From positions 124,001 through 188,000 of the forward strand of contig NZ_AWUN01000001.1 in assembly GCF_000499285.1 (NCBI RefSeq): 64,000 bases of DNA. Reading direction: 5' to 3'. This stretch comes from Bifidobacterium sp. 7101. GTDB lineage: Bacteria; Actinomycetota; Actinomycetes; Actinomycetales; Bifidobacteriaceae. This document shows positions 1 through 64,000 of this stretch, one piece after another. The notes beneath the pieces were generated by a model, which saw only the letters and a list, made by a program, of their open reading frames with translations, was not told the DNA's origin and searched no databases. Both the position numbers and the translations under genes were made by a program. Within the stretch, counting starts at the first letter, position 1. Each line of letters opens with the position of its first letter.

Positions 1-2631
1 GGCATGCGTCGCCGTCTTACCCGTGTAGGGTTGGCGGGGATCCGGCTCAGCGACGACGAGGTGGCGCAGATCCTCGACCTGTTCGTGGATTCCGGGCTCA
101 CCCTGGACTACACGCCTCCCGAGGACTCCTTCCTGCAGGCCATGCCTGCCCCGGTGGTCGACGGAGACCCGGACCCCGGCATCGCGGTCAGCAAGGAGGC
201 GGACGGCTACCGAATCACTCATGCCCTGGCCGTGGAACGTTTCATCGTAGGCCAGGCATCTTCCTTCGTTATCGTGCGCCCCTCGCAGCCTGGTTTAGGA
301 ATGGATCTGGGGCCGGTCATCCACCGTTGCAGCGCGCATTTCATGCGGCATCGGGACCTGTTGGAGACTCTCTGCCGCCCTGGCGATGATCGGGATCTTC
401 ATCTGGATGCCAACGACTTGGATCTGTTCGCCCGGACCGTCCTGCCCGACCTGAATCAGGGTGCCCAGGAAGGATCCGGACTCTCCGCCAGTCTGCCCGA
501 GGATCTGGATGCCCGGCGGCGGCCGCCCTGCAGGATCGAGCTTTACCTGGACAGGGATCGGCAGGGGGTCAGCTGTGACCTCAAGGCCCGCTATGGGGAT
601 CGTCTTCTGTCCGTCGGTGCTGACCCTACTTCGGAGGATGTACCTGGCAGGGACCGGGAGAATGAGTCCTTGGCCCGGCAGACGGTCCGCCGCTATTTCC
701 CCTTGATGGAGGATGGGCTGGCGCGCATCCCCGAGGAGAATGAGGAGGCTATCCACACCCTGCTGACCCAGGGCCTGCCAGTGCTCAAGGGTCTGGGACG
801 GGTCTTCTCCACCCCGGCCTTTGACGGGCTGAGCGTCGTCTCTCATCCGCAGATCCGCGTGGGTGTGCGTGTGCGCTCCGGTCTGGTCGAGATCTCGCCC
901 ATCGCCGATGAGGTACGGCCCGATGAGGCTGCTGCCATCCTGGCTGACCATCGCCGTCGTCGCCGCTTCCATCGCCTGCGTAATGGTGCCTTCGTCGAAT
1001 TGGCTGATCTGAATACGGATGCTGTGGACACCCTGGCCGAAGACCTAGGCATCGACCCGGCTGATCTGGCCAAGGGGCCGGTCCGGGTGCCTGACTTCCA
1101 GCTCGGCTACCTGGATGCGCTGGTGCCTGAACAGGATCGCGATTCCAGCTTCCGCGACTACCTGAAGGAGCGCAGGCCTGACCCTCAGGGGTTCAGGGTC
1201 CCCGACGGGCTGCGCGGGCAGCTCAGACCCTACCAGGTCGAAGGGCTGCGTTGGTTATGCACCCTGAGCGACCGCGGATTCGGCGGCATCCTGGCTGACG
1301 AGATGGGTCTGGGCAAGACCATACAGATGCTGGCCTACCTGCTTTCCCGTCGGGATCAGGCCAGGGATCGGGGGCCTTCACTGATTGTCTGTCCGGCCTC
1401 CTTGGTCTACAACTGGGAGGCTGAATGCCGCCGCTTTACGCCGGATCTGCGGGTGGCGGTCCTGGCCGGGGGGCGCAGCCAGCGTCAGGATCTGCTGGAT
1501 CAGGCCAGGTCCTACGATCTGCTGATTACCTCGTATGATCTGCTCAGGCGGGACCTGGACCGGTATCGGAGTCTACCCTGGTATGCCTTGGTTCTGGATG
1601 AGGCCCAGTACATCAAGAACCATGCCACCAAAGCAGCTCGGGCCGTACGCGCTCTGGATAGTTTGCACCGGTTTGCCCTGACGGGCACGCCCATAGAGAA
1701 CCGGCTGTCCGAGCTTTGGAGCATCTTCGACTTCCTGATGCCGGGTATGCTGGGCCCTTACTCCCGGTTCCGGGATCGCTTCGAAATGCCCATACTCAGT
1801 GGCGACCAGGATGCCCAGTCCCGGCTCCAGGCCCTGGTGGGACCCTTCATTCTGCGCCGGCTCAAGTCCCAGGTGCTGACGGATTTGCCTGAGAAGATCG
1901 AAAACGTGATCAGCGTGCCCCTGCAGGGTCGGCAGCGCAAGCTCTATGCAGCCCTTGAGCAGGAGCTGAGGGCCACGCTCAACAAGGAAAGGGATCAGGA
2001 GTACGAGGTCGGCAAAATCCAGGTCCTGGCCCAGCTGACCAGATTGCGGGAGGTCTGCTGCGATCCGCGTCTGGTTTATCAGGACCAAGGCCGGGACCGG
2101 CGCGGCGATTCAGCCAAACTGGATGCCATCGAGGATCTGGTGGTCTCCTGCCAGGATGCCGGACGGAAGATGCTGATCTTCTCCCAGTTCACCTCCTACC
2201 TGGACCTGATAGCTCAACGGCTCCGTCGGCTGGATGTGCCCTACGACCTGATCACCGGCGCTACATCCAAGAAGAGGCGGCTGGAGCTGGTGGAACAGTT
2301 CAATAGGGATGCCACGCCGGTTTTTCTGATCTCCCTGAAGGCCGGCAACACCGGGCTCAACCTGACCGGAGCCTGTGTGGTGGTCCATGCGGACCCCTGG
2401 TGGAACGCCGCTGCCCAGGAGCAGGCCAACGACCGCGCCCACCGGATCGGCCAGACCCAGGATGTCAACGTCTACCAGATCGTAGCCAAGGACACTATCG
2501 AGGAGCGTATCCTCAACCTGCAGCATAGCAAGAGCGACCTGGCCTCGCGCTTTGTCGATTCGGCCGCCTCCACTGGTGCCGCCGGCGTTGCCAGACTGAG
2601 CAGAAAAGACCTCCTGGCCCTGCTGAGTTGA
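1..2631 (+). CDS. SNF2-family DEAD/DEAH helicase, C-terminal part (5' end outside window)
   Basis: A superfamily 2 ATPase of the SNF2/RapA type, which uses ATP to translocate on or remodel nucleic acid-protein complexes. The frame is open to the left edge, and the first ATG (position 4) has no visible ribosome site, so this is probably a truncated view of a larger protein. The visible 876 codons carry a poorly conserved N-terminal half and then the helicase core: Walker A DEMGLGKT near residue 432, Walker B DEAQ near 533, the LTGTPIENR motif, the C-terminal lobe motif KAGNTGLNL and the RAHRIGQ arginine-finger motif near 820. No SWIM zinc finger can be seen, but it would lie upstream. The stop is followed by 250 nt before the aquaporin gene, so the two are probably separate units. 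Confidence 0.9.
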   Translation, partial: GMRRRLTRVGLAGIRLSDDEVAQILDLFVDSGLTLDYTPPEDSFLQAMPAPVVDGDPDPGIAVSKEADGYRITHALAVERFIVGQASSFVIVRPSQPGLGMDLGPVIHRCSAHFMRHRDLLETLCRPGDDRDLHLDANDLDLFARTVLPDLNQGAQEGSGLSASLPEDLDARRRPPCRIELYLDRDRQGVSCDLKARYGDRLLSVGADPTSEDVPGRDRENESLARQTVRRYFPLMEDGLARIPEENEEAIHTLLTQGLPVLKGLGRVFSTPAFDGLSVVSHPQIRVGVRVRSGLVEISPIADEVRPDEAAAILADHRRRRRFHRLRNGAFVELADLNTDAVDTLAEDLGIDPADLAKGPVRVPDFQLGYLDALVPEQDRDSSFRDYLKERRPDPQGFRVPDGLRGQLRPYQVEGLRWLCTLSDRGFGGILADEMGLGKTIQMLAYLLSRRDQARDRGPSLIVCPASLVYNWEAECRRFTPDLRVAVLAGGRSQRQDLLDQARSYDLLITSYDLLRRDLDRYRSLPWYALVLDEAQYIKNHATKAARAVRALDSLHRFALTGTPIENRLSELWSIFDFLMPGMLGPYSRFRDRFEMPILSGDQDAQSRLQALVGPFILRRLKSQVLTDLPEKIENVISVPLQGRQRKLYAALEQELRATLNKERDQEYEVGKIQVLAQLTRLREVCCDPRLVYQDQGRDRRGDSAKLDAIEDLVVSCQDAGRKMLIFSQFTSYLDLIAQRLRRLDVPYDLITGATSKKRRLELVEQFNRDATPVFLISLKAGNTGLNLTGACVVVHADPWWNAAAQEQANDRAHRIGQTQDVNVYQIVAKDTIEERILNLQHSKSDLASRFVDSAASTGAAGVARLSRKDLLALLS

Positions 2632-2883
2632 TCGCCTCTGGATGTGGATCTACTCGAATCTATTAGTCAGTGGTTTTGAAAGCGGAGGCATCATCGCTGG
2701 CAAGGACCTTGGGTCACGGTTCCGGTTATTCTTGATTCGGTAGTCAAATCGAAAGACTATGTGTATAAGCGGATTGACGGTTGCTTCACTGCGGACTTGG
2801 CGGTTTGGCGGCGGTCGATTACCGGGTTATGGGAGCCTGGCCATCTTCAGCTCCTTTGATTACGGGAAGCCGAGGGAGAGAGC

Positions 2884-3654
2884 ATGATCAGCGGCGTGCA
2901 GATGTTCTGGTCAGAGTTTTTGGGCACAGCACTTATGATGGCCATCGCTTTCATGGTCGCCGCCAGCAGGTCGCTCCCCAAGACGGGCGCCTATCGAGCC
3001 GACTGGATCAATGCTTCGCTGGGCTGGGGCCTTGCTGTCTATGTGGGCGTATATGCGGGGTGGAGAACGGGCGGCCATCTGAATCCGGCGGTAACGTTGG
3101 CCAGGGTGGTCGGTCACTGGATTGATCCACAGGCGACCTTGAACGGCCTTGCCATGGGCAAAGGTGGCATTCCGGTCACCTTCGCCAATGTGGCCATCTT
3201 CATTTCCGCCCAGTTCCTGGGGGCTTTCTTTGGCACCTGCCTGGGTTACCTGGGCACTCGCAAGCATTTCGAACTTCCGACCGACACGGATACCAAACTC
3301 ATGATTTTCTGCACCAAGCCGGCCATACGTTCGAATTTCTGGAATCTGGCATCGGAGGCCATCGGCACGGCCATCCTGGTTACCTGGGTTTTCCTCAATG
3401 GGGGAACGCCTACGCAAGTCGGGCCTCTGGGCGTGGCCCTGGTCATCACGGTTCTGGTAATGGCACTGGGTGGGGTTTCTGGTGCCGCCATGAATCCTGC
3501 ACGTGACTTTTCCGCTCGATTGGCTTACTGCCTTCTGCCCATGTCCGGCAAGAAGGATGCTGACTGGCGCTACGCCTGGATACCTTTTGTCGGGCCGATC
3601 ATCGGAGCTTGTATCGGAGTGTTAGCGCCTGCCTGGATGGGGCTTCTGCCTTGA
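2884..3654 (+). CDS. MIP-family channel (aquaporin / glycerol facilitator)
   Basis: A 256-residue membrane channel for water or small polyols. Both hallmark NPA boxes are present: GHLNPAVT with Asn at about residue 67 and GAAMNPARD with Asn at about 204. They sit between six hydrophobic segments, as expected for the hourglass fold. The Asp after the second NPA-Arg (NPARD) is typical of glycerol facilitators, so glycerol uptake is more likely than a pure water channel, but selectivity cannot be read with certainty. The start is supported by GGGAGAGAGC directly before the ATG. The gene is monocistronic and is followed by a GC-rich hairpin. The 252-nt upstream gap (2632-2883) holds no other gene that I can support. 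Confidence 0.9.
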   Translation: MISGVQMFWSEFLGTALMMAIAFMVAASRSLPKTGAYRADWINASLGWGLAVYVGVYAGWRTGGHLNPAVTLARVVGHWIDPQATLNGLAMGKGGIPVTFANVAIFISAQFLGAFFGTCLGYLGTRKHFELPTDTDTKLMIFCTKPAIRSNFWNLASEAIGTAILVTWVFLNGGTPTQVGPLGVALVITVLVMALGGVSGAAMNPARDFSARLAYCLLPMSGKKDADWRYAWIPFVGPIIGACIGVLAPAWMGLLP

Positions 3655-3671
3655 TCGTCGGCATGGAAAAG

Positions 3672-3697
3672 CCCCTGGCCCTGTCAGGGGGTTATTA
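3672..3697 (+). terminator. Hairpin terminator after the MIP channel gene
   Basis: CCCCTG (3672-3677) pairs with CAGGGG (3685-3690), followed by GTTATT. Four A residues lie just before it on this strand, so it could also end transcription arriving from the convergent gene on the other strand. Confidence 0.6.
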
Positions 3698-3736
3698 CGA
3701 CAGGACCGGGGGTCGAGTTAGTCAGCTAGCTCGAGC

Positions 3737-4153
3737 TCAGTAACTGGCTGAGGTGGGCTCCTGGAAGCGGACTGTCAGCCCGCGGCCGTGGTGAAGGAAC
3801 ATCTCTGCGCCATGGCGGTCGACGTCGCGATGGGTGAAGAGCATGCGGATGGCGAATGCCGTCTGGGCATCATCGGGCAGGTCCAGGAAAGCCTTATGGG
3901 CATCCCAGCCATCGGCTGCGACTGCCTTGTTGGGTACATAGGCATATCCATAGCCGTCCTCGTCCACGTAGCCCAGGAAAGGCAGGTCCCATGCCTGGTG
4001 GTAGCTCAACTGATTCTTGTAATCCTCGACCTTCTTGAGGGCTTCGTCGCTGATGCCGTATTTGCGGGCGACCTCGTTGGCCTTGGCGGTCTTTGCGGCG
4101 GCATCTTTTCCGAACATGGAAGTATCAACAACAATGACTGTATCGTCTACCAT
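3737..4153 (-). CDS. Uncharacterised 138-aa acidic protein
   Basis: I do not recognise this family. The protein is soluble, acidic and rich in Asp, Tyr and His. It has no signal peptide or membrane segment. A 16-residue upstream extension is open, but the start chosen here (MVDDTVIV) has AAAGG eight bases before it and the upstream ATGs do not. The first ten residues are a hydrophobic beta-like strand ending in an Asp (VIVVDTS), then comes a helical Ala/Lys-rich stretch, and the C-terminal third is His/Arg-rich (FTHRDVDRHGAEMFLHHG). The gene is convergent with the MIP channel and stands alone. Codon usage matches its neighbours, so it is probably a real gene. Confidence 0.65.
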   Translation of the reverse strand: MVDDTVIVVDTSMFGKDAAAKTAKANEVARKYGISDEALKKVEDYKNQLSYHQAWDLPFLGYVDEDGYGYAYVPNKAVAADGWDAHKAFLDLPDDAQTAFAIRMLFTHRDVDRHGAEMFLHHGRGLTVRFQEPTSASY

Positions 4154-4391
4154 GACTGACCTTTCTGTGTGACGGTCTGCACGTGTGACAATCGACATCA
4201 TGACCGTGCAGAGCCATGATCATTTGAGTGACCGTCCATCATCGACGGTGACCCCTGGATGCGAGATTCCTTCCACTTGCAAGGATACCAAATTTCATCT
4301 GCAGATAGGGGCAGAGAACCGTGAGGTTCGCCATAGGTGGCTGTCACTAGTGAAGAAGGGGCCTAGCGGTGTTCTCTCATGCAGGGAACAA

Positions 4392-7300
4392 TCAGTCCAG
4401 GCCGGCATCCCGATCCCTGCGATGCCGAAACAGGCACATCAGTGCCAGGCCTAGTACAGCAGTGCCGACAGTCAGTGCTACAGGGATGACTATGTCTGCG
4501 CCGGAGGCGGCTAGGGCCTGAGAATTCGTAGAAGACTTCGCTTGGTCACTAGAAGATTGGTTTCCTGGTGCCGGTTTTTGGCTATTGGAACTAGTTTGAT
4601 CTGTTTTGTTGGGTGCATTATTAGATTCGCTCGGCTTGCTCGGTTCTACCGGTTGATTCGGCTTGTCATGTTCTCCGGAGTTGTCAGGGTCGTCGGGGTT
4701 ATCCGGCTTATCGGGCTTGGCCTGGTAGGTGTTGGTGAAGGTGGTGTCCTTGCCGTCGACGGTGGCCTGGAGCTGGCCGTTGAGGTCGTCGGTGACGTGG
4801 ACGTCGACCGTGGCCTCGTGCCGGTCGTAGGTGATGCCGGGCAGGCTGCCCTGGTCCTCGCGGATGGTGTAGTGGTAGTCGCCGGGCTGGTCCAGGGCCA
4901 GGTTGGTGAAGGCGATCCTGCCCTGGGCGTCGTTGGATGCCGAGCCTGCTTCAGCGTTCTTCCCGTCGTACAGGTGGAAGGTGAACTCGTTGGCCTTCAG
5001 GTCCCGGCCCTGCAGGTGCTTGACGGCGGTGATGACGGGCTTGGCCGGCTTGGCCTGGTAATGGTTGGTGAAGGTGGGGTTGTTGCCGGTGACGGTGGCC
5101 TGGAGCTGGCCTTGCTGGTCGTCGGTGACGTGGACGGTGATCCGGTGCGTGTCCTGGTCGTAGGTGATGCCGGGCAGGCTGCCCCGGGCCTCGCTCACGG
5201 AGTACGTGTAGTCGCCGGCCTCGGACAGGGTCTGGTCGGGGAATGCGACGGTCCCGTCGGCCTTGTTGGATGCCTGGGCCGGCTTGCCGCCCTTCGTGTT
5301 CTGCAGGAGGAAGTCGAACTCCCCGGCCTTCAGGCCCCGGCCGTCCAGGTGCTTGACGGCGGTGAGCCTGACCGTGGCGGGCTTGGCCTGGTAGGTGTTG
5401 GTGAAGGCCGCCGTGTCTATCTTGCTGCCCTCGCTGTCAGTCCACTGCGCAGTGGCGGTACGGTGCAACTGAGCTGCATCGGTTGTCAAAGTGAGGGTCA
5501 GGGTTGCAGTGCTCTGATCATACGTCAGACCAGGAATGGAGCCGGTTTCCTGGTGTATACGATACTCGTAGCTGCCATCGTCGGGCAGAGCAGACACGTT
5601 GACAGGCACCTGGGTATTTTGGTTGTCGGCGTCTATGGTGATTTGGCTGGGCAACGCTGCGGACGGTGCGCCACGCATGGGTTCGACAGCCAGTGTGAAG
5701 GAGTCTGTACCGAGCCAGTTCCTGCCTTGGATCTGTACTTTGACTCCGGCAGACACTTCATTGGTGTCCATTGTTCCTGTCAGGCCGCAGTTATTGAAAT
5801 CCAAGGATTGGCTGGCTGTGTCCACCATATCCTCGGCCTTCTGGAACTCAATATCGTTGATGACGGCGCCTTTCATGGTTCCGCCCTCCAATATGTCGCT
5901 GGCTGAGGAGTTTTCGCTCGGGCTGGCTCCGCTGGCCTTTTGGATTGTTGTAGTCAGGTGGGTCCAGTTCGTGTTCGGAGCGGGGTCGAAGCGCAGGTGG
6001 AATTTCCCTGCCGGTATATTGGTCAGTTCGTACTTGCCTTGGGAATCAGATTTTGTGCTCAGATCATCATGTGGGGTGACGACCGACTTGGCGGGCTTGT
6101 CGTCAGTATCGTTGAGCAGGGTCACTTTGACATCTTTAAGCAGAATATCGTCCGAAGAGCGGGCGCCGTCCCCATCGCGGTCGTACCATACGATGCCACT
6201 GATGGAACGTTGAACAACCATGGCCTGGGCAGGCATTTGGTTCAGTGCATTGCCCCAGCGATTCCGATAGAGGTCGCCGGAGGAGTTGTTTCCGGGATTT
6301 ATATGGAAAGTAATGTCATAGCGGAATTGGTTGGGCTGCCCATCGATGATGAAGGCCCAGGCGACCACGTTTTCAGGCATTTTCACTTCGCCACTTGTTG
6401 TGTTGAAGTTAGCCTCGTTCCAAGAAAGGTAATCCTGGGATTGTATGGAACTCGTGTCATTCACCCGCCATCGAGAATCTGTGGTGTAACGGATGGTGAT
6501 TCCGCTCAGACTAGCCCCCGCCGAAGCTTTTACGTTCATATCAGCAAAAGTAGGTTCCCCGTGGAAGTCGGGTTTGCCGCTTGTCTGTTTGTACGGCATG
6601 ATGTCGATGGCATAGTGATGCTGCTTGCCACTGCCCGAGGTGCTGCTCAGCATGTTGGTGAAGCCGATTGGTACACCGGCTTCATTAGTGTCCTGCACAG
6701 CCGAAGTGGAAAGGCTGGTTGTGTTGGTCCGCCAAGCGTGGATGGTGAAGGAATCGGCAGTCTTCAAGTATGTGTTGGGCTGGGACATATTCTGTTTTGA
6801 CTGAACTGTGGCAGAGGTCGTCAGGTCTTCGTTGGAGCCGATGTCTTTGCTGGGGTCAGTCAGGTCACCCAGGGAGGTGGAGAAGTGGATGACGCGGTTG
6901 TTGCCGTCCACAGGGATGTTGGTCAGTGTCCAGGACAGAGTGGTGATTCCGGTTACGGGGTCCGTGCTCACTGATGGCTCACAGGCGGTTCCGCCCTCTA
7001 TGTGGCCCATCTCAGGCGTGGCTTCCGTATATGTGCCGCCCAATCGGGCGCTGCCGGGGATGTAGTGGAGCTTTGCCGGTAGTTTGTCGGTGATGTAGAG
7101 TTCGGTTTGGGCGCCCTTGTTGGCTTGGGAAGCTGAAGTGCCGGTGTTGATGGTTAGCCGCCAATCAACGAACCGTTGATCGCTGTCTAAGTCAAAGTAT
7201 TCTTTGGGTTTGGAATTGGTGCTTGTTTGTGCTACGGCGTTGGAGATGGTGTTGGTTTCGCCGGCTACATAGAGGCTGTCCCCATGTTCATTGCCGCCGG

Positions 7301-9770
7301 TGTCTCCGCCCAGGTAACCGTTTATTTGGTCATAGCTGGCCTTGGTATAGCCTCCGGCGGATGTGGCTAAGACGGGAGATTCGATTTTAGCCAGCTCGTA
7401 GGGGTTCTGTTTCTTGGCCCATTCCTCCCATTCCTGATCGCTGGAGTTCTCGGGGCTTAGCCCGGCCATAGCTGCTAATTGGCTGCGGGTGAAAGTGCGC
7501 GAAACTGATGTCAGCTGGGCTACCGAACCTACTTTGGCGTCGGGGAGGACGTTGATCACAAATCCGCCGAAGCCGAATCGGGAATTATCTTCGGCAAACG
7601 TGGATGGCGCGGCGGTGTGCCCGCCCAGCAGCATGCCTACAACCGTGCCATGCTTCTTTGCTTCCTCCTGTGTGCTATAAAAGTTCAGATCCTCTATGTC
7701 GGCATTGGCTTGCTCAGTGTCGTTTTTCCAGTCCTTGCCGTCGAGTTTGGTGGCGTACATGACCAGTTCCTGTGACGGGTTTTGATCGCTCGTTGACTCG
7801 TATTGAGCGTATTTTCCGTTCTGCCAGATGCCATTGACCCAGGGAATATCCAGACCTGCGGGGTCCGGCAGTCTAACGACCTTTGGGTCGATCTTGACCA
7901 AGGACATTCCCAGCAGAGGTAGATCAGCCTTGCTGGTTTTGAAGTTAAAACCGGCCGTTACCCGCACTTTGGTCCCTGCGACTGCTGAGTCGGTCCCCCG
8001 TAGATTGTCAGGAGCAGTCCACCACCCGCAGTCCACGCCGTCATCAAAAAAGTTAGGAGCCGTCATGCAACTGTACTGAATGATGTTGCTGATGCCTGCC
8101 TTTATTGTGCTGGAGCCTAGCGTGAAGATGACGTTGTGCCACATGTCATCGGACTGGTCGGGTTGGTTTGACGTGTCCGTGGGGCCGGTGGCAGAGGGTA
8201 AAGACTGGTTTGATAGCGATTTCGCACTCAGGTTGCCGTCGTCGACCTTGCTCTGCAAGCTGAGACCGGTCTGTCCATAGTAGTTGGCCACGTCCTTGCC
8301 GCCGACAGTGGAGGGGTTGAAGACATATAGGTAACCAGTGGAGATTTCGGCCACTTCCTGTCGCGTGCAGTCAGTCGAGGCCAGGGCAGGCGTGCACTTG
8401 GCATCTAGTGCATAGGTGTGTCCCAGGTAGGGGAAGGGGTCGTTGGTTTTATAGTCCTTCAAAGTCAGGTCCAGCCTGAGTCCCTGGCTGTTGCGCTGTT
8501 CAGCCACGGTGTATTGACCATTGCCTTGGACTTGGTCCTTCCCAGCCGTGCCACCCGTGGATCGGGCATAGCCATAGTTGCTAAGAGTAGGTCTCCAGCC
8601 CTGATCGCCGGTGTTGCGCCCGCTGTTGTTGAAGTCGCCGTCGATGGTGCCGATGTCCCAGAAGTAGGGTTGCAGATCCTCTATCTTCGGGTAGGCATCT
8701 CCGCCAGCGGTTTGCCACAAATTGCTCAGTGACAGGGAAAAGGTAATGGGGCCAATGGGAACTTCCAGACCCTTGAGACCCTTGGTTCGATCGGGCCAAC
8801 GCATGTCAACGGCCCAGTTGAACTTGCTGATGATCCCCTTGCGCTTACCCAACTCATGGTTGGGGTAATTGCTGGCGGCTGGGGTGTTGAAGTCGAAGGT
8901 TTGGTTGCCGGAGCCTTCATTGGTTCCGCCAGTGATTCGCAGGTTCAGATTAAGCTTGGCCGATACGGTGACCGGCTCGGACGTGGCCGAAGCAGGATCG
9001 GTCTTGGTGGTGGTATCCGGAGCGCCCCAGGCCTGGATCTCGGGGGCGAATTTGCTGCCATTGGGCATGCTTCGGACCCGGAGGACCAAAGTGACGCTGG
9101 AGGATCCCGGAATAACGGTGGACAAATTCTCTGTGGAGGTGAGTAGCCTGTAAACGGTTAGCACCTGTGTCGGATGACCGTCGATGGTCTCTGTAGTTTG
9201 CTTTGGCCGGTATCCCTGCGTAGTGTCCACCCAGCCCATGGAATCCACATCAAAGGTGACCTGATCCTCAGGTTGGTTCAGTCTGAATTGGAAGCCTATT
9301 CGGCCTCGGCGATAACTGGTTGTTTCGCTGCGGGTATTTACGGCGAAAGAGTAGGTGTAGGACATCTTATCGAAAGTGCGCACGATGTCATTGTCTGCAT
9401 CGTGGTCGTTGCCGGGGCTGTTGTCGTTGTCGAAAGGAGCCGTGCCGGTGGAGCGGGAGGCCTGGGAAAGTGTAGTGACCACGGCGTCGTCGGTGTCCAG
9501 CATCTCCTTGATTGCCGATTTGGAGGTCGGCCTTCTGCTGGGTTGTATGGGCGCGGCCTGGTTCTGGGGGGTTGACTTCGACTTCTGAGTGGTTTGGGTT
9601 GCCCCGGACGCGGCAGTGTCTAACTGTGGAGTCGAGGTTTGAGTCGATGTGGAGGCGATGGTCTGGGCATCAGCTGTCTGTCCACTGTCGGCTATAGCCA
9701 TAGTGGGTATTAACGTGGCCATAGCCAACAGGCCGGCCAGGACTTTTCTGCTCAAATTACCCTTTGCCAC
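4392..9770 (-). CDS. Large LPXTG-like wall-anchored adhesin with SdrD_B-like and FctA/SpaA pilin-type repeats
   Basis: A 1792-residue secreted surface protein. GTG is the start codon, preceded by a strong AAAAGGAGAAAC site. Residues 1-30 are a signal peptide (LAGLLAMATLIPTMAIA). A long adhesin-like region fills residues ~100-1150. Around 1188-1300 is an SdrD_B-type fold (SGIVWYDRDGDG ... GKYELTNIPAG). Residues ~1343-1684 hold three tandem streptococcal pilin isopeptide-linkage repeats, each ending FTNxYQAKP and containing GSLPGITYD or a close variant. A Pro/Asp/Asn/Ser spacer then leads to LAASG (1753-1757), a hydrophobic helix and a basic tail (RHRRDRD), the arrangement of a sortase signal although the motif departs from LPXTG. 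No sortase or partner pilin gene is adjacent, so it is probably a stand-alone adhesin. The ligand is unknown; proximity to the mucin-glycan genes makes a mucus role plausible but unproven. Confidence 0.88.
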   Translation of the reverse strand: MAKGNLSRKVLAGLLAMATLIPTMAIADSGQTADAQTIASTSTQTSTPQLDTAASGATQTTQKSKSTPQNQAAPIQPSRRPTSKSAIKEMLDTDDAVVTTLSQASRSTGTAPFDNDNSPGNDHDADNDIVRTFDKMSYTYSFAVNTRSETTSYRRGRIGFQFRLNQPEDQVTFDVDSMGWVDTTQGYRPKQTTETIDGHPTQVLTVYRLLTSTENLSTVIPGSSSVTLVLRVRSMPNGSKFAPEIQAWGAPDTTTKTDPASATSEPVTVSAKLNLNLRITGGTNEGSGNQTFDFNTPAASNYPNHELGKRKGIISKFNWAVDMRWPDRTKGLKGLEVPIGPITFSLSLSNLWQTAGGDAYPKIEDLQPYFWDIGTIDGDFNNSGRNTGDQGWRPTLSNYGYARSTGGTAGKDQVQGNGQYTVAEQRNSQGLRLDLTLKDYKTNDPFPYLGHTYALDAKCTPALASTDCTRQEVAEISTGYLYVFNPSTVGGKDVANYYGQTGLSLQSKVDDGNLSAKSLSNQSLPSATGPTDTSNQPDQSDDMWHNVIFTLGSSTIKAGISNIIQYSCMTAPNFFDDGVDCGWWTAPDNLRGTDSAVAGTKVRVTAGFNFKTSKADLPLLGMSLVKIDPKVVRLPDPAGLDIPWVNGIWQNGKYAQYESTSDQNPSQELVMYATKLDGKDWKNDTEQANADIEDLNFYSTQEEAKKHGTVVGMLLGGHTAAPSTFAEDNSRFGFGGFVINVLPDAKVGSVAQLTSVSRTFTRSQLAAMAGLSPENSSDQEWEEWAKKQNPYELAKIESPVLATSAGGYTKASYDQINGYLGGDTGGNEHGDSLYVAGETNTISNAVAQTSTNSKPKEYFDLDSDQRFVDWRLTINTGTSASQANKGAQTELYITDKLPAKLHYIPGSARLGGTYTEATPEMGHIEGGTACEPSVSTDPVTGITTLSWTLTNIPVDGNNRVIHFSTSLGDLTDPSKDIGSNEDLTTSATVQSKQNMSQPNTYLKTADSFTIHAWRTNTTSLSTSAVQDTNEAGVPIGFTNMLSSTSGSGKQHHYAIDIMPYKQTSGKPDFHGEPTFADMNVKASAGASLSGITIRYTTDSRWRVNDTSSIQSQDYLSWNEANFNTTSGEVKMPENVVAWAFIIDGQPNQFRYDITFHINPGNNSSGDLYRNRWGNALNQMPAQAMVVQRSISGIVWYDRDGDGARSSDDILLKDVKVTLLNDTDDKPAKSVVTPHDDLSTKSDSQGKYELTNIPAGKFHLRFDPAPNTNWTHLTTTIQKASGASPSENSSASDILEGGTMKGAVINDIEFQKAEDMVDTASQSLDFNNCGLTGTMDTNEVSAGVKVQIQGRNWLGTDSFTLAVEPMRGAPSAALPSQITIDADNQNTQVPVNVSALPDDGSYEYRIHQETGSIPGLTYDQSTATLTLTLTTDAAQLHRTATAQWTDSEGSKIDTAAFTNTYQAKPATVRLTAVKHLDGRGLKAGEFDFLLQNTKGGKPAQASNKADGTVAFPDQTLSEAGDYTYSVSEARGSLPGITYDQDTHRITVHVTDDQQGQLQATVTGNNPTFTNHYQAKPAKPVITAVKHLQGRDLKANEFTFHLYDGKNAEAGSASNDAQGRIAFTNLALDQPGDYHYTIREDQGSLPGITYDRHEATVDVHVTDDLNGQLQATVDGKDTTFTNTYQAKPDKPDNPDDPDNSGEHDKPNQPVEPSKPSESNNAPNKTDQTSSNSQKPAPGNQSSSDQAKSSTNSQALAASGADIVIPVALTVGTAVLGLALMCLFRHRRDRDAGLD

Positions 9771-9906
9771 GTTTCTCCTTTTGAGCGCCGACGACCGTCT
9801 GGGTCGTCGGGCCGGGCATCCCCTTCAGGTCATCCGGTCGACTGTCTACGATGGTTCTCGAGTCATTCGATGCTAGTTTTACAGAACAGTATACAAAGTC
9901 ATTGGC

Positions 9907-9912
9907 TATAAT
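9907..9912 (+). promoter_or_regulatory. Putative -10 box for the MFS gene
   Basis: A perfect TATAAT lies 62 nt before the MFS start codon in the divergent intergenic region. No convincing -35 is seen at the normal distance, so the assignment is tentative. Confidence 0.3.
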
Positions 9913-9974
9913 TCCGCTATTGATATGCGCCTCCGGAGAAAAGGGCCAACTATGGACAGAACAGGGAGGTCTGC

Positions 9975-11225
9975 ATGAGTGAACGGAATCATAATGAGGT
10001 TTTGGTTGCTGATTTTCCGGGTCACGGAATGCGCGAGCGGTTGGCTGTCTACGGGTTCTTCATCATCATGGGCATCGGCACTTCGGCATGGATTTCTCGA
10101 CTGCCAACAGTCAAGGCCAGCCTTGGTCTGCAGCCTTCGGGCCTGGCTCTGATGACCATCCTTGGCGGCTGCGGCGCTCTGGTCGGTATGCTGGTCTCAG
10201 GGGTTCTGACCGATCGGCTGGGTGTGCGTCGGGCCATGCTGCTGGCAGCCTCCACCTGGTGTCTGGGCATGATAATCGCGGCATTGGCCGTCACTCTGCG
10301 CTCAGTGCCTGGGGTGGTTCTAGGGCTGCTCTTTAATTCGGCGGGGATCAGCCTCTGGGGAACGGTCAACACCGTCGAGGCCGGCGCAGTGGAGCGCTTC
10401 TCCTCTCGGTCCATAATGCCGCGCTTCCACGCCTCATATAGCCTGGGCATGTTTCTTGCCTTGGGACTGGGCTCGCTCCTGTCTCATCTGGGTGTGGCCA
10501 TAGGTGTGCATCTGGCGGTCAATGCGTTGATTAGCCTGGCTCTGGTGGTCGTCTGCGTCCTGCTCTGCCCGCCTCAGCCTCTAGGGGATTACAAGGGCGT
10601 CACTGACGACGAACGCTCGGATCGGCAGGCGAGGTCGGCGCAATCGTCCGCCTTTGGCAAGCAGTTGGCGGCCTGGGGCGATGCACTGGTTCTCATGCTT
10701 GCTCTGATCAACGTGGCCCTGGAGGCCAGCGAGGGTGCCGTCAACGACTGGAGCGGGATTGGCCTGGTTGATGCTTTTGGTGTTCCTGAGTCTCAAGCCG
10801 GTCTTGCTCCCACGATCTTCGCTGCAGCCATGATTGTCTCAAGGTTGCTGGGGACGCATCTGATCGAGCGACTGGGAAACATGCGCTCGTTGGTCCTGAC
10901 CCTCCTGGTCTCGGCTCTGGGCATCCTGGTCTACGCCCTTTCGCCCTCTTTTGTCTTTAGCCTTGTGGGCACTGGAATCTGGGGTGTCGGAGCTGCCCTG
11001 GGCGTGCCAATCGTCACTACTCTGGCAACCAAGGATCCAGCTGTGGCGGCCCAGCGTGCTTCGGTCATCTCGACTGCCTACTACGGGGTCTCTTGGATCA
11101 TTCCCCCGGCTATCGGATTTCTGGCCGACCATACCGGTGTCCGGCCGGCGCTGCTACCTTTGGCGTTCTTGCTGGCGGCGGTTACCCTCTTGGTGCCCAC
11201 GGTGTCCAGACTCACTCGGGAATGA
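9975..11225 (+). CDS. Major facilitator superfamily transporter
   Basis: A 416-residue, 12-helix MFS permease. The start is supported by GGGAGGTCTGC directly before the ATG. The loop between helices 2 and 3 has the MFS signature (GVLTDRLGVRRAML, about residues 75-88), with the matching region repeated in the second half (SRLLGTHLIERLGNMRS). The overall pattern (AWISRLPTVKASLGL near the N-terminus) resembles the fucose/hexose-permease-like and YbjJ-type MFS proteins often annotated as sugar or drug transporters. The substrate cannot be read from the sequence. It is divergent from the adhesin gene and not in an operon. Confidence 0.85.
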   Translation: MSERNHNEVLVADFPGHGMRERLAVYGFFIIMGIGTSAWISRLPTVKASLGLQPSGLALMTILGGCGALVGMLVSGVLTDRLGVRRAMLLAASTWCLGMIIAALAVTLRSVPGVVLGLLFNSAGISLWGTVNTVEAGAVERFSSRSIMPRFHASYSLGMFLALGLGSLLSHLGVAIGVHLAVNALISLALVVVCVLLCPPQPLGDYKGVTDDERSDRQARSAQSSAFGKQLAAWGDALVLMLALINVALEASEGAVNDWSGIGLVDAFGVPESQAGLAPTIFAAAMIVSRLLGTHLIERLGNMRSLVLTLLVSALGILVYALSPSFVFSLVGTGIWGVGAALGVPIVTTLATKDPAVAAQRASVISTAYYGVSWIIPPAIGFLADHTGVRPALLPLAFLLAAVTLLVPTVSRLTRE

Positions 11226-11382
11226 TGCTCTTCGGTTGGCAAAAATCCGCCAACCGGTTGTCGGACGAAGTGCAGTCTTTGGGCAGATACTCGGATGCAA
11301 ACAGTCGTTCCCAAATATTGCCGTACAAGTCAGTGAATTTTATGGCCACAGCAGCCAGTCGGCACCGGCCCTGAGAATCGCC

Positions 11383-11748
11383 TTAGGTCAGATGGATGCC
11401 TTTCCCTGCCAGGTTCTCCAAGCACTCCTTCAGATAGGCTGCATCGTGCTCGGGATAGATGGGGTCCGTCAATGGAATTTCAGCCAGATTCTCGTAGGGA
11501 GGGCAGTGCCTACCGCGGTAGAGCGGGTCATACCAGGCAGGATCGGGATGGTAGCCGCGCTCGCGCATCGTTGTCATGACCAGCAGATGAAATTGAAAGA
11601 GCTTGTATGGACAGTGGTGGAAGACATAGTCAACGGTTGCATGCCGTCGACCCCAACCCAGGCCCCGCAGTGCGGTGATCTCCCGATGCTGGCCCAGCAG
11701 CTGCTGTCTGGGAAGCAACGGAATCAGATCCTGATGCCACAATCGCAT
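11383..11748 (-). CDS. TIGR02328 / Pyr_excise-family protein (pyrimidine-dimer DNA glycosylase-like)
   Basis: A 121-residue protein with the conserved opening MRLWHQDLIPLLPRQQLLGQHR and later RGYHPDPAWYDPLYRGRHCPPYENL. These are the marks of the small family related to T4 endonuclease V that is annotated as pyrimidine-dimer DNA glycosylase or TIGR02328. Enzymatic activity is inferred from the family only. Its ribosome site is odd: the bases before ATG are AAG followed by ten G in total and then TCGGTC, so the Shine-Dalgarno element is a homopolymer. It is a single gene, convergent with the MFS gene. Confidence 0.75.
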   Translation of the reverse strand: MRLWHQDLIPLLPRQQLLGQHREITALRGLGWGRRHATVDYVFHHCPYKLFQFHLLVMTTMRERGYHPDPAWYDPLYRGRHCPPYENLAEIPLTDPIYPEHDAAYLKECLENLAGKGIHLT

Positions 11749-11754
11749 GACCGA

Positions 11755-11764
11755 CCCCCCCCCC
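11755..11764 (-). promoter_or_regulatory. Ten-G homopolymer acting as the ribosome-binding site of the Pyr_excise-family gene
   Basis: Ten consecutive C on the given strand (G on the coding strand) end six bases before the ATG at 11748. A run of this length is prone to slip during replication and would change SD spacing or strength. Confidence 0.45.
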
Positions 11765-11779
11765 TTGGGGTCATAGATA

Positions 11780-11838
11780 ACCCCTCCTTCAGACTAGCTG
11801 CTTGCATCACTGTGAAGCGGACTAGCAGAAGGAGGGGT
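11780..11838 (-). terminator. Long hairpin after the lnp operon
   Basis: Perfect 11-bp arms, ACCCCTCCTTC (11780-11790) and GAAGGAGGGGT (11828-11838). The stem continues inward imperfectly through CTAG-CTGCTT / AAGCGGACTAG. It lies between the SDR stop and the next gene on the same strand. No long T tract follows, so it may be a terminator or an RNA-stabilising structure. Confidence 0.5.
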
Positions 11839-11863
11839 CCCGGTAATCTCTTGCTGCAATTCC

Positions 11864-12604
11864 TTACTGGGCGATGAATCCGCCATCCACAACGAATTCA
11901 GCACCCAGCGCGAACTTGGATTCGTCGCTTGCCAGATAGACGCATATCTCGCCGATGTCCTGGGGTTCGCCGATATGGCCTAGGGGCGTCAGCTTGCTCA
12001 TCCTGTCTTCAAGGCTCTGGCTGATCAGAGGGGTCTTGATGAATCCAGGATGGACCGAGTTAACGCGAACGCCATAGCCGTTGTTGGCGGAATCCAGGGC
12101 TGCGGACTTGGTCAGCAGTCTGGTGCCGCCCTTGCTGGCGTTGTAGGCACCGGCACGGCTCAGGCCCACGAAGCCCTCGATGGAGGAGATGTTGATGATG
12201 GATCCGCCGCGGCCCTTCATGACCCTCATACCATGCTTGGTGCCCAGGAAGGTTCCGTTCAGGTTGATGGCGATGATCTTCTTCCAGTCATCGTAGTTTT
12301 CCTCGTCCATGGTGACGCCCTTGTCGCCGATGCCTGCATTGTTGACCACAGTGGTCAGCTGGCCCAGCTCCTTTTCAACGGTGTCGATGGTGGAGACCCA
12401 CTGGTCCTCATCGGTCACGTCCAGGGTGTGGAAGACGACCTGCCCGGGGTGCTCCTGCATGAGGCTGCGGGAGGCATCGCTCTCCTTGATGTCGGTAAGG
12501 GCCACCTTGGCTCCCTCACGGACGAAGCATTCGGCGATGCCCACGCCCATGCCGCCGGTTCCTCCGGTGATGATGGCTACCTTACCTTGTAGACGATCAG
12601 TCAT
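11864..12604 (-). CDS. Classical short-chain dehydrogenase/reductase, last gene of the lnp operon
   Basis: A 246-residue NAD(P)-dependent oxidoreductase. The Rossmann motif GGTGGMGVGIA is at residues ~11-21, NNAG (VVNNAGIG) follows, and the catalytic Ser...YxxxK is present (SSIEG ... YNASKGG). The C-terminus has the common IGEICVYLASDES ... GAEFVVDGGF ending. The start with AAGGAGTGGAT directly upstream is preferred over a GTG two codons earlier. It lies 60 nt downstream of lnpC in the position where bifidobacterial GNB/LNB clusters usually carry lnpD, a UDP-glucose 4-epimerase. This protein is much shorter than an epimerase and belongs to the classical, not extended, SDR group, so it is not a simple equivalent. 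The substrate is unknown; an amino-sugar or sugar-alcohol role is inference from position. Confidence 0.85.
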   Translation of the reverse strand: MTDRLQGKVAIITGGTGGMGVGIAECFVREGAKVALTDIKESDASRSLMQEHPGQVVFHTLDVTDEDQWVSTIDTVEKELGQLTTVVNNAGIGDKGVTMDEENYDDWKKIIAINLNGTFLGTKHGMRVMKGRGGSIINISSIEGFVGLSRAGAYNASKGGTRLLTKSAALDSANNGYGVRVNSVHPGFIKTPLISQSLEDRMSKLTPLGHIGEPQDIGEICVYLASDESKFALGAEFVVDGGFIAQ

Positions 12605-12663
12605 ATCCACTCCTTTATAGAGATGTGCTGTCGTATTCCATCCTATGGGATGGCATGCCCACG

Positions 12664-17454
<4,791 letters not shown>

Positions 17455-17503
17455 ATATCAACATGCTCCTTCGCGGATGGATGAATTGGTTGGTGGATGA
17501 GCC

Positions 17504-18409
17504 TCAGCCCTTGACAGCGCCGGCGGCAAGACCGGCCTGCCAGAACCGCTGCAGGCACAGGAAGAGAATGATGACCGGCAGCACCCCCAGCAGGGCCCCC
17601 ATCATCAGAGCGCCTCGGTCGTTGAAGGTAGGCAGGGAAACCATGCCGTACAGACCCAGGGTCACTGGGTAGAGTCCCTCGCTGGAGAGCATCATCAGTG
17701 GCAGCAGGAAGTTGTTCCAAGTCGCCACGAACAGGAAGAGGAAGATGGTCACCATGGCCGGTGCCAGCAGTCTGAGGACAATGGTGAAGAAGATGCGCGC
17801 TTCCCCGGCTCCGTCGATTCTGGCTGCTTCCAGCAGTTCAGTGGGCACTGAGCTCTGCGCATACACCCTTCCCAGGAAGAATCCGAAGGGCGAGACCGAG
17901 CAGGGGATGATGATGGACAGCATGGTGTTGTCCAAATGCAGGGCCTGGAAGATGGAGTACTGAGGAATGGTCATCAGCGCGGCAGGCATGAGCAGGGAGG
18001 CCATGACAACGGCCATCGCTATGCCCTTCCCGCGGAAGTTGAACTTGGCTGTTCCATAGCCGGCCATGACCGAGACAATGGTTCCGATCACTGCGGATAC
18101 GCCCGAATAGATCAACGAATTGGCAACCCACTGCCAGAATCTGGCATGTGTCCAGCCCAGCAGCTTGCTGTAGTTGGTGGCAATGGCGTCGGGTAGGTCC
18201 TTGAGGCTCGATGCGAACCAGATGCCATTGCTGCCGATCAGCTGGGAAGGCGACTTGGTAGAGGCGATGACAGCCCAATAGATAGGGAAGAGGAAGTAGA
18301 TCAAGGTGATGATCAGGACGGCCACGGTAATGATTTTGGCCAGGTGGGAAGGGCGCATGGAACGTGGCAGTTCCTGGGTGGATCCGGCTTTTGAGTGAAA
18401 GATGCTCAT
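17504..18409 (-). CDS. ABC sugar transporter permease (CUT1, MalG-like), GNB/LNB import
   Basis: A 301-residue inner-membrane permease with six hydrophobic segments. The EAA-type cytoplasmic loop contains LEAARIDGAGEARIFFTIVLRLLAPA, which contacts the ATPase. It ends AVKG, usual for the second permease of CUT1 systems. The last base of the upstream permease gene is the first base of this one, so they are co-translated. In the bifidobacterial cluster this is the gltC position. No ATPase gene is present; a shared MsiK-type ATPase elsewhere in the genome is expected from the family. Confidence 0.9.
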   Translation of the reverse strand: MSIFHSKAGSTQELPRSMRPSHLAKIITVAVLIITLIYFLFPIYWAVIASTKSPSQLIGSNGIWFASSLKDLPDAIATNYSKLLGWTHARFWQWVANSLIYSGVSAVIGTIVSVMAGYGTAKFNFRGKGIAMAVVMASLLMPAALMTIPQYSIFQALHLDNTMLSIIIPCSVSPFGFFLGRVYAQSSVPTELLEAARIDGAGEARIFFTIVLRLLAPAMVTIFLFLFVATWNNFLLPLMMLSSEGLYPVTLGLYGMVSLPTFNDRGALMMGALLGVLPVIILFLCLQRFWQAGLAAGAVKG

Positions 18410-19365
18410 TATTCGTTCACCTTCCTTTCAATCCATGCGTAGAGGAAGGCCAGAACGCCGGCAATCAGGGCCATGACGATGGCAATGGCCGAGGCTGGTC
18501 CGTTGCCCTTGGGGGTTAAGGTCCCACGGGAGGTGTTCATGGCCATCATCATGGGCGTGAAGGAGTTGGAGATGCCTGGATCGGCTGTCTGCATGACCTG
18601 GGGCTCGTTGAAGAGTTGGATGGTGCCGATGATGGAGAGCAGCATGGCCAGCAGGGCGGCGCCGCGCACATTGGGCAGCTTGATGTGCAAGGCGATCTGC
18701 AGACCGGTGGCCCCGTCTATGCGGGCCGCTTCGTACAGATCGTGGGGAATGGCCTGCAGGGCTGCTAAGAAGATGAGCATGTTGTATCCGGTGAAGGTCC
18801 AAGTGGTGATGTTGGCCATGGATGCCAGGACGACCTTGCCGGCGAAGAAGTCTACGGTGATGCCTATGGAGGATAGGCCCTTGACGATGGGTGAGATCTG
18901 CGGGTTGTAGAGGAAGACCCAGATGATGGATGCGACAACTCCGGGGATGGCATAGGGCAGGAAGTAGCCTAGACGGAATGGGGTCACGTGCTTGACCATG
19001 TAGGAATCCAGCACCATGGCCAGGGCCAGGGCGGCGATGATCATGATGGGCACCTGGATCAGGGTATAGATCAGCACACGGCCGATTCCCGACCAGAAGG
19101 CGGCCGAGGTTACCACATACCTGAAGTTGGCCAGACCCACGAATTTATTGACCATGGTTCCGCCCCCGTAGGCGCCGCCACCCGAGGCGACGTCCTGGAA
19201 GAAGCTGGAATAAATGGCATAGATGATAGGGATGATGAAGACCACGATGAACAGGATGCCGAAGGGGGCCATGAAAGCCCAACCCGTGCGTTCGGCACGT
19301 TTCACCGCATCCGAGCGTCCCGCCCTGCCTGGTCGGGCAGCTGACGACCGCCGTGTAGCACTCAT
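18409..19365 (-). CDS. ABC sugar transporter permease (CUT1, MalF-like), GNB/LNB import
   Basis: A 318-residue permease with an arginine-rich cytoplasmic start (SAARPGRAGRSDAVKRAERTG) and six predicted membrane spans. The EAA loop reads LYEAARIDGATGLQIALHIKLPNVR, typical of CUT1 permeases. It pairs with the following permease to form the channel for the disaccharide delivered by the upstream lipoprotein, and corresponds to gltB in known GNB/LNB clusters. The gap of 131 nt to the binding-protein gene is somewhat large and could hold an RNA element that lowers downstream expression. Confidence 0.9.
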   Translation of the reverse strand: MSATRRSSAARPGRAGRSDAVKRAERTGWAFMAPFGILFIVVFIIPIIYAIYSSFFQDVASGGGAYGGGTMVNKFVGLANFRYVVTSAAFWSGIGRVLIYTLIQVPIMIIAALALAMVLDSYMVKHVTPFRLGYFLPYAIPGVVASIIWVFLYNPQISPIVKGLSSIGITVDFFAGKVVLASMANITTWTFTGYNMLIFLAALQAIPHDLYEAARIDGATGLQIALHIKLPNVRGAALLAMLLSIIGTIQLFNEPQVMQTADPGISNSFTPMMMAMNTSRGTLTPKGNGPASAIAIVMALIAGVLAFLYAWIERKVNE

Positions 19366-19496
19366 TCTGGGTACACCTGTCCTTGTCTTAAAGAGAAAAT
19401 GAGATTATGGCCGAGCATGCTTGGGACCCGAAACACGTTCACCGGCTTCGGGTCCCAAACCTCGGGAATGGTCCCGCTCGGCCCTGATGGCGTCGA

Positions 19497-20822
19497 TTAC
19501 TTGGCGACGGCCAGGCCGTAGTCCTTGAGGGTGGCTACAGAGGTGGTCTGTGCCTGCGAGAAGATGTCAGCAACCTTGGCCTGCCCGGTGGCAGCCTTGG
19601 CGGCAGTTTCTGTCATGGCCGCAGCTACCGAGGAGAAGCCAGGCATGTAGGTGAAGTCGCCCATGTTTTTGTTGGCGGTGGCGAATTCCTTCATGAGGTC
19701 CTGATCGCCGAAGAAGGATGACCAGCTCTCGGGGGTCTTCGCTTCCTCGGTTGTGGCGGCCAGTACCAGACCTTGGGAGGTCAGGTCCTTGACCTGTGTG
19801 TTGAACCAGTTGAGGAACTCCATGGCCTGTTCAGGATGCTTGCTGCCTTTGAGCACAGCGACGCCGGATCCGCCGTCGGGGCTGGATTTGCCTGAATTAC
19901 CGAACCAGTCGCCCAGCTGGGCTACGCGCCATTCACCCTTGCCGGTATCGCCCATGGTGTCAACGATGAGAGGTGCCTCCCAGGCGGAGCCCACAGTACC
20001 GATCAGCTGGCCGTTCTTGAGCGAGGCATCGAAAGAGGGGTCCCAGCGTGGATTGGTTGGAGCAGCCTTGGCATCCAGCAGCTGCTGATAAACGTCGGCC
20101 ACCTGCTTGGAGCCGTCGGTCTGGGTGTCCACCACCCAGGCATCGTTCTTCACGGTGTACCAGGGCTTGGTGGCACCGGCCAGGCCTGGCATCATGTTGC
20201 CGGCCTCGTCGGGCTGGTAGGACATGATGTACTTGCCCTGTGCAGCCGCCTTCTTGGCGGTTTCGATCAGTTCGTCCTTGGAAGTGGGCACTGAAATGCC
20301 CAGCTTGTCAAATTCGGCCTTGTTGTAGAAGTAGACCAGCGGGCCAGTGTCCTGCGGCAGGCCGAACATCTTGCCATCAATGCCCATAAGCTTGTATGCA
20401 CCGGGGGAGAAATTGTCCTTGTACTTGGAAGCTTCGGCACTCACGTCCTCCAGCATGCTCTTGGTATAGACCTCCGGCAGCTCGGCATAGCCCACTTGGG
20501 CCAGATCCGGTGCGTTGCCGGCCTTGACATCGGTCTCCAGCTTCTTGATCATCTCGGCTGACTTGCCGTTGAACTTGGTTGCCTTGACCTGAATGTTGGG
20601 GTGGGACTTGTTCCACCGCGCGACGATGTCATTGACGGGGGTCATGTTCGGTTTGTCCGGTAGCCGATGCAGGTAGGTGATCTGCACTTTTTCGTCCGAC
20701 TTGGAAGACTCGCTTTCAGATGAGGACTTTGACGCCCCCGATGAACCGCAGCCCGACAGGGCGATGCTCAGGGCCGCCAGCGACGTCACCGCAGCGAGTA
20801 GTCGTTTCCCTTCAGATATCAT
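19497..20822 (-). CDS. ABC transporter solute-binding lipoprotein for GNB/LNB
   Basis: A 441-residue extracellular binding protein (the gltA position of the cluster). The lipobox is LAALSIALSGC, giving a lipid-modified Cys near residue 25, followed by a Ser/Lys/Glu-rich linker and a mature domain of the SBP_bac_1 type (NKAEFDKLGISVPTSKDELIETAKK, VGSAWEAPLIVDTMGD). By analogy with the B. longum protein it binds type-1 disaccharides such as galacto-N-biose and lacto-N-biose I; the context with lnpA and GH101 supports this. GGAGCGGGAA precedes the ATG. It is the first gene of the operon and has a clear promoter upstream. Confidence 0.9.
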   Translation of the reverse strand: MISEGKRLLAAVTSLAALSIALSGCGSSGASKSSSESESSKSDEKVQITYLHRLPDKPNMTPVNDIVARWNKSHPNIQVKATKFNGKSAEMIKKLETDVKAGNAPDLAQVGYAELPEVYTKSMLEDVSAEASKYKDNFSPGAYKLMGIDGKMFGLPQDTGPLVYFYNKAEFDKLGISVPTSKDELIETAKKAAAQGKYIMSYQPDEAGNMMPGLAGATKPWYTVKNDAWVVDTQTDGSKQVADVYQQLLDAKAAPTNPRWDPSFDASLKNGQLIGTVGSAWEAPLIVDTMGDTGKGEWRVAQLGDWFGNSGKSSPDGGSGVAVLKGSKHPEQAMEFLNWFNTQVKDLTSQGLVLAATTEEAKTPESWSSFFGDQDLMKEFATANKNMGDFTYMPGFSSVAAAMTETAAKAATGQAKVADIFSQAQTTSVATLKDYGLAVAK

Positions 20823-20874
20823 TTCCCGCTCCTTTACGGTAAATGGCCGTCGTCGTCACCAGACGACCAGTTTC

Positions 20875-20902
20875 AGATTAACACATTAGGTCTAATTGTC
20901 AA
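20875..20902 (-). promoter_or_regulatory. Promoter of the GNB/LNB operon with an embedded palindrome
   Basis: On the minus strand TTGACA (20902-20897) and TAATCT (20880-20875) are spaced by 16 bases. Between them lies the palindrome ATTAGacCTAAT (20885-20896), a position where a repressor would block RNA polymerase. A ROK/NagC-type regulator is a guess; no regulator gene is adjacent. Confidence 0.55.
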
Positions 20903-21056
20903 CACTATTTACAATTCATGGATCGGTCTTCCCTGCCTGGGCACCAAATCAATTCGCCGTCATGGTCTTGGTTTTGCTGCCTTAATGTCGGTCATGGCTG
21001 TCAGTGTTTACTTGTTGATAAATCTGTATCAGCTGTAATTGCATGTTAGAGATGCG

Positions 21057-21093
21057 AAAAGGGGCGGCGGGGTATAAGACCTCGCCGTCCCTT
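21057..21093 (-). terminator. Rho-independent terminator after the GH101 gene
   Basis: On the minus strand a GC-rich stem GGGaCGGCGaGG / CCcCGCCGcCCC with loop TCTTATA is followed by TTTT. It lies 24 nt after the GH101 stop and separates that gene from the GNB/LNB operon promoter. Confidence 0.8.
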
Positions 21094-21116
21094 TCAGTCC
21101 GAGTTGCTGTTATTAG

Positions 21117-24100
21117 TTAACTTCGTTTCCCCTGACTGCGCCTGGTCAGGAGGAGACCAGTTGTCAGTCCGAGCATAACTACGACCAGCAGGGAGGTCAC
21201 CGCGACGCCTGTCGCCGATAGCCATCCGTCCTGCCCGTGAGCATTGGGATAGGTTGGCTTCTGCTGTATATTCCCCTTGCCGCCGCCGAGGCCAGAACCA
21301 TTGCCTGTGCCGGTGATCGGATTCTTTCCGGTATCTGATCCGGTGCCGATACCACCTATGCCTGTGCCTCCTGTGCCGGTTCCGGGCATTGCAGGCTGAA
21401 GCTTGCTGATGGCCGTCTGCAGATTGGCAGCCGCCAAGGCAACCTGATAGGCCGTGGCCTGCTCGTCGGCCAGCACCTGCTTGGCTGCGGCCAGCTTATC
21501 CTGCAAGGTCTTCCAGCTGTCCGGAGTGTAGTCGGCCTCCTTGAGTCCGGCAGCCTGATTCACCAAATCCTTCAGCTCGTCCTTGTCTACAGGTTCCGCC
21601 AAGGTCGGCAGGGTGCAATCGGTGGTCAGACGGAGCTCAGCTGCTGATACATAATGGTTGGTTTCCGAGCTGCTTTGGCCTGTGGTCTCAATTGCGGTCA
21701 GTCTGACTCTGATCACATTGGATACCGGGGTGAAGGAGATCTTCTGCCAGGTAGTCTGCGTGTCGAAGGTGCCGGTTATCTCTACCGGCTCCGACTGCCC
21801 GCTACGGGTCAGAGTGATCTTGTAGCCTTTGATCTTGCCATTGACCGAATCGCCGCCCGGCCGGGGGAGGTAACGCAGTCCATTGACAGTGGTGGGCTCT
21901 TGCAGGTCGAATTGATACCAGGCAGAGCCGTCCTCAAGGGCGTTTGCACCCCACTTGGTGTGCCAGTAGGTTGAGGGCTTGCCGTCCTGGGCGTACTCCT
22001 TGGGTCCCTCGACGCCGCCGGCATCGGGCTGTTCGCTGCCCGCGCTGACTGCATACTTATCCTTGGCTATGTCGCAGGCATCGCTTGCTTGCGACCCAGG
22101 CGCTGTGGCCATGTAGTCCTCAAGAGCCGTCAGGATTCCGTAGGCATGTGACCAGTCCTGCGGTCCCGAGCCGTCCTTTTCAATCAATAGGCGGGCCTGA
22201 TCCACCGTATGCAGGTAGGTCAGCCAAGCCTGGTCACTGTACTTTGCACGGCTGTCGTCGAAGCGGTCCCGCACCTGCTTGAGCTTGGCTCGAGCCTCTT
22301 CCTGGGTCTTGGACGTGTCTGGAAGCCGCTCGATGCGCAGGTTATCCAGGACAAAGTCCTGGTACCCTCCGAAGTTGGCCGCATCGCCAGATGTTCCCTG
22401 GCGGTCGGGTGCCTTGTCGGTCGAGTAGATGCCGAACCAGGAGGCATCCCGAGGTCCGCCAGTCAGATCGAATTGGTAATGGGCCGTGGTGCCCAGGGCC
22501 TTCTCCAAGGGTTTCAGCTGGGTGCGGGCCGGGTCGAACTCGCCCTGCCCTATGGCCAGAGCGTAGGATCCGGTGGAACCGGCCTGGTAGTCAAAGGAGA
22601 TTCGGTAGGTGGCTCCGGTCAGGAACCGGGCATTCTGCGGAATGGTCTGGTAGACCAAGGTGTTGCGTTCAGTAAGTCCGTTGATCTTGACCGACCAATC
22701 TCCTTGCAGCACATCGTCCATCTTCTTGACGTCCCAGCCCGCCTGAGTGTAAGGGGCGTGAAGCTCGGACAAATGGACGCGGTTGTCTTCCACGCCCTCT
22801 GCGCCCGAAACCACAAAGGGCCATATGCCTTGGGCGTTGTGCTCGAAGTCATTGGTCAAGGTCTTCACGCCACCATCTGCGTCGGTTTCCAGACCATTGT
22901 ATTCGTTCTTCACAAGGCGCAGATTGTCGAAGTAGGCAGATCCGTCACCTTGGTGGGACAGTGCCAGAACCGGATTGCCCTGATCCGGCGCTGTGAAGAA
23001 GACATACATGTTCTGGAAGAAGCTGCTGCCGTCTACAGTGGCGCAGTTGGTGTTGTGGGGATCGGCCTGCACGAAGTTCCTGGCCAGGCTGCGTCCAGTG
23101 GAGTTGGCAGCCAGTACCTGGTCACCGTTGCGGACCTCCAGGCGTGCCTGGCCGTCACTGCGGTTATCCACGCCCACATAGAGGGCATAACGTGCACCAG
23201 GCTCCAGATCCTTTATGGTCTGTGACGATTCGACTCGGCCATCCAGCTTGAGCATAGGATTGCTGGAAGCGCTTTTGACGATGGTGGCGCTCCCGGAGCC
23301 CTTGGTCTGCCAGTTATCCTCAAGGCTTTTCTTGCCGCCGTTGAAGCCTGTGTCGACCAAATGGGAACCTGTGCTCCAGGCGATGTCCGGATTGGCTGAG
23401 GTCCCGCGATGAACCACATAGGGGGTTCCCGCTTTGGCGTTCAGAGTGATCTGTCCGTTGACTACAGGTATATCCAATGGGTCGGTCTTGCCCTGGTCGC
23501 TCAGTCGGTAAACCTTGACTGTAGACAGATTGTTCCAGGAGTCGGGCAGCGTCCAGGTGGTCGTGCCGCCGCGGGTGTTCCAGTGATAGAGCTTCTGGTC
23601 GTTCGTAGACAGGGGCTTGCCTGTCTTGGCATCCCAGAGCCATGGCAGCAGGTAGGACTCAGTGCCTTGGCCACTGCCGTCTCCGGGCGAGACCGCTCCC
23701 TGCAGGATGGTTCTACCGTCCAAGGTAATGGTGCGCTCGCGGTAGGCGGACGATGACTGGTCATTGGATCCACGGTCGATGATCACTTGATGGCCCAGGT
23801 CGTCCTTCAGGATTATCCGCTCCTGGCCGTTGTTGGCTGAAGGATCCTTAGGAGACTGCTGATCCAAGGGATTGTTGACCCAGCGAGTCACTTTGAAGTG
23901 CTGGATGAACTTGGTGGACAGATCATGGGTGTAAAGGTTGGCTATGTAGGCATCGTAATCGTTGCGGCCCTGCCAGCCTTCGAAGTCCTTCATGCTGTAG
24001 CCGCCTAGGAGAGGAGCATTGGCTGCGCCGCCGTAAGAGGGGTAGTCGCCGTCCCAGCTGTCCTTTTGGTGGTTGCGAAGGAAACGCATGACTTGGGAGT

Positions 24101-26603
24101 TCTGTCCCTTGCTGGTGTAGCCTCCGTAGGTCAGATCAGCCGCCCAGTGCTGGAAGGAGGCGTCATATTCGTTGGCTGCGCCGAATTCGGTGGCCACTCG
24201 CCAGCCGTTGTCGGTAATCATCTTCGAGAGTTTGCGGGTTTCCCAGGAGTCTTCGTTGCCGGAGGTCTGGTTGCCCCAGACGTCCACGTAGACGAAGTCC
24301 AGATTGTCGCCCACCTTTTTCTTAAGTTCTCCGAACCTGTTTTGGCGGGAACCTGAGGCCAGGTCATGGATGCCGTCGATGCCGACAGCTTGGTCAAGCC
24401 AGTTCCAGCCGTATTGCAGGCTGCCGTCAGACCGGCGGCGAACCAGATCCTCGTTGAAGGCCTTGGCCTCCGGGTACATCTCGTCGGCGTTGACATGCAC
24501 ACCGAAGCGGGCACCGTACTTGGCTCCCTCCTTCATCAGGGTGTTCATGTCTTTGGCGCCGCCCATCCGGGTGCCGATGTCTCCGTAGTCTGGATGGCCT
24601 GAATCATGTCCCTCGTTGGCGTAGCCCTTGAGCAGGACGGACTGACCCAGCCCATCGGTGTTGAGGTCCACCTTCTTCACATTGTCCAAAGTACTAAGGA
24701 AAGGATTCTGGGCCTGGCTTCCGAAGTTCATGGCAATACGCCAGGAAACCAGATCAGGCACCTCCTGAGCCCCATAAGGGTTGTTCATGATGGCTCGGTA
24801 GGCGATGGCCCCGTCCTGCCAGTCGACCCTGCCGTCCTGATTTTCGTCGCCTGTGATGGCCACGGCCATCTTGGGCATTTCGGTCTGCTCAACAGTGAAC
24901 GCGCGGTTCTTGGAGTCCCGAACCTGACGATGGTAGTACCAGGCAGGGCTGGACAGTCCGAGGGATGTCGATCCATGAACGCTGCTGACGTCTGTGAGCA
25001 CGCGAGTGTTCCGAGCGCCTCCGGACATTGAGCTGCCCGCCGTAGTGCCGTCATGTTCGCTGTTGCTCCATAGTCCTGCGCTCAGTGATCCTCCCGAGAC
25101 GAATCCATAGGCGTAATCAGACCTGTTGGGATCAACTGTGGTGTCGTCAGTGACAGGGAAGGTTGTGTCGCCGGGTACCTGGGTATTCGAGGACATGCGT
25201 GCACCAGTGAATTGAGCTCCGTCCTGGTCGCTGCTGACGGATACCAAATCCTGTCCGGGCAGGGCTATGGTCTGGATGGGATGGTCTTCTCCGGCAGCGT
25301 TTTCGATCTTGGTAATGTCCAGGTGTAGGGTGTTGGCCTTGAGCCAGAGGACTGCTGTTACGGTGGCATCGATGTTCCGGTCGGGTTTTTGGGCGCGAAG
25401 CTGGTAGGTGGCCTTGTCTGTTCCTTGCTGGGTGAAAGTCACGTCCGAATCAGTCAGATCCATGTCTGTGCCGTTGATGTTCAGACGACGCAGATCCTCA
25501 TGTCGGCCGTACATGACCCTGTTGTCCAGTTTGGTCATGGTGTATTGAACCACAGATGGGAAGTGCTTTCGGACCTGCACGCTCATCTCGGGGGTACTCA
25601 GGGTGACCTTGGCCTCTGGGGTGGCTTTGTTCAGTTGCAAGGATCCCAGGTCCAGGTCGGCACGGTCCACCTGTATGTCCTTAGTGATGTCCTCGTAGCC
25701 CTGTTTGCCGATCTGTAGGGTGTATTTGCCTGATTTGATCTGTTGCAGGGTGAAGGCGCCTTCGGCGTCTGTCAATGTCGAGGCTCCCGTCATATGGACC
25801 TTGGCCCCGGCGATGGCTCCGCCGTCTGTATCGACGATTCGTCCGGCGACCGAGTGCAGATCAGCCGGGTCTTCCTTGAGCTTGAGCTTGACTTCAGTGA
25901 TCTGGTTCTGGTAGACGCCAGCCTTCATGGCCAATCTTCCGGTTAGCGCGCCAGCTATTGGACCGTAGTCGACATCCTCAAAGGCAGCGCGCCCGTCCAC
26001 GGTGAGTCCGGCGCGCTGACCAGTCCAAGTGATTCCTATCGTGGTCGGGGTATCCTGGGCTGGTGCCGGAAGTCTGGTTCCCGTGTACCACTGGCCGTCC
26101 CCGCCGTAGCGCTGCCAGAACCAGCCGCCCGAGTCATAACCGATGAAGAGTCCGGAGTTGGGATTGCCATACCCGAGGTAGAACCCGAACCTGTTCTCAG
26201 TGCCAGGCTGGGGCGAGCTCATGGTCAAGGTCAGAGCTCCTGGGCTGGTGAAGTCGTAAGTGGTAGCGTCCAAAGCGATGGCCGGGTATTGTTCGCTGAC
26301 CGTCGTGGAATTGCCGTTGGCGGCTGAGGCCTTGAAGCGCAGCCAGCCATTGGACTTTTCCAACACCTCGCCGCCTTTGGTGGTAGCGGAATCCAGGGTC
26401 CAATCGTGGTCTGCAGGATTGACGGGAGTGACCCGTGGATTGATACCAGCAGCTCTGGCTTTTGCTTTCGATCCTGTAGTCAGGATTGACGGGGCATTGG
26501 CCTGGTAGGGCTGACTCCCCGTGGCAGCGAAGGCCGGATCCGCGGCCCCTGCGGTGGCCAAGGCGAATACTGTCGCCAGGGTCATGGATATGATGCGTTT
26601 CAT
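21117..26603 (-). CDS. engBF-like: Endo-alpha-N-acetylgalactosaminidase (GH101), secreted and cell-anchored
   Basis: An 1828-residue extracellular enzyme that releases core-1 Gal-beta-1,3-GalNAc (GNB) from Ser/Thr of mucin-type glycoproteins. Residues 1-27 are a signal peptide. A lectin-like jelly-roll region follows, then a small carboxypeptidase-regulatory-like (Ig-type) domain at about 250-325 (AGRIVDTDGGAIAGAKV). The catalytic barrel contains YVDVWGN with the likely nucleophile Asp774 and ATEFGA with the likely acid/base Glu806. Further on are carbohydrate-binding beta-sandwich domains, a discoidin (F5/8C) domain at about 1530-1660, a FIVAR-like helical repeat, a Gly/Thr linker and a membrane anchor with basic tail (LLLTRRSQGKRS) preceded by SATG, a weak sortase-like motif. 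AAGGAGG precedes the ATG. Together with the adjacent operon it forms a harvest-and-import module for O-glycans. Confidence 0.93.
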   Translation of the reverse strand: MKRIISMTLATVFALATAGAADPAFAATGSQPYQANAPSILTTGSKAKARAAGINPRVTPVNPADHDWTLDSATTKGGEVLEKSNGWLRFKASAANGNSTTVSEQYPAIALDATTYDFTSPGALTLTMSSPQPGTENRFGFYLGYGNPNSGLFIGYDSGGWFWQRYGGDGQWYTGTRLPAPAQDTPTTIGITWTGQRAGLTVDGRAAFEDVDYGPIAGALTGRLAMKAGVYQNQITEVKLKLKEDPADLHSVAGRIVDTDGGAIAGAKVHMTGASTLTDAEGAFTLQQIKSGKYTLQIGKQGYEDITKDIQVDRADLDLGSLQLNKATPEAKVTLSTPEMSVQVRKHFPSVVQYTMTKLDNRVMYGRHEDLRRLNINGTDMDLTDSDVTFTQQGTDKATYQLRAQKPDRNIDATVTAVLWLKANTLHLDITKIENAAGEDHPIQTIALPGQDLVSVSSDQDGAQFTGARMSSNTQVPGDTTFPVTDDTTVDPNRSDYAYGFVSGGSLSAGLWSNSEHDGTTAGSSMSGGARNTRVLTDVSSVHGSTSLGLSSPAWYYHRQVRDSKNRAFTVEQTEMPKMAVAITGDENQDGRVDWQDGAIAYRAIMNNPYGAQEVPDLVSWRIAMNFGSQAQNPFLSTLDNVKKVDLNTDGLGQSVLLKGYANEGHDSGHPDYGDIGTRMGGAKDMNTLMKEGAKYGARFGVHVNADEMYPEAKAFNEDLVRRRSDGSLQYGWNWLDQAVGIDGIHDLASGSRQNRFGELKKKVGDNLDFVYVDVWGNQTSGNEDSWETRKLSKMITDNGWRVATEFGAANEYDASFQHWAADLTYGGYTSKGQNSQVMRFLRNHQKDSWDGDYPSYGGAANAPLLGGYSMKDFEGWQGRNDYDAYIANLYTHDLSTKFIQHFKVTRWVNNPLDQQSPKDPSANNGQERIILKDDLGHQVIIDRGSNDQSSSAYRERTITLDGRTILQGAVSPGDGSGQGTESYLLPWLWDAKTGKPLSTNDQKLYHWNTRGGTTTWTLPDSWNNLSTVKVYRLSDQGKTDPLDIPVVNGQITLNAKAGTPYVVHRGTSANPDIAWSTGSHLVDTGFNGGKKSLEDNWQTKGSGSATIVKSASSNPMLKLDGRVESSQTIKDLEPGARYALYVGVDNRSDGQARLEVRNGDQVLAANSTGRSLARNFVQADPHNTNCATVDGSSFFQNMYVFFTAPDQGNPVLALSHQGDGSAYFDNLRLVKNEYNGLETDADGGVKTLTNDFEHNAQGIWPFVVSGAEGVEDNRVHLSELHAPYTQAGWDVKKMDDVLQGDWSVKINGLTERNTLVYQTIPQNARFLTGATYRISFDYQAGSTGSYALAIGQGEFDPARTQLKPLEKALGTTAHYQFDLTGGPRDASWFGIYSTDKAPDRQGTSGDAANFGGYQDFVLDNLRIERLPDTSKTQEEARAKLKQVRDRFDDSRAKYSDQAWLTYLHTVDQARLLIEKDGSGPQDWSHAYGILTALEDYMATAPGSQASDACDIAKDKYAVSAGSEQPDAGGVEGPKEYAQDGKPSTYWHTKWGANALEDGSAWYQFDLQEPTTVNGLRYLPRPGGDSVNGKIKGYKITLTRSGQSEPVEITGTFDTQTTWQKISFTPVSNVIRVRLTAIETTGQSSSETNHYVSAAELRLTTDCTLPTLAEPVDKDELKDLVNQAAGLKEADYTPDSWKTLQDKLAAAKQVLADEQATAYQVALAAANLQTAISKLQPAMPGTGTGGTGIGGIGTGSDTGKNPITGTGNGSGLGGGKGNIQQKPTYPNAHGQDGWLSATGVAVTSLLVVVMLGLTTGLLLTRRSQGKRS

Positions 26604-26937
26604 ATTTTAGACAAGCCTCCTTGCCGTCTATGTGATGACGGACGACTGAACCATGAACAGAGGAAGAGGCCGCCCGGAATCTACCACGTCATTGTTTTGG
26701 TCAGAACGTCACGTCAATGTCAAATGTAAGTGTAGTAAAGATAATGTTATTGCACAAGTAGAGATGGGTTCAAAAATGAGGCTTGATTATTTGTATATGT
26801 AATTGTCATATTGTGACCGAAAGGTTCTTCGAAGCTGCATTTGCAGATTTTCGGTCGTCGATGCATATGGCTGAAGATCAGGTGAATGAACGATTCTTCT
26901 CTTATGGATTTATTGCCGCGGACGCGCTTAGACGTCG
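26604..26937 (-). promoter_or_regulatory. AT-rich upstream region of GH101 with a putative promoter
   Basis: This is a 334-nt gene-free stretch. On the minus strand TTGTGC (26757-26752) and TACACT (26734-26729) are spaced by 17 bases and could be the -35 and -10 of the GH101 gene, leaving a leader of about 120 nt. No operator palindrome like that of the GNB/LNB operon is obvious. Confidence 0.35.
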
Positions 26938-27166
26938 AGCAGATGGCGGTAGAGTTCAAGAGTTCATGATCCACAGGTCGGTCAAGATTGAGGTCGGTTA
27001 TCGTGACAGGCGCCTGGCCCTCGCCGTCCTCCCTTGGTTCCTCTGCGGCCTGCGACGGCCCTATAACGGTAACGTGACCAAGATAGTAGTAGCGACGGTC
27101 TGCTGCCTCCTGTCGGCGCATGATGCAAAGCGGAATGTTGCGGAGTTCGCCAGTCGCAGGACTCGG
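26938..27166 (-). pseudogene. Remnant of the C-terminus of a DUF3427-type helicase
   Basis: Immediately after the MFS stop codon, in the same frame, the sequence reads as a coherent protein end: ATGELRNIPLCIMRRQEAADRR, YYYLGHVTV, and VTITDLNLDRPVDHE. I recognise this as resembling the end of DUF3427-containing DEAD/DEAH helicases (YYLG ... L..PVD..LY.YL). An 8-base tandem duplication (GAACTCTT then GAACTC) breaks the frame. Skipping it restores PVDHELYRHLLDV and a TAA at 26940-26938. The bulk of the helicase is absent, so this is a scar of an old deletion or insertion. The family call is from memory of the motif pattern. Confidence 0.45.
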
Positions 27167-28492
27167 TCAGGCGGTTTGAGTGGCCGCCTTTCGTGTACCC
27201 TTCAGAGGAATGATGCCCAGGAACAAGGCCGCTACCATGATCAGGATGCTCAGGCCGAACATGATGATGTAGCCGTGGGGCTGGTCAGCGATGGCGCCCC
27301 AGAAGAGAGCGGCGAAAGCCGAGGCCAGGGACCCCACCATCTGGATGCGTGCATAGATGTTGGTGTAGTCATACGAGCCAAAGACCGCTGTAACCAGGAT
27401 GGGTGTCTGCACGGTAGTGCAGGCGTAGACCAAGCCGAAGGCAAAGGCTCCCAGCAGGAGGAGCACAGGCAATCCAGGGAAGGCGACCATGAGACAGACG
27501 CCGAGAATGCCACCGCTGACGCCCAGACAGAGACCGCCCACGATGCTGCCGTCGTTGACCATGCCCAGGATGATCTTACCGATAGCCTGGCCGGCCATGC
27601 AGGACGAGGCGATCAGTCCCGTGTAGGCCGCCATGGATGGCAGGGATGCCGCATAGGAGGGCAGGAACTGGTAGATGGTCTGATTCATGGTGATCAGACC
27701 ACAGAAAAGCGCCAACGCCCAGAAGGCGGGGGAGCGCAAGGCCTGGGAAGCAGTCATACCCACGGTCGACGCTGCAGGATCTGGTCTCCTTTTGTCTTCA
27801 CCCCCGAAGCCTGCGCTATTGGTGGCCGCCTCAGCTGCAGCAGACTCATTCTCGGTGGCGCCATAGGGATGCAGGCCCATTTGTTCGGGCGTGCCGCGAA
27901 TGACGAAAATGGTGAAGGGCAGGGTGACCACCAGAATGAGAATGGCAAAGACCAAGTACCCCCGCCGCCATCCATCAGGGGCGGATCTGATGATCATGGT
28001 GCCTATCTGGTTGAAGATCACCCCGCCTATGCCGGTGAAGGCCATGCACAGACCGATGAAGAATCCAACCCGTTTGCGGAACCAGGCGTTGATGAGCGTC
28101 GGCACTGACAGATAGAGGATGGCCGGCATGCCGATTCCCAGAACAACTCCGCATAGATAGAACTGCCACATGGCGGATGATCGGGACATGCCCAGGCAGC
28201 CCAGTCCGGCCAGGATAGTGCTTGCCGTCAGGACGACGCGCAGATCGTAGCGGTGCATCAGCCATCCGGCCACTGGCAGGAAGATGACCATGGTGATGCT
28301 GAATATGCTGAAATACGCGGTGAATGTGGCCTTGGGAACATGGAAGTAGCTGCTGACAGGAGTGAAGAAGATGCCTGCACAACTGCAGACCAGCGATACC
28401 GGGATGGCCGTGAAGACGATGCCCGACAGCACGATCAGGTAGGGATAAACTGCCTGTTTTCGCGATGAGGGCTGTGTCGGTGTCGTCGACAT
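27167..28492 (-). CDS. MFS transporter, OFA (oxalate:formate antiporter)-like
   Basis: A 441-residue, 12-helix MFS protein. The reading frame is open much further upstream, but the start at 28492 (MSTTPTQPSSRKQAVYPYL) gives the normal length and puts the first helix at the N-terminus; the upstream part overlaps a glycosyltransferase gene on the other strand and is noise. The pattern GWLMHRYDLRVVLTAS after helix 2, SVPTLINAWFRKRVGFFIGL and RGTPEQMGLHPYG before the central loop is characteristic of the OFA and MCT-like branch, whose members exchange small carboxylates. The substrate is unknown. It lies divergent to the glycosyltransferase at 28655. Confidence 0.8.
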   Translation of the reverse strand: MSTTPTQPSSRKQAVYPYLIVLSGIVFTAIPVSLVCSCAGIFFTPVSSYFHVPKATFTAYFSIFSITMVIFLPVAGWLMHRYDLRVVLTASTILAGLGCLGMSRSSAMWQFYLCGVVLGIGMPAILYLSVPTLINAWFRKRVGFFIGLCMAFTGIGGVIFNQIGTMIIRSAPDGWRRGYLVFAILILVVTLPFTIFVIRGTPEQMGLHPYGATENESAAAEAATNSAGFGGEDKRRPDPAASTVGMTASQALRSPAFWALALFCGLITMNQTIYQFLPSYAASLPSMAAYTGLIASSCMAGQAIGKIILGMVNDGSIVGGLCLGVSGGILGVCLMVAFPGLPVLLLLGAFAFGLVYACTTVQTPILVTAVFGSYDYTNIYARIQMVGSLASAFAALFWGAIADQPHGYIIMFGLSILIMVAALFLGIIPLKGTRKAATQTA

Positions 28493-28654
28493 GACTGCGA
28501 CCTTCCTCTTGTGGAATCGGGACTGGCCAACTGCTGCTTGGTTTGTATGCTCCCATTGATCTGTGGCTCGTCTACTATGAATGTCCACTATGGGGAATTT
28601 AAGGACTAATTGTAGTTCAATATTCGACCCCCACCTATCGTTACAATGCAGACT

Positions 28655-29641
28655 ATGAGGTTTTTCGTCGTCGCTGTTGTTGTCTCCTACAACCGCCCCA
28701 AACTCCTTCAGGAGTGCCTGGATGGCATAAGTGGCCAGTCCCGCAAGCCCGATCAAGTCCTTGTCGTAGACAATGCCAGCGAGGACGGACCGGTGGACGT
28801 GGTCCTGTCGCACCCCTTGAAGCCTGACTTGATTCGTTTGCATCACAATATGGGCGGTGCAGGAGGATTTGTGGCTGGTATGGCGGCGGCCCTGGCGAAG
28901 ATTCCTCCTCAGCGTGAGGCCTACCTGTGGTTGATGGATGACGATGTGGTGCCGCAGCCTAATGCGCTGTCCGGTTTGCTTAATGCTGCCTCCGAGGCTT
29001 ACGCCGATAACGGATCCTGGCCGGCCGTTTTGGGCTCTGAGGCTGTGTGGGTCGACGGCAGGGTGCATGGGATGAACAAGCCCCGTCGACGTCTGTCGAT
29101 TAGAAGAGGCAGACCGCAGTTGCAGGCCAGCGCCCATGCCTACCAGGTCCGCTCTCTGTCCTTCGTCTCTTGCCTGGTGAACGTCAAGGCCATCCAAGCT
29201 GCAGGTACCCTGCCACGGGCTGCCTTCTTTCTTTGGAATGACGACTTCGAATTCACTTCCAGACTGCTGAAAACGGGTATCGGCTATTACGTTCCTGCCA
29301 GTCGGGTATGGCATAAGACCAAGGTCTTCGGCTCCAGCGATGCCGACCCGGGTTCTCGCTTCTTTTACGAGGTGCGTAACAAGATATGGATGTTCCGATT
29401 CAGCAGGGACAATTTCACAACGATTGAATTTCTGGCACTGCTCCTTGCTACTGGCAGACGGTGGCTCCTTACCTTCATCAGGGCGCACGATCGTCGTCTG
29501 ATCTTGCATTGCTTGTCTCGAGGATTAAAAGCCGGCATGGCTACACGCCCTGGCAGCAACCATGATTTGTTTGCCCAGGAACCCGAGGTCCAGGCACTGA
29601 TCGACCGTGCCGATCAGGGACGGCAGGCGGTGATTCGGTAG
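28655..29641 (+). CDS. Family 2 glycosyltransferase (galactofuranosyl/rhamnosyl-transferase-like)
   Basis: A 328-residue GT-A enzyme that probably adds a sugar to a surface polysaccharide. The nucleotide-binding start is VVVSYNRPKLLQECLDG. VVDNASEDG follows, and the signature NMGGAGGFVAGM and the metal motif WLMDDDVVP are those of the GlfT2-like branch; WNDDFEF is the likely catalytic-base region. No ribosome site is visible. TACAAT (28642-28647), with upstream GT, could be a -10 giving a nearly leaderless mRNA, which favours the ATG at 28655 over the one at 28646. The last 28 bases overlap tail-to-tail with the membrane-protein gene on the other strand. Confidence 0.83.
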   Translation: MRFFVVAVVVSYNRPKLLQECLDGISGQSRKPDQVLVVDNASEDGPVDVVLSHPLKPDLIRLHHNMGGAGGFVAGMAAALAKIPPQREAYLWLMDDDVVPQPNALSGLLNAASEAYADNGSWPAVLGSEAVWVDGRVHGMNKPRRRLSIRRGRPQLQASAHAYQVRSLSFVSCLVNVKAIQAAGTLPRAAFFLWNDDFEFTSRLLKTGIGYYVPASRVWHKTKVFGSSDADPGSRFFYEVRNKIWMFRFSRDNFTTIEFLALLLATGRRWLLTFIRAHDRRLILHCLSRGLKAGMATRPGSNHDLFAQEPEVQALIDRADQGRQAVIR

Positions 29642-31674
29642 AGCTTCGCCCGGCCTTGGCTGTCGACCAGTTGAAGGGCTTGCGGAACGGGGTGGAGCCC
29701 ATTGAAGATCTGATGCTGGGGATCGTTGGCAACGTATGGTCCTCCTAGATCCGCGTACCAGTCAATGTGATGCTCGGTCAGGATCTTGCATACCTGGGGG
29801 TCTGAGTCTATGTGTTCGAAGTTTGTGGCCACGTAGGCATGGTCATGGTCCCAATTCATGTTCAGATGGGCATAGAAGGGAGTGGCGCCACCGACAGCAA
29901 GCATGTATCCGCTGCCATTCCATGGATCGGCCAGGACTTGCTCGCTGGACGAAACATGGCGGCCCATTCTCTTCATCAGCAGGAATTCGTCAGTTGACAG
30001 CATCGGGGCATCGGCGTTGTTGGCTGCGAAGGCATATGTTGAGCCCAAAGTCTTCTCCATGGAGTCCAACTGAGGGTTCACGGCGCATATCAGCACGGCT
30101 ACCGTGGCTGCCAACATCATAATTGGCATCGATATCATCTTCTCGGCCTGCGGTGTATACCTTTTCAAGGCTGCGATGCCATGCTCCAAGGCTACGTCCA
30201 TGATGGGTATGGCTACTACAGGCCAAGCGGAGAACAGACGGCGTTGATCCTTGTACCACAGGGCTGTAAGGATCTTGGCCCAATCAGCATGGGTGCCAGC
30301 GCAGGCCACGAAGACCAGGCCCAGCAGCAGGAAGGAGGACACTAGGAGCATGTCCTTTCTGCTGTGGTGCAGACAGAGCATGATTAGGGCCAGGATCAGG
30401 GCCAGCGCCAGGGGCCAGTAGACCGGCAACCGACGGTTGCCTGAATCGATGGGTTGTCCCAGCAGGAAGCGAACTATGGCGGATGGCAGGTCTTCCGTGG
30501 GTTGTGCCGGTCCGCCGTTGAGGTGATCAGATATTTTCCTAGCAGGACCACGCAGGTACAGATTGTGGAAGATCTTTAGGCCTATAGCCAGCAGGATCAG
30601 GAATCCCGTGGTCAACACCCCAGCGGCTATGTGGAAACGATGCTTGTTGGTTTGGGCCAGCTGCCTTCCTGCCCTGATCAGCCAAGACAGGACCACCGGC
30701 AGCACAAGAAGAGCGCCGGTCATCATGACCCTGAAATGGCAGAAGGATACGGCGACGACGCTGAGGAGAATCCAGGCGAGGCCGGCTATGGATCTGCGGC
30801 CTTTCTGCCAGCCGTCTGTACACCAGGACCAGATAAGCGCGACGAAGACGGGCAGTATGACCTGACCGGCGAACATGGAATACAAGGTGCCCCAATCCAG
30901 CAAGAGGAAGGGGAATCCAGCGCAGCATGAGGCGAGTACCGGTGCGAGCAGATCGCTCCAGGCATGTCTGCCTAGCAGGGTTCTGATTAGAAAAAGCATG
31001 GAGATCGGCCATATAAGAGCTGCAAAGACCAGCCAGGTGCAGGTGACTGCGCTGACTGCCGTGGCAGGTCTGTAGGCCATCGCTCCCATGGCAGCGAACT
31101 CCTGAAATGCTATGGGGTAAATTTCCCTGATGGGTGGAAGAGCATGCAGAGATGAAGCCTGACCGGTGAGCACAATTCGTGCCACTACGTTGTAGTGGAA
31201 GACCGAGTCGTAATTTTGTGTGACCTGATCAGGCGAAGGCGCGGCGTGCATCAGTCTGATGCCGATGTTGCAAGCAGCCAGTGCTGTGCCGATGATTGCC
31301 GGAAGTGCCGGAAGGAAGTGCCTCAATCGAGGTTTGGTTTTTCCGACATTGGTAGTCAGTGCCCAGGATTCTCGGCCGACTCCATCTGAATTACGAAAAT
31401 GATTGAAAAGTTGGCGTGCCAGAAGAATGATGGCAATGAGTATTATGGCTGAAAGCCCGTAGGAACGCCAGTTCCAGGATATGCCGAGCGGCTGGAAGAG
31501 TACGCCATCGATGCCGGCCAGCGCGATGGAGGCCACAGGGCCGAGTGCCGTCACGAAGACGGGTTTACGGTTGCCCAGTGCTGTCACCAGTAGGCAGCCA
31601 GGCAGATACAGGGCTGCGATGATGAAGAGCAGCAGTGGCCAGGATTGTTGCCAGGTCATCAGGGTTGATTGCAT
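29614..31674 (-). CDS. DUF6541-like polytopic membrane protein
   Basis: A 686-residue protein with at least twelve hydrophobic segments and a soluble C-terminal region. It resembles the DUF6541 family of actinobacterial membrane proteins, which look like GT-C glycosyltransferases (large periplasmic loops, an acidic pair early in the protein). The C-terminal part contains LADPWNGSGYMLAVGGATPFY and HIDWYADLGGPYVAND. It starts three bases after the stop of the upstream glycosyltransferase (31678-32601), so the two form an operon. A role in transferring lipid-linked sugars to a surface glycan is inferred from fold and context. Confidence 0.75.
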   Translation of the reverse strand: MQSTLMTWQQSWPLLLFIIAALYLPGCLLVTALGNRKPVFVTALGPVASIALAGIDGVLFQPLGISWNWRSYGLSAIILIAIILLARQLFNHFRNSDGVGRESWALTTNVGKTKPRLRHFLPALPAIIGTALAACNIGIRLMHAAPSPDQVTQNYDSVFHYNVVARIVLTGQASSLHALPPIREIYPIAFQEFAAMGAMAYRPATAVSAVTCTWLVFAALIWPISMLFLIRTLLGRHAWSDLLAPVLASCCAGFPFLLLDWGTLYSMFAGQVILPVFVALIWSWCTDGWQKGRRSIAGLAWILLSVVAVSFCHFRVMMTGALLVLPVVLSWLIRAGRQLAQTNKHRFHIAAGVLTTGFLILLAIGLKIFHNLYLRGPARKISDHLNGGPAQPTEDLPSAIVRFLLGQPIDSGNRRLPVYWPLALALILALIMLCLHHSRKDMLLVSSFLLLGLVFVACAGTHADWAKILTALWYKDQRRLFSAWPVVAIPIMDVALEHGIAALKRYTPQAEKMISMPIMMLAATVAVLICAVNPQLDSMEKTLGSTYAFAANNADAPMLSTDEFLLMKRMGRHVSSSEQVLADPWNGSGYMLAVGGATPFYAHLNMNWDHDHAYVATNFEHIDSDPQVCKILTEHHIDWYADLGGPYVANDPQHQIFNGLHPVPQALQLVDSQGRAKLYRITACRP

Positions 31675-31677
31675 GAA

Positions 31678-32601
31678 TCACTTCTTTCGGCTGTCATTCA
31701 CCGACTTCCCATGGAACCGGTTGAGCAGGGTGGTCATGATGGCATACAAACAGCTGCGTACTTGGTCGGGCAGCAGACGGTAGCAGGCACGGATGAGGAT
31801 GTTTCTGACATATTGTATGGGGCCGATGAATCGGTCATGCAGAAAATCGTTTTGCAGTCGCAGCTCGTCCCGAAACATGCGCATGCCGCCTCTGCGGTGA
31901 TACATAGCCGTATTGGATCGATAGAGGACCAGGGGTTCTTTGATATTGCCGATATGCTCGCCGGCGACCAGCATGGTTTCCCAAAGACGGTAATCTTCAA
32001 AGCGCCCTGATTCTTCCGGATAACCGCCCACCTTGCATACGCTGGTCTTGCGAAAGGCCACACTGGGGTGATGCAGGGGGGAATGCAGAGTGGCATATGC
32101 CCGAAGTTCGGATCCTCCGCTTGGCAGATAGCGGATCCGACCGGGAGTGTGTTCGTCATCCGAAAACTCCTGGATGGCGCTGCCTAGGGCATCTAAACCC
32201 GAGGAGGCCAGTAGGGGGATGAGAACTCTGAATCTTGATGGCCGGGAGATGTCGTCGCTGTCCGCCCTGGCCACCAGCTCGTACTTGCAGGACTTCAACC
32301 CGAAATTCAGTGCGTGGGCAAGGCCTCTGTTGGTTGGCAGACGCACGATTGTAAACTCGGGCATTTCCTTGGCCCTATCGGCCTGAAGCAACTGTCTCTT
32401 CAACTCAGCCGGATACCGATCAACCAGTTGGCCCAGTTCTTTGCCCAATGGACCATCGCGCACAATGACGACCTGATCGGGCATGAGGGTTTGTTCGATG
32501 GTGTCGGATTCCAATGCGCGGACAACAAAGGAGGGTGTGTCTCCAGCATAAACCGCCATCAGGAGGGAAAACGGAGTGTGACTCTGATTCCTTGCGCTCA
32601 T
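31678..32601 (-). CDS. Family 2 glycosyltransferase
   Basis: A 307-residue GT-A enzyme. The N-terminus has LLMAVYAGDTPSFVVRALES (the nucleotide-sugar strand), then QVVIVRDGPL, LPTNRGLAHALNFGL, and the DxD-type motif ARADSDDISRPSRF. This arrangement is common in amylovoran/EPS-type transferases of the AmsE/WbbL group. It is the first gene of a two-gene operon with the DUF6541-like protein. The ribosome site is weak (AAAGG 13 nt upstream). The sugar donor cannot be assigned. Confidence 0.85.
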   Translation of the reverse strand: MSARNQSHTPFSLLMAVYAGDTPSFVVRALESDTIEQTLMPDQVVIVRDGPLGKELGQLVDRYPAELKRQLLQADRAKEMPEFTIVRLPTNRGLAHALNFGLKSCKYELVARADSDDISRPSRFRVLIPLLASSGLDALGSAIQEFSDDEHTPGRIRYLPSGGSELRAYATLHSPLHHPSVAFRKTSVCKVGGYPEESGRFEDYRLWETMLVAGEHIGNIKEPLVLYRSNTAMYHRRGGMRMFRDELRLQNDFLHDRFIGPIQYVRNILIRACYRLLPDQVRSCLYAIMTTLLNRFHGKSVNDSRKK

Positions 32602-32820
32602 GGCAGTACAGCCGCCTTTCTTCGTGGATTACTGCGTCGATTCTACATGTGCCCAGCCAGAGCAGTTCTGACTGACCCGTCCTTCTCAGTAGATTCAGCC
32701 CCATGCCACGCATTTGGTCACGATTATCGGTTTGGACTTGGATGTAGCAAGACTTGCACTTCCAGCGACTCGAGGTTGTACCATCAGGCCGATTAAAGAT
32801 TAAAGAAAGGTAGGACTGTT

Positions 32821-33567
32821 ATGACTGTTGCTGATAAGACGGTGTTGATCACCGGAGCCTCGTCCGGCATAGGGGAGGCCACGGCGAGGCTGTTGGCACA
32901 GCGAGGGGCCAAGGTGGTGCTGGGCGCTCGCCGCAAGGATCGGCTGGATAAAATTGTCGACGACATCGTTCAGGCGGGTGGTCAGGCGGCCTCCATGGCT
33001 CTGGATGTGACCGAGCGCCAGGCCAATGAGGACTTCGTGGCTTTCGCTAAGAAGCAGTTCGGCGGGGTGGACGTGGTCTTCCTCAACGCCGGGCTCATGC
33101 CTAACTCGCCCCTGTCGGCCCTACATGTGGACGAGTGGGATCGGACCATTGACGTCAACCTCAAAGGTGCACTGTACGGCATTGCTGCGGCCCTGCCTGA
33201 GTTCATCGGGCAGCGTCACGGGCAGTTCATCGCTACCTCTTCGGTGGCTGGGCTCAAGGCCTACCCGGAAGGAGCGGTCTATGGGGCAACCAAGTGGGGT
33301 CTGCGTGATCTGATGGAGGTACTCAGGATGGAGTCCGCCCAGGAAGGGACTCATATCCGCACCTCTACCATTTACCCGGCGGCCATTCGAACCGAGTTGC
33401 TGGATACCATCACGGACAAGCAGACCCTGGCCGATATGAACAAGACCTACGACAGCTACCAGATTGATCCAGAACGGGTGGCCCAGGTGGTGGCCTTCGC
33501 TATCGATCAGCCTGAGGATACCAATGTATCGGAGTTTACTGTAGGCCCTACCATCCAGCCCTGGTAA
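32821..33567 (+). CDS. Classical short-chain dehydrogenase/reductase
   Basis: A 248-residue NAD(P)-dependent oxidoreductase of the YdfG-like group. The cofactor motif is TGASSGIG (residues ~12-19), followed by the basic ARRKDRLD segment suggesting NADP preference. NAG is in FLNAGLMP, and the catalytic Ser-Tyr-Lys set is ATSSVAG ... YGATKWG. AAAGAAAGGTAGG precedes the ATG. The family reduces a wide range of carbonyl compounds. The gene is monocistronic and convergent with the nicotinamidase gene 18 nt downstream. Confidence 0.87.
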   Translation: MTVADKTVLITGASSGIGEATARLLAQRGAKVVLGARRKDRLDKIVDDIVQAGGQAASMALDVTERQANEDFVAFAKKQFGGVDVVFLNAGLMPNSPLSALHVDEWDRTIDVNLKGALYGIAAALPEFIGQRHGQFIATSSVAGLKAYPEGAVYGATKWGLRDLMEVLRMESAQEGTHIRTSTIYPAAIRTELLDTITDKQTLADMNKTYDSYQIDPERVAQVVAFAIDQPEDTNVSEFTVGPTIQPW

Positions 33568-33585
33568 ATTCCTCTGTCGCTGCTC

Positions 33586-34206
33586 TTAGTCGCCGTTGGA
33601 GGAAAGAAGACGAATGCCTGCTTGGGCCATGGCCTTTCGAGCCTCAACGCCCTGATCCTCGCTGACCGGTACGGTCAGATCCTCGAAGACTGTGACCCGG
33701 TAGCCCAGTTTCGCGGCATCAAGGGCTGTCTCCTTGACGCAGTGGGATTCGGCGATGCCTACTACGTCCACTTGGTCGACGCCAGCTTGTGCCAGGGCAT
33801 CGGCCAAGGTGACTCCAGATGATTTGGCTGCAGCGAATTCCTCCCTGCTCTGGATTTTATCGGTGTTGTCTTCGATGCCTTCGAATCCGGAGTAGGCGGC
33901 TGAATACTGGCCCTTTTTGAAGTGATGGGTGATGCCCAACTCCCGGATTTTGGAATGAAGCTCCGCCCCAGGTGATCCGGCCACGCCGTGCTTGGGCCAG
34001 GTGTCCACGAAATCCGGGTGGTCGGACCAATGAGACCCGGGTTCGATGTGCCAATCCTGGGTGGTGGCCATGTAGGCGTAGTCCTGGGCATGATTGTGGA
34101 CATAGTCGGCGATTTTGCCGGCCGTGGCGTTGCCTCCCTCGACTCCGAGTTCACCTCCTTCGCAGAAGGTCGGTTGAACATCCACGACGATTAAAGCCTT
34201 GGACAT
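33586..34206 (-). CDS. pncA: Nicotinamidase / isochorismatase-family hydrolase
   Basis: A 206-residue amidase expected to convert nicotinamide to nicotinate for NAD salvage. The N-terminal ALIVVDVQPTFCEGGEL carries the catalytic Asp. TTQDWHIEPGSHWSD and DTWPKHGV carry the Asp/His metal ligands. FKKGQ holds the catalytic Lys, and VVGIAESHCVKETALDA holds the nucleophile Cys (family usually GxATDYCV, so the two residues before Cys are unusual). The ATG at 34206 is preferred to a GTG three codons upstream, because GGGAG is eight bases before it. Confidence 0.85.
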   Translation of the reverse strand: MSKALIVVDVQPTFCEGGELGVEGGNATAGKIADYVHNHAQDYAYMATTQDWHIEPGSHWSDHPDFVDTWPKHGVAGSPGAELHSKIRELGITHHFKKGQYSAAYSGFEGIEDNTDKIQSREEFAAAKSSGVTLADALAQAGVDQVDVVGIAESHCVKETALDAAKLGYRVTVFEDLTVPVSEDQGVEARKAMAQAGIRLLSSNGD

Positions 34207-34559
34207 GGTGATCACTCCCTTGGTCGATGCTGACGGTAGGTAGAGGAAATACCGGTTGAAGCTCCTTGATCATTTCCTCTTACGTATCAGTTTAATTCTC
34301 ACAGAGCCGTCAGTTCTTCGGCTTCTGCTCATGTGGGCAACTATGTCTGAGAATTTGCATCGTGTGCACGAAATGACCAGCAAGGTAACAAAGGGGATTG
34401 AATGTGGCCGTTCGCGGTTGTAACCATGCGGATTTCCAGGGTGTTTGCTTGGTATCCTGAGTGCCAGGATTATGTGCAGTTATGACGGGTGCTTCTTTTG
34501 CGCCGTCTCTTCATTACGAAGACGGAGCCAAGCATCATCCCAAAGGAGAAGATGCGGAT
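34207..34559 (+). promoter_or_regulatory. Gene-free divergent region before the acetyltransferase
   Basis: This 353-nt region lies between two divergent genes. It contains the short palindrome ATCCTGagtgcCAGGAT (34454-34470), about 90 nt before the GNAT start, in a place where an operator could be. I see no other feature. Confidence 0.25.
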
Positions 34560-35330
34560 ATGAGGATCAATGAGTTCGGACAGCCCATCGGTGATGCGGT
34601 CTCGTTCGCAGGGGCTATGATGCCGGAACCTGCCGAGTTGACAGGCAGGACGGTTCTGGTGGCGCCCTTGGATGCGAACCAAGGCGATGCCTTCTACGAG
34701 CGGATTTTTGGTCCGGATTGCGACGAGTCCATCATGACCTACAGCAGCCATGACCTCTATCTTGATAGGGCCTCGTTCGACTCAGGTTTTGCGTCCATGA
34801 CGGCAAGCCGGGATCCTCTCTTCTTTGCTATTCTGCGTAAGCCGTCCGCATCTGATCTCGGTGTTGGCCAGCTTGCGGGCGGAGAGAATTCGGATTTGCG
34901 TGAGCCGGTGGACCTTGATCATTCGTCGGACCTGTTGGGTATGTATGCCTTGATGCGGATTCGGGCGGACATGGGAAGCGTCGAGATGGGGCACGTTATC
35001 TATACCCATGAGTTGCAAAGAAGCAGGCAGGCTACCGAGGCCCAGTATCTGATGGCTAGGCATGTCTTCGAGGACTTGGGCTATCGACGATACGAGTGGA
35101 AGTGCGACAGCCTCAACGCGCCCTCACGGGCGGCAGCGCTGAGGCTGGGATTCAAGGCTGAAGGCCGGTTCAGGAACGATATGGTCTACAAGGGCCGTAC
35201 TCGGGATACGGATTGGTTTTCCATATTGGACAGTGAATGGCCGAGAGTAAAAGAGCGGTTGGAGACCTGGCTGGATGATGACAATTTCGATCAGCAGGGC
35301 AGGCAGAAGCGCCGTCTGCAAGATTGCTGA
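34560..35330 (+). CDS. GNAT-family N-acetyltransferase (RimJ/RimL-like)
   Basis: A 256-residue acetyl-CoA-dependent transferase. The start MRINEFGQPIGD is typical for this branch and has AAAGGAG upstream; an earlier in-frame ATG would add a poorly conserved 33-residue extension. The GNAT core is seen as VEMGHVIYTHELQRSRQATEAQYLMARHVFE, where the acetyl-CoA loop is degenerate as usual for the RimL group. YRRYEWKCDSLNAPSRAAALRLGFKAEGRFRNDMVYKGRTRDTDWFS matches the C-terminal half. The acceptor could be a protein N-terminus or a small molecule. Confidence 0.85.
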   Translation: MRINEFGQPIGDAVSFAGAMMPEPAELTGRTVLVAPLDANQGDAFYERIFGPDCDESIMTYSSHDLYLDRASFDSGFASMTASRDPLFFAILRKPSASDLGVGQLAGGENSDLREPVDLDHSSDLLGMYALMRIRADMGSVEMGHVIYTHELQRSRQATEAQYLMARHVFEDLGYRRYEWKCDSLNAPSRAAALRLGFKAEGRFRNDMVYKGRTRDTDWFSILDSEWPRVKERLETWLDDDNFDQQGRQKRRLQDC

Positions 35331-35356
35331 ACGATTGTTGATCTGAATGTAGCCGC

Positions 35357-37630
35357 TTATGGTTGCGCCGCGGCATCCTTGATGAGACCGAAATAGGCAT
35401 TCATGGCTCGGGCTGTAGGAGTGTCATTGCGGCGCATCAGCGCAGGCGGAGTTCCTTCAAACAGCACCTTTCCGCCTGCGCTTCCGGCTCCCGGGCCCAT
35501 ATCGATCACCCAGTCGGCCTGGCCGATGAAGCGCAGGTTATGTTCTATGGCGATAATAGTGAGTCCTTTGTTGGTGATGAGTTTGCGTAGGAGCACAATC
35601 TGCTCCAGGATATTGGATTCATGCAGGCCGCTGGTGGGCTCATCCAAAATCAGGGTCTCGCGAATCCCATCCTTGAGTAGCCTGGCCAGCTTGAGGCGTT
35701 GCAGCTCACCGCCGGAGAGCGTATCAAGAGCCTGCCCAATGGATAGGTAAGACAGACCCACATCCTCCAGGGCCTTCATAGCTGGCCCCAGCACTTCACG
35801 ATATTGGTGCATGGCCTCGCTGGCAGTCAGTTTTAGCACCTGGGCGATGCTGAGACCACGGTATCTGACAGACAAGGCTTGCGTTGAATATCTGGTTCCA
35901 TGGCAGCTTTCACAGATAGTGCTGGTGTCGCCCATGTAGGCAATATCCAGGGTGACGACCCCCTTGCCCTTGCAGACCGGACAGGCTCCGGCAGCGTTGA
36001 ATGAGAAGAGCGAGGGGGACTCGCCTGTGGCCTCGGCAAAGGCCTTGCGCAGCGGGTCGAAGACACCCAAGTAGGTCAACAGGTTGGAGCGTCCGCTGGT
36101 CTTGATTGGTTTCTGATCCAGGAGTAAGGCCTCGTGTTGAGCCATGAAGCCTTCCTTAATAAGGGTGCTCTTACCTGAGCCGGCCACCCCGGTCACCGCA
36201 GTCAGCATTTGCCGGGGTACCTTGGCGTGGGCTTCTCTGACGTTGTGGGCCGTGACCTTGTCTATTGTATAGAAGCTATGCGAAGGCGCCGATGGTTCAT
36301 TTACCATGCCTGGATCTGCCAGGGATCTGCCGGTTGCTGTGCCGCTTCTCAGCAGAGACTGATAGTTCCCTTCAAAGACGATCCGACCGCCTTCATTGCC
36401 TGCCCCTGGCCCCATGTCGACGATATGGTCCGCAATGGCGATGAGCTCGGGGTCATGATCCACGATCACTACCGTATTGCCCTTGTCTCGCAAGCCTTCA
36501 AAGATTTTCTTGATACCAGTCAGGTCATGGGGGTGCAAGCCAACGCTTGGCTCGTCGAAGATGTAGAGGACGTCATTCAAGGGGCTGTTCAGGCAGTTGG
36601 CAATTTTCAGACGCTGTCCCTCTCCTCCGGAAAGTGTGGAGGTGCCGCGTTCCAAACTCAAGTAGCCCAGACCAACCGTTATCAGGTTGGCCATCTTGCG
36701 CATTAGGTCCTGCAGAATAGTCTCAGCTTGATCGTCATGAATCTTCTCGAGCCATTCCTGGAGGTCTGCCACGCTCATGGCGGAGCAGTCAGCTATGTTC
36801 AGTCCGCCGATCCTGGCTGAGCGCACCTTGGCGTTGACTCTGGCCCCCTGGCAGTCGGGGCACTGGGTGATCCGCGTAACCTCCTCCAGCTCATGCTGGT
36901 ACTTGTCGTTGCTCTGGTTGATGAAGGTCTTGGTGATCCTGGGCACCAATCCCTCATACATGGCTGTCTTGTGCCAGTTGGGGCCAGGGTGTGCCGGTTT
37001 TTGCCTCTTGCCGTAGAGCAGGAAGTCGAGGTCATCTCTGTCCCACTCCTGTAGGGGCAGGTCGTTGTCAAAATAGCCTGAATCCGTATACCTGGTCAGT
37101 CTCCAGCCGCCCGGCTGGAAGGTGGGAAAGTTGATGGCTCCCTGGTTCAGCGAGAGATTCATGTTGAGCAGGCGATCAAGCACCAGAGTGCGCACAGTTC
37201 CCAGTCCCTGGCAGGTCGGGCACATCCCCGCAGGATTGTTGAAGGAATATGTCATGGAGTACCCGATGAAGGGCTGGGCCATACGGGAGAACAGCAGGCG
37301 TAGGGCGGTGTAGATATCGGTGTAGGTACCCACGGTCGAGCGGGCATTTCCCGAGAGCTGCTTCTGGGTTACGACTATGGAGAAGGGCAGGTTATCGATG
37401 CGGGCGACTTCCGCGGGCTCATACTTGGGCAGGAGCTGCTGGATGTAGGAGCTATAGCTGCGGTTGATCATGCGCTGTGACTCGGCTGCTAGCGTGGAAA
37501 ATACCAGAGATGACTTTCCTGAACCTGACATGCCGGTGACCACGGTGATGGCCCGTTTGGGTATGGCCAGCGAGACTTGCTTGAGATTGTGCGTGGAGGC
37601 CCTATCAATAAGGATGGATTCTGTCCTCAT
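35357..37630 (-). CDS. UvrA-like ABC ATPase (class II UvrA / drug-resistance type)
   Basis: A 757-residue twin ABC-type ATPase related to UvrA but about 200 residues shorter, lacking most of the UvrB-binding region. Walker A motifs are GMSGSGKSS near residue 33 and GVAGSGKST in the second half. ABC signatures are LSGGEGQRLK and LSGGELQRLK. Zinc-finger CxxC pairs are present (CPTCQGLG, CPDCQGA, CPVCKGKG, CESCHG). Such proteins (UvrA2, DrrC) are linked to tolerance of DNA-intercalating drugs. The gene overlaps by one base the upstream MarR gene (TGATG), which suggests induction by a drug or phenolic ligand. Confidence 0.88.
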   Translation of the reverse strand: MRTESILIDRASTHNLKQVSLAIPKRAITVVTGMSGSGKSSLVFSTLAAESQRMINRSYSSYIQQLLPKYEPAEVARIDNLPFSIVVTQKQLSGNARSTVGTYTDIYTALRLLFSRMAQPFIGYSMTYSFNNPAGMCPTCQGLGTVRTLVLDRLLNMNLSLNQGAINFPTFQPGGWRLTRYTDSGYFDNDLPLQEWDRDDLDFLLYGKRQKPAHPGPNWHKTAMYEGLVPRITKTFINQSNDKYQHELEEVTRITQCPDCQGARVNAKVRSARIGGLNIADCSAMSVADLQEWLEKIHDDQAETILQDLMRKMANLITVGLGYLSLERGTSTLSGGEGQRLKIANCLNSPLNDVLYIFDEPSVGLHPHDLTGIKKIFEGLRDKGNTVVIVDHDPELIAIADHIVDMGPGAGNEGGRIVFEGNYQSLLRSGTATGRSLADPGMVNEPSAPSHSFYTIDKVTAHNVREAHAKVPRQMLTAVTGVAGSGKSTLIKEGFMAQHEALLLDQKPIKTSGRSNLLTYLGVFDPLRKAFAEATGESPSLFSFNAAGACPVCKGKGVVTLDIAYMGDTSTICESCHGTRYSTQALSVRYRGLSIAQVLKLTASEAMHQYREVLGPAMKALEDVGLSYLSIGQALDTLSGGELQRLKLARLLKDGIRETLILDEPTSGLHESNILEQIVLLRKLITNKGLTIIAIEHNLRFIGQADWVIDMGPGAGSAGGKVLFEGTPPALMRRNDTPTARAMNAYFGLIKDAAAQP

Positions 37631-38064
37631 CAGGCGATCCGCTCCTGGCGCAGCTTGGCGATGAGCCTGTTGGCAAGAGCAGTGAACTCTTCCTGCTCGT
37701 CCTCGGACCAGACCTGTCTGGCATCCTCCTCAAGGGTCTTATGCTGTTGATCGATGATGTCGAGCATGTCCCGACCGTCCTGTGTCAGGCTGGTCTCCAG
37801 CTCTCGCCGGTCACGGGTATCGTGTGTCTGTTTGATGTATCCGAGATCGCGCAGCGTGCTCAGGTTCTTGGAGACCTTGGATCGGGTTATACCGAGTCGC
37901 TGACCAATCTGTGAGGGCATGAAGGCTCCGGTGCGTAGAACAGTCAGGATGTCGAATTGCTGCCAGGTGATGTTTCCTGGGTTGACTCTGTTGCGCTCTG
38001 CCACGAATTCGCACTGCAGATACATGAGAGCGTTATAAAGAGAAGAGGATTTATTTGATTTCAT
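37630..38064 (-). CDS. MarR-family transcriptional regulator
   Basis: A 144-residue winged-helix regulator. The DNA-recognition segment reads TWQQFDILTVLRTGAFMPSQIGQRLGITRSKVSKNLSTLRDLGYI, followed by the wing DTRDRRELETSLTQDG with the conserved Asp-x-Arg. The C-terminal helix forms the dimer. It is cotranscribed with the UvrA-like ATPase and is likely its autoregulated repressor. The 25 nt upstream of its ATG are AT-rich with TATAGTTTC/GAAAC-like repeats, plausible as an operator. Confidence 0.87.
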   Translation of the reverse strand: MKSNKSSSLYNALMYLQCEFVAERNRVNPGNITWQQFDILTVLRTGAFMPSQIGQRLGITRSKVSKNLSTLRDLGYIKQTHDTRDRRELETSLTQDGRDMLDIIDQQHKTLEEDARQVWSEDEQEEFTALANRLIAKLRQERIA

Positions 38065-38089
38065 AATAGAAACTATATCATATTGGAAA

Positions 38090-38428
38090 CTATAAATCTC
38101 CCGAGAGGCTTTGACGCGCTCTAGCTTCTGCCTTGTCTGGCTGCATTGAGATGATGAAGTTAGGCATGCTGGAGGATGTCATTGCTTCATATTTGGCCTT
38201 GTTTCGTTGAAATATGACAGGGCGCTTCATGGATCGCTTAAGTACTTGGCTGCTTAATCCTCCGCTCATACAGCGTGTTGTGATGCGGTGAAACAGGTCA
38301 TTATGGATTTCAGGCTGGCAGAGCAACCTGTGGACATAATCAATGCCTTGGAAGAAAAAGGCGGGGAACGGTTTGCCCAATATTTCCGGGTAGCGCCAAG
38401 CGTGTAAGGGAGGGGATTGTCCCTGTGG
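38090..38428 (-). pseudogene. Unidentified ORF fragment downstream of the HNH pseudogene
   Basis: This frame reads as a believable protein (LHAWRYPEILGKPFPAFFFQ, HNDLFHRITTRCMSGG, SMPNFIISMQPDK) but has no ATG near its beginning and no ribosome site; the first possible start is TTG at 38380. It follows the TAG of the HNH frame in the same frame without a gap, so the two might be parts of one decayed gene, or two unrelated pieces. I cannot name the family. Confidence 0.25.
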
Positions 38429-39269
38429 CTATGCCGCATCGGTAAGGAAGATGTGTTTGTGATGATACTCGATAAATTCATGCGAGGGTCGGCTGATCGA
38501 TGGCAACGTGATTCTCTGGTCTTCGAAGGCATAGAGCCATTGATCGTTGATCGGTGAGTGCCTTACCTTGTCGTGGTTGACCATGATGCGGTAATCGTCG
38601 TCGATGGAGATAAGCCCTTGGTCAAAGGCTTGGTCGTGGAATGCATTGAGCAACAGGCCGTTCGATGCGGCGGTTTTTTCGGTCGGGGTTGATGCTTTCC
38701 ATGGTTTGATATGGCTGGCAATCAGCATCGAAGGTATCTGCATGCGGTGATGCAGCATGTGTACCGGTAGTTCAAGAGCAGTGAATTGCGGAAGTACGAC
38801 TGGTTGATCCGCTGAATCGTGGTCGCTTCGCGCTCGCCGCCTTCGGGATTGGGCTTGTGAAGCAGGAGCTTTGTTGCGGTTTCGAGCGGGGAATATCGGT
38901 CGGAGGCCAACGGTGCTGGGTGGAAATGTTGTTTGTTCGCTTGCAGGAGTGCACGTTGGAGCAAATCGAGGCACTCCGCCATGAAGGCATCAGGATTTTC
39001 TGCGTACCATTGCCAGACTTGGGAATCCAGCTTGTGCCATGCTTCATGCCCGCTTTGCCTTGGGCCTTCCGATTGACGTCATGGGCTGCGATGTTCCAGC
39101 TTTTCAAGGCAACAGAGTCGGGAGTGCGATGCAGGAATGACGCCAGACGCTGTACGTCTAGTCCATTGTCGTCACACTCTCTGGGCTCAAGCACGATGTA
39201 CAGGGCAAAGGCCATCATCGTTTCTTCACGCGACCAGTTGCGACGGCGTGATGCGACATTGACGTTCAT
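38429..39269 (-). pseudogene. HNH endonuclease (restriction-type), broken by two frameshifts
   Basis: Three frames join into one HNH protein. The first part, with GGGAG seven bases before ATG, is NWSREETMMAFALYIVLE ... RLASFLHRTPDSVALKSWN. The second, starting near 39027, is LDSQVWQWYAENPDAFMAEC ... GGEREATTIQRINQSYFR. The third, starting near 38745, is MQIPSMLIASHIKPWKAS ... NGLLLNAFHDQAFDQGLISI. Each junction is repaired by restoring one lost base; at the second, adding one G gives CCITGMQIPSML, which matches the usual CxxTG of these enzymes. The N-terminal region is like that of McrA/HNH modules with a DNA-binding front domain. It is a decayed defence nuclease, or the two losses are assembly errors. 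Confidence 0.65.
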
Positions 39270-39460
39270 TGCCATACTCCCAGGATAAGCGGCTATGAAG
39301 CTTCTGGGATGTGTATCTGACGTAATTTTGAAGTCTGCAAGGGTAAATGAGAATTACGAGCGAGGGAAGTGCTGGTTGACTGTTTGCAGACGTTCCAATT
39401 GCTGCTTTATTCTGGCTATATTGCTTTGTTTCTATGCGCACTGTGGAGGGAGAGGGACGG

Positions 39461-41887
39461 ATGGCAAGGGAGTTGGAGCTTTCGCCACGGCACGGTGGTG
39501 ATTTGGTCTCTGTTGAGTATTCGCTGGAGCTTGCTGATGACAAAGGAATAGAGGCTGGATTCCACGCTGATAAAACAACCGAAGATTTTGGTGATGGAAT
39601 CTATGTGGAATCCATTGAAGAAGACCCTGCAAGTGGCCATGTGCAAGATGACGCGCAGCTTGATTACAAGATCGCTGCGGCTTGTGGAGTGGTCGCGGGT
39701 TTATGTGATTCGATTTTTGTTGGCAAGTTCTCTCTGGACAAGGCGAACGAGTGGGGTTCGGAGAAAGTCAATGAATTCGTGGTTTGGGTGGCAAAGCAGC
39801 ATTCTGGTTTTAAAGGAGAGTCCCTGCGTGATGCCATTCAATTCCTAGAAAATCAATATCCTTTTGTTGGCGATAAGTACACGGCCGAATTCGGCGGCGG
39901 TTTGCAACATCATCTCAGAGATTTTTCTCACCACTTCTCCCTTGAAGGATTGGTGTTCTCGATACTCACTCAATTTACAGGAAAGGTATACGGCACCAAT
40001 CAAAACGGAGATTTCATTGCAGTCCCGGTGGAAGAACGATGGTTTAAGGAAGGTTTGATCGGCGATACCGTCTGCGAAAAGCTGTTCCTAGGCACGGTGC
40101 GATGGTTCTTTCACATGGCGTCAGACGCGCCGGGGTCAAGTTCGAATCCCGGTCAGGGCACGGGGGTACCTGGGCCTTTTCTTTCTATTATTAAGGAATT
40201 GTCCGCCTTGCCCGTGTTTAAAAATGCCATGGATTCCGGCATGGGGTTACGGAAACTTCTTTCCAAGATGTTCAATGGGACCTTATTCGCTCAAGTTGAT
40301 GATGAAGGTCGTAAAGTCCTTCGTAGGTTTAACCTGCGAACCGAAATCGGAATTGTGCATGTACTGGGGCGTCAGGCGCTTCCAGTGTTGCTGAATGAGT
40401 GCCTGACACGGGGCTGCTATTTTCTTCATCATCTTTATCTGGAGATGAAAAACAATGAAGTCGACTCTTTGGACGACCTGTCACAGCTGGATATGGATGT
40501 GGTCCTTCCATTCAATAATTCCAGAGTAGTCCGCATGGTATCCATTGCTTCGGCTACCTTTACTGCAGTGGATCTAGCGGATGCCGCTATTCGGGCCGCC
40601 TTGGTCGGGATTCTAGTAGGGGGATTCGATGGCAAGCTCTTCCTGCTGAAAATCAACTATGTAGGTGTGACTCGTCTGGTTTTCGCAATAGGTGTGGATG
40701 TCAAAACGGTATGGGAACGAAGAGCAAGCCACAGGCAGCGGCGGCAAAACGACGATTCGGCCGATCGGATGACAATGGAAATGCTCTCGTTGAAGCCGGA
40801 GCATCTATCTGTATTGTTCTCGATAGAGCGGTTGGCGCTTTGTGAGGATATAGATCGAAGTAGAGCAGTGGATCGGAGAGAAAAGGAAAAATGGTTTGAC
40901 AGGTGGTCTGGAAACCTGCCTGATGACTATGATCTCCTTAATCGCGGGCAAGTGAAACGGAGAATTGAAGAACTTGTTGCGCGGGACGGGGACACATGGA
41001 AAGCCTTGGTTCTGATTGAACTTGCGCGGTTCGCTCCGTATGACCTATATCGTTTTGAAACGGAGTCAGAGAATCCTGAGGGAGGGCCGGACTCCTCGAT
41101 CAAGAGAACTAAACGCCCAAAATTTGATTCAAAAATTCTCGAAGAATTATGGCGTGACGTAAGCGGCGATTCGGATAAATCTCCTGTGCAGCAGACCGCC
41201 AAGGCGCTGAATAAGAATGCCGGCGTATTGAATGGTAGCCGAACCAAAAAAATTGTCGGTGCTGCGGGGACTGCCGCGATTGCGGTTGCTACGGGAGGGG
41301 CAGCGTTTACATTAGCGCCGGTCATAGCGCCAGTCATAGCTCCGTTGTTTGCCGGATCGGCTGTTGCCGGCCTATCTGGTGCTGCTCTTACCAGTGCGAG
41401 CCTTGCAGCGGTTGGCGGTGGTGCATTGGCTGCTGGAGGCTTCGGTATGGCAGGCGGCACAGCCATAATCGCTGGTGGTGGTGCAGTCTTGGGTTTGGTC
41501 GGTGGTAGTGGGGTAACTGCTGTTGCTTCGCTTCTCACTGATTCCAAGGGAGCGTTTGCCCTCGACGAATGTTCGAAGCTCCTAACATTGTGCCAATCCG
41601 ACTTCGCTCAAGCCGATATGAAGCCAGAGACGATTGAACGGATCCGACAAGGCTTGCTCGATCAGATTGAACGAACGGAAATTCAGCAGGAGGTTCTCTC
41701 TATGCGTTCTGAAGATAAGGACCTAGACAAGGCTGAGAAGAAGGATACCAAGAAAGAGCTCTCCGGTCTTAAGAAGAGCTTGGAATACATGCGTAACTGC
41801 GAAAAGGAATTGGCGAAGCTTATTAATCAGAAAAGTCGCTCAAAGGAGACTGCGAGAGTTACGAAAGGTGATGTTGGGTCGGCCTGA
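39461..41887 (+). CDS. Unrecognised 808-aa protein with glycine/alanine-rich membrane region
   Basis: I do not know this family. GGAGGGAGAGGG lies before the chosen ATG. Residues ~65-90 contain a short hydrophobic helix (KIAAACGVVAGLCDSIFVG). Residues ~140-175 are aromatic and His-rich (LQHHLRDFSHHFSLEG). Residues ~365-410 hold further hydrophobic stretches. Residues ~597-695 are almost entirely Gly/Ala/Val/Ile/Leu with regular GxxxG spacing, as in pore-forming or membrane-inserting proteins. The last ~95 residues are highly charged and predicted coiled coil (KKDTKKELSGLKKSLEYMRNCEKEL). The gene lies between a decayed HNH nuclease and a tRNA-Ser integration site and has lower GC than the chromosome around it, suggesting acquired DNA. 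A defence or toxin role is possible but is inference. Confidence 0.7.
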   Translation: MARELELSPRHGGDLVSVEYSLELADDKGIEAGFHADKTTEDFGDGIYVESIEEDPASGHVQDDAQLDYKIAAACGVVAGLCDSIFVGKFSLDKANEWGSEKVNEFVVWVAKQHSGFKGESLRDAIQFLENQYPFVGDKYTAEFGGGLQHHLRDFSHHFSLEGLVFSILTQFTGKVYGTNQNGDFIAVPVEERWFKEGLIGDTVCEKLFLGTVRWFFHMASDAPGSSSNPGQGTGVPGPFLSIIKELSALPVFKNAMDSGMGLRKLLSKMFNGTLFAQVDDEGRKVLRRFNLRTEIGIVHVLGRQALPVLLNECLTRGCYFLHHLYLEMKNNEVDSLDDLSQLDMDVVLPFNNSRVVRMVSIASATFTAVDLADAAIRAALVGILVGGFDGKLFLLKINYVGVTRLVFAIGVDVKTVWERRASHRQRRQNDDSADRMTMEMLSLKPEHLSVLFSIERLALCEDIDRSRAVDRREKEKWFDRWSGNLPDDYDLLNRGQVKRRIEELVARDGDTWKALVLIELARFAPYDLYRFETESENPEGGPDSSIKRTKRPKFDSKILEELWRDVSGDSDKSPVQQTAKALNKNAGVLNGSRTKKIVGAAGTAAIAVATGGAAFTLAPVIAPVIAPLFAGSAVAGLSGAALTSASLAAVGGGALAAGGFGMAGGTAIIAGGGAVLGLVGGSGVTAVASLLTDSKGAFALDECSKLLTLCQSDFAQADMKPETIERIRQGLLDQIERTEIQQEVLSMRSEDKDLDKAEKKDTKKELSGLKKSLEYMRNCEKELAKLINQKSRSKETARVTKGDVGSA

Positions 41888-42032
41888 TCAATGACGGCGC
41901 TGGGGTGGGAATCATGCCGAGATGTGCAAGCATCGGATTCCGCGGATTGCTGTCTTGGGAAACGAGGATGCGACGTCAATTTTTGCTAGCTTGACCATTG
42001 TCGATCACAGTGAGGTCGTGGAGGTGAGTAGC

Positions 42033-42061
42033 AAAAAGGGGTTTTGGAACCCCAAAACCCC
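42033..42061 (-). terminator. Displaced original terminator of the tRNA-Ser gene
   Basis: On the minus strand GGGGTTTTGG pairs with CCAAAACCCC (loop of four), followed by TTTTT. It abuts the left copy of the tRNA 3' end, and so is the chromosomal terminator that was separated from its tRNA when the element integrated. Confidence 0.7.
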
Positions 42062-42062
42062 C

Positions 42063-42083
42063 TGCTGGCGGAGGATACGAGAT
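42063..42083. repeat. Left attachment site (copy of the tRNA-Ser 3' end)
   Basis: Identical over 21 bases to 50672-50692, which is the 3' end of the tRNA-Ser gene including CCA. The following base differs (A versus T), so the repeat ends there. No tRNA remains attached to this copy. Confidence 0.85.
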
Positions 42084-42610
42084 ACCAACCTAAACAACCA
42101 CTAAACACTGCTGCCTAACGGGATTACAGAGAATCAGGAAACCGGCAAACCACCTAATTCACCACCTAAGTCAAGGTATTGTGAGTACCCCAACGGCCTT
42201 GAAAGACACTACCATGATACCCCACAGGAAGGCTATGCATCCGAACGGGGGGCAGGGAAGCGCTCGCGAGCGCCACGGTTGTGAATCAGTTGGGTCACTT
42301 CTGTCTCGATTATTGGGATGCATTCGGAAACAATAAGAAACTATGTTCCTTCGTAACAATCTGTTCTGTGGATATTCGAAAATTACTGCATCGTGTCATT
42401 TGTGACGCAACTTCCGCTATCCAAATCACACAACTCCGGATATAGATAGCCTCGCTAGAATAGGGCATGATTACATATCTTAAACAGTTACGATGTTGCA
42501 TCAGCAAGAAAAATGGTGACGCTTAAACCTTTGCAAAACCGGTCTCTTAGTTGAGGAACCAAAGCAAGTTTGTTCGCATGTTATGTGATTATGGATATAT
42601 GGTGCAAACA
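42084..42610. other. Left end of the element: arm-type repeats and palindrome, no gene seen
   Basis: The stretch contains the paired repeat ACCACCTAnnTCACCACCTAA at 42149-42169 and the 14-bp palindrome GCGCTCGCGAGCGC at 42260-42273. The last 200 nt are AT-rich and probably carry the promoter for the following gene (TAGAAT near 42457). Short frames present look random. Confidence 0.4.
42149..42169 (+). repeat. Left integrase arm-site-like direct repeats
   Basis: ACCACCTAAT and TCACCACCTAAG are two 11-bp-spaced copies of a CACCTAA core. The same arrangement and orientation occurs at 50522-50541, close to the other end of the element. Confidence 0.45.
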
Positions 42611-43507
42611 ATGTCAGAACCGGTTTCAGTCGCCAGGATGACCGCACACTATCAAGGCGACGCTCTGCGGAATCACGAGATTGATGTGAGGCAGTTGGGG
42701 CCTGCCTTGGTGGGGCTGTCACTGTCTTTCGAGAGGGCACAGGCGCTCGTGGATCCTGGTTATCGCATCAAACTCAATGCAAAAGCCACAAGCGAGGGGT
42801 CGGTCGTCATAGACCTTATCCTACGTATCACGAACGATGTTGTTCCCTTCCTTTCCAGCGACGAGGCCAGTGCAGCTGCGAACGCGATTGAGATAGGCGC
42901 GTTCGTCTTCGGTGGGATCAGACTGACATCCAACGCTATTCTCCATCATGGCAAGCCCAAGAAGGTGGAGGATACCAAAGGTGACGATTCGAAGATTGAT
43001 GTCAAATACCCAGATGGCACCATCGAACGCACATACCCGGAATCCTTGGAGATGATAGGCGATCCAGGTTTCGTCAAAGGGGTGAAGGATGCCACCGCTC
43101 CGGCGCTGTGCGACGGCATAGACCGCATAGAGTTTCATCTATCGGATGTGTCTGAAACCGTCACTCAGGAGGATGCCGAGGCCATCGATAGCTACGATGT
43201 GTCCGATAGCGACACCACCGTCTCGGAGATGGAGATGGTGGTTCAGGCATTGCAGCCATCATTCCAGGAAGACGGGAAATGGCGCATCACCGATGGCATC
43301 AAGAAGCAGTACGTGTCTATCGACGATGCCGCTTTCAAAAAGCGTGTGCTCGATTCCATCGAGTCTCTCAGAGCCAACGACACCTATAAGGTCATCATGA
43401 AGGTGGAGAAGAAGTTCGACTCCAAGAACCAGCTGTCGACTAGGTATATCGCTATAGAGAAAGTCATCGACCACAAGCACATGGAGGAGCAAGGAGCACT
43501 CTTCTAA
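42611..43507 (+). CDS. Uncharacterised element protein (~298 aa)
   Basis: A soluble protein without recognised domains. The region MTAHYQGDALRNHEIDVRQLGPALVGLSLSFERAQ resembles the start of proteins often found in phages and integrated elements of actinobacteria, with no known function to my knowledge. The C-terminal third is charged (KVIMKVEKKFDSKNQ). No good ribosome site decides among the ATGs at 42578, 42599 and 42611; I chose 42611 because the conserved-looking part begins just after it. It is transcribed toward the structured non-coding stretch. Confidence 0.6.
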   Translation: MSEPVSVARMTAHYQGDALRNHEIDVRQLGPALVGLSLSFERAQALVDPGYRIKLNAKATSEGSVVIDLILRITNDVVPFLSSDEASAAANAIEIGAFVFGGIRLTSNAILHHGKPKKVEDTKGDDSKIDVKYPDGTIERTYPESLEMIGDPGFVKGVKDATAPALCDGIDRIEFHLSDVSETVTQEDAEAIDSYDVSDSDTTVSEMEMVVQALQPSFQEDGKWRITDGIKKQYVSIDDAAFKKRVLDSIESLRANDTYKVIMKVEKKFDSKNQLSTRYIAIEKVIDHKHMEEQGALF

Positions 43508-44382
43508 GATGACCTAACGTTTAGTTGTCAAAGGATCTTTGACAGCCGTGTCATGTTGGCTCCTGTGCGGCTTGGTGTAGCGTAGCCAATCAAGTATTGC
43601 GCGGTAATCCCGAGCGCTTGCGTGGTCACATCAAACTCGCTAACCATCCGGTAGGTGACACCATTGTATAAGGCCTCAGCTGTACAGCATCAGCAAGGCT
43701 GTATGTGGGTAAACCTGGCTGACGCACTTAGCGACGCCCTAGATTGAATCTAGGGGCTTTGGAGGCTGAGCCGTACCTCATGGCAAGCGCAGCTGAATAC
43801 CTATTGTATGGGGGTAGTGGTTCGCCACCCCCATGTCCGAGGCTTAGTCGTGTGGGATGGGTCCGACTTATGCCACCCTAGTTGCGTGTATGACACACGT
43901 AGTTGCCACATGGCCGGAGTTACATGGCTGAGGTTCCGTCTATTCCAACTGTGGGTATCACATCCACGGCTGTCCAAGCCGGAACCAGCGGTTCCTTGGG
44001 TGGGGTCATATAAAATGCTATGGATGGTTGCGTCCGTGATGGACACAACTGATCTCTCTGTCACTGGTGTCAGTAACTGATGGTTCCCGAATGCCCATGT
44101 TGAGCTCAGTGGCGTACATGATTCAGGTGGGTTCACTAGTACTGAGCTCCATCCAACCGACCCTTTCAAGACACTAGCAGACAGAGGAATCTTCCGCGGT
44201 CTAAATCAGACTTATGTCCTAACTCTGGGTTGGGATCAGCGATAGAGCCACATTATCGAGTCTGTGATCCGGCTGGAAAATTTTGAACTCTCCGCACTTG
44301 CAAGCCAGCTCACCGGCGGTCTTGTCACCACCGGTAAGCCCCCCCCCCCTAGGTGCTTGCGAATGGTTAATCTTTACTGGAG
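43508..44382. ncRNA. Candidate large structured RNA (about 0.8 kb), strand unresolved
   Basis: No convincing protein is encoded here, yet inverted repeats are unusually dense. Perfect or near-perfect stems: 43526-43533/43537-43544 (TGTCAAAG/CTTTGACA), 43556-43561/43584-43589 (TTGGCT/AGCCAA), 43737-43743/43749-43755 (CCCTAGA/TCTAGGG), 43808-43834 (ATGGGGG..GTGG-TTCG-CCAC..CCCCAT), 43932-43938/43980-43986 (GGTTCCG/CGGAACC, enclosing two smaller hairpins, i.e. a multi-branch junction), 44027-44034/44041-44049 (GTTG.GTCC/GGAC.CAAC), 44102-44110/44141-44149 (GAGCTCAGT/ACTGAGCTC), and 44233-44238/44265-44270 (GGATCA/TGATCC). Size and location in a tRNA-linked element recall GOLLD/ROOL-type giant RNAs, but I cannot show homology. 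Confidence 0.4.
44339..44349. repeat. C-homopolymer, 11 bases
   Basis: Eleven consecutive C right after the hairpin-like ACCGGcGGTcttgtcACCaCCGGT (44311-44334) and 34 bases beyond the 3' end of the membrane-protein gene. Confidence 0.9.
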
Positions 44383-45153
44383 TTACAATTTTTTAGCTAT
44401 ATCCTGGAGCGATTTTATAACCTTTTCTAAGTCGCTGCTGGGTCGAACCATACCTCGACCGTACTCAAAATCCAGAACAAAATTGTCCTTTGGACATTTT
44501 TGCCGATTGAGATCACTGTATTCTACAGTGCCCTCTAGGGCATAAGAATAATCTTTCAATTTATCTATATTAGCGTAGAAACCAAGCAGATAAGTCATGG
44601 TAGAGTTCGGGGGAATTGCCAAAATTGTTCTTTCCAACACATCTTTGCGAAAACCTCCAGTCATCACTTCGTCTGTTCCCACACCACCGTCTAATAATGA
44701 GATCAGTGTTTGTTTCATCGTTTCGTCGTATCCCTTAAGCCTTATTCGCACGTTGGTGGCAGAAGTACTCCCGACATTGCTGACATTCACGAATACCGTC
44801 CCTCCTTTCACAAAATGATTAACCTGGATATGAGCTCTGGTTTTATCCCAATGCTCATTGCGACGTTCCTGACGCTGCTTATTCCATTCACTCTGTTGCG
44901 AATACAGTTCATAGAATGCGATAAGTGCCGCTCCAACAGCCACGAGAAAAGTACCGAACCCCCACCATGCAGACCAGTCAATATCTCCGGCAAAGACATC
45001 TACCAATGTCTCGTTTAAGTTCCAGTCATGCTTGAACCATTGCCAAAGTATTGGCAACATAATAAAAATCGCAATAGCAATGACAAATTTTGGTTTATTT
45101 GGCGGCAGCTGGTACCACCAATTCTTCTCATTGTTTGATTTTGTTTCGTTCAT
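44383..45153 (-). CDS. Small membrane protein with extracytoplasmic-type beta domain, unknown function
   Basis: A 256-residue protein with two N-terminal membrane helices (residues ~22-40 and ~63-85), a short charged coiled segment (SQQSEWNKQRQERRNEHWDK) and a C-terminal beta-rich domain (HIQVNHFVKGGTVFVNVSNVGSTSATNVRIRLKGYD). Such proteins are common accessory cargo in integrated elements, often as an immunity or exclusion factor, but no function is known to me. GTAGGAGC touches the ATG, so the ribosome site is unusually close. It is AT-richer than its neighbours. Confidence 0.65.
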   Translation of the reverse strand: MNETKSNNEKNWWYQLPPNKPKFVIAIAIFIMLPILWQWFKHDWNLNETLVDVFAGDIDWSAWWGFGTFLVAVGAALIAFYELYSQQSEWNKQRQERRNEHWDKTRAHIQVNHFVKGGTVFVNVSNVGSTSATNVRIRLKGYDETMKQTLISLLDGGVGTDEVMTGGFRKDVLERTILAIPPNSTMTYLLGFYANIDKLKDYSYALEGTVEYSDLNRQKCPKDNFVLDFEYGRGMVRPSSDLEKVIKSLQDIAKKL

Positions 45154-45335
45154 GCTCCTACGCTAGCGCCTTGTAAAGCCTGTTGTGAGTCTAGCAACGG
45201 TGTTGCTGACACCTCTTTACTGTTCCTTAGCCTTGTGCCGGGCTAAAACAGGAAGAAAACGGAATGGGAAACTTGAGACGCACGAAAAGGAGTTTCGGCG
45301 GCGCGGGGACGGGTTGGTTAATTGCCTTACTCTCG

Positions 45336-45348
45336 CCCCCCCCCCCCC
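45336..45348. repeat. C-homopolymer, 13 bases
   Basis: Thirteen consecutive C, 183 bases upstream of the membrane-protein start on its promoter side. It reads as a G-run on the coding strand of that gene. Confidence 0.9.
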
Positions 45349-45652
45349 TACTCCGTATGGAATCCAACCGCTACCCACAGTTATTGTGACAACGCTATTT
45401 AAGGTCGTTATTCTGCTGTATCGATTGGCTTCTCTCCATTATCGTGACGAAGGTAAAATAAGATAGATGAGGTTGGTTGGCGAGCGCCTATGTCCTTGGT
45501 TGGATGGTCCTGGTGGCCTCATGGTGAAGGGTCTGAGCGTCTTGGATTACTCATGGCTCCATCTGGCTGGGTCCAAATAAAAAACGACTCTCACGGCGCA
45601 TGCATGTCCGGTGGTGCTATCCGGCGGTCTTCGCCTAGGGCTGGCGGGAGTG

Positions 45653-45664
45653 CCCCCCCCCCCC
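45653..45664. repeat. C-homopolymer, 12 bases
   Basis: Twelve consecutive C, located inside a short open frame that begins at ATG 45604 and 17 bases before the ATG of the tiny ORF at 45681. Confidence 0.9.
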
Positions 45665-45680
45665 GGAGCCCTTGGTCATC

Positions 45681-45764
45681 ATGGGTCTGCTCACCGAGGA
45701 AGACCAGAAGGCACTCGCGAGCGTTGGAATCCTCTCGCAAGCCTGCATATGCGGATCTAGATAG
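45681..45764 (+). CDS. Possible 27-aa peptide (phase-variable fusion candidate)
   Basis: The peptide MGLLTEEDQKALASVGILSQ... looks protein-like but has no ribosome site. An upstream frame from ATG 45604 crosses the 12-C run and is two bases out of frame with it; with 10 or 13 C the two would fuse. This may be coincidence. Confidence 0.2.
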   Translation: MGLLTEEDQKALASVGILSQACICGSR

Positions 45765-45839
45765 GCATGCAGGAGTGGAACGGCTTTCCTCTGGATAGAT
45801 GGTCGTCCCACTCTTGCCTCTTCTATCATGTCTTCAGGG

Positions 45840-47333
45840 TCAAGCGATCTTTTGGCATTCCTGTTTCATGGTCGTGTCCTGCTGTCTCCGGTCTCGCCTA
45901 TACAGTTCCTCGTTGGCCTTGTTTATCCACAGCCCTGGCTTTTGATTCCTTATTGCTATGAGCTGCCGCTTGGTAAGTGTGGCCCAATCGACGCTACCCA
46001 CGAACTGGGGGAGTGTAGTCAGCCAAGAGGTTATGTCAGGGTTAGGCTCTTCCTTGGATGAGCCGCGTTGGTCATTATCCTTCCGCTGGCCTTGCGCGTT
46101 TGGAGTCTTCGCCTCATTATGCGTGCCACCTTGCCACCTTGACTGTATAAAGGGCTGGGAGGCATTGGAATCGTTGGGCTGAGGGGAAGGTGGCACGAGC
46201 ACTTCTGGTACGCCACCTTGCCACCTTGTGCCCCCACGGGAACCGTTGGAATCATTGGAAGGTGGCAAGGTGGCAAGGTGGCGCGAACCTGTAGTGAACC
46301 ACCACCACTCACCGCCGAACCTTTTGGACTCGAACCGGTATCCCTTGCATCTTCTGCGAGCGTCCTTGAGTTGCTGTTTCGTGTATTCGCCGCTGCCTGC
46401 GGCAATGACTTCATTGGCAGGAAACCCACAACCTAGCATGTCGGGTGTGCTTCGTTTGTTCTGCTGGTAGTAGTCGATGATGAACTGCTGACAGTCGTTG
46501 GGCTCATCGTCGCCCAGGTCGATGGACGTGTTGACTACCTCGGTAACGCTACGGTCGGAGTGGGCCCAACCGGTCACATGGCCCACGCTCATGGGTTCTC
46601 CGTTGTCGTCCTTCATGTTCACGGATTCTAGGCGGAAGCTCCAGTTATGCTCGGAGGCGGGCAGGTTGCTGTAGTTGGCCTTGTCCTGGGAGACTGTCAC
46701 TTCCCCAGTCTCAGGATCCTGAGCCATGGTCAGCAGGGAACGGCAAATGTCAATGTAGGCATGGGATCCGCTGACCATATGCCTGGCGTTCCTACCGCTG
46801 CCCTTACCAAAGTGCAACAACCCCACTATCGTCACGTCCAGCCTCCGGGCGAGTGCAGCCAAAGGGTTAAGTGCTTTGCGCACATCATCCCTCTTGTTTC
46901 CGTCGCCTCCCACCAGGTTGGACAGGGGGTCAACAATCAGGAAGGGGCTGCTATTTGTTTCCAGAGCTTCCTCCAACGCGTCGATATTGTCAGGTAGCAG
47001 GTAGTCACAAAGGACTTCTTCTCCCTGTTCGTTGTAGCGCTCGCCTATAGGCACTGCACGGCTCACGTCGGCTCCAGCGGCCAACAGGCGGGCTTTGAGC
47101 ATTGAACGGCTGTCTTCCGGAGAATAGATGCATACGTTCATAGGCTGTCCTTGGTGGTCTCCAGGTAATGCCCCCTGAGTAGCTTTGGCCGCCCAGTCTA
47201 ACACCAGGGTGCTTTTGCCTATGCCGCTCTCACCGGCGACGATGTTTAGTACACCTTCAACAAGTATCTGGTCATACAGGAACCTAGGCCGCGCAATCCT
47301 GTCATATGACAGATCCTTATACCTCTCGTTCAC
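45840..47333 (-). CDS. AAA/RecA-like ATPase, putative replication protein of the element
   Basis: A 497-residue protein. GTG is the start, with a near-perfect AAGGAGGTGAGG site; the frame is open for 98 further codons upstream but overlaps another gene. Walker A is GESGIGKST near residue 38, Walker B is PFLIVDPLSNLVGG, and VGLLHFGKGSGRNARHMVSGSHAYIDICRSLLTM follows the sensor, as in the RepA/DnaB-like AAA_25 ATPases of phages and plasmids. The C-terminal 200 residues are low-complexity, with repeated RWQGG and NDSN. The gene overlaps the upstream 204-aa gene (GTGA). It probably unwinds DNA or loads replication proteins on the element. Confidence 0.8.
   Translation of the reverse strand: MNERYKDLSYDRIARPRFLYDQILVEGVLNIVAGESGIGKSTLVLDWAAKATQGALPGDHQGQPMNVCIYSPEDSRSMLKARLLAAGADVSRAVPIGERYNEQGEEVLCDYLLPDNIDALEEALETNSSPFLIVDPLSNLVGGDGNKRDDVRKALNPLAALARRLDVTIVGLLHFGKGSGRNARHMVSGSHAYIDICRSLLTMAQDPETGEVTVSQDKANYSNLPASEHNWSFRLESVNMKDDNGEPMSVGHVTGWAHSDRSVTEVVNTSIDLGDDEPNDCQQFIIDYYQQNKRSTPDMLGCGFPANEVIAAGSGEYTKQQLKDARRRCKGYRFESKRFGGEWWWFTTGSRHLATLPPSNDSNGSRGGTRWQGGVPEVLVPPSPQPNDSNASQPFIQSRWQGGTHNEAKTPNAQGQRKDNDQRGSSKEEPNPDITSWLTTLPQFVGSVDWATLTKRQLIAIRNQKPGLWINKANEELYRRDRRQQDTTMKQECQKIA
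46125..46282. repeat. Iteron-like cluster of eight AAGGTGGC / GCCACCTT copies
   Basis: GCCACCTT occurs at 46125, 46133, 46212 and 46220, and AAGGTGGC at 46187, 46259, 46267 and 46275, all within 158 nt of the ATPase gene. The block 46211-46227 forms a perfect 17-bp inverted repeat with 46267-46283. Confidence 0.75.
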
Positions 47334-47944
47334 TCGTCCCTCACCTCCTTCTCTAGGAGATCTGCCGCTATACGAGGCCATGGGTCTCCTGCGAGTGTCG
47401 CCAGAGTCTTGAGTATTTGGGATGGTTTGCTCCCATGTTCCAGCACTTCCTTTTGGTGTATGCCGGCACAGGTGGCGAGGCGAGCATGCATGTAAGCGGC
47501 ATCTCTGCGAGCGCGGGAAGGTACTAAGCCCGAGTTGAGTAAAGTACTGGTAGCTTGGTCTGTGGGAACACTCACGAGCAGTATTCTGCGGTACGCCTGG
47601 CTTAGGCTGGGCGTGAAAGCTAGACATCCGTCAGGACTCAGCAGGCTGGCTGCCTGCACCATGACGCTTGCTCCTTGGTCAGAAACGCGAGCGGTTACAG
47701 CCACTGGCATGGGGCGGATATTTGAAGCCAAAACCAGCAAGGCGAGGCATCTCGCCGCCCGGTCGGTATGGAGGCTGATGCTGCGCGAGTAGAAGCCGTA
47801 CGCTGTTTCCAGCAGGTAGTCGCTCACAGTCTCAAGTACGTAACTGACCTGATTGGCTTCGTCATCTTCGACGGATATACTAGAGAAGTACGTTCCAGTA
47901 ACCCCTGTGCCGTCGGCACTGGGGTCCACATTTACTCCTGTCAT
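47330..47944 (-). CDS. Uncharacterised 204-aa element protein
   Basis: I see no recognised domain. The middle contains two hydrophobic strands (CLALLVLASNIRPMPVAV, RILLVSVPTDQATSTLLNSG), then an Arg/Ala-rich helix with HARLATCAGIHQKEVLEHG and a C-terminal acidic helix. Its stop overlaps the GTG of the ATPase gene and its start is 6 nt after the excisionase-like gene, so all three are one operon. A helper or primase-accessory role for the ATPase is only a guess from coupling. Confidence 0.65.
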   Translation of the reverse strand: MTGVNVDPSADGTGVTGTYFSSISVEDDEANQVSYVLETVSDYLLETAYGFYSRSISLHTDRAARCLALLVLASNIRPMPVAVTARVSDQGASVMVQAASLLSPDGCLAFTPSLSQAYRRILLVSVPTDQATSTLLNSGLVPSRARRDAAYMHARLATCAGIHQKEVLEHGSKPSQILKTLATLAGDPWPRIAADLLEKEVRDE

Positions 47945-47950
47945 GTTCTG

Positions 47951-48199
47951 CTAGTCCTCGATATAGGCTTTGAGACTGGCATAGCTGACCAGGAAAATAC
48001 GACCCGACTTGCGGGCCTTGACCTCCCCCTGATGAATGAGCCGGTACGTGCTTTTCGTGTCCTTGAAACCAAGCAGGCGCGTGGCCTCGGACACGGAGAC
48101 GGATAATGGGGTCAGGTTGCCGCTGCCGTCCTGATGATGGTATGAGCGGTTCCGGGTGTCCTTCATGGACGGAATTGCTGATAGTGCTTCCTGTGGCAT
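47951..48199 (-). CDS. Excisionase-like helix-turn-helix protein
   Basis: An 82-residue MerR/Xis-type DNA-binding protein. The core is SVSVSEATRLLGFKDTKSTYRLIHQGEVKARKSGRIFLVSYASLKAYIED, the usual pattern of the excisionase/AlpA helix-turn-helix family. AGGAAG precedes the ATG at 48199. It heads the operon with the 204-aa protein and the ATPase. It is likely the recombination directionality factor for the integrase, or the regulator of the operon. Confidence 0.75.
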   Translation of the reverse strand: MPQEALSAIPSMKDTRNRSYHHQDGSGNLTPLSVSVSEATRLLGFKDTKSTYRLIHQGEVKARKSGRIFLVSYASLKAYIED

Positions 48200-48210
48200 G
48201 TACACTTCCT

Positions 48211-48335
48211 AAAAACAGGGCGTTGCCTGAACCCCAAGCAGGGGCGCGGGCAGACTTCGATTAAATCTGCTGACACATAAAGCTGCGCGACGCTGACCTG
48301 TTTGTTAAGCGCTGGTGACGCTTTGCCCTGTTTTT
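48211..48335. repeat. 11-bp inverted repeat flanking the element's central control region
   Basis: AAAAACAGGGC (48211-48221) and GCCCTGTTTTT (48325-48335) are perfect inverted copies separated by 103 nt, upstream of the Xis-like operon. GCGTTGCC also occurs twice, at 48220 and 48340. A promoter/operator or an origin is plausible. Confidence 0.55.
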
Positions 48336-48475
48336 AAGTGCGTTGCCACTGACCCGAATATTACGTGGAGAGTAATTCCACGGGCCTTGGATGAAGGGGA
48401 AGGCACCCCCACTTAGCTCCGATTACTCGAAACCAGTAATTCACACCTTAACACGGAGTATGGAGGGCTTCAACG

Positions 48476-48985
48476 TCATACAATATCGAATTCGGTCAGT
48501 GAACATGGCGCATATCCTTTGAAGGCTTTAGCAATCAATTGGAATTGTCTGAAGTTACCCTCACCACTAAAACAACTCTCCTCGCCACAAGCCCTAATCA
48601 CAACATCTCGCCCCCGGTAATATATGCCTTCAGGATGATTCAATGGCCTATGTAGACGTGTAAGAATCCGCGTCTGCTTTTTTACGCAAAAGACACCCCA
48701 TGCCACAGGAACCAAGTCGCCCAAATCCGTTAATTCATCAGCATATTGCGGCAATGTTATTGCATCACTGGCCGCATACTTCAGAAGAGCCGTGGCCATC
48801 TGATCCACATGGGCGTCTGGCTCGGATTTCAACTCCTCAGGGAAGAGACGCAAAACACCTTCCTCATACGAATACTCCATCATGGACTTAAAAGCTTTTC
48901 TGGCATCCTCTTTTGAATAATCCTCCTGAAACATTGCCGGAACCGCTTTCCGCAATGTATTCAACGTTCGTGTGTCCAATCGCAT
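48476..48985 (-). CDS. Uncharacterised 169-aa element protein
   Basis: I do not recognise the family. It is soluble, mixed alpha/beta, with an acidic helical first half (DYSKEDARKAFKSMMEYSYEEGVLRLFPEELKSE) and a C-terminal half rich in aromatic residues and Cys (RGRDVVIRACGEESCFSGEGNFRQF). AAAGGA is eight bases before the chosen ATG; another ATG two codons upstream is too close to it. The start lies at the integrase stop, so both are cotranscribed. Confidence 0.6.
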   Translation of the reverse strand: MRLDTRTLNTLRKAVPAMFQEDYSKEDARKAFKSMMEYSYEEGVLRLFPEELKSEPDAHVDQMATALLKYAASDAITLPQYADELTDLGDLVPVAWGVFCVKKQTRILTRLHRPLNHPEGIYYRGRDVVIRACGEESCFSGEGNFRQFQLIAKAFKGYAPCSLTEFDIV

Positions 48986-48987
48986 AA

Positions 48988-50442
48988 TCATATTCCTTTC
49001 AATAGTTCCTGCATGGTCTCCGCCTGCACCTGTTTGGAGAAGCAGGCCAGGACCTCGTTCCGTCGTACCGAGGGCAACCCTTTCAACACCTGGGCCCGAA
49101 CCTCCAAATCCATGGACTCCAAGGCGCTCGCGAGCGCCTCCAGCTCCTGCACATCCTGGCGGCCGGATTCAGTGTCATGTTGAGGGCTTTCCTTGTGCTC
49201 CGCCGCCTCGCCTTCGGCCTCTATGCCTGCGAGGATCTTCCCGCGCTCGCTTTCGGTGACGTGCTGGTAGTGCATGGCCGTGCTGACCTGGGTGTGACCA
49301 CCCTGGGCCATGACGGCCTTGATGCTGTTGGTGTGCTTGGCGACCTCGGTCAGGGCCCGGTGTCGCAGGTCATAGAGCCTCAGCCTCCTCTGCTCCAGGC
49401 GGGGCACGGCCTTGCGGGCACGATACCAGGCGTTGCGCACCGACTGGTCAAACACCAGGCCCCTGGTGCGCTCGCCGGTGAACAGCCAGGCGTTGGGCCG
49501 ATCCTCCACATACGTGTCCAGGTGGTGACGGATATGGGGGATGAGGAATGGTGGCAGTTCTAGGTCGCGCACGCTGCCCTTGGTCTTGGTGCTGCCCACC
49601 TCCATGACCTTGTGGCCGTTCTTCATGATGCCCTTGGCGCTCTTGGTGACATGCACCACGCCGCCGGAGCCGTCCTCCGCCAGTTCGATGTCCCTGCGTT
49701 GCAGCGCGTACGCCTCCCCGGGTCTGAGGCTGAGGACTCCCACCAAGTAGAGGACCAGTGAGAACCGTCCTGGCATGGCCTCGGCCAGGGTGTTCAATTC
49801 GTCCATGGACACGTCACCGTAGGCACGGTTCGAGTCGGGCCGGTCCACTTTCAGGAGCACCGGATTGTTCTGGAGAAGGGTGGTACCGTCCTCGTCCAGC
49901 GGCTTGGAGCAGGCCTCCTTGAAGATGGCGCTGAGCAGCTCCCACACATGCCGTTTGATGCTGGCACCCTCGCCGGCCTTGCCGACCTTCATGGAGTCGG
50001 CCCAACGCTGTATGTCCTTCGGGCCTATCGCGGCCATGGTCATGTCCCCCAGGATGGGCAGCAGGTCGTCCCTGAGGTACTGCTCGTACTTCTGGCGGGT
50101 GGTGGGTGCTATCGGCTCCCCGTTGGCCTTGCGATGCTCCTGGAGGTATGCGGCCGAGTATTGGGCGAAAGTGACGGCCTCGGCCTTGCGGGAGTCCTCC
50201 TCGATCCTTGGCGGCTGCCAGGTGTCCATGCGTATGGCCGTCTCGGCCTCGTTGAGCCATCGCTCCGCCTCGGTCTCGAATCCCACCGGGAAGCGTCTGG
50301 TGATCCGCTTGGGCAGGCCCGGCCACTTGGAGTAGGCACTGACGGGCGGCTGGTAGCGGGCCTCGAGATATTTGCGCCCGGATTTGGCATCGGTCTTCAC
50401 TGGCATGGAGCCGAACCTCCTGCGCCTCGCCCTCTTCGCCAT
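48988..50442 (-). CDS. int: Tyrosine recombinase (integrase) of the element
   Basis: A 484-residue phage-type integrase. The start MAKRARRRRFG is chosen over a GTG-like start eleven codons upstream because it gives the usual basic arm-binding N-terminus. A SAM-like core-binding domain follows (TFAQYSAAYLQEHRKANG). The catalytic domain has Arg in SLRPGEAYAL, YDLRHRA in place of the common H-x-x-R (Tyr replaces the first His), GGHTQ, and the nucleophile Tyr in AMHYQH. A long C-terminal tail of ~80 residues (charged, helical) is unusual. It lies next to the tRNA-Ser it uses as target and promotes integration and excision between the 21-bp repeats. Confidence 0.92.
   Translation of the reverse strand: MAKRARRRRFGSMPVKTDAKSGRKYLEARYQPPVSAYSKWPGLPKRITRRFPVGFETEAERWLNEAETAIRMDTWQPPRIEEDSRKAEAVTFAQYSAAYLQEHRKANGEPIAPTTRQKYEQYLRDDLLPILGDMTMAAIGPKDIQRWADSMKVGKAGEGASIKRHVWELLSAIFKEACSKPLDEDGTTLLQNNPVLLKVDRPDSNRAYGDVSMDELNTLAEAMPGRFSLVLYLVGVLSLRPGEAYALQRRDIELAEDGSGGVVHVTKSAKGIMKNGHKVMEVGSTKTKGSVRDLELPPFLIPHIRHHLDTYVEDRPNAWLFTGERTRGLVFDQSVRNAWYRARKAVPRLEQRRLRLYDLRHRALTEVAKHTNSIKAVMAQGGHTQVSTAMHYQHVTESERGKILAGIEAEGEAAEHKESPQHDTESGRQDVQELEALASALESMDLEVRAQVLKGLPSVRRNEVLACFSKQVQAETMQELLKGI
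49123..49138. repeat. Second copy of the CGCTCGCGAGCG palindrome
   Basis: GGCGCTCGCGAGCGCC, a perfect 16-bp palindrome inside the integrase gene. Its 14-bp core is the same as at 42260-42273. Confidence 0.5.
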
Positions 50443-50490
50443 GGACCACCGCCTCCGAACATCCCTGTCTGGCATGTCCTGCCAGGCACT

Positions 50491-50547
50491 TAGGTGGTGA
50501 GTTTGCCATCATCGAAACCGCACCACCTATCTCACCACCTAACTTAG
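50491..50547 (+). repeat. Right integrase arm-site-like repeats
   Basis: CACCACCTATCTCACCACCTAA at 50521-50542 matches the left-end repeat in spacing and orientation. An inverted copy (TAGGTGGTGAG) lies at 50491-50501. They sit between the integrase start and the tRNA. Confidence 0.45.
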
Positions 50548-50638
50548 CGCATTCAACGGCTCCCAAAGGAATCAAACGGTGCAGTTGGAAACAGGGAAAA
50601 AGGCACGGAAACGGCGGAATACCGCCGGTATCGGCATG

Positions 50639-50670
50639 AAAAAAGGGTTTTGAACGGTTGTTCAAAACCC
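50639..50670 (-). terminator. tRNA-Ser terminator supplied by the element
   Basis: On the minus strand GGGTTTTGAAC pairs with GTTCAAAACCC (loop of four), followed by six T. It replaces the original terminator now found at 42033-42061. Confidence 0.8.
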
Positions 50671-50671
50671 T

Positions 50672-50692
50672 TGCTGGCGGAGGATACGAGAT
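50672..50692. repeat. Right attachment site within tRNA-Ser
   Basis: A 21-base sequence identical to 42063-42083 that covers the acceptor 3' strand, CCA end and part of the T-arm of tRNA-Ser, so integration rebuilds an intact tRNA. Confidence 0.85.
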
Positions 50693-50762
50693 TCGAACTC
50701 GTGAGGGCGTGAACCCAACACGCTTTCCAAGCGTGCGCCATAGACCACTAGGCGAATCCTCC
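50675..50762 (-). tRNA. tRNA-Ser (anticodon GGA)
   Basis: An 88-nt gene. The acceptor stem GGAGGAT pairs with ATCCTCC, followed by G and an encoded CCA. The anticodon stem CACGC/GCGTG has loop TTGGAAA (anticodon GGA, reading UCC/UCU). A long variable arm follows, as required for serine tRNAs, then the T-loop GTTCGAATC. It is the integration target of the neighbouring element. Confidence 0.95.
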
Positions 50763-50823
50763 AAGGCTGCAATGAACGGGGCCTTAGCCTACGTGACCCT
50801 TATCAAGGCAACTAGGAAATAGT

Positions 50824-50890
50824 AACACAGGGCGGGGATTGCAGGCCAGTCCAGACGTGTCGCCGGCAGTTCCCGCCCAGTTTCTGTGTT
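50824..50890 (-). terminator. Large hairpin at the 3' end of the catalase gene
   Basis: AACACAG (50824-50830) pairs with CTGTGTT (50884-50890), and GGCGGGgA with TCCCGCC (50871-50877). The structure includes the catalase stop codon region and ends in front of the tRNA. Confidence 0.5.
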
Positions 50891-52331
50891 ACTTGATCTG
50901 ATCCATGGAAAGGCCAAGGGCCTCGGCTACACGCTGGCCGTAGTCGGGGTCGGCCTGGTAGAACTGCTTGGTCTCAAGAACCTGGATTTCCTGGTCGTCA
51001 ACGGATCCCAGGTTGTTCTTGATGGTCTGGATCAAACGGTCCTTCTCCTCCGGGCTCATCAGCCTGTAGAGACGGCCGGCTGCGGAGTAGTAGTCCTTGT
51101 CATAGGGACGGGAGTACTCGGTCTGCCCTTGGACGGTATCGCCGTGCATACGGGCATCGTTGTCCTCCACGGGACCACCCTTGCTGTTGGGCTCGTAGTT
51201 GACTGATCCGTCCTGGCCCTGGGACATGAACCCATCCCGCTCGTAGTTGTGGACCTCATTGACCGGGCGGTTGATGGGCAGCTGTTCGTAGTTGGCACCC
51301 AGACGGTAACGCTCGGCGTCCTTGTATCCGAACAGGCGGCCCTGCAGCAGCTTGTCGGGCGAGGGTTCGATGCCGGGGACGAAGTTGGCGGGTGAGAAGG
51401 CTGCTTCCTCTACATCATCGAAATAGTTGGTCGGGTTGGTGTCCAACACGAACTCGCCTATCTCAATGCGCGGATAGTCCTTCTTGGAAACCACCTTGGT
51501 CACGTCGAAGATATCGTCCTTATAATCCAGGCCCTCCTGGTAGGGCAGGATCTGCACGCAGACCTTCCACTTGGGGTAGTCGCCCCGGTCGATGGCATCG
51601 TAGAGATCATGCAGGAGGAAGTCCGTGTCCTCGGAGGCGACCTTGGCGGCGGTCTCGTCGGTCATGTTCTTCACGCCCTGTTCGCTCAGGAAGTGGTACT
51701 TGACCCAGAACTGCTCGCCCTTGGCGTTGACCCACTTGAAGGTGTGACTTCCGTAGCCGTTCATGTTCCGGTAGCTGGCAGGGTTGCCCCTGTCGCCCAT
51801 CAGATAAGTCACCTGGTGAACAGACTCGGGAGAGTGCGACCAGAAGTCCCACTGCATCTCCTGGCTGCGCAGATGGGTGGCCGGGTCGCGCTTCTGCGAG
51901 TGGATGAAGTCAGGGAACTTCAGGGGGTCGTTGACGAAGAATATGGGGGTATTGTTGCCCACCACGTCATAGTTGCCCTCCTGGGTGTAGAAGCGCAGGG
52001 CGAAGCCGCGCACGTCGCGCAGGGTGTCGGGATAGCCGGATTCGCCGGCCACCTGGGAGAAGCGCAGCAGGATGGGCGTGGTCTTGCCGGCTCCGTTGAA
52101 TACGTCGGCCTTGGTGTAGGCGCTCATATCCTTGGTCAAGGTGAAGGTACCCTTGGCTCCGGCCCCCTTGGCGTGGACTACGCGCTCTGGGATGCGCTCG
52201 CGGTTGAAGTGGGCCAGCTTTTCGAGGAGCTGGTAGTCCTGCATGAGGATGGGTCCGCGGGTTCCCGCCGTCTGGCTATGGTTGTTGTCTGCCCAAGGCT
52301 GCCCTTCGTTGGTGGTGAGTTTGTCGTTCAT
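50889..52331 (-). CDS. katA: Monofunctional heme catalase
   Basis: A 480-residue clade-3-sized catalase that splits hydrogen peroxide. The catalytic His is in [16 protein letters not shown] (His53), the distal Asn in [27 protein letters not shown], and the proximal heme-ligand Tyr in [14 protein letters not shown]. No signal peptide, so cytoplasmic. Catalase is rare in bifidobacteria and mostly reported from bee-associated species. It is adjacent to the manganese importer, fitting a peroxide-defence block. Heme must come from the medium or from genes outside the window. Confidence 0.95.
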
Positions 52332-52596
52332 GTCTGCTCGATTCCTCTCACATCTTTGATTTTTGCGATCGACAGTCCCATGCGGGCCAGGTCTGTGACC
52401 CTGCTCTTGGTTAACCGCTCAATCGCTGATGGCAGGACTCTTGATAAAATCCTGCTATTCTCCACCGTATCTGACAGGCAATGGAGTTGGTGGATATGCG
52501 CGCTGAGCGAGAGTCAGATATCTCACTAATCAAGTGAGGCGTCTAATCGGATAAGGCGTTTATGGCATCCAAAGTGGTGGGTGCAGACAGCATTGT
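52332..52596. other. Catalase upstream region, no gene seen
   Basis: AT-moderate region that must contain the catalase promoter on the minus strand. I see no clear operator and no coding frame. Confidence 0.4.
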
Positions 52597-52644
52597 GAAA
52601 AAGCCGCCGGCACTGCCTCATTCAATCGGCAAATGGCGGCGGCT
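52597..52644 (-). terminator. Terminator of mntH
   Basis: On the minus strand AGCCGCC...GGCGGCT with an inner TGCC/GGCA stem, followed by TTTTT. It lies 20 nt after the mntH stop. Confidence 0.75.
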
Positions 52645-52663
52645 CTCATCAGCGCACTGGTGG

Positions 52664-54106
52664 TCAGAGCATCTGTATCAGTTCGCCCACATCCTGAACG
52701 ACCAGCTGGAGGTTGAGCCCGGTCAGGACAGCCACCACAATCCAGGCCAGGAAAGCCATCCATCGAGGGTTGGCGTACTTGCCCATGATCTTCTTGGAGG
52801 AGGTGAACCAGACCAGGGGGATCATGGATATGGGCAGGGCCACGCACAGGAAGACCTGGGAGTAGACCAGCAGGCTATCGAGGGCGGACTCCTTGCCACC
52901 GAAGGCTATGGTGCAGATCAGCACGGGGATGATGGAGATCACTCGGGTGACCAGCCTGCGCAGCCAGAGAGGAATCCTCATGCGGATGAAGCCCTCCATG
53001 ACGATCTGTCCGGTCAGAGTGCCAGTGATAGTTGAGTTCTGACCTGAGGCCAGCAGGGCTACAGCGAAGAGGGTGGAGAGCAGTCCGGAGGCGACCGGCC
53101 CGGCGATGGTCTTGTCACCGAGGGCGTTATAGAGGGCTGTGAAGGTGTCCAGTCCTTCGCCGTGTCCGAAGAACATGGCCGCACCCAGTACCAGCAGCAG
53201 GCAGTTGACCACAAAGGCGGCGGACAGCTGGATGTTGGAATCCCAGGTGGCGAAGCGGACCGCGTTGGCAACCTGACGGTCGTCGCTTCGATCGAAGTCG
53301 CGAGTCTGAACGATGGATGAGTGCAGATAGAGGTTGTGCGGCATGACCGTGGCGCCCACGATGCCCAGAGCCATGGTCAGCTGTCCGTTGCCCAGGATGG
53401 CCTTGTCAGGGATGAATCCGCGGAAGACCGCCGGCAGGTCCGGCCTGGCCAGAAAGACCTCGTAGAGGAAGACTGCCATGATGACCAGGATCAGAGTGGC
53501 CACGATGGCCTCGATGCGTCGGAAGCCGATCTTGGTCAGCAGCAGGAGGATGAGCACATCCAGGACGGTTAGTGTTACGCCTACGATCAGCGGAATGCCA
53601 AAGAGCAGCTTCAGAGCGATGGCTCCGCCGATCACCTCGGCGATGTCGGTGGCCATCACAGCCAGCTCCGTGCAGATCCAGAGGGCGAAGCTGAGTCGGC
53701 GGCTAGTGTGCTGGCGTGTGGCCTGGGCAAGGTCCAGACCAGTCACGATTCCCAGCTTGGCCGACATGTACTGCAGCATCATGGCGATCAGGCTGGAGAT
53801 GAGAATGACGCTCATGAGCAGGTAGCCGTACTGGGCGCCGCCGCCGATGGACGTGATCCAGTTGCCTGGGTCCATGTAGCCGACTGCCACCAGAGCGCCC
53901 GGGCCGGAGAAGGCTGCCAGATTCTTCCAGAAGGAGGAGGTTGAGTTGGGCACGGAGACCGTGGCGTTGATCTCCTCCAGGGAGCGCCCATTGGCCGTCT
54001 CGATGATGGGATGGGATTGGTGCTGCCGGCTGGACGGCGGATTCATGACTTCGGATCCCGCTGGACTGGCGGACCCTGAGGCGGGTCGGGTCTGAGTGTT
54101 CGGCAT
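52664..54106 (-). CDS. mntH: NRAMP-family Mn(II)/divalent metal importer
   Basis: A 480-residue proton-coupled metal transporter with 11 or more membrane spans. The metal-binding helix-1 motif reads [11 protein letters not shown] and the helix-6 motif [14 protein letters not shown], both diagnostic. The N-terminal ~60 residues are a Pro/Ser-rich cytoplasmic tail, longer than average. GGAAGGTGAC precedes the ATG. It is divergent from a DtxR-type regulator with a palindrome between the genes, so it is likely repressed by that regulator when manganese is sufficient. It supplies Mn for peroxide resistance beside the catalase. Confidence 0.94.
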
Positions 54107-54151
54107 GTCACCTTCCTTGATTCTGGACCATGGCGGTCGTGTGGCTGGCTA

Positions 54152-54175
54152 TAGACTTCGACCCTTCGAAGTCTA
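54152..54175. promoter_or_regulatory. Palindromic operator candidate for the DtxR/MntR-type regulator
   Basis: TAGACTTCG (54152-54160) and CGAAGTCTA (54167-54175) form a perfect 9+9 palindrome with a six-base centre, 46 nt before the mntH ATG and overlapping TCTATAG, a likely -10 of mntH. The half GCTATAGACT recurs at 54265-54274 in front of the regulator gene. Confidence 0.6.
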
Positions 54176-54281
54176 ATGGCGCTTGATGAAGAATACCAGA
54201 GGTGATCTGTGACAATGTCGAAATATGCCTGCGGGGTTACCTGCGGGTCGTGCCATGGAGCTGTGCTATAGACTGTGGAGC

Positions 54282-54983
54282 ATGGGAATTGCCGAACTGT
54301 CTTCCAGCGCCCAGGATTACCTCAAGGTCATCTGGGACCTTCAGGAATGGGATCAGGGCCCTGTCCAGCCGACTGCGGTGGCCGATAGGACGGGCATGAA
54401 ACAGTCGACGGTATCAGGAGCGCTGGCCCGTCTGGTCGATGCCGGTCTGGTCACCCACAGGCCTTACGGCAAGGTGGAGCTGACTGAAACCGGTCGTCGC
54501 TATGCGGTCACCATGGTCCGGCGCCACCGGCTGCTGGAGACCTTCCTGGTGCAGGTCCTCGGTTATGGCTGGGATGAGGTGCATGAGGAGGCCGACAGCC
54601 TCGAACATGCCGTCTCCGACAAGATGGTCGACCGCATCGACGAGTATCTAGGGCACCCCACCATGGATCCGCATGGAGATGCTATACCCTCACCCGAGGG
54701 GGACCTTCCGCCAATACCTACAACCATAAGGCCTCTTTCGGAAGTATCTGCAGGGACGACGGTAAGGGTGCAACGAGTCAGCGACGAGGATTCACAAATA
54801 CTTCGTGTACTCAGCAGTTACCACATAGGACCTGGCAGTCTGGTGCAGGTGAAAAGTAAGCAGGCTGATGATGAATTAGCCGTAAGCCCGACGGAAATGC
54901 AATCCAGATCCGGCTCGGATTCGGGCGACATTCTTGTGCTGTCTAAAGAACAGGCGGCACTGATTCAGGTCAGTTTTATCTGA
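54282..54983 (+). CDS. DtxR/MntR-family metal-dependent repressor
   Basis: A 233-residue regulator. The winged helix is LSSSAQDYLKVIWDLQEW ... PTAVADRTGMKQSTVSGALARLVDAGLV. The dimer/metal domain contains RHRLLETFLVQVLGYGWDEVHEEADSLEHAVSD, with the Cys/Glu-His-type ligands of the family (EVHEEADSLEH), and the C-terminal half is an SH3-like domain (TTVRVQRVSDEDSQILRVLSSYHIGPGSLVQVKS). The ATG at 54282 fits the family N-terminus; TGCTATAGA just upstream is an extended -10, so the mRNA may be nearly leaderless. It probably senses Mn(II) and controls mntH and itself. Confidence 0.87.
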   Translation: MGIAELSSSAQDYLKVIWDLQEWDQGPVQPTAVADRTGMKQSTVSGALARLVDAGLVTHRPYGKVELTETGRRYAVTMVRRHRLLETFLVQVLGYGWDEVHEEADSLEHAVSDKMVDRIDEYLGHPTMDPHGDAIPSPEGDLPPIPTTIRPLSEVSAGTTVRVQRVSDEDSQILRVLSSYHIGPGSLVQVKSKQADDELAVSPTEMQSRSGSDSGDILVLSKEQAALIQVSFI

Positions 54984-55021
54984 ATAAAGAACCACTTGGT
55001 GATTCGTTGTATTGAATCGCA

Positions 55022-55999
55022 TCACTGTTCGCTGTGGTTGACCTCGTGCTCTCGTTGATGACGGTGAAGATACGCGAATAGGTTTGAAGTATGAATGTAG
55101 GCTCTTCTGTCGTTTTTCGCTAGAACATCGAGAACAATACCCGCGATGATGGATAACAGACCTACAAGGATCAACAGTACCGATCCGATAAGGGTAGGAA
55201 TACGCGGGACCGATCCTGTCTGCCAGAACTCAAGCATTACCGACAAGAGAAAACCGAAACCGATCAGGTCTATCAGCAGTCCGCATCCTCCAAAGAAGGG
55301 AAGAGGTTTGTATTCCCTGATCATTCTGAAAATGGTGGAAAGTACGCGGATCCCATCGCCCACAGTGTTGAGTTTGCTGTGGGAGCCCTTAGGACGATCG
55401 CGGTACTGAACGGGCATTTCGTACAGCCGTAGATTCCTGTCCAGGCTGTGTATGGTCATTTCCGTTTCCACTTCGAATCCATGGGACAGGATTGGGTAGC
55501 ATTTAACATAGGTAAACGAAAAAGCCCGGTATCCCGTCATAATATCCTTGACTTGCGCATGGAAAATGCCGTTGATTGCCGAGCGAACCAATCTGTTGCC
55601 GACGTTATGGAAGGGTCTTTTGTTCTCTTGGAAGTAGGTGGAGCTCAGTCGGTCGCCTATCACCATGTCATAGCCTTCGAGGATCTTGTCGACCATGGCG
55701 GGAGCGCTTTCCGCTGGATAAGTGTCATCGCCGTCTGCCATGACATACACGTCTGCATCGATATCTTCAAACATGGCTCGTATGACATTGCCCTTGCCTT
55801 GGCGCGGTTCCGGTCGGACTACTGCGCCCTTGGATTGTGCTATGGAAGCTGTTTTGTCTGTGGAGTTGTTGTCGTAGACGTAAATGGTCGCCGTTGGAAG
55901 TGCTTTATGGAAATCGTCAACGACTTTTCCTATCGTCTGCTCTTCGTTATAGCAGGGCAAGAGAACGGCAATGGTGGTTTCTTCCAAGGCAGGCTTCAT
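55022..55999 (-). CDS. Membrane-anchored family 2 glycosyltransferase (polyprenyl-phosphate sugar transferase-like)
   Basis: A 325-residue GT-A enzyme. The N-terminus has AVLLPCYNEEQTIGKVV, then VYDNNSTDKT and the DxD-type ADGDDTYPA. QNKRPF...GNRLVRSAINGIF and MTGYRAFS are typical of dolichol/polyprenyl-phosphate mannose or glucose synthases. Two C-terminal membrane helices (residues ~230-255 and ~262-285) anchor it. It probably makes a lipid-linked sugar used by GT-C type enzymes in the adjoining polysaccharide locus. It is divergent from the next glycosyltransferase. Confidence 0.85.
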   Translation of the reverse strand: MKPALEETTIAVLLPCYNEEQTIGKVVDDFHKALPTATIYVYDNNSTDKTASIAQSKGAVVRPEPRQGKGNVIRAMFEDIDADVYVMADGDDTYPAESAPAMVDKILEGYDMVIGDRLSSTYFQENKRPFHNVGNRLVRSAINGIFHAQVKDIMTGYRAFSFTYVKCYPILSHGFEVETEMTIHSLDRNLRLYEMPVQYRDRPKGSHSKLNTVGDGIRVLSTIFRMIREYKPLPFFGGCGLLIDLIGFGFLLSVMLEFWQTGSVPRIPTLIGSVLLILVGLLSIIAGIVLDVLAKNDRRAYIHTSNLFAYLHRHQREHEVNHSEQ

Positions 56000-56117
56000 G
56001 GTTAACACTATACATATAGGGATTCTCAGATTGAGGTCGATATGGGATTATGAAATTTGTGGGCAATAGCAGAGGTATACCCATTGCGCGTACCGCGCTC
56101 AGGTTAGCATAGACCAC

Positions 56118-57815
56118 ATGCAGCAGCTATTTGAAACTGGACCTGATGTCTGGAAGCAACTTGATGGCTTGAGCAAACGGCAACGTCGATTGGTTATTTC
56201 AGCAGTCAATTATCATTCGTTGATGCAGCCTGGTCGAGAACTGCTCTACAAGATCTATATGGGTGAAGACTGGCAGTATCCTCGCTTGACAGATACTTCG
56301 ACTTTGAATGGTTCTCTAACCAAGGGAGCCGGACTTAAACCTATAGTCGAATTCAAAGCCAGGTCAACATCCAAGCCTAAGACTGCCTTCACTCCTCACT
56401 ATTTTGATTCGCATCATCAACTGGTTGACTGGAATGAACGGTATGTGTTACTTACTCCGGACGATGCCACTGATATGACAGTCAAGGCCCGGAATCTATC
56501 CGCCCGCTTGCCCATGCGCAACCAAATTTATAACTACTGTGAGCTGCATTTCCCGCTTCTGTTTGATCAAGTTCGCGAATTGCTCAGGTGTAAGCGCGAG
56601 AAAGCGGGATACCGGGCTATTGAGACTTATCGTCCCGATTCAACCAGCGACCTGTTTGCTCGTGGTTCCGTGCATCATCCAGCCAGTCCCATCGAACCTG
56701 GGCAACCGGACTCTTCGGCTCCCAAGGCTGTCATTATCGCTATGCATTGGCTGCAGCCAGGGGGAGCCGAGCGTTGGGCCATGGAAACAGTTGCTTTGGC
56801 TCGTAAAGCTGGGCTATTGCCTATCGTCATCACCAACAATGACAGTCATCAGCCATGGATCGTCAGCAAGGACTTGGATGATGCCCTCGTCATCAATCTG
56901 ACCTTTCCTGCACAGGAGGGCATCGGCGACGTACCCCTGCTCAGGGCTCTGTTTGAGCAGTACAACATTCGTGGCGTCATGATTCATCACAATCAGTGGA
57001 TGTACGACCGGCTCTGGTGGATCAAGCGGTACTACCCGCATACGTTCATTGTCGACTCACTGCACATTCTTGAATACCATGACCGCGGTGGCTATCCCAA
57101 CCAGAGCGTGAGCCGTGACCCATACATCGATCTACACCATGTCATTTCACCCCAACTGCAGGATTGGTTGGTAAATCATCATGGTATAGCGGCGAAAAAG
57201 GTGGTTATGGCGCCCTTGGTTGGTCTGACTGCCGATCAAATGCATCCAATGTACAAAGACCGGGCGCAACAGGGTGTCTTCCATGTTGCCTTTGTAGGGA
57301 GGATGACCAGGCAAAAGCGCCCGGAGGCATTTATTAATGTCGCTAAGGAAATGGAACGTCGTTTCCCGGGTCGTTTTCGCTTTATCATGCATGGCAGCGG
57401 CGATATGGACTTGGAGGTACACAAGCTCCTTGAGAAATATGGCTTGGATCATGTAGTGGAACGTCGTGATGTCTCTCAGCCGGTTTCTACAACATATGAT
57501 TGGGCGGACGCTCTGCTGATCACCTCGATCAATGAGGGCATTACTCTTACGACCATCGAGGCTATCAGCCGAGGCATGCCGGTGTTGAGCGCAGATGTCG
57601 GTTCTCAATCGACGCTGGTTCCTGTCCAGGGGCTTCTGCCTCGAGAATCGCTAGGCCTTGTCCGCCAATCGGCCCGTTCCCTGCTGAGGATGAACGATCA
57701 TGAGCAGGATCGCAGTCGGTTGTGGGCGGCGGAGCTGGAAAGGCTTCAGGAGTTTTCAAGGAAGGAATCGGCCGACTCCTTCTTCACCCGGATGTTGGGA
57801 GAATGGGCACAGTGA
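56118..57815 (+). CDS. Family 4 (GT-B) glycosyltransferase
   Basis: A 565-residue protein. The first ~195 residues form an uncharacterised N-terminal extension. The GT-B part begins with AVIIAMHWLQPGGAERWAMETVALARKAG, the glycine loop plus the GGAER motif. The C-terminal half holds VAFVGRMTRQKRPEAFINVAKEM and the donor-binding SINEGITLTTIEAISRGMPVLSADVGSQ (EX7E-like). The ATG is preceded by a TTGCGC-N15-TAGCAT promoter only 13 nt away, so the mRNA is probably leaderless. It overlaps the next gene by one base (TGATG). It is part of the surface polysaccharide operon. Confidence 0.87.
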   Translation: MQQLFETGPDVWKQLDGLSKRQRRLVISAVNYHSLMQPGRELLYKIYMGEDWQYPRLTDTSTLNGSLTKGAGLKPIVEFKARSTSKPKTAFTPHYFDSHHQLVDWNERYVLLTPDDATDMTVKARNLSARLPMRNQIYNYCELHFPLLFDQVRELLRCKREKAGYRAIETYRPDSTSDLFARGSVHHPASPIEPGQPDSSAPKAVIIAMHWLQPGGAERWAMETVALARKAGLLPIVITNNDSHQPWIVSKDLDDALVINLTFPAQEGIGDVPLLRALFEQYNIRGVMIHHNQWMYDRLWWIKRYYPHTFIVDSLHILEYHDRGGYPNQSVSRDPYIDLHHVISPQLQDWLVNHHGIAAKKVVMAPLVGLTADQMHPMYKDRAQQGVFHVAFVGRMTRQKRPEAFINVAKEMERRFPGRFRFIMHGSGDMDLEVHKLLEKYGLDHVVERRDVSQPVSTTYDWADALLITSINEGITLTTIEAISRGMPVLSADVGSQSTLVPVQGLLPRESLGLVRQSARSLLRMNDHEQDRSRLWAAELERLQEFSRKESADSFFTRMLGEWAQ

Positions 57816-58747
57816 TGAATGCTGTAGATAACCGACTGAATGTGGCTGCTGTCGTCGTCACCTTCAACCGTCTGGAAAAGCTGAAGAAGGTTCTGGCTTC
57901 TCTGGAATCCCAGACCTTCCTGCCCAAGGCTCTGATCATCGTCGACAATGCTTCGACTGATGGGACTGCAGATTACCTGCATGAATATCAGGACGCATTC
58001 CCCTTGGGAGGGAAGGTAGAGCTTCGCATTGTCACCCTACCAAAAAACGTGGGCGGGGCTGGCGGCTTCTCCGCTGGCATGCGCGAGGGCTATCGGATGG
58101 GCGTCGACTACGTATGGATCTTCGATGATGATGGGTATCCTGAGCCAGATGCTTTGGAAAAGCTGCTCGCAGGCTACGAACAAGCGACCAAGGCTTTGAG
58201 CCCGGATATCCCTTTTGCCTGCTCCTTGATCAAATATATCGATGGGACCATTTCAGAAATGAACAATCCTGTGCCTACCTGGGACTGGGGTCGGTTGCGG
58301 GCCATGGGACTCAGGGATCTGGTGCTGATCGATCAGGCATCTTTCGTATCCGTACTCATCCCACGCTGGGTTATGGAAGCCTACGGTCTACCCTACAAGG
58401 AGTACTTCATCTGGTTTGACGATGCTGAGTACACTCTTCGTATCTCCGGAGACTGTCCCGGAGTCCAGGTTCTCGATAGCGTAGTGGTGCACGATATGGG
58501 TGAGAATAAGGGGGTCAATTTCTCGATGATCAACGAGAAGAATGCCTGGAAGTTCGCCTATGGCATCCGCAATCAGGGATCCTACAGATTGCATCACAAG
58601 AGCCCGGTTCATTACTTGCTCTTTTGTGCTCAGGTTTGGTATGCCATGCGGTCTGGGGGAGTCGACAAGAAGTTGCGTCGGCAGATGTACTGCAAGATGA
58701 TTGAAGCCATAAGGTTCAACCCATCAATCGATTATCCGCAGTTGTAA
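57815..58747 (+). CDS. Family 2 glycosyltransferase (GlfT2/rhamnosyltransferase-like)
   Basis: A 310-residue enzyme of the same branch as the one at 28655. It has AAVVVTFNRLEKLKKVLAS, IVDNASTDGT, NVGGAGGFSAGMREG, FDDDGYPEPDALEKL, and WFDDAEYTLRIS near the catalytic base. The start is fixed by the TGATG overlap with the upstream GT4. The NxGGAGGF signature is common in galactofuranosyl- and rhamnosyl-transferases, so a galactan or rhamnan backbone is plausible. Confidence 0.87.
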   Translation: MNAVDNRLNVAAVVVTFNRLEKLKKVLASLESQTFLPKALIIVDNASTDGTADYLHEYQDAFPLGGKVELRIVTLPKNVGGAGGFSAGMREGYRMGVDYVWIFDDDGYPEPDALEKLLAGYEQATKALSPDIPFACSLIKYIDGTISEMNNPVPTWDWGRLRAMGLRDLVLIDQASFVSVLIPRWVMEAYGLPYKEYFIWFDDAEYTLRISGDCPGVQVLDSVVVHDMGENKGVNFSMINEKNAWKFAYGIRNQGSYRLHHKSPVHYLLFCAQVWYAMRSGGVDKKLRRQMYCKMIEAIRFNPSIDYPQL

Positions 58748-58764
58748 GCAATCCGGAGAGACTA

Positions 58765-60759
58765 ATGACCAGCAAAACGAATAGACCATGCGTGCAAAAG
58801 TTGCGCTGCTTTTTATCTGTGGCCGTAGGAATCCTTTGTGCTCAGTCTTTGGCGTTTAGGAACGTGGATTCTACAGCGTTCGATAACTTCGCCAATTTAA
58901 CAGCTAAGGGTTTGGATTCAATTGCACAGTTTGGCCCAGCTGGTTCTATCGCTCTTGCTGTGTGTCTTGGAGTTTTATTTTATCGGTTTTATCCGAATTT
59001 TAATCATGCAGGAAAGAGAGATCAGCTGATTTCTGCAATTCTTTCTTTCTTCTTGGCTCTTTCAATTGTTGTACCGCGTCTAATGAAACTGCCTAATGTG
59101 TCTTTCGACAGTTATCCGAATTATGTGGGTGGTGTGCCACAGTGGCACAAACCGATCTTTTGGATGGTTGCTAGTGTCCAATTGCTGACAATTGGTTTTA
59201 CTCTTGCTGTTATTATCTGTTGGCTAATGCATAAAGCAGCTAACTTTGTTGAGTACAGGAACACAGACGATGCGTCAAATTCTATCCCACCTACAAACCT
59301 CAATATCTGGGAAAGAGGAGTTCGCTTCTTTGATGGCAAACCTAAACACATGACCGTGGCTACCTTGGCCATGGTTCTATGTTGGGTACCTATGCTCATA
59401 ATTCAGGGTCCAGCTATTATAGGCGTGGATTCTATGGTGCAGTTAGTTCAGTTTCGTACAGGACATGTTTGGGATCCCATGACGATGGCTGAATTACCGG
59501 GATATGCGGGACAGGATCACCACCCTTTTTTTGATACTTATATATATGGACTATTTGATGAACTTGGGTTATGGCTTGGTCAGGAAATTCTGGGTTTTCG
59601 CATTCTTATAGCATTGCAGAGCATAGTGGCGGCCTTTGCGATAGTTGTATCGCTAGTATGGATTAAGAAAAGAACAAATCTTCCAGATTCCTGTATTTGC
59701 GTCTGTTGGTGCCTGGCAGCAATATTGCCAGCCTTTCCTATGTATATGAGTATTGTGCTCAAGGATTCAACCTGGGTTTCCATCTTTCTCTTATGGATGG
59801 TGGCTTTCTTCGAAGTGATATATCGGTGTAACAATAGCCAGGCAGTTGGCTGGAAATTAGTGCTGTGCCTTGTTGTGCTCGGTCTGTTCTCAGGTCTAAC
59901 AAAAAAACTGGGAATCTATGTTACTACGGTGTCGCTTCTATTAGCGATAATTGTTGTTAGAAAGCAGCTCGTCGCTTTCTTGATTTCTATGCTTGTGCCT
60001 GCTGCTCTAGTGATTGGTTTTGTGCCCATAGTGGTGCTTCCCGCGCTGAATATAGCACCAGGAGGTCCCCAGGAGACCATTTCTGTCCCTATTCAACAGC
60101 TGTCGAAAGTAGCGATACTTCATCAAGATGAGTTATCAAAATCCGATCGACAAGCGATTGACAAAGTTCTCGACATCGATCATTTAAAACCCTATTGGCA
60201 ACCTGATTCAGCTGATTATGCCAAGCACTATGGGTATAGGCTGAATGCTAGTTCGTCTGACAGGAAAAACTTTATTTTAACTTGGATACGTCTATTTTTC
60301 CGCTACCCAAAGGATTACATTGCTGCAGTGCCTTATCTAATAAATCCATTTGTATATGGAGATACCTATTACTATAGCGGACCCGTTCGCTGTGGCTGGT
60401 GGGAAGCAGGTGGGTCGCAGATCCTTACTGAGTATCCTGAATGTGGGCTAAGTTATACACAAGGCAAGATCGCTATTCCGTTAACGAACGCATTGAATAA
60501 AATCCCGCCGTTTTCTTTTATTGGCAGTGAAGCTCTATACACTGTATGGATCCCTCTGGTGGCATTAGGACTAACTATATCAATCAGGCGTTATAGGAAC
60601 CTTTGTTACCTGATTCCTATTGCAGTATCTTGGTGCAGTTTGTTATTGTTGCCAGCGCATCAGGCACGGTATACACTTAGCTTTCTTTTTGTTTTCGCAC
60701 TTACGCTTGCAGTGCCATTTGTCCAGATACTCACCAATGAGCGCGATATAAGCAGTTGA
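58765..60759 (+). CDS. DUF6020-like polytopic membrane protein
   Basis: A 664-residue protein with about 13 hydrophobic segments. I recognise the DUF6020-type arrangement: GPAIIGVDSMVQLVQF (acidic residue after helix ~5), DHHPFFDTYIYGLF, PAFPMYMSIVLKDSTWVSIFLL and a soluble block with CGWWEAGGSQILTEYPECG. This is the general plan of GT-C enzymes with an Asp in the first large extracytoplasmic loop. It is clearly AT-richer than its neighbours, consistent with transfer. GGAGAG precedes the ATG, 17 nt after the GT2 stop. It probably transfers a lipid-linked sugar to the exported polymer; the donor is unknown. Confidence 0.75.
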   Translation: MTSKTNRPCVQKLRCFLSVAVGILCAQSLAFRNVDSTAFDNFANLTAKGLDSIAQFGPAGSIALAVCLGVLFYRFYPNFNHAGKRDQLISAILSFFLALSIVVPRLMKLPNVSFDSYPNYVGGVPQWHKPIFWMVASVQLLTIGFTLAVIICWLMHKAANFVEYRNTDDASNSIPPTNLNIWERGVRFFDGKPKHMTVATLAMVLCWVPMLIIQGPAIIGVDSMVQLVQFRTGHVWDPMTMAELPGYAGQDHHPFFDTYIYGLFDELGLWLGQEILGFRILIALQSIVAAFAIVVSLVWIKKRTNLPDSCICVCWCLAAILPAFPMYMSIVLKDSTWVSIFLLWMVAFFEVIYRCNNSQAVGWKLVLCLVVLGLFSGLTKKLGIYVTTVSLLLAIIVVRKQLVAFLISMLVPAALVIGFVPIVVLPALNIAPGGPQETISVPIQQLSKVAILHQDELSKSDRQAIDKVLDIDHLKPYWQPDSADYAKHYGYRLNASSSDRKNFILTWIRLFFRYPKDYIAAVPYLINPFVYGDTYYYSGPVRCGWWEAGGSQILTEYPECGLSYTQGKIAIPLTNALNKIPPFSFIGSEALYTVWIPLVALGLTISIRRYRNLCYLIPIAVSWCSLLLLPAHQARYTLSFLFVFALTLAVPFVQILTNERDISS

Positions 60760-60798
60760 GATCGACTTAAAAAATATCCAATCAACACTTTCTTATGG

Positions 60799-61941
60799 TC
60801 ATCTGTTCACTGCTGTTTTACTAATGATAAATCTGCGAAGGGGATGGGTGAGCAATCTGTCGATCAGCATAGCAATAACGTCAAGAACAGCAAAGATGAG
60901 CAATCCCGTAACTATAAAAGTTAAAACGAAACCAGTCTTGCTGGATATGTTTGGTAGCCAAGAAGCGACAACGCCCCAGATGAATCGGAATCCGAATGTG
61001 TTCTCGTGCAGGAGGTAGACACCGAAGGTCCCGGCTGATACATGTAGTAGGAAAGTGCTCCACATGTGCGGAAGGCGGATCTGAGGTAGCCGACAAGCTG
61101 CCACAAAAAAGCAAAAGGCGATGCAGATAGGCAGTATTTGCAGACCCTGATGGATTTGTGCCGTCCATGTCAGTCTCTGTGCCCAGTAGGATTCTGACAA
61201 AACAAAATGATTGAACTCCAGCATGAGTGCTGTACATAATACTGTGCAGACGGCCAGTACGCCATTGGATATGGCGCGCAACGAATCTCGGTAGGTCTGG
61301 ATATAAGCGCCGATGATATATCCCAGAACGGCATAGACTACATTGTTCCAGTGATTAGCTCGACTGAAAAACAGGGGCCAGGTACCGATGAACATAAGAA
61401 GAGCGATCAGCCCAAGAACCTGCTTCTGGGACATGTGAGCATATACAGTATTGATGAATGGGCTAAGAAGCAACATGAGAATGTACGCATCTATAAACCA
61501 GTAGCTATTGTACAAAAATGGGCACAAACTCCACAGGACTGTATCCAGGGTCTGTGAACCAGATAGCAGCTCATTCGTGCCGAACGGCAGGGGTCGGAAT
61601 TGCTTGGCAACGATCGCAATTACTAAGCATAGAACTGCATAGAGAAACATCTGGAACCAGGTTGAGAAAATTCGCCTCCACGAAAATTGTTTCTTGACCA
61701 AGAAATATCCTGATATCATGAAGAAGATTGAAACCCCTACTTGTCCGTATTGAACAATAGTGAAACTGATTGCAGATTTCCAGCCTGGGTACATAGGCAA
61801 TACGATGCGCGAGACCCCGTTAGTGAAATCAACGTGGATAATCATATGACAATAAACGACAAGCAGCATTGCCAATATGCGTAGGAGTTCGATATTGAGG
61901 CTGCGACCTGATCGGCCTGTTACCTTATCCGGTTGAGACAT
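60799..61941 (-). CDS. Acyltransferase family 3 (OafA/YrhL-like)
   Basis: A 380-residue integral membrane O-acyltransferase with about ten membrane helices. The N-terminus has SLNIELLRILAMLLVVYCHMIIHV with the conserved Arg and His of the family, and later FFMISGYFLVKKQF. The ATG at 61941 has GGGAGA eight bases upstream, better than the one nine codons earlier. Such enzymes acetylate surface polysaccharides, fitting the neighbouring glycosyltransferases. It is on the opposite strand within the locus and convergent with the DUF6020-like gene. Confidence 0.85.
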   Translation of the reverse strand: MSQPDKVTGRSGRSLNIELLRILAMLLVVYCHMIIHVDFTNGVSRIVLPMYPGWKSAISFTIVQYGQVGVSIFFMISGYFLVKKQFSWRRIFSTWFQMFLYAVLCLVIAIVAKQFRPLPFGTNELLSGSQTLDTVLWSLCPFLYNSYWFIDAYILMLLLSPFINTVYAHMSQKQVLGLIALLMFIGTWPLFFSRANHWNNVVYAVLGYIIGAYIQTYRDSLRAISNGVLAVCTVLCTALMLEFNHFVLSESYWAQRLTWTAQIHQGLQILPICIAFCFFVAACRLPQIRLPHMWSTFLLHVSAGTFGVYLLHENTFGFRFIWGVVASWLPNISSKTGFVLTFIVTGLLIFAVLDVIAMLIDRLLTHPLRRFIISKTAVNR

Positions 61942-62048
61942 CACTTTGATCTCCCATCGAGATGACATGAATACGTCACAGGATAATGCCTGGTGCCTAC
62001 CTGAAGCAGCAGCTGTAAAGTATCAACAAGCCGTTGTTATTTGTGAGG

Positions 62049-62939
62049 ATGCCGGGTAAGAAGGATAACTTTCACGGCTGTTTGGTAGTCTGTACGCTTG
62101 TGAGAAGCATCGTAGATAGATTACGCCAGCGATACCACTATTCATTGGTTATCCTGCGTGAGCTTGTCAAGACCGATTTCAAGCTCAGGTATCAGGGCTC
62201 CTTCCTTGGGGTTGCCTGGTCCGTTCTGCAGCCGCTGATGCTCTTCGTGGTTATGTATCTGGTATTCGCCAAATTCCTCAGGATGACCGACGGTACGCCG
62301 ACCTATCCCGTTGTCCTGCTTCTGGGCATAAGCTCCTGGCAATTCTTCAACGAGTCAACTTCCATAGGCCTGCGTTCTATTGTGGATCGTGGCGACCTCC
62401 TGCGTAAGGTGCATTTCCCAAATTATATTGTGGTCGTGTCAGCCACCATGGGGGCGCTGATCAGCTACGGCATCAACCTGATTGTGGTTCTCATCTTTGC
62501 AATCTTCTGCCGAGTGCATTTCACTTGGAGGGTCCTGTTGCTGCCCATCAGCGTATTCCAGTTGTATATCCTTGCATTGGGCTTTACGCTGATCATGGCT
62601 ACCATGTATGTCTACTTCCGTGACGTGTCGCATATCTGGGACGTGTTGCAACAGGTGATCTTCTATTCCATCCCTGTCATCTATCCTTTGACGGCGGTCT
62701 CGGGAATTCACCATTGGTGGGGTCCTGTCGTAGCCAAGCTGCTCCTGCTCAACCCCATCGCGCAATCCATCCAGGATATCCGGCATTCATTCATCGCCCC
62801 GGAAACGACTCCTACTGTATGGAACCAGATCAGCAATCCCTTCGTGACCATGATCCCCATCCTGCTCACTGTGATCATGGTGGTGCTGGGTGTATGCGTA
62901 TTCCGCAAGTACAATCGCAAATTCGCCGAGGTGATGTGA
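62049..62939 (+). CDS. Polysaccharide ABC exporter permease (Wzm/TagG-type)
   Basis: About 296 residues with six membrane spans of the ABC-2 type. ILRELVKTDFKLRYQGSFLGVAWSVLQPLMLFVVMYLVFAKFL is the classical N-terminal region of Wzm/TagG proteins. The exact start is uncertain: ATG 62049 follows GTGAGG, a TTG lies at 62034, and a GTG at 62100 would give the family's usual length. It overlaps the ATPase gene (ATG TGATG), so the pair is co-translated. It exports a lipid-linked glycan built by the cluster's transferases. Confidence 0.87.
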   Translation: MPGKKDNFHGCLVVCTLVRSIVDRLRQRYHYSLVILRELVKTDFKLRYQGSFLGVAWSVLQPLMLFVVMYLVFAKFLRMTDGTPTYPVVLLLGISSWQFFNESTSIGLRSIVDRGDLLRKVHFPNYIVVVSATMGALISYGINLIVVLIFAIFCRVHFTWRVLLLPISVFQLYILALGFTLIMATMYVYFRDVSHIWDVLQQVIFYSIPVIYPLTAVSGIHHWWGPVVAKLLLLNPIAQSIQDIRHSFIAPETTPTVWNQISNPFVTMIPILLTVIMVVLGVCVFRKYNRKFAEVM

Positions 62940-64000
62940 TGAGCAAGGCTGGGGAACCAATCCGTCAGAAAAAAGACGATCGGCCCGTGGTCCTGTCCGT
63001 GGAGCATGTGGACAAGGTCTTTCGGCTGCCTACCGAACAGGCCACAGGACTCAAGCAGGCCTTTATCAACTGGACCCGAGGAATCAAGGGATACAAGGAG
63101 CAGCAGGTGCTGCAGGATGTGTCCTTCCAAGTACACCGGGGCGATTTTTTCGGCATCGTCGGGCGCAACGGCAGTGGCAAGTCAACTCTGCTCAAGCTGA
63201 TTTCGGGCATCTACTATCCTGAGCGCGGTCATATCTCCTATACAGGCAAGCTGGTGCCCTTTATCGAATTGGGGGTAGGTTTCAACCCGGAGCTGACGGG
63301 CCGCGAGAACGTCTATCTGAACGGAGCCCTGCTGGGATTCACCCGCAGCGAGGTCGATGCCATGTACGATGACATCGTGGACTTCGCTGAACTGGGCGAG
63401 TTCATGGATCAGAAACTGAAGAACTACTCCAGCGGCATGCAGGTGCGCCTGGCTTTTTCCGTGGCCATCAAGGCCCAAGGTGACATACTGATCCTGGACG
63501 AGGTTCTGGCCGTCGGTGATGAGGCTTTCCAACGTAAATGCGATGATTACTTCACCGAGGTCAAGAAGGATCCCAACAAGACGGTCATCCTGGTCACCCA
63601 TGACATGGGCGCTGTGAAGAAGTACTGCGACCGGGCGATCCTGATCAAGGACGGCCATGTGGTGATCAATGGCGACAAGGATGATGTCGCCAACCGGTAC
63701 ACCTTGGAGAATCTCAAGGCCACTGACAAGCAATCAGACGGCAAGAAGCAAGGAGATGAATACCCAACCGGTCTGAGCGCTCAGGTACCTCTCCTGCGAG
63801 CCTATCCGGTATCATCCTCGGTCTGCAAGAGCTCGGATACCTTCCGTTTTGACGTGGAATACGACTGCGCCCAGTACGACAATCTCTATATGGCCATCGC
63901 CATGCATGACACCCGGCGTGGGGGCATAGCCTATGACACGGGTTCCGATGCCATCCGTCTAAAAGCCTGTGGGCATCAGGTGGTGCATTGTTCGGTGCCC
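62939..64000 (+). CDS. Polysaccharide ABC exporter ATPase (Wzt/TagH-type), 3' end outside window
   Basis: 354 codons are visible and the frame is open to the right edge. Walker A is GRNGSGKST near residue 82, the signature is YSSGMQVRLAF, Walker B is DILILDEVLAVGDE, and the H-loop is VTHDMG. After residue ~265 a linker leads into a beta-sandwich C-terminal domain (SDTFRFDVEYDC ... MAIAMHDTRRGGIAYDT), as in Wzt proteins that recognise the end of the polymer. The start is within the last codons of the permease gene. Confidence 0.9.
   Translation, partial: MSKAGEPIRQKKDDRPVVLSVEHVDKVFRLPTEQATGLKQAFINWTRGIKGYKEQQVLQDVSFQVHRGDFFGIVGRNGSGKSTLLKLISGIYYPERGHISYTGKLVPFIELGVGFNPELTGRENVYLNGALLGFTRSEVDAMYDDIVDFAELGEFMDQKLKNYSSGMQVRLAFSVAIKAQGDILILDEVLAVGDEAFQRKCDDYFTEVKKDPNKTVILVTHDMGAVKKYCDRAILIKDGHVVINGDKDDVANRYTLENLKATDKQSDGKKQGDEYPTGLSAQVPLLRAYPVSSSVCKSSDTFRFDVEYDCAQYDNLYMAIAMHDTRRGGIAYDTGSDAIRLKACGHQVVHCSVP

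Follow-up and report, generated by a model that had tools for sequence, protein, structure and literature searches.

Antirepressors lift the hold of the repressor in temperate phages. Phage satellites of the PICI kind carry an integrase, a replication-type gene and cargo, and integrate site-specifically at tRNA. Phage P22 silences its antirepressor gene ant by means of the sar RNA, and phages P1 and P7 do so with the c4 RNA (PMC12197685). The sar RNA is encoded by the phage, is 68/69 nt long and interferes with translation initiation; c4 is structured, and heteroimmunity depends on the sequence-specific pairing that it forms with ant mRNA (PMC12197685).

Here we describe a stretch of DNA from Bifidobacterium sp. 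7101, located at positions 43508-44382 of the 64,000 nt that were analysed (the window), which the original prediction, made from the letters alone, had put forward as a giant structured RNA. The stretch is located in an integrative element, has homologues in two sister elements, retains its hairpins beyond what is seen in column shuffles, and resembles a dyad of antirepressor genes beyond chance.

An integrative element at tRNA-Ser and its relatives

The 21-nt att core is found at 42063 and 50672, the latter copy at the tRNA-Ser(gga) gene (50675-50762), which adjoins a tyrosine integrase gene and an AAA_25 replication-type gene. Since the copy at 42063 repeats the tRNA-end sequence, the element is placed at 42063..50692 (~8.6 kb, no strand assigned). 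The stretch had been described as part of an element, and it does lie inside this tRNA-linked one, between a candidate defence gene of the PADLOC family PDC-S42 / phrog_3243 (42551..43507, + strand), which occupies the space between att and the array, and an opposite-strand cargo gene of 256 aa (44383..45153, - strand) without a Pfam match. The AAA_25 / DnaB-like replication-type gene (45840..47627, - strand) was identified by family search, and the tyrosine integrase of the element (48988..50475, - strand) by family search and comparison within the genus. The integrase, the AAA_25 gene and att were thus recovered, five proteins having been scanned, and no structural gene was present among these five. 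This gene content suggests a small, satellite-like element with an integrase, a helicase-like replication gene and defence-type cargo. A distant blastn search with the stretch gave no match at 1e-5 in plasmid and phage collections; at E up to 10, eight phage records were returned (E 3), none with more than 5% coverage. No homologue of the stretch was found downstream of relatives of the 318-aa gene, and no viral relatives of that gene or of the replication gene were found.

A dispersed repeat followed by a C tract (44277..44349, no strand assigned), also seen in other genomes of the genus, is taken as the 3′ limit of the array and is probably not part of it. The repeat, with the motif ..GAACyCTCCGCACTTGC..CACCGGCGGTCT.., occurs also at window 45581-45665 and in L002, L003, L004 and L131; C or G runs often follow it. 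Several genomes of the genus have it, and in the element it lies close to boundaries of cargo. Two blocks without a named gene (window 45202-45347 and 45657-45803) are 68-69% identical to the sister region L038 and flank exchanged cargo; cargo slots seem to lie between conserved non-coding blocks. Just outside the att copy, a large gene (window 39434-41887) has a BnzB match in PADLOC. The first 81 residues of an ORF at window 38772-39275 match the first 81 of the 282 positions of an HNH restriction-type PADLOC model, and this ORF is perhaps a fragment.

Blastn with the stretch gave matches in six of 99 genomes, its own included, all of them short except the window itself. The match in G008 extends to two collinear blocks spanning 531 nt in the window stretch and 800 nt in G008. 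An 18-kb region, L038, contains a sister element with the same tRNA-Ser, integrase and replication gene and a second att copy; here the non-coding stretch lies directly beside an att copy, and the replication gene contains stops. L038 2950-17448 has two integrases and, near 2950, 7682 and 17363, three att copies, an arrangement that suggests tandem elements at tRNA-Ser. A covariance model built from the window and L038, run over 189 genomes of the family, revealed a third stretch in G010 (E 3.5e-6). This locus, L131, again holds an element at tRNA-Ser(gga); its stretch lies near att and is followed by a gene homologous to that of 256 aa. Of 27 genomes of the genus, the three with these elements have an integrase at least 70% identical to that of the window, the next best being 41% identical.

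Cargo differs widely among the three elements, the PDC-S42 / phrog_3243 gene being absent from the corresponding place in both L038 and L131, and the stretch is retained. Homology, which the original prediction had been unable to show, is seen in two stretches with conserved hairpins. Four collinear blocks, designated h1, h4-h2, h6 and the 3′ hairpin, are common to the window, L038 and L131; the regions between them scarcely align, and the window stretch before 43710 has no match to L038. The conserved part of the stretch is approximately 43709-44245.

Hairpins of the stretch and their conservation

The conserved non-coding stretch of hairpins and dyads (43709..44245, + strand) was delimited by its collinear homologous blocks in L038 and L131. 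It includes h1, a perfect dyad with a 1-nt centre (CCCTAGATTGAATCTAGGG, 43737..43755, no strand assigned), the 17-nt core of which is identical in four of 189 family genomes (reversed control 0), the L131 copy being changed. The core stands alone in two other genomes (L039 13105 and L040 11235), in one case upstream of a 200-aa gene beside tRNA-Gly and in the other near a phage-type gene. A viral match of the h1 core (L033) lies in a phage coding region and was taken as chance, as were 16 of the 18 genome stretches with the core, the other two being from Bifidobacterium. Hairpin h3 (ATGGGGG..CCCCCAT, 43808..43834, + strand) is enclosed by a short stem, 43755-43758 / 43846-43849, and G-run/C-run hairpins occupy its position in L038 also and, by eye, in L131. 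The neighbouring h4 (43852..43876, + strand) has a G.G mismatch common to all three elements. Further along are h6 (GGGTTCA..TGAGCTC, 44124..44152, + strand), in a block common to the three elements, and the 3′ hairpin block (GTCCTAACTC..GGTTGGGATC, 44205..44240, + strand), which is likewise shared. Hairpin h2 is described in the following section.

Dense inverted repeats had been reported for this DNA, and the two stems that were named are exactly placed (GGTTCCG at 43932 with CGGAACC at 43980, and GAGCTCAGT at 44102 with ACTGAGCTC at 44141). When perfect stems with loops of up to ~50 nt are counted in 43508-44382 and compared with 40 dinucleotide shuffles, there are 4 of at least 8 bp versus 0.4 (sd 0.7, max 2), 5 of at least 7 bp versus 2.2 (max 7), and 12 of at least 6 bp versus 7.5 (max 11). 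The repeats are thus real, the longer stems being clearly beyond chance but the shorter ones hardly so. A count of strict inverted repeats (at least 8 Watson-Crick pairs, 60 shuffles) gave 4 versus 0.8 (max 4) in the window, 7 versus 0.9 (max 4) in L038, and 2 versus 0.9 (max 4) in L131, which is unexceptional by this count. Folding compared with shuffled sequence was unremarkable on the + strand (z -1.5, 3 of 20 shuffles as good) and set the stretch apart on the - strand (z -4.25). Single-sequence folding of 43700-44290 gave z -1.2 on the + strand, with 12 of 100 shuffles as good, and z -3.6 on the - strand; in L038 the value is about -5 on both strands.

Conservation was assessed by running RNAalifold on sequence-only alignments against column shuffles, in blocks chosen after viewing. 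With two sequences, the z-scores on the + and - strand, respectively, are -5.0 and -3.0 for the 5′ domain, -4.6 and -1.9 for h4-h2, and -3.5 and -0.4 for the 3′ hairpin. With three sequences they are -3.9 and -3.4 for the 5′ domain, -5.7 and -2.1 for h4-h2, -2.6 and -2.6 for h6, and -4.6 and -3.3 for the 3′ hairpin; the joined blocks give -6.2 (0/300) and -5.7. The original prediction had left the strand open; the + strand is somewhat favoured, chiefly by h4-h2, with the joined blocks nearly equal on the two strands and single-sequence folding of the window stretch better on the - strand. No promoter-like site was found on the + strand from 42000 to 43709, which we take as no evidence either way, and promoter and terminator counts are near the shuffle level except for the promoter-like sites of L038 (4 versus 1.6, sd 1.3).

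In the two-sequence alignment, under the structure chosen from that same alignment, 29 of 29 pairs form in both sequences, with three double and five single changes, a count that does not beat shuffles (equalled in 72/500). The three-sequence alignment has 88.9% of its cells paired, a proportion that 206/500 shuffles also attain. Shifting the partner by 1-3 columns reduces pairing to 21-48% (two sequences) or 27-45% (three sequences). A structure-aware alignment of the window with L038 did not score above its control (z 1.0), and the compensatory counts from it were for this reason left unused. The hairpins are conserved; pair counts among the three sequences do not exceed the pair-shuffle controls.

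The stretch is non-coding, as had been claimed, no conserved protein being found when its ORFs were checked against Pfam, PHROG and L131. ORFs of 122 aa (- strand) and 90 aa (+ strand) have no Pfam match; the former aligns with a similarly placed 124-aa ORF of L131 over only 9 residues (E 0.084), and the latter has one weak PHROG hit (E 0.0039). A pseudogene reading was rejected, as no ORF is shared among the elements. Rfam covariance models (4227 in the set, with the families named in the original prediction not individually confirmed among them) gave no match to GOLLD, ROOL, OLE, HEARO or raiA. At gathering scores only tRNA-Ser was found in the window and nothing but tRNA in the sister regions. 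Relaxing E to 10 gave five weak matches in 43400-45000, none of them to GOLLD, ROOL, OLE, raiA or HEARO, and at E up to 1 the L131 and L038 stretches gave three, none to the named families. The c4 model likewise gave no match at gathering scores and nothing near at relaxed E. By this Rfam test the stretch is not GOLLD or ROOL. What endures of the large structured RNA first proposed is the set of conserved hairpins, the lack of a protein and the tRNA-linked element; its assignment to GOLLD, ROOL or another Rfam family does not.

A palindrome in antirepressor genes and its counterparts in the elements

The hairpin pattern of h2 gave one contig hit in a viral collection of 2.9 million contigs, which may lack the records closest to the window's genome; the hit lies inside an antirepressor gene (Pfam P22_AR_N, E 1.4e-29). 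The h2 sequence is also found in the antirepressor genes of G019 and G189, and the gene of G189 and the viral gene encode the same protein. In G180 the h2 core has a hit with 2 mismatches, which we discarded as within chance by our own estimate (~5 expected), although the reversed control gave 0. Genes of the P22_AR_N type are present in 12 of 189 family genomes.

Alignment of the antirepressor genes reveals a 27-nt palindrome (13+1+13) at one fixed codon position (W-A-[VT]...T-G or V-G), the ends of which are conserved while the core differs between phages, with matched changes in the two arms. Twelve genomes and 18 viral loci supplied the alleles, the same gene being present in some of the IMG/VR and genome loci; 25 of these 30 loci were kept (L147-L149 were dropped, and L144 and L150 gave no row), yielding 16 distinct 27-mers. 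In these, 188 of 208 pairs are Watson-Crick, and the mismatches include A.C (9) and G.T (7). The dyad site has 10-13 of 13 pairs in 20 of 23 distinct gene contexts, above elsewhere tested in the same gene stretch; the exceptions are the distant genes L147-L149, with 4-5 pairs. The central symmetry in the phage genes may come partly from codon constraints.

Ten named phages were chosen from 117 matching records, and seven of them have a clear dyad (11-13 paired of 12-14); the dyad of P22 ant is 26 nt long, lies at the same place and has 12/13 pairs. It is weaker in L178 (8/10) and poor in L179 (9/13) and L184 (11/15). Altogether a variable-core palindrome of 25 to 27 nt is found in L182 (P22), L183, L175-L177, L180, L181, L133-L143, L145, L146 and L151-L162, that is, in P22 and in phages of Bifidobacterium-family genomes, Gordonia, Rhodococcus, Corynebacterium, Propionibacterium and Pseudomonas, the hosts of viral contigs having been checked only where the same gene is seen in a genome of this family. 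In 12 regions searched, of which L166 and L172 are shorter, there is no second copy of the dyad within ~10 kb of the antirepressor gene, the best other match being 18/27; these phages therefore show no paired antisense RNA of this kind within that distance, and both a phage operator elsewhere and a phage-encoded paired RNA were rejected as the counterpart. Among the titles and opening lines of abstracts searched in the open-access literature, no report of the antirepressor palindrome was found.

Antirepressor-type units occur in all three elements, at 43879, 43946 and 44025 in the window, 8128 and 8620 in L038, and 7727, 7889 and 7945 in L131, with best matches of 24/27, 21/27 and 23/27, respectively. 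Unit 1 of the window is h2 (43879..43905, + strand), which matches the antirepressor dyad of L157/L162/L133 at 24/27 in antisense orientation, with 22 contiguous nt; it is complementary to ant mRNA, the 24/27 being to the antisense strand of the L157/L162 dyad. Unit 2 (43946..43972, + strand) matches the L154 dyad at 20/27 and lies inside the stem 43932/43980, and unit 3 (44025..44051, + strand) matches at 18/27, or 19 with a larger dyad set. The L131 unit at 7727 has 21 contiguous nt in common with the antirepressor gene of one phage, with no other contig hit for this 21-mer in the viral collection; for a 19-mer of an L038 unit, no viral contig matched exactly. The target being palindromic, either orientation of a unit is complementary to it, and for the other units complementarity would follow only from this property of the target. 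Further arrays considered in L079, L084, L074 and L165 were dropped, their units matching at 18-19/27 with at most 8/13 pairs.

Summed best matches to the 16 dyads come to 822, compared with 736 (sd 9) for shuffled cores and 715 (sd 7) for shuffled arms, neither of which reached this value in 300 trials, and with 767 (sd 12.6) when only arm positions 6-11 are shuffled (0/500). These dyad shuffles keep the pairing; with 500 trials, three schemes in all gave 0/500. The single best match of 24 was attained in 2/500 under the strictest shuffle and in 3/500 with random cores. As a genomic control, 1410 overlapping 740-nt segments from elsewhere were scored against 22 dyads, giving a mean of 324.5 and a maximum of 354; the window scores 385 and L131 374, and none of the 1410 segments is as high. 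Segment 7885-8624 of L038, which cuts its second unit, scores 336, within the control range (88/1410 as high), and segment 7911-8650, re-placed to include that unit after the first had scored 336, reaches 367, above the maximum.

Possible function and comparison with known systems

We tentatively regard the stretch as a conserved non-coding module of the element, a + strand RNA with hairpins that pair to antirepressor mRNA, a possibility to which we give somewhat less than an even chance. The stretch would be transcribed from the + strand, hairpins of the transcript would base-pair with antirepressor mRNA, and this pairing would silence antirepressor synthesis; the silencing would keep resident or incoming temperate phages from lysis, which is the job of sar in P22 and of c4 in P1. 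Transcription, pairing, the effect on phages and the benefit to the element are all steps that we infer. The units of the elements resemble several phage alleles, which fits a repertoire directed against varied phages, and hypervariable cores would be easier to understand if recognition were by base pairing. Against an RNA reading counts the known site of sar and c4 action, which is translation initiation, unlike the coding-region dyad. It is possible, but rather doubtful, that the palindromes form a repertoire in a fuller sense, in which allele-specific antirepressor copies on one transcript would give the host immunity to antirepressor-driven induction; such a repertoire would be the satellite-like counterpart of a diversifying P22_AR_N palindrome that extends from Bifidobacterium phages to P22.

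The strongest competing reading is an array that serves as DNA, in the manner of a decoy or sensor. Its dyads would be bound by a dimeric protein, of phage or host, which binds the antirepressor dyad as well, and the element would titrate or sense this protein without any RNA. We see this as a real contender, though on the unlikely side. The symmetry about a single central base, with the innermost position Watson-Crick in 15 of the 16 distinct antirepressor dyads and in 8/8 units, speaks for it, as do A.C and G.T mismatches in about equal number and the perfect dyad h1 with its 1-nt centre and a core identical in four genomes; symmetry that reaches the centre, together with such mismatches, fits double-stranded DNA no worse than it fits an RNA hairpin. 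However, cores that are hypervariable between phages would require a protein varying with them, no second copy was found within ~10 kb of the antirepressor gene, loops of 2-8 nt are present in several other hairpins of the stretches, and h4-h2 is better conserved on the + strand. The size of the stretch, its tRNA-linked mobile element, its hairpins and its conserved blocks would also suit a large structured RNA with some other function, in a context like that of GOLLD or ROOL, the likeness to the dyad then being secondary, for example through binding of a common factor. This is unlikely in our judgement: there is no Rfam match, the parts between the blocks hardly align, and the core-specific antirepressor matches would be left without explanation.

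Non-coding DNA that is rich in hairpins, close to att and structured on both strands, in an element that has a replication-type gene, might instead serve as a replication, transfer or packaging site (a single-strand origin, oriT, or cos/pac-like site), the hairpins acting as DNA. Such a site would not explain the similarity to a phage coding-region palindrome, and cargo lies between the stretch and the replication gene, so that we consider it quite improbable. Decayed coding sequence, or a chance accumulation of repeats with no function, would agree with the unremarkable single-sequence folding energy of the + strand in the window and with the dispersed repeats and C tracts nearby, but the preservation of collinear blocks in three genomes despite exchange of much of the cargo, the lack of a shared ORF, and unit matches beyond the controls make it very improbable.

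A hypervariable palindrome of antirepressor genes is here connected with arrays of similar palindromes in non-coding DNA of small mobile elements, a connection of which we found no earlier mention. Should the arrays indeed act on that palindrome, one mobile element would control by nucleic acid the lysis-lysogeny switch of others, with a target range that can be read from sequence. Whatever the arrays do, the antirepressor genes retain a coding-region palindrome, with coupled changes in its arms, from actinobacterial phages to P22.

Satellites of the PICI kind are resembled in that the element has an integrase, a replication-type gene, cargo and att at a tRNA; in contrast to them, it gave no PICI hallmark in family searches of five of its proteins. 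With GOLLD and ROOL the stretch has in common a length of several hundred nt, many hairpins and a phage- or tRNA-linked mobile context, but it has no covariance-model match, and no antirepressor-type units are described for those RNAs in the text consulted (PMC12286853). The proposed pairing would liken it to c4 of P1 and P7, which is structured and pairs sequence-specifically with ant mRNA; c4, however, is a phage-encoded RNA of 77 nt that acts around the ribosome-binding site, and the stretch has no Rfam family match. From sar the stretch differs in being several hundred nt long with several hairpins, in residing on a separate element, and in matching a coding-region palindrome. Like sar of P22, and 24B_1 of phi24B, it would as proposed here be an RNA directed at antirepressor mRNA, and P22 ant, the target of sar, is a relative of the antirepressor genes described above, with its 26-nt dyad at the same place.
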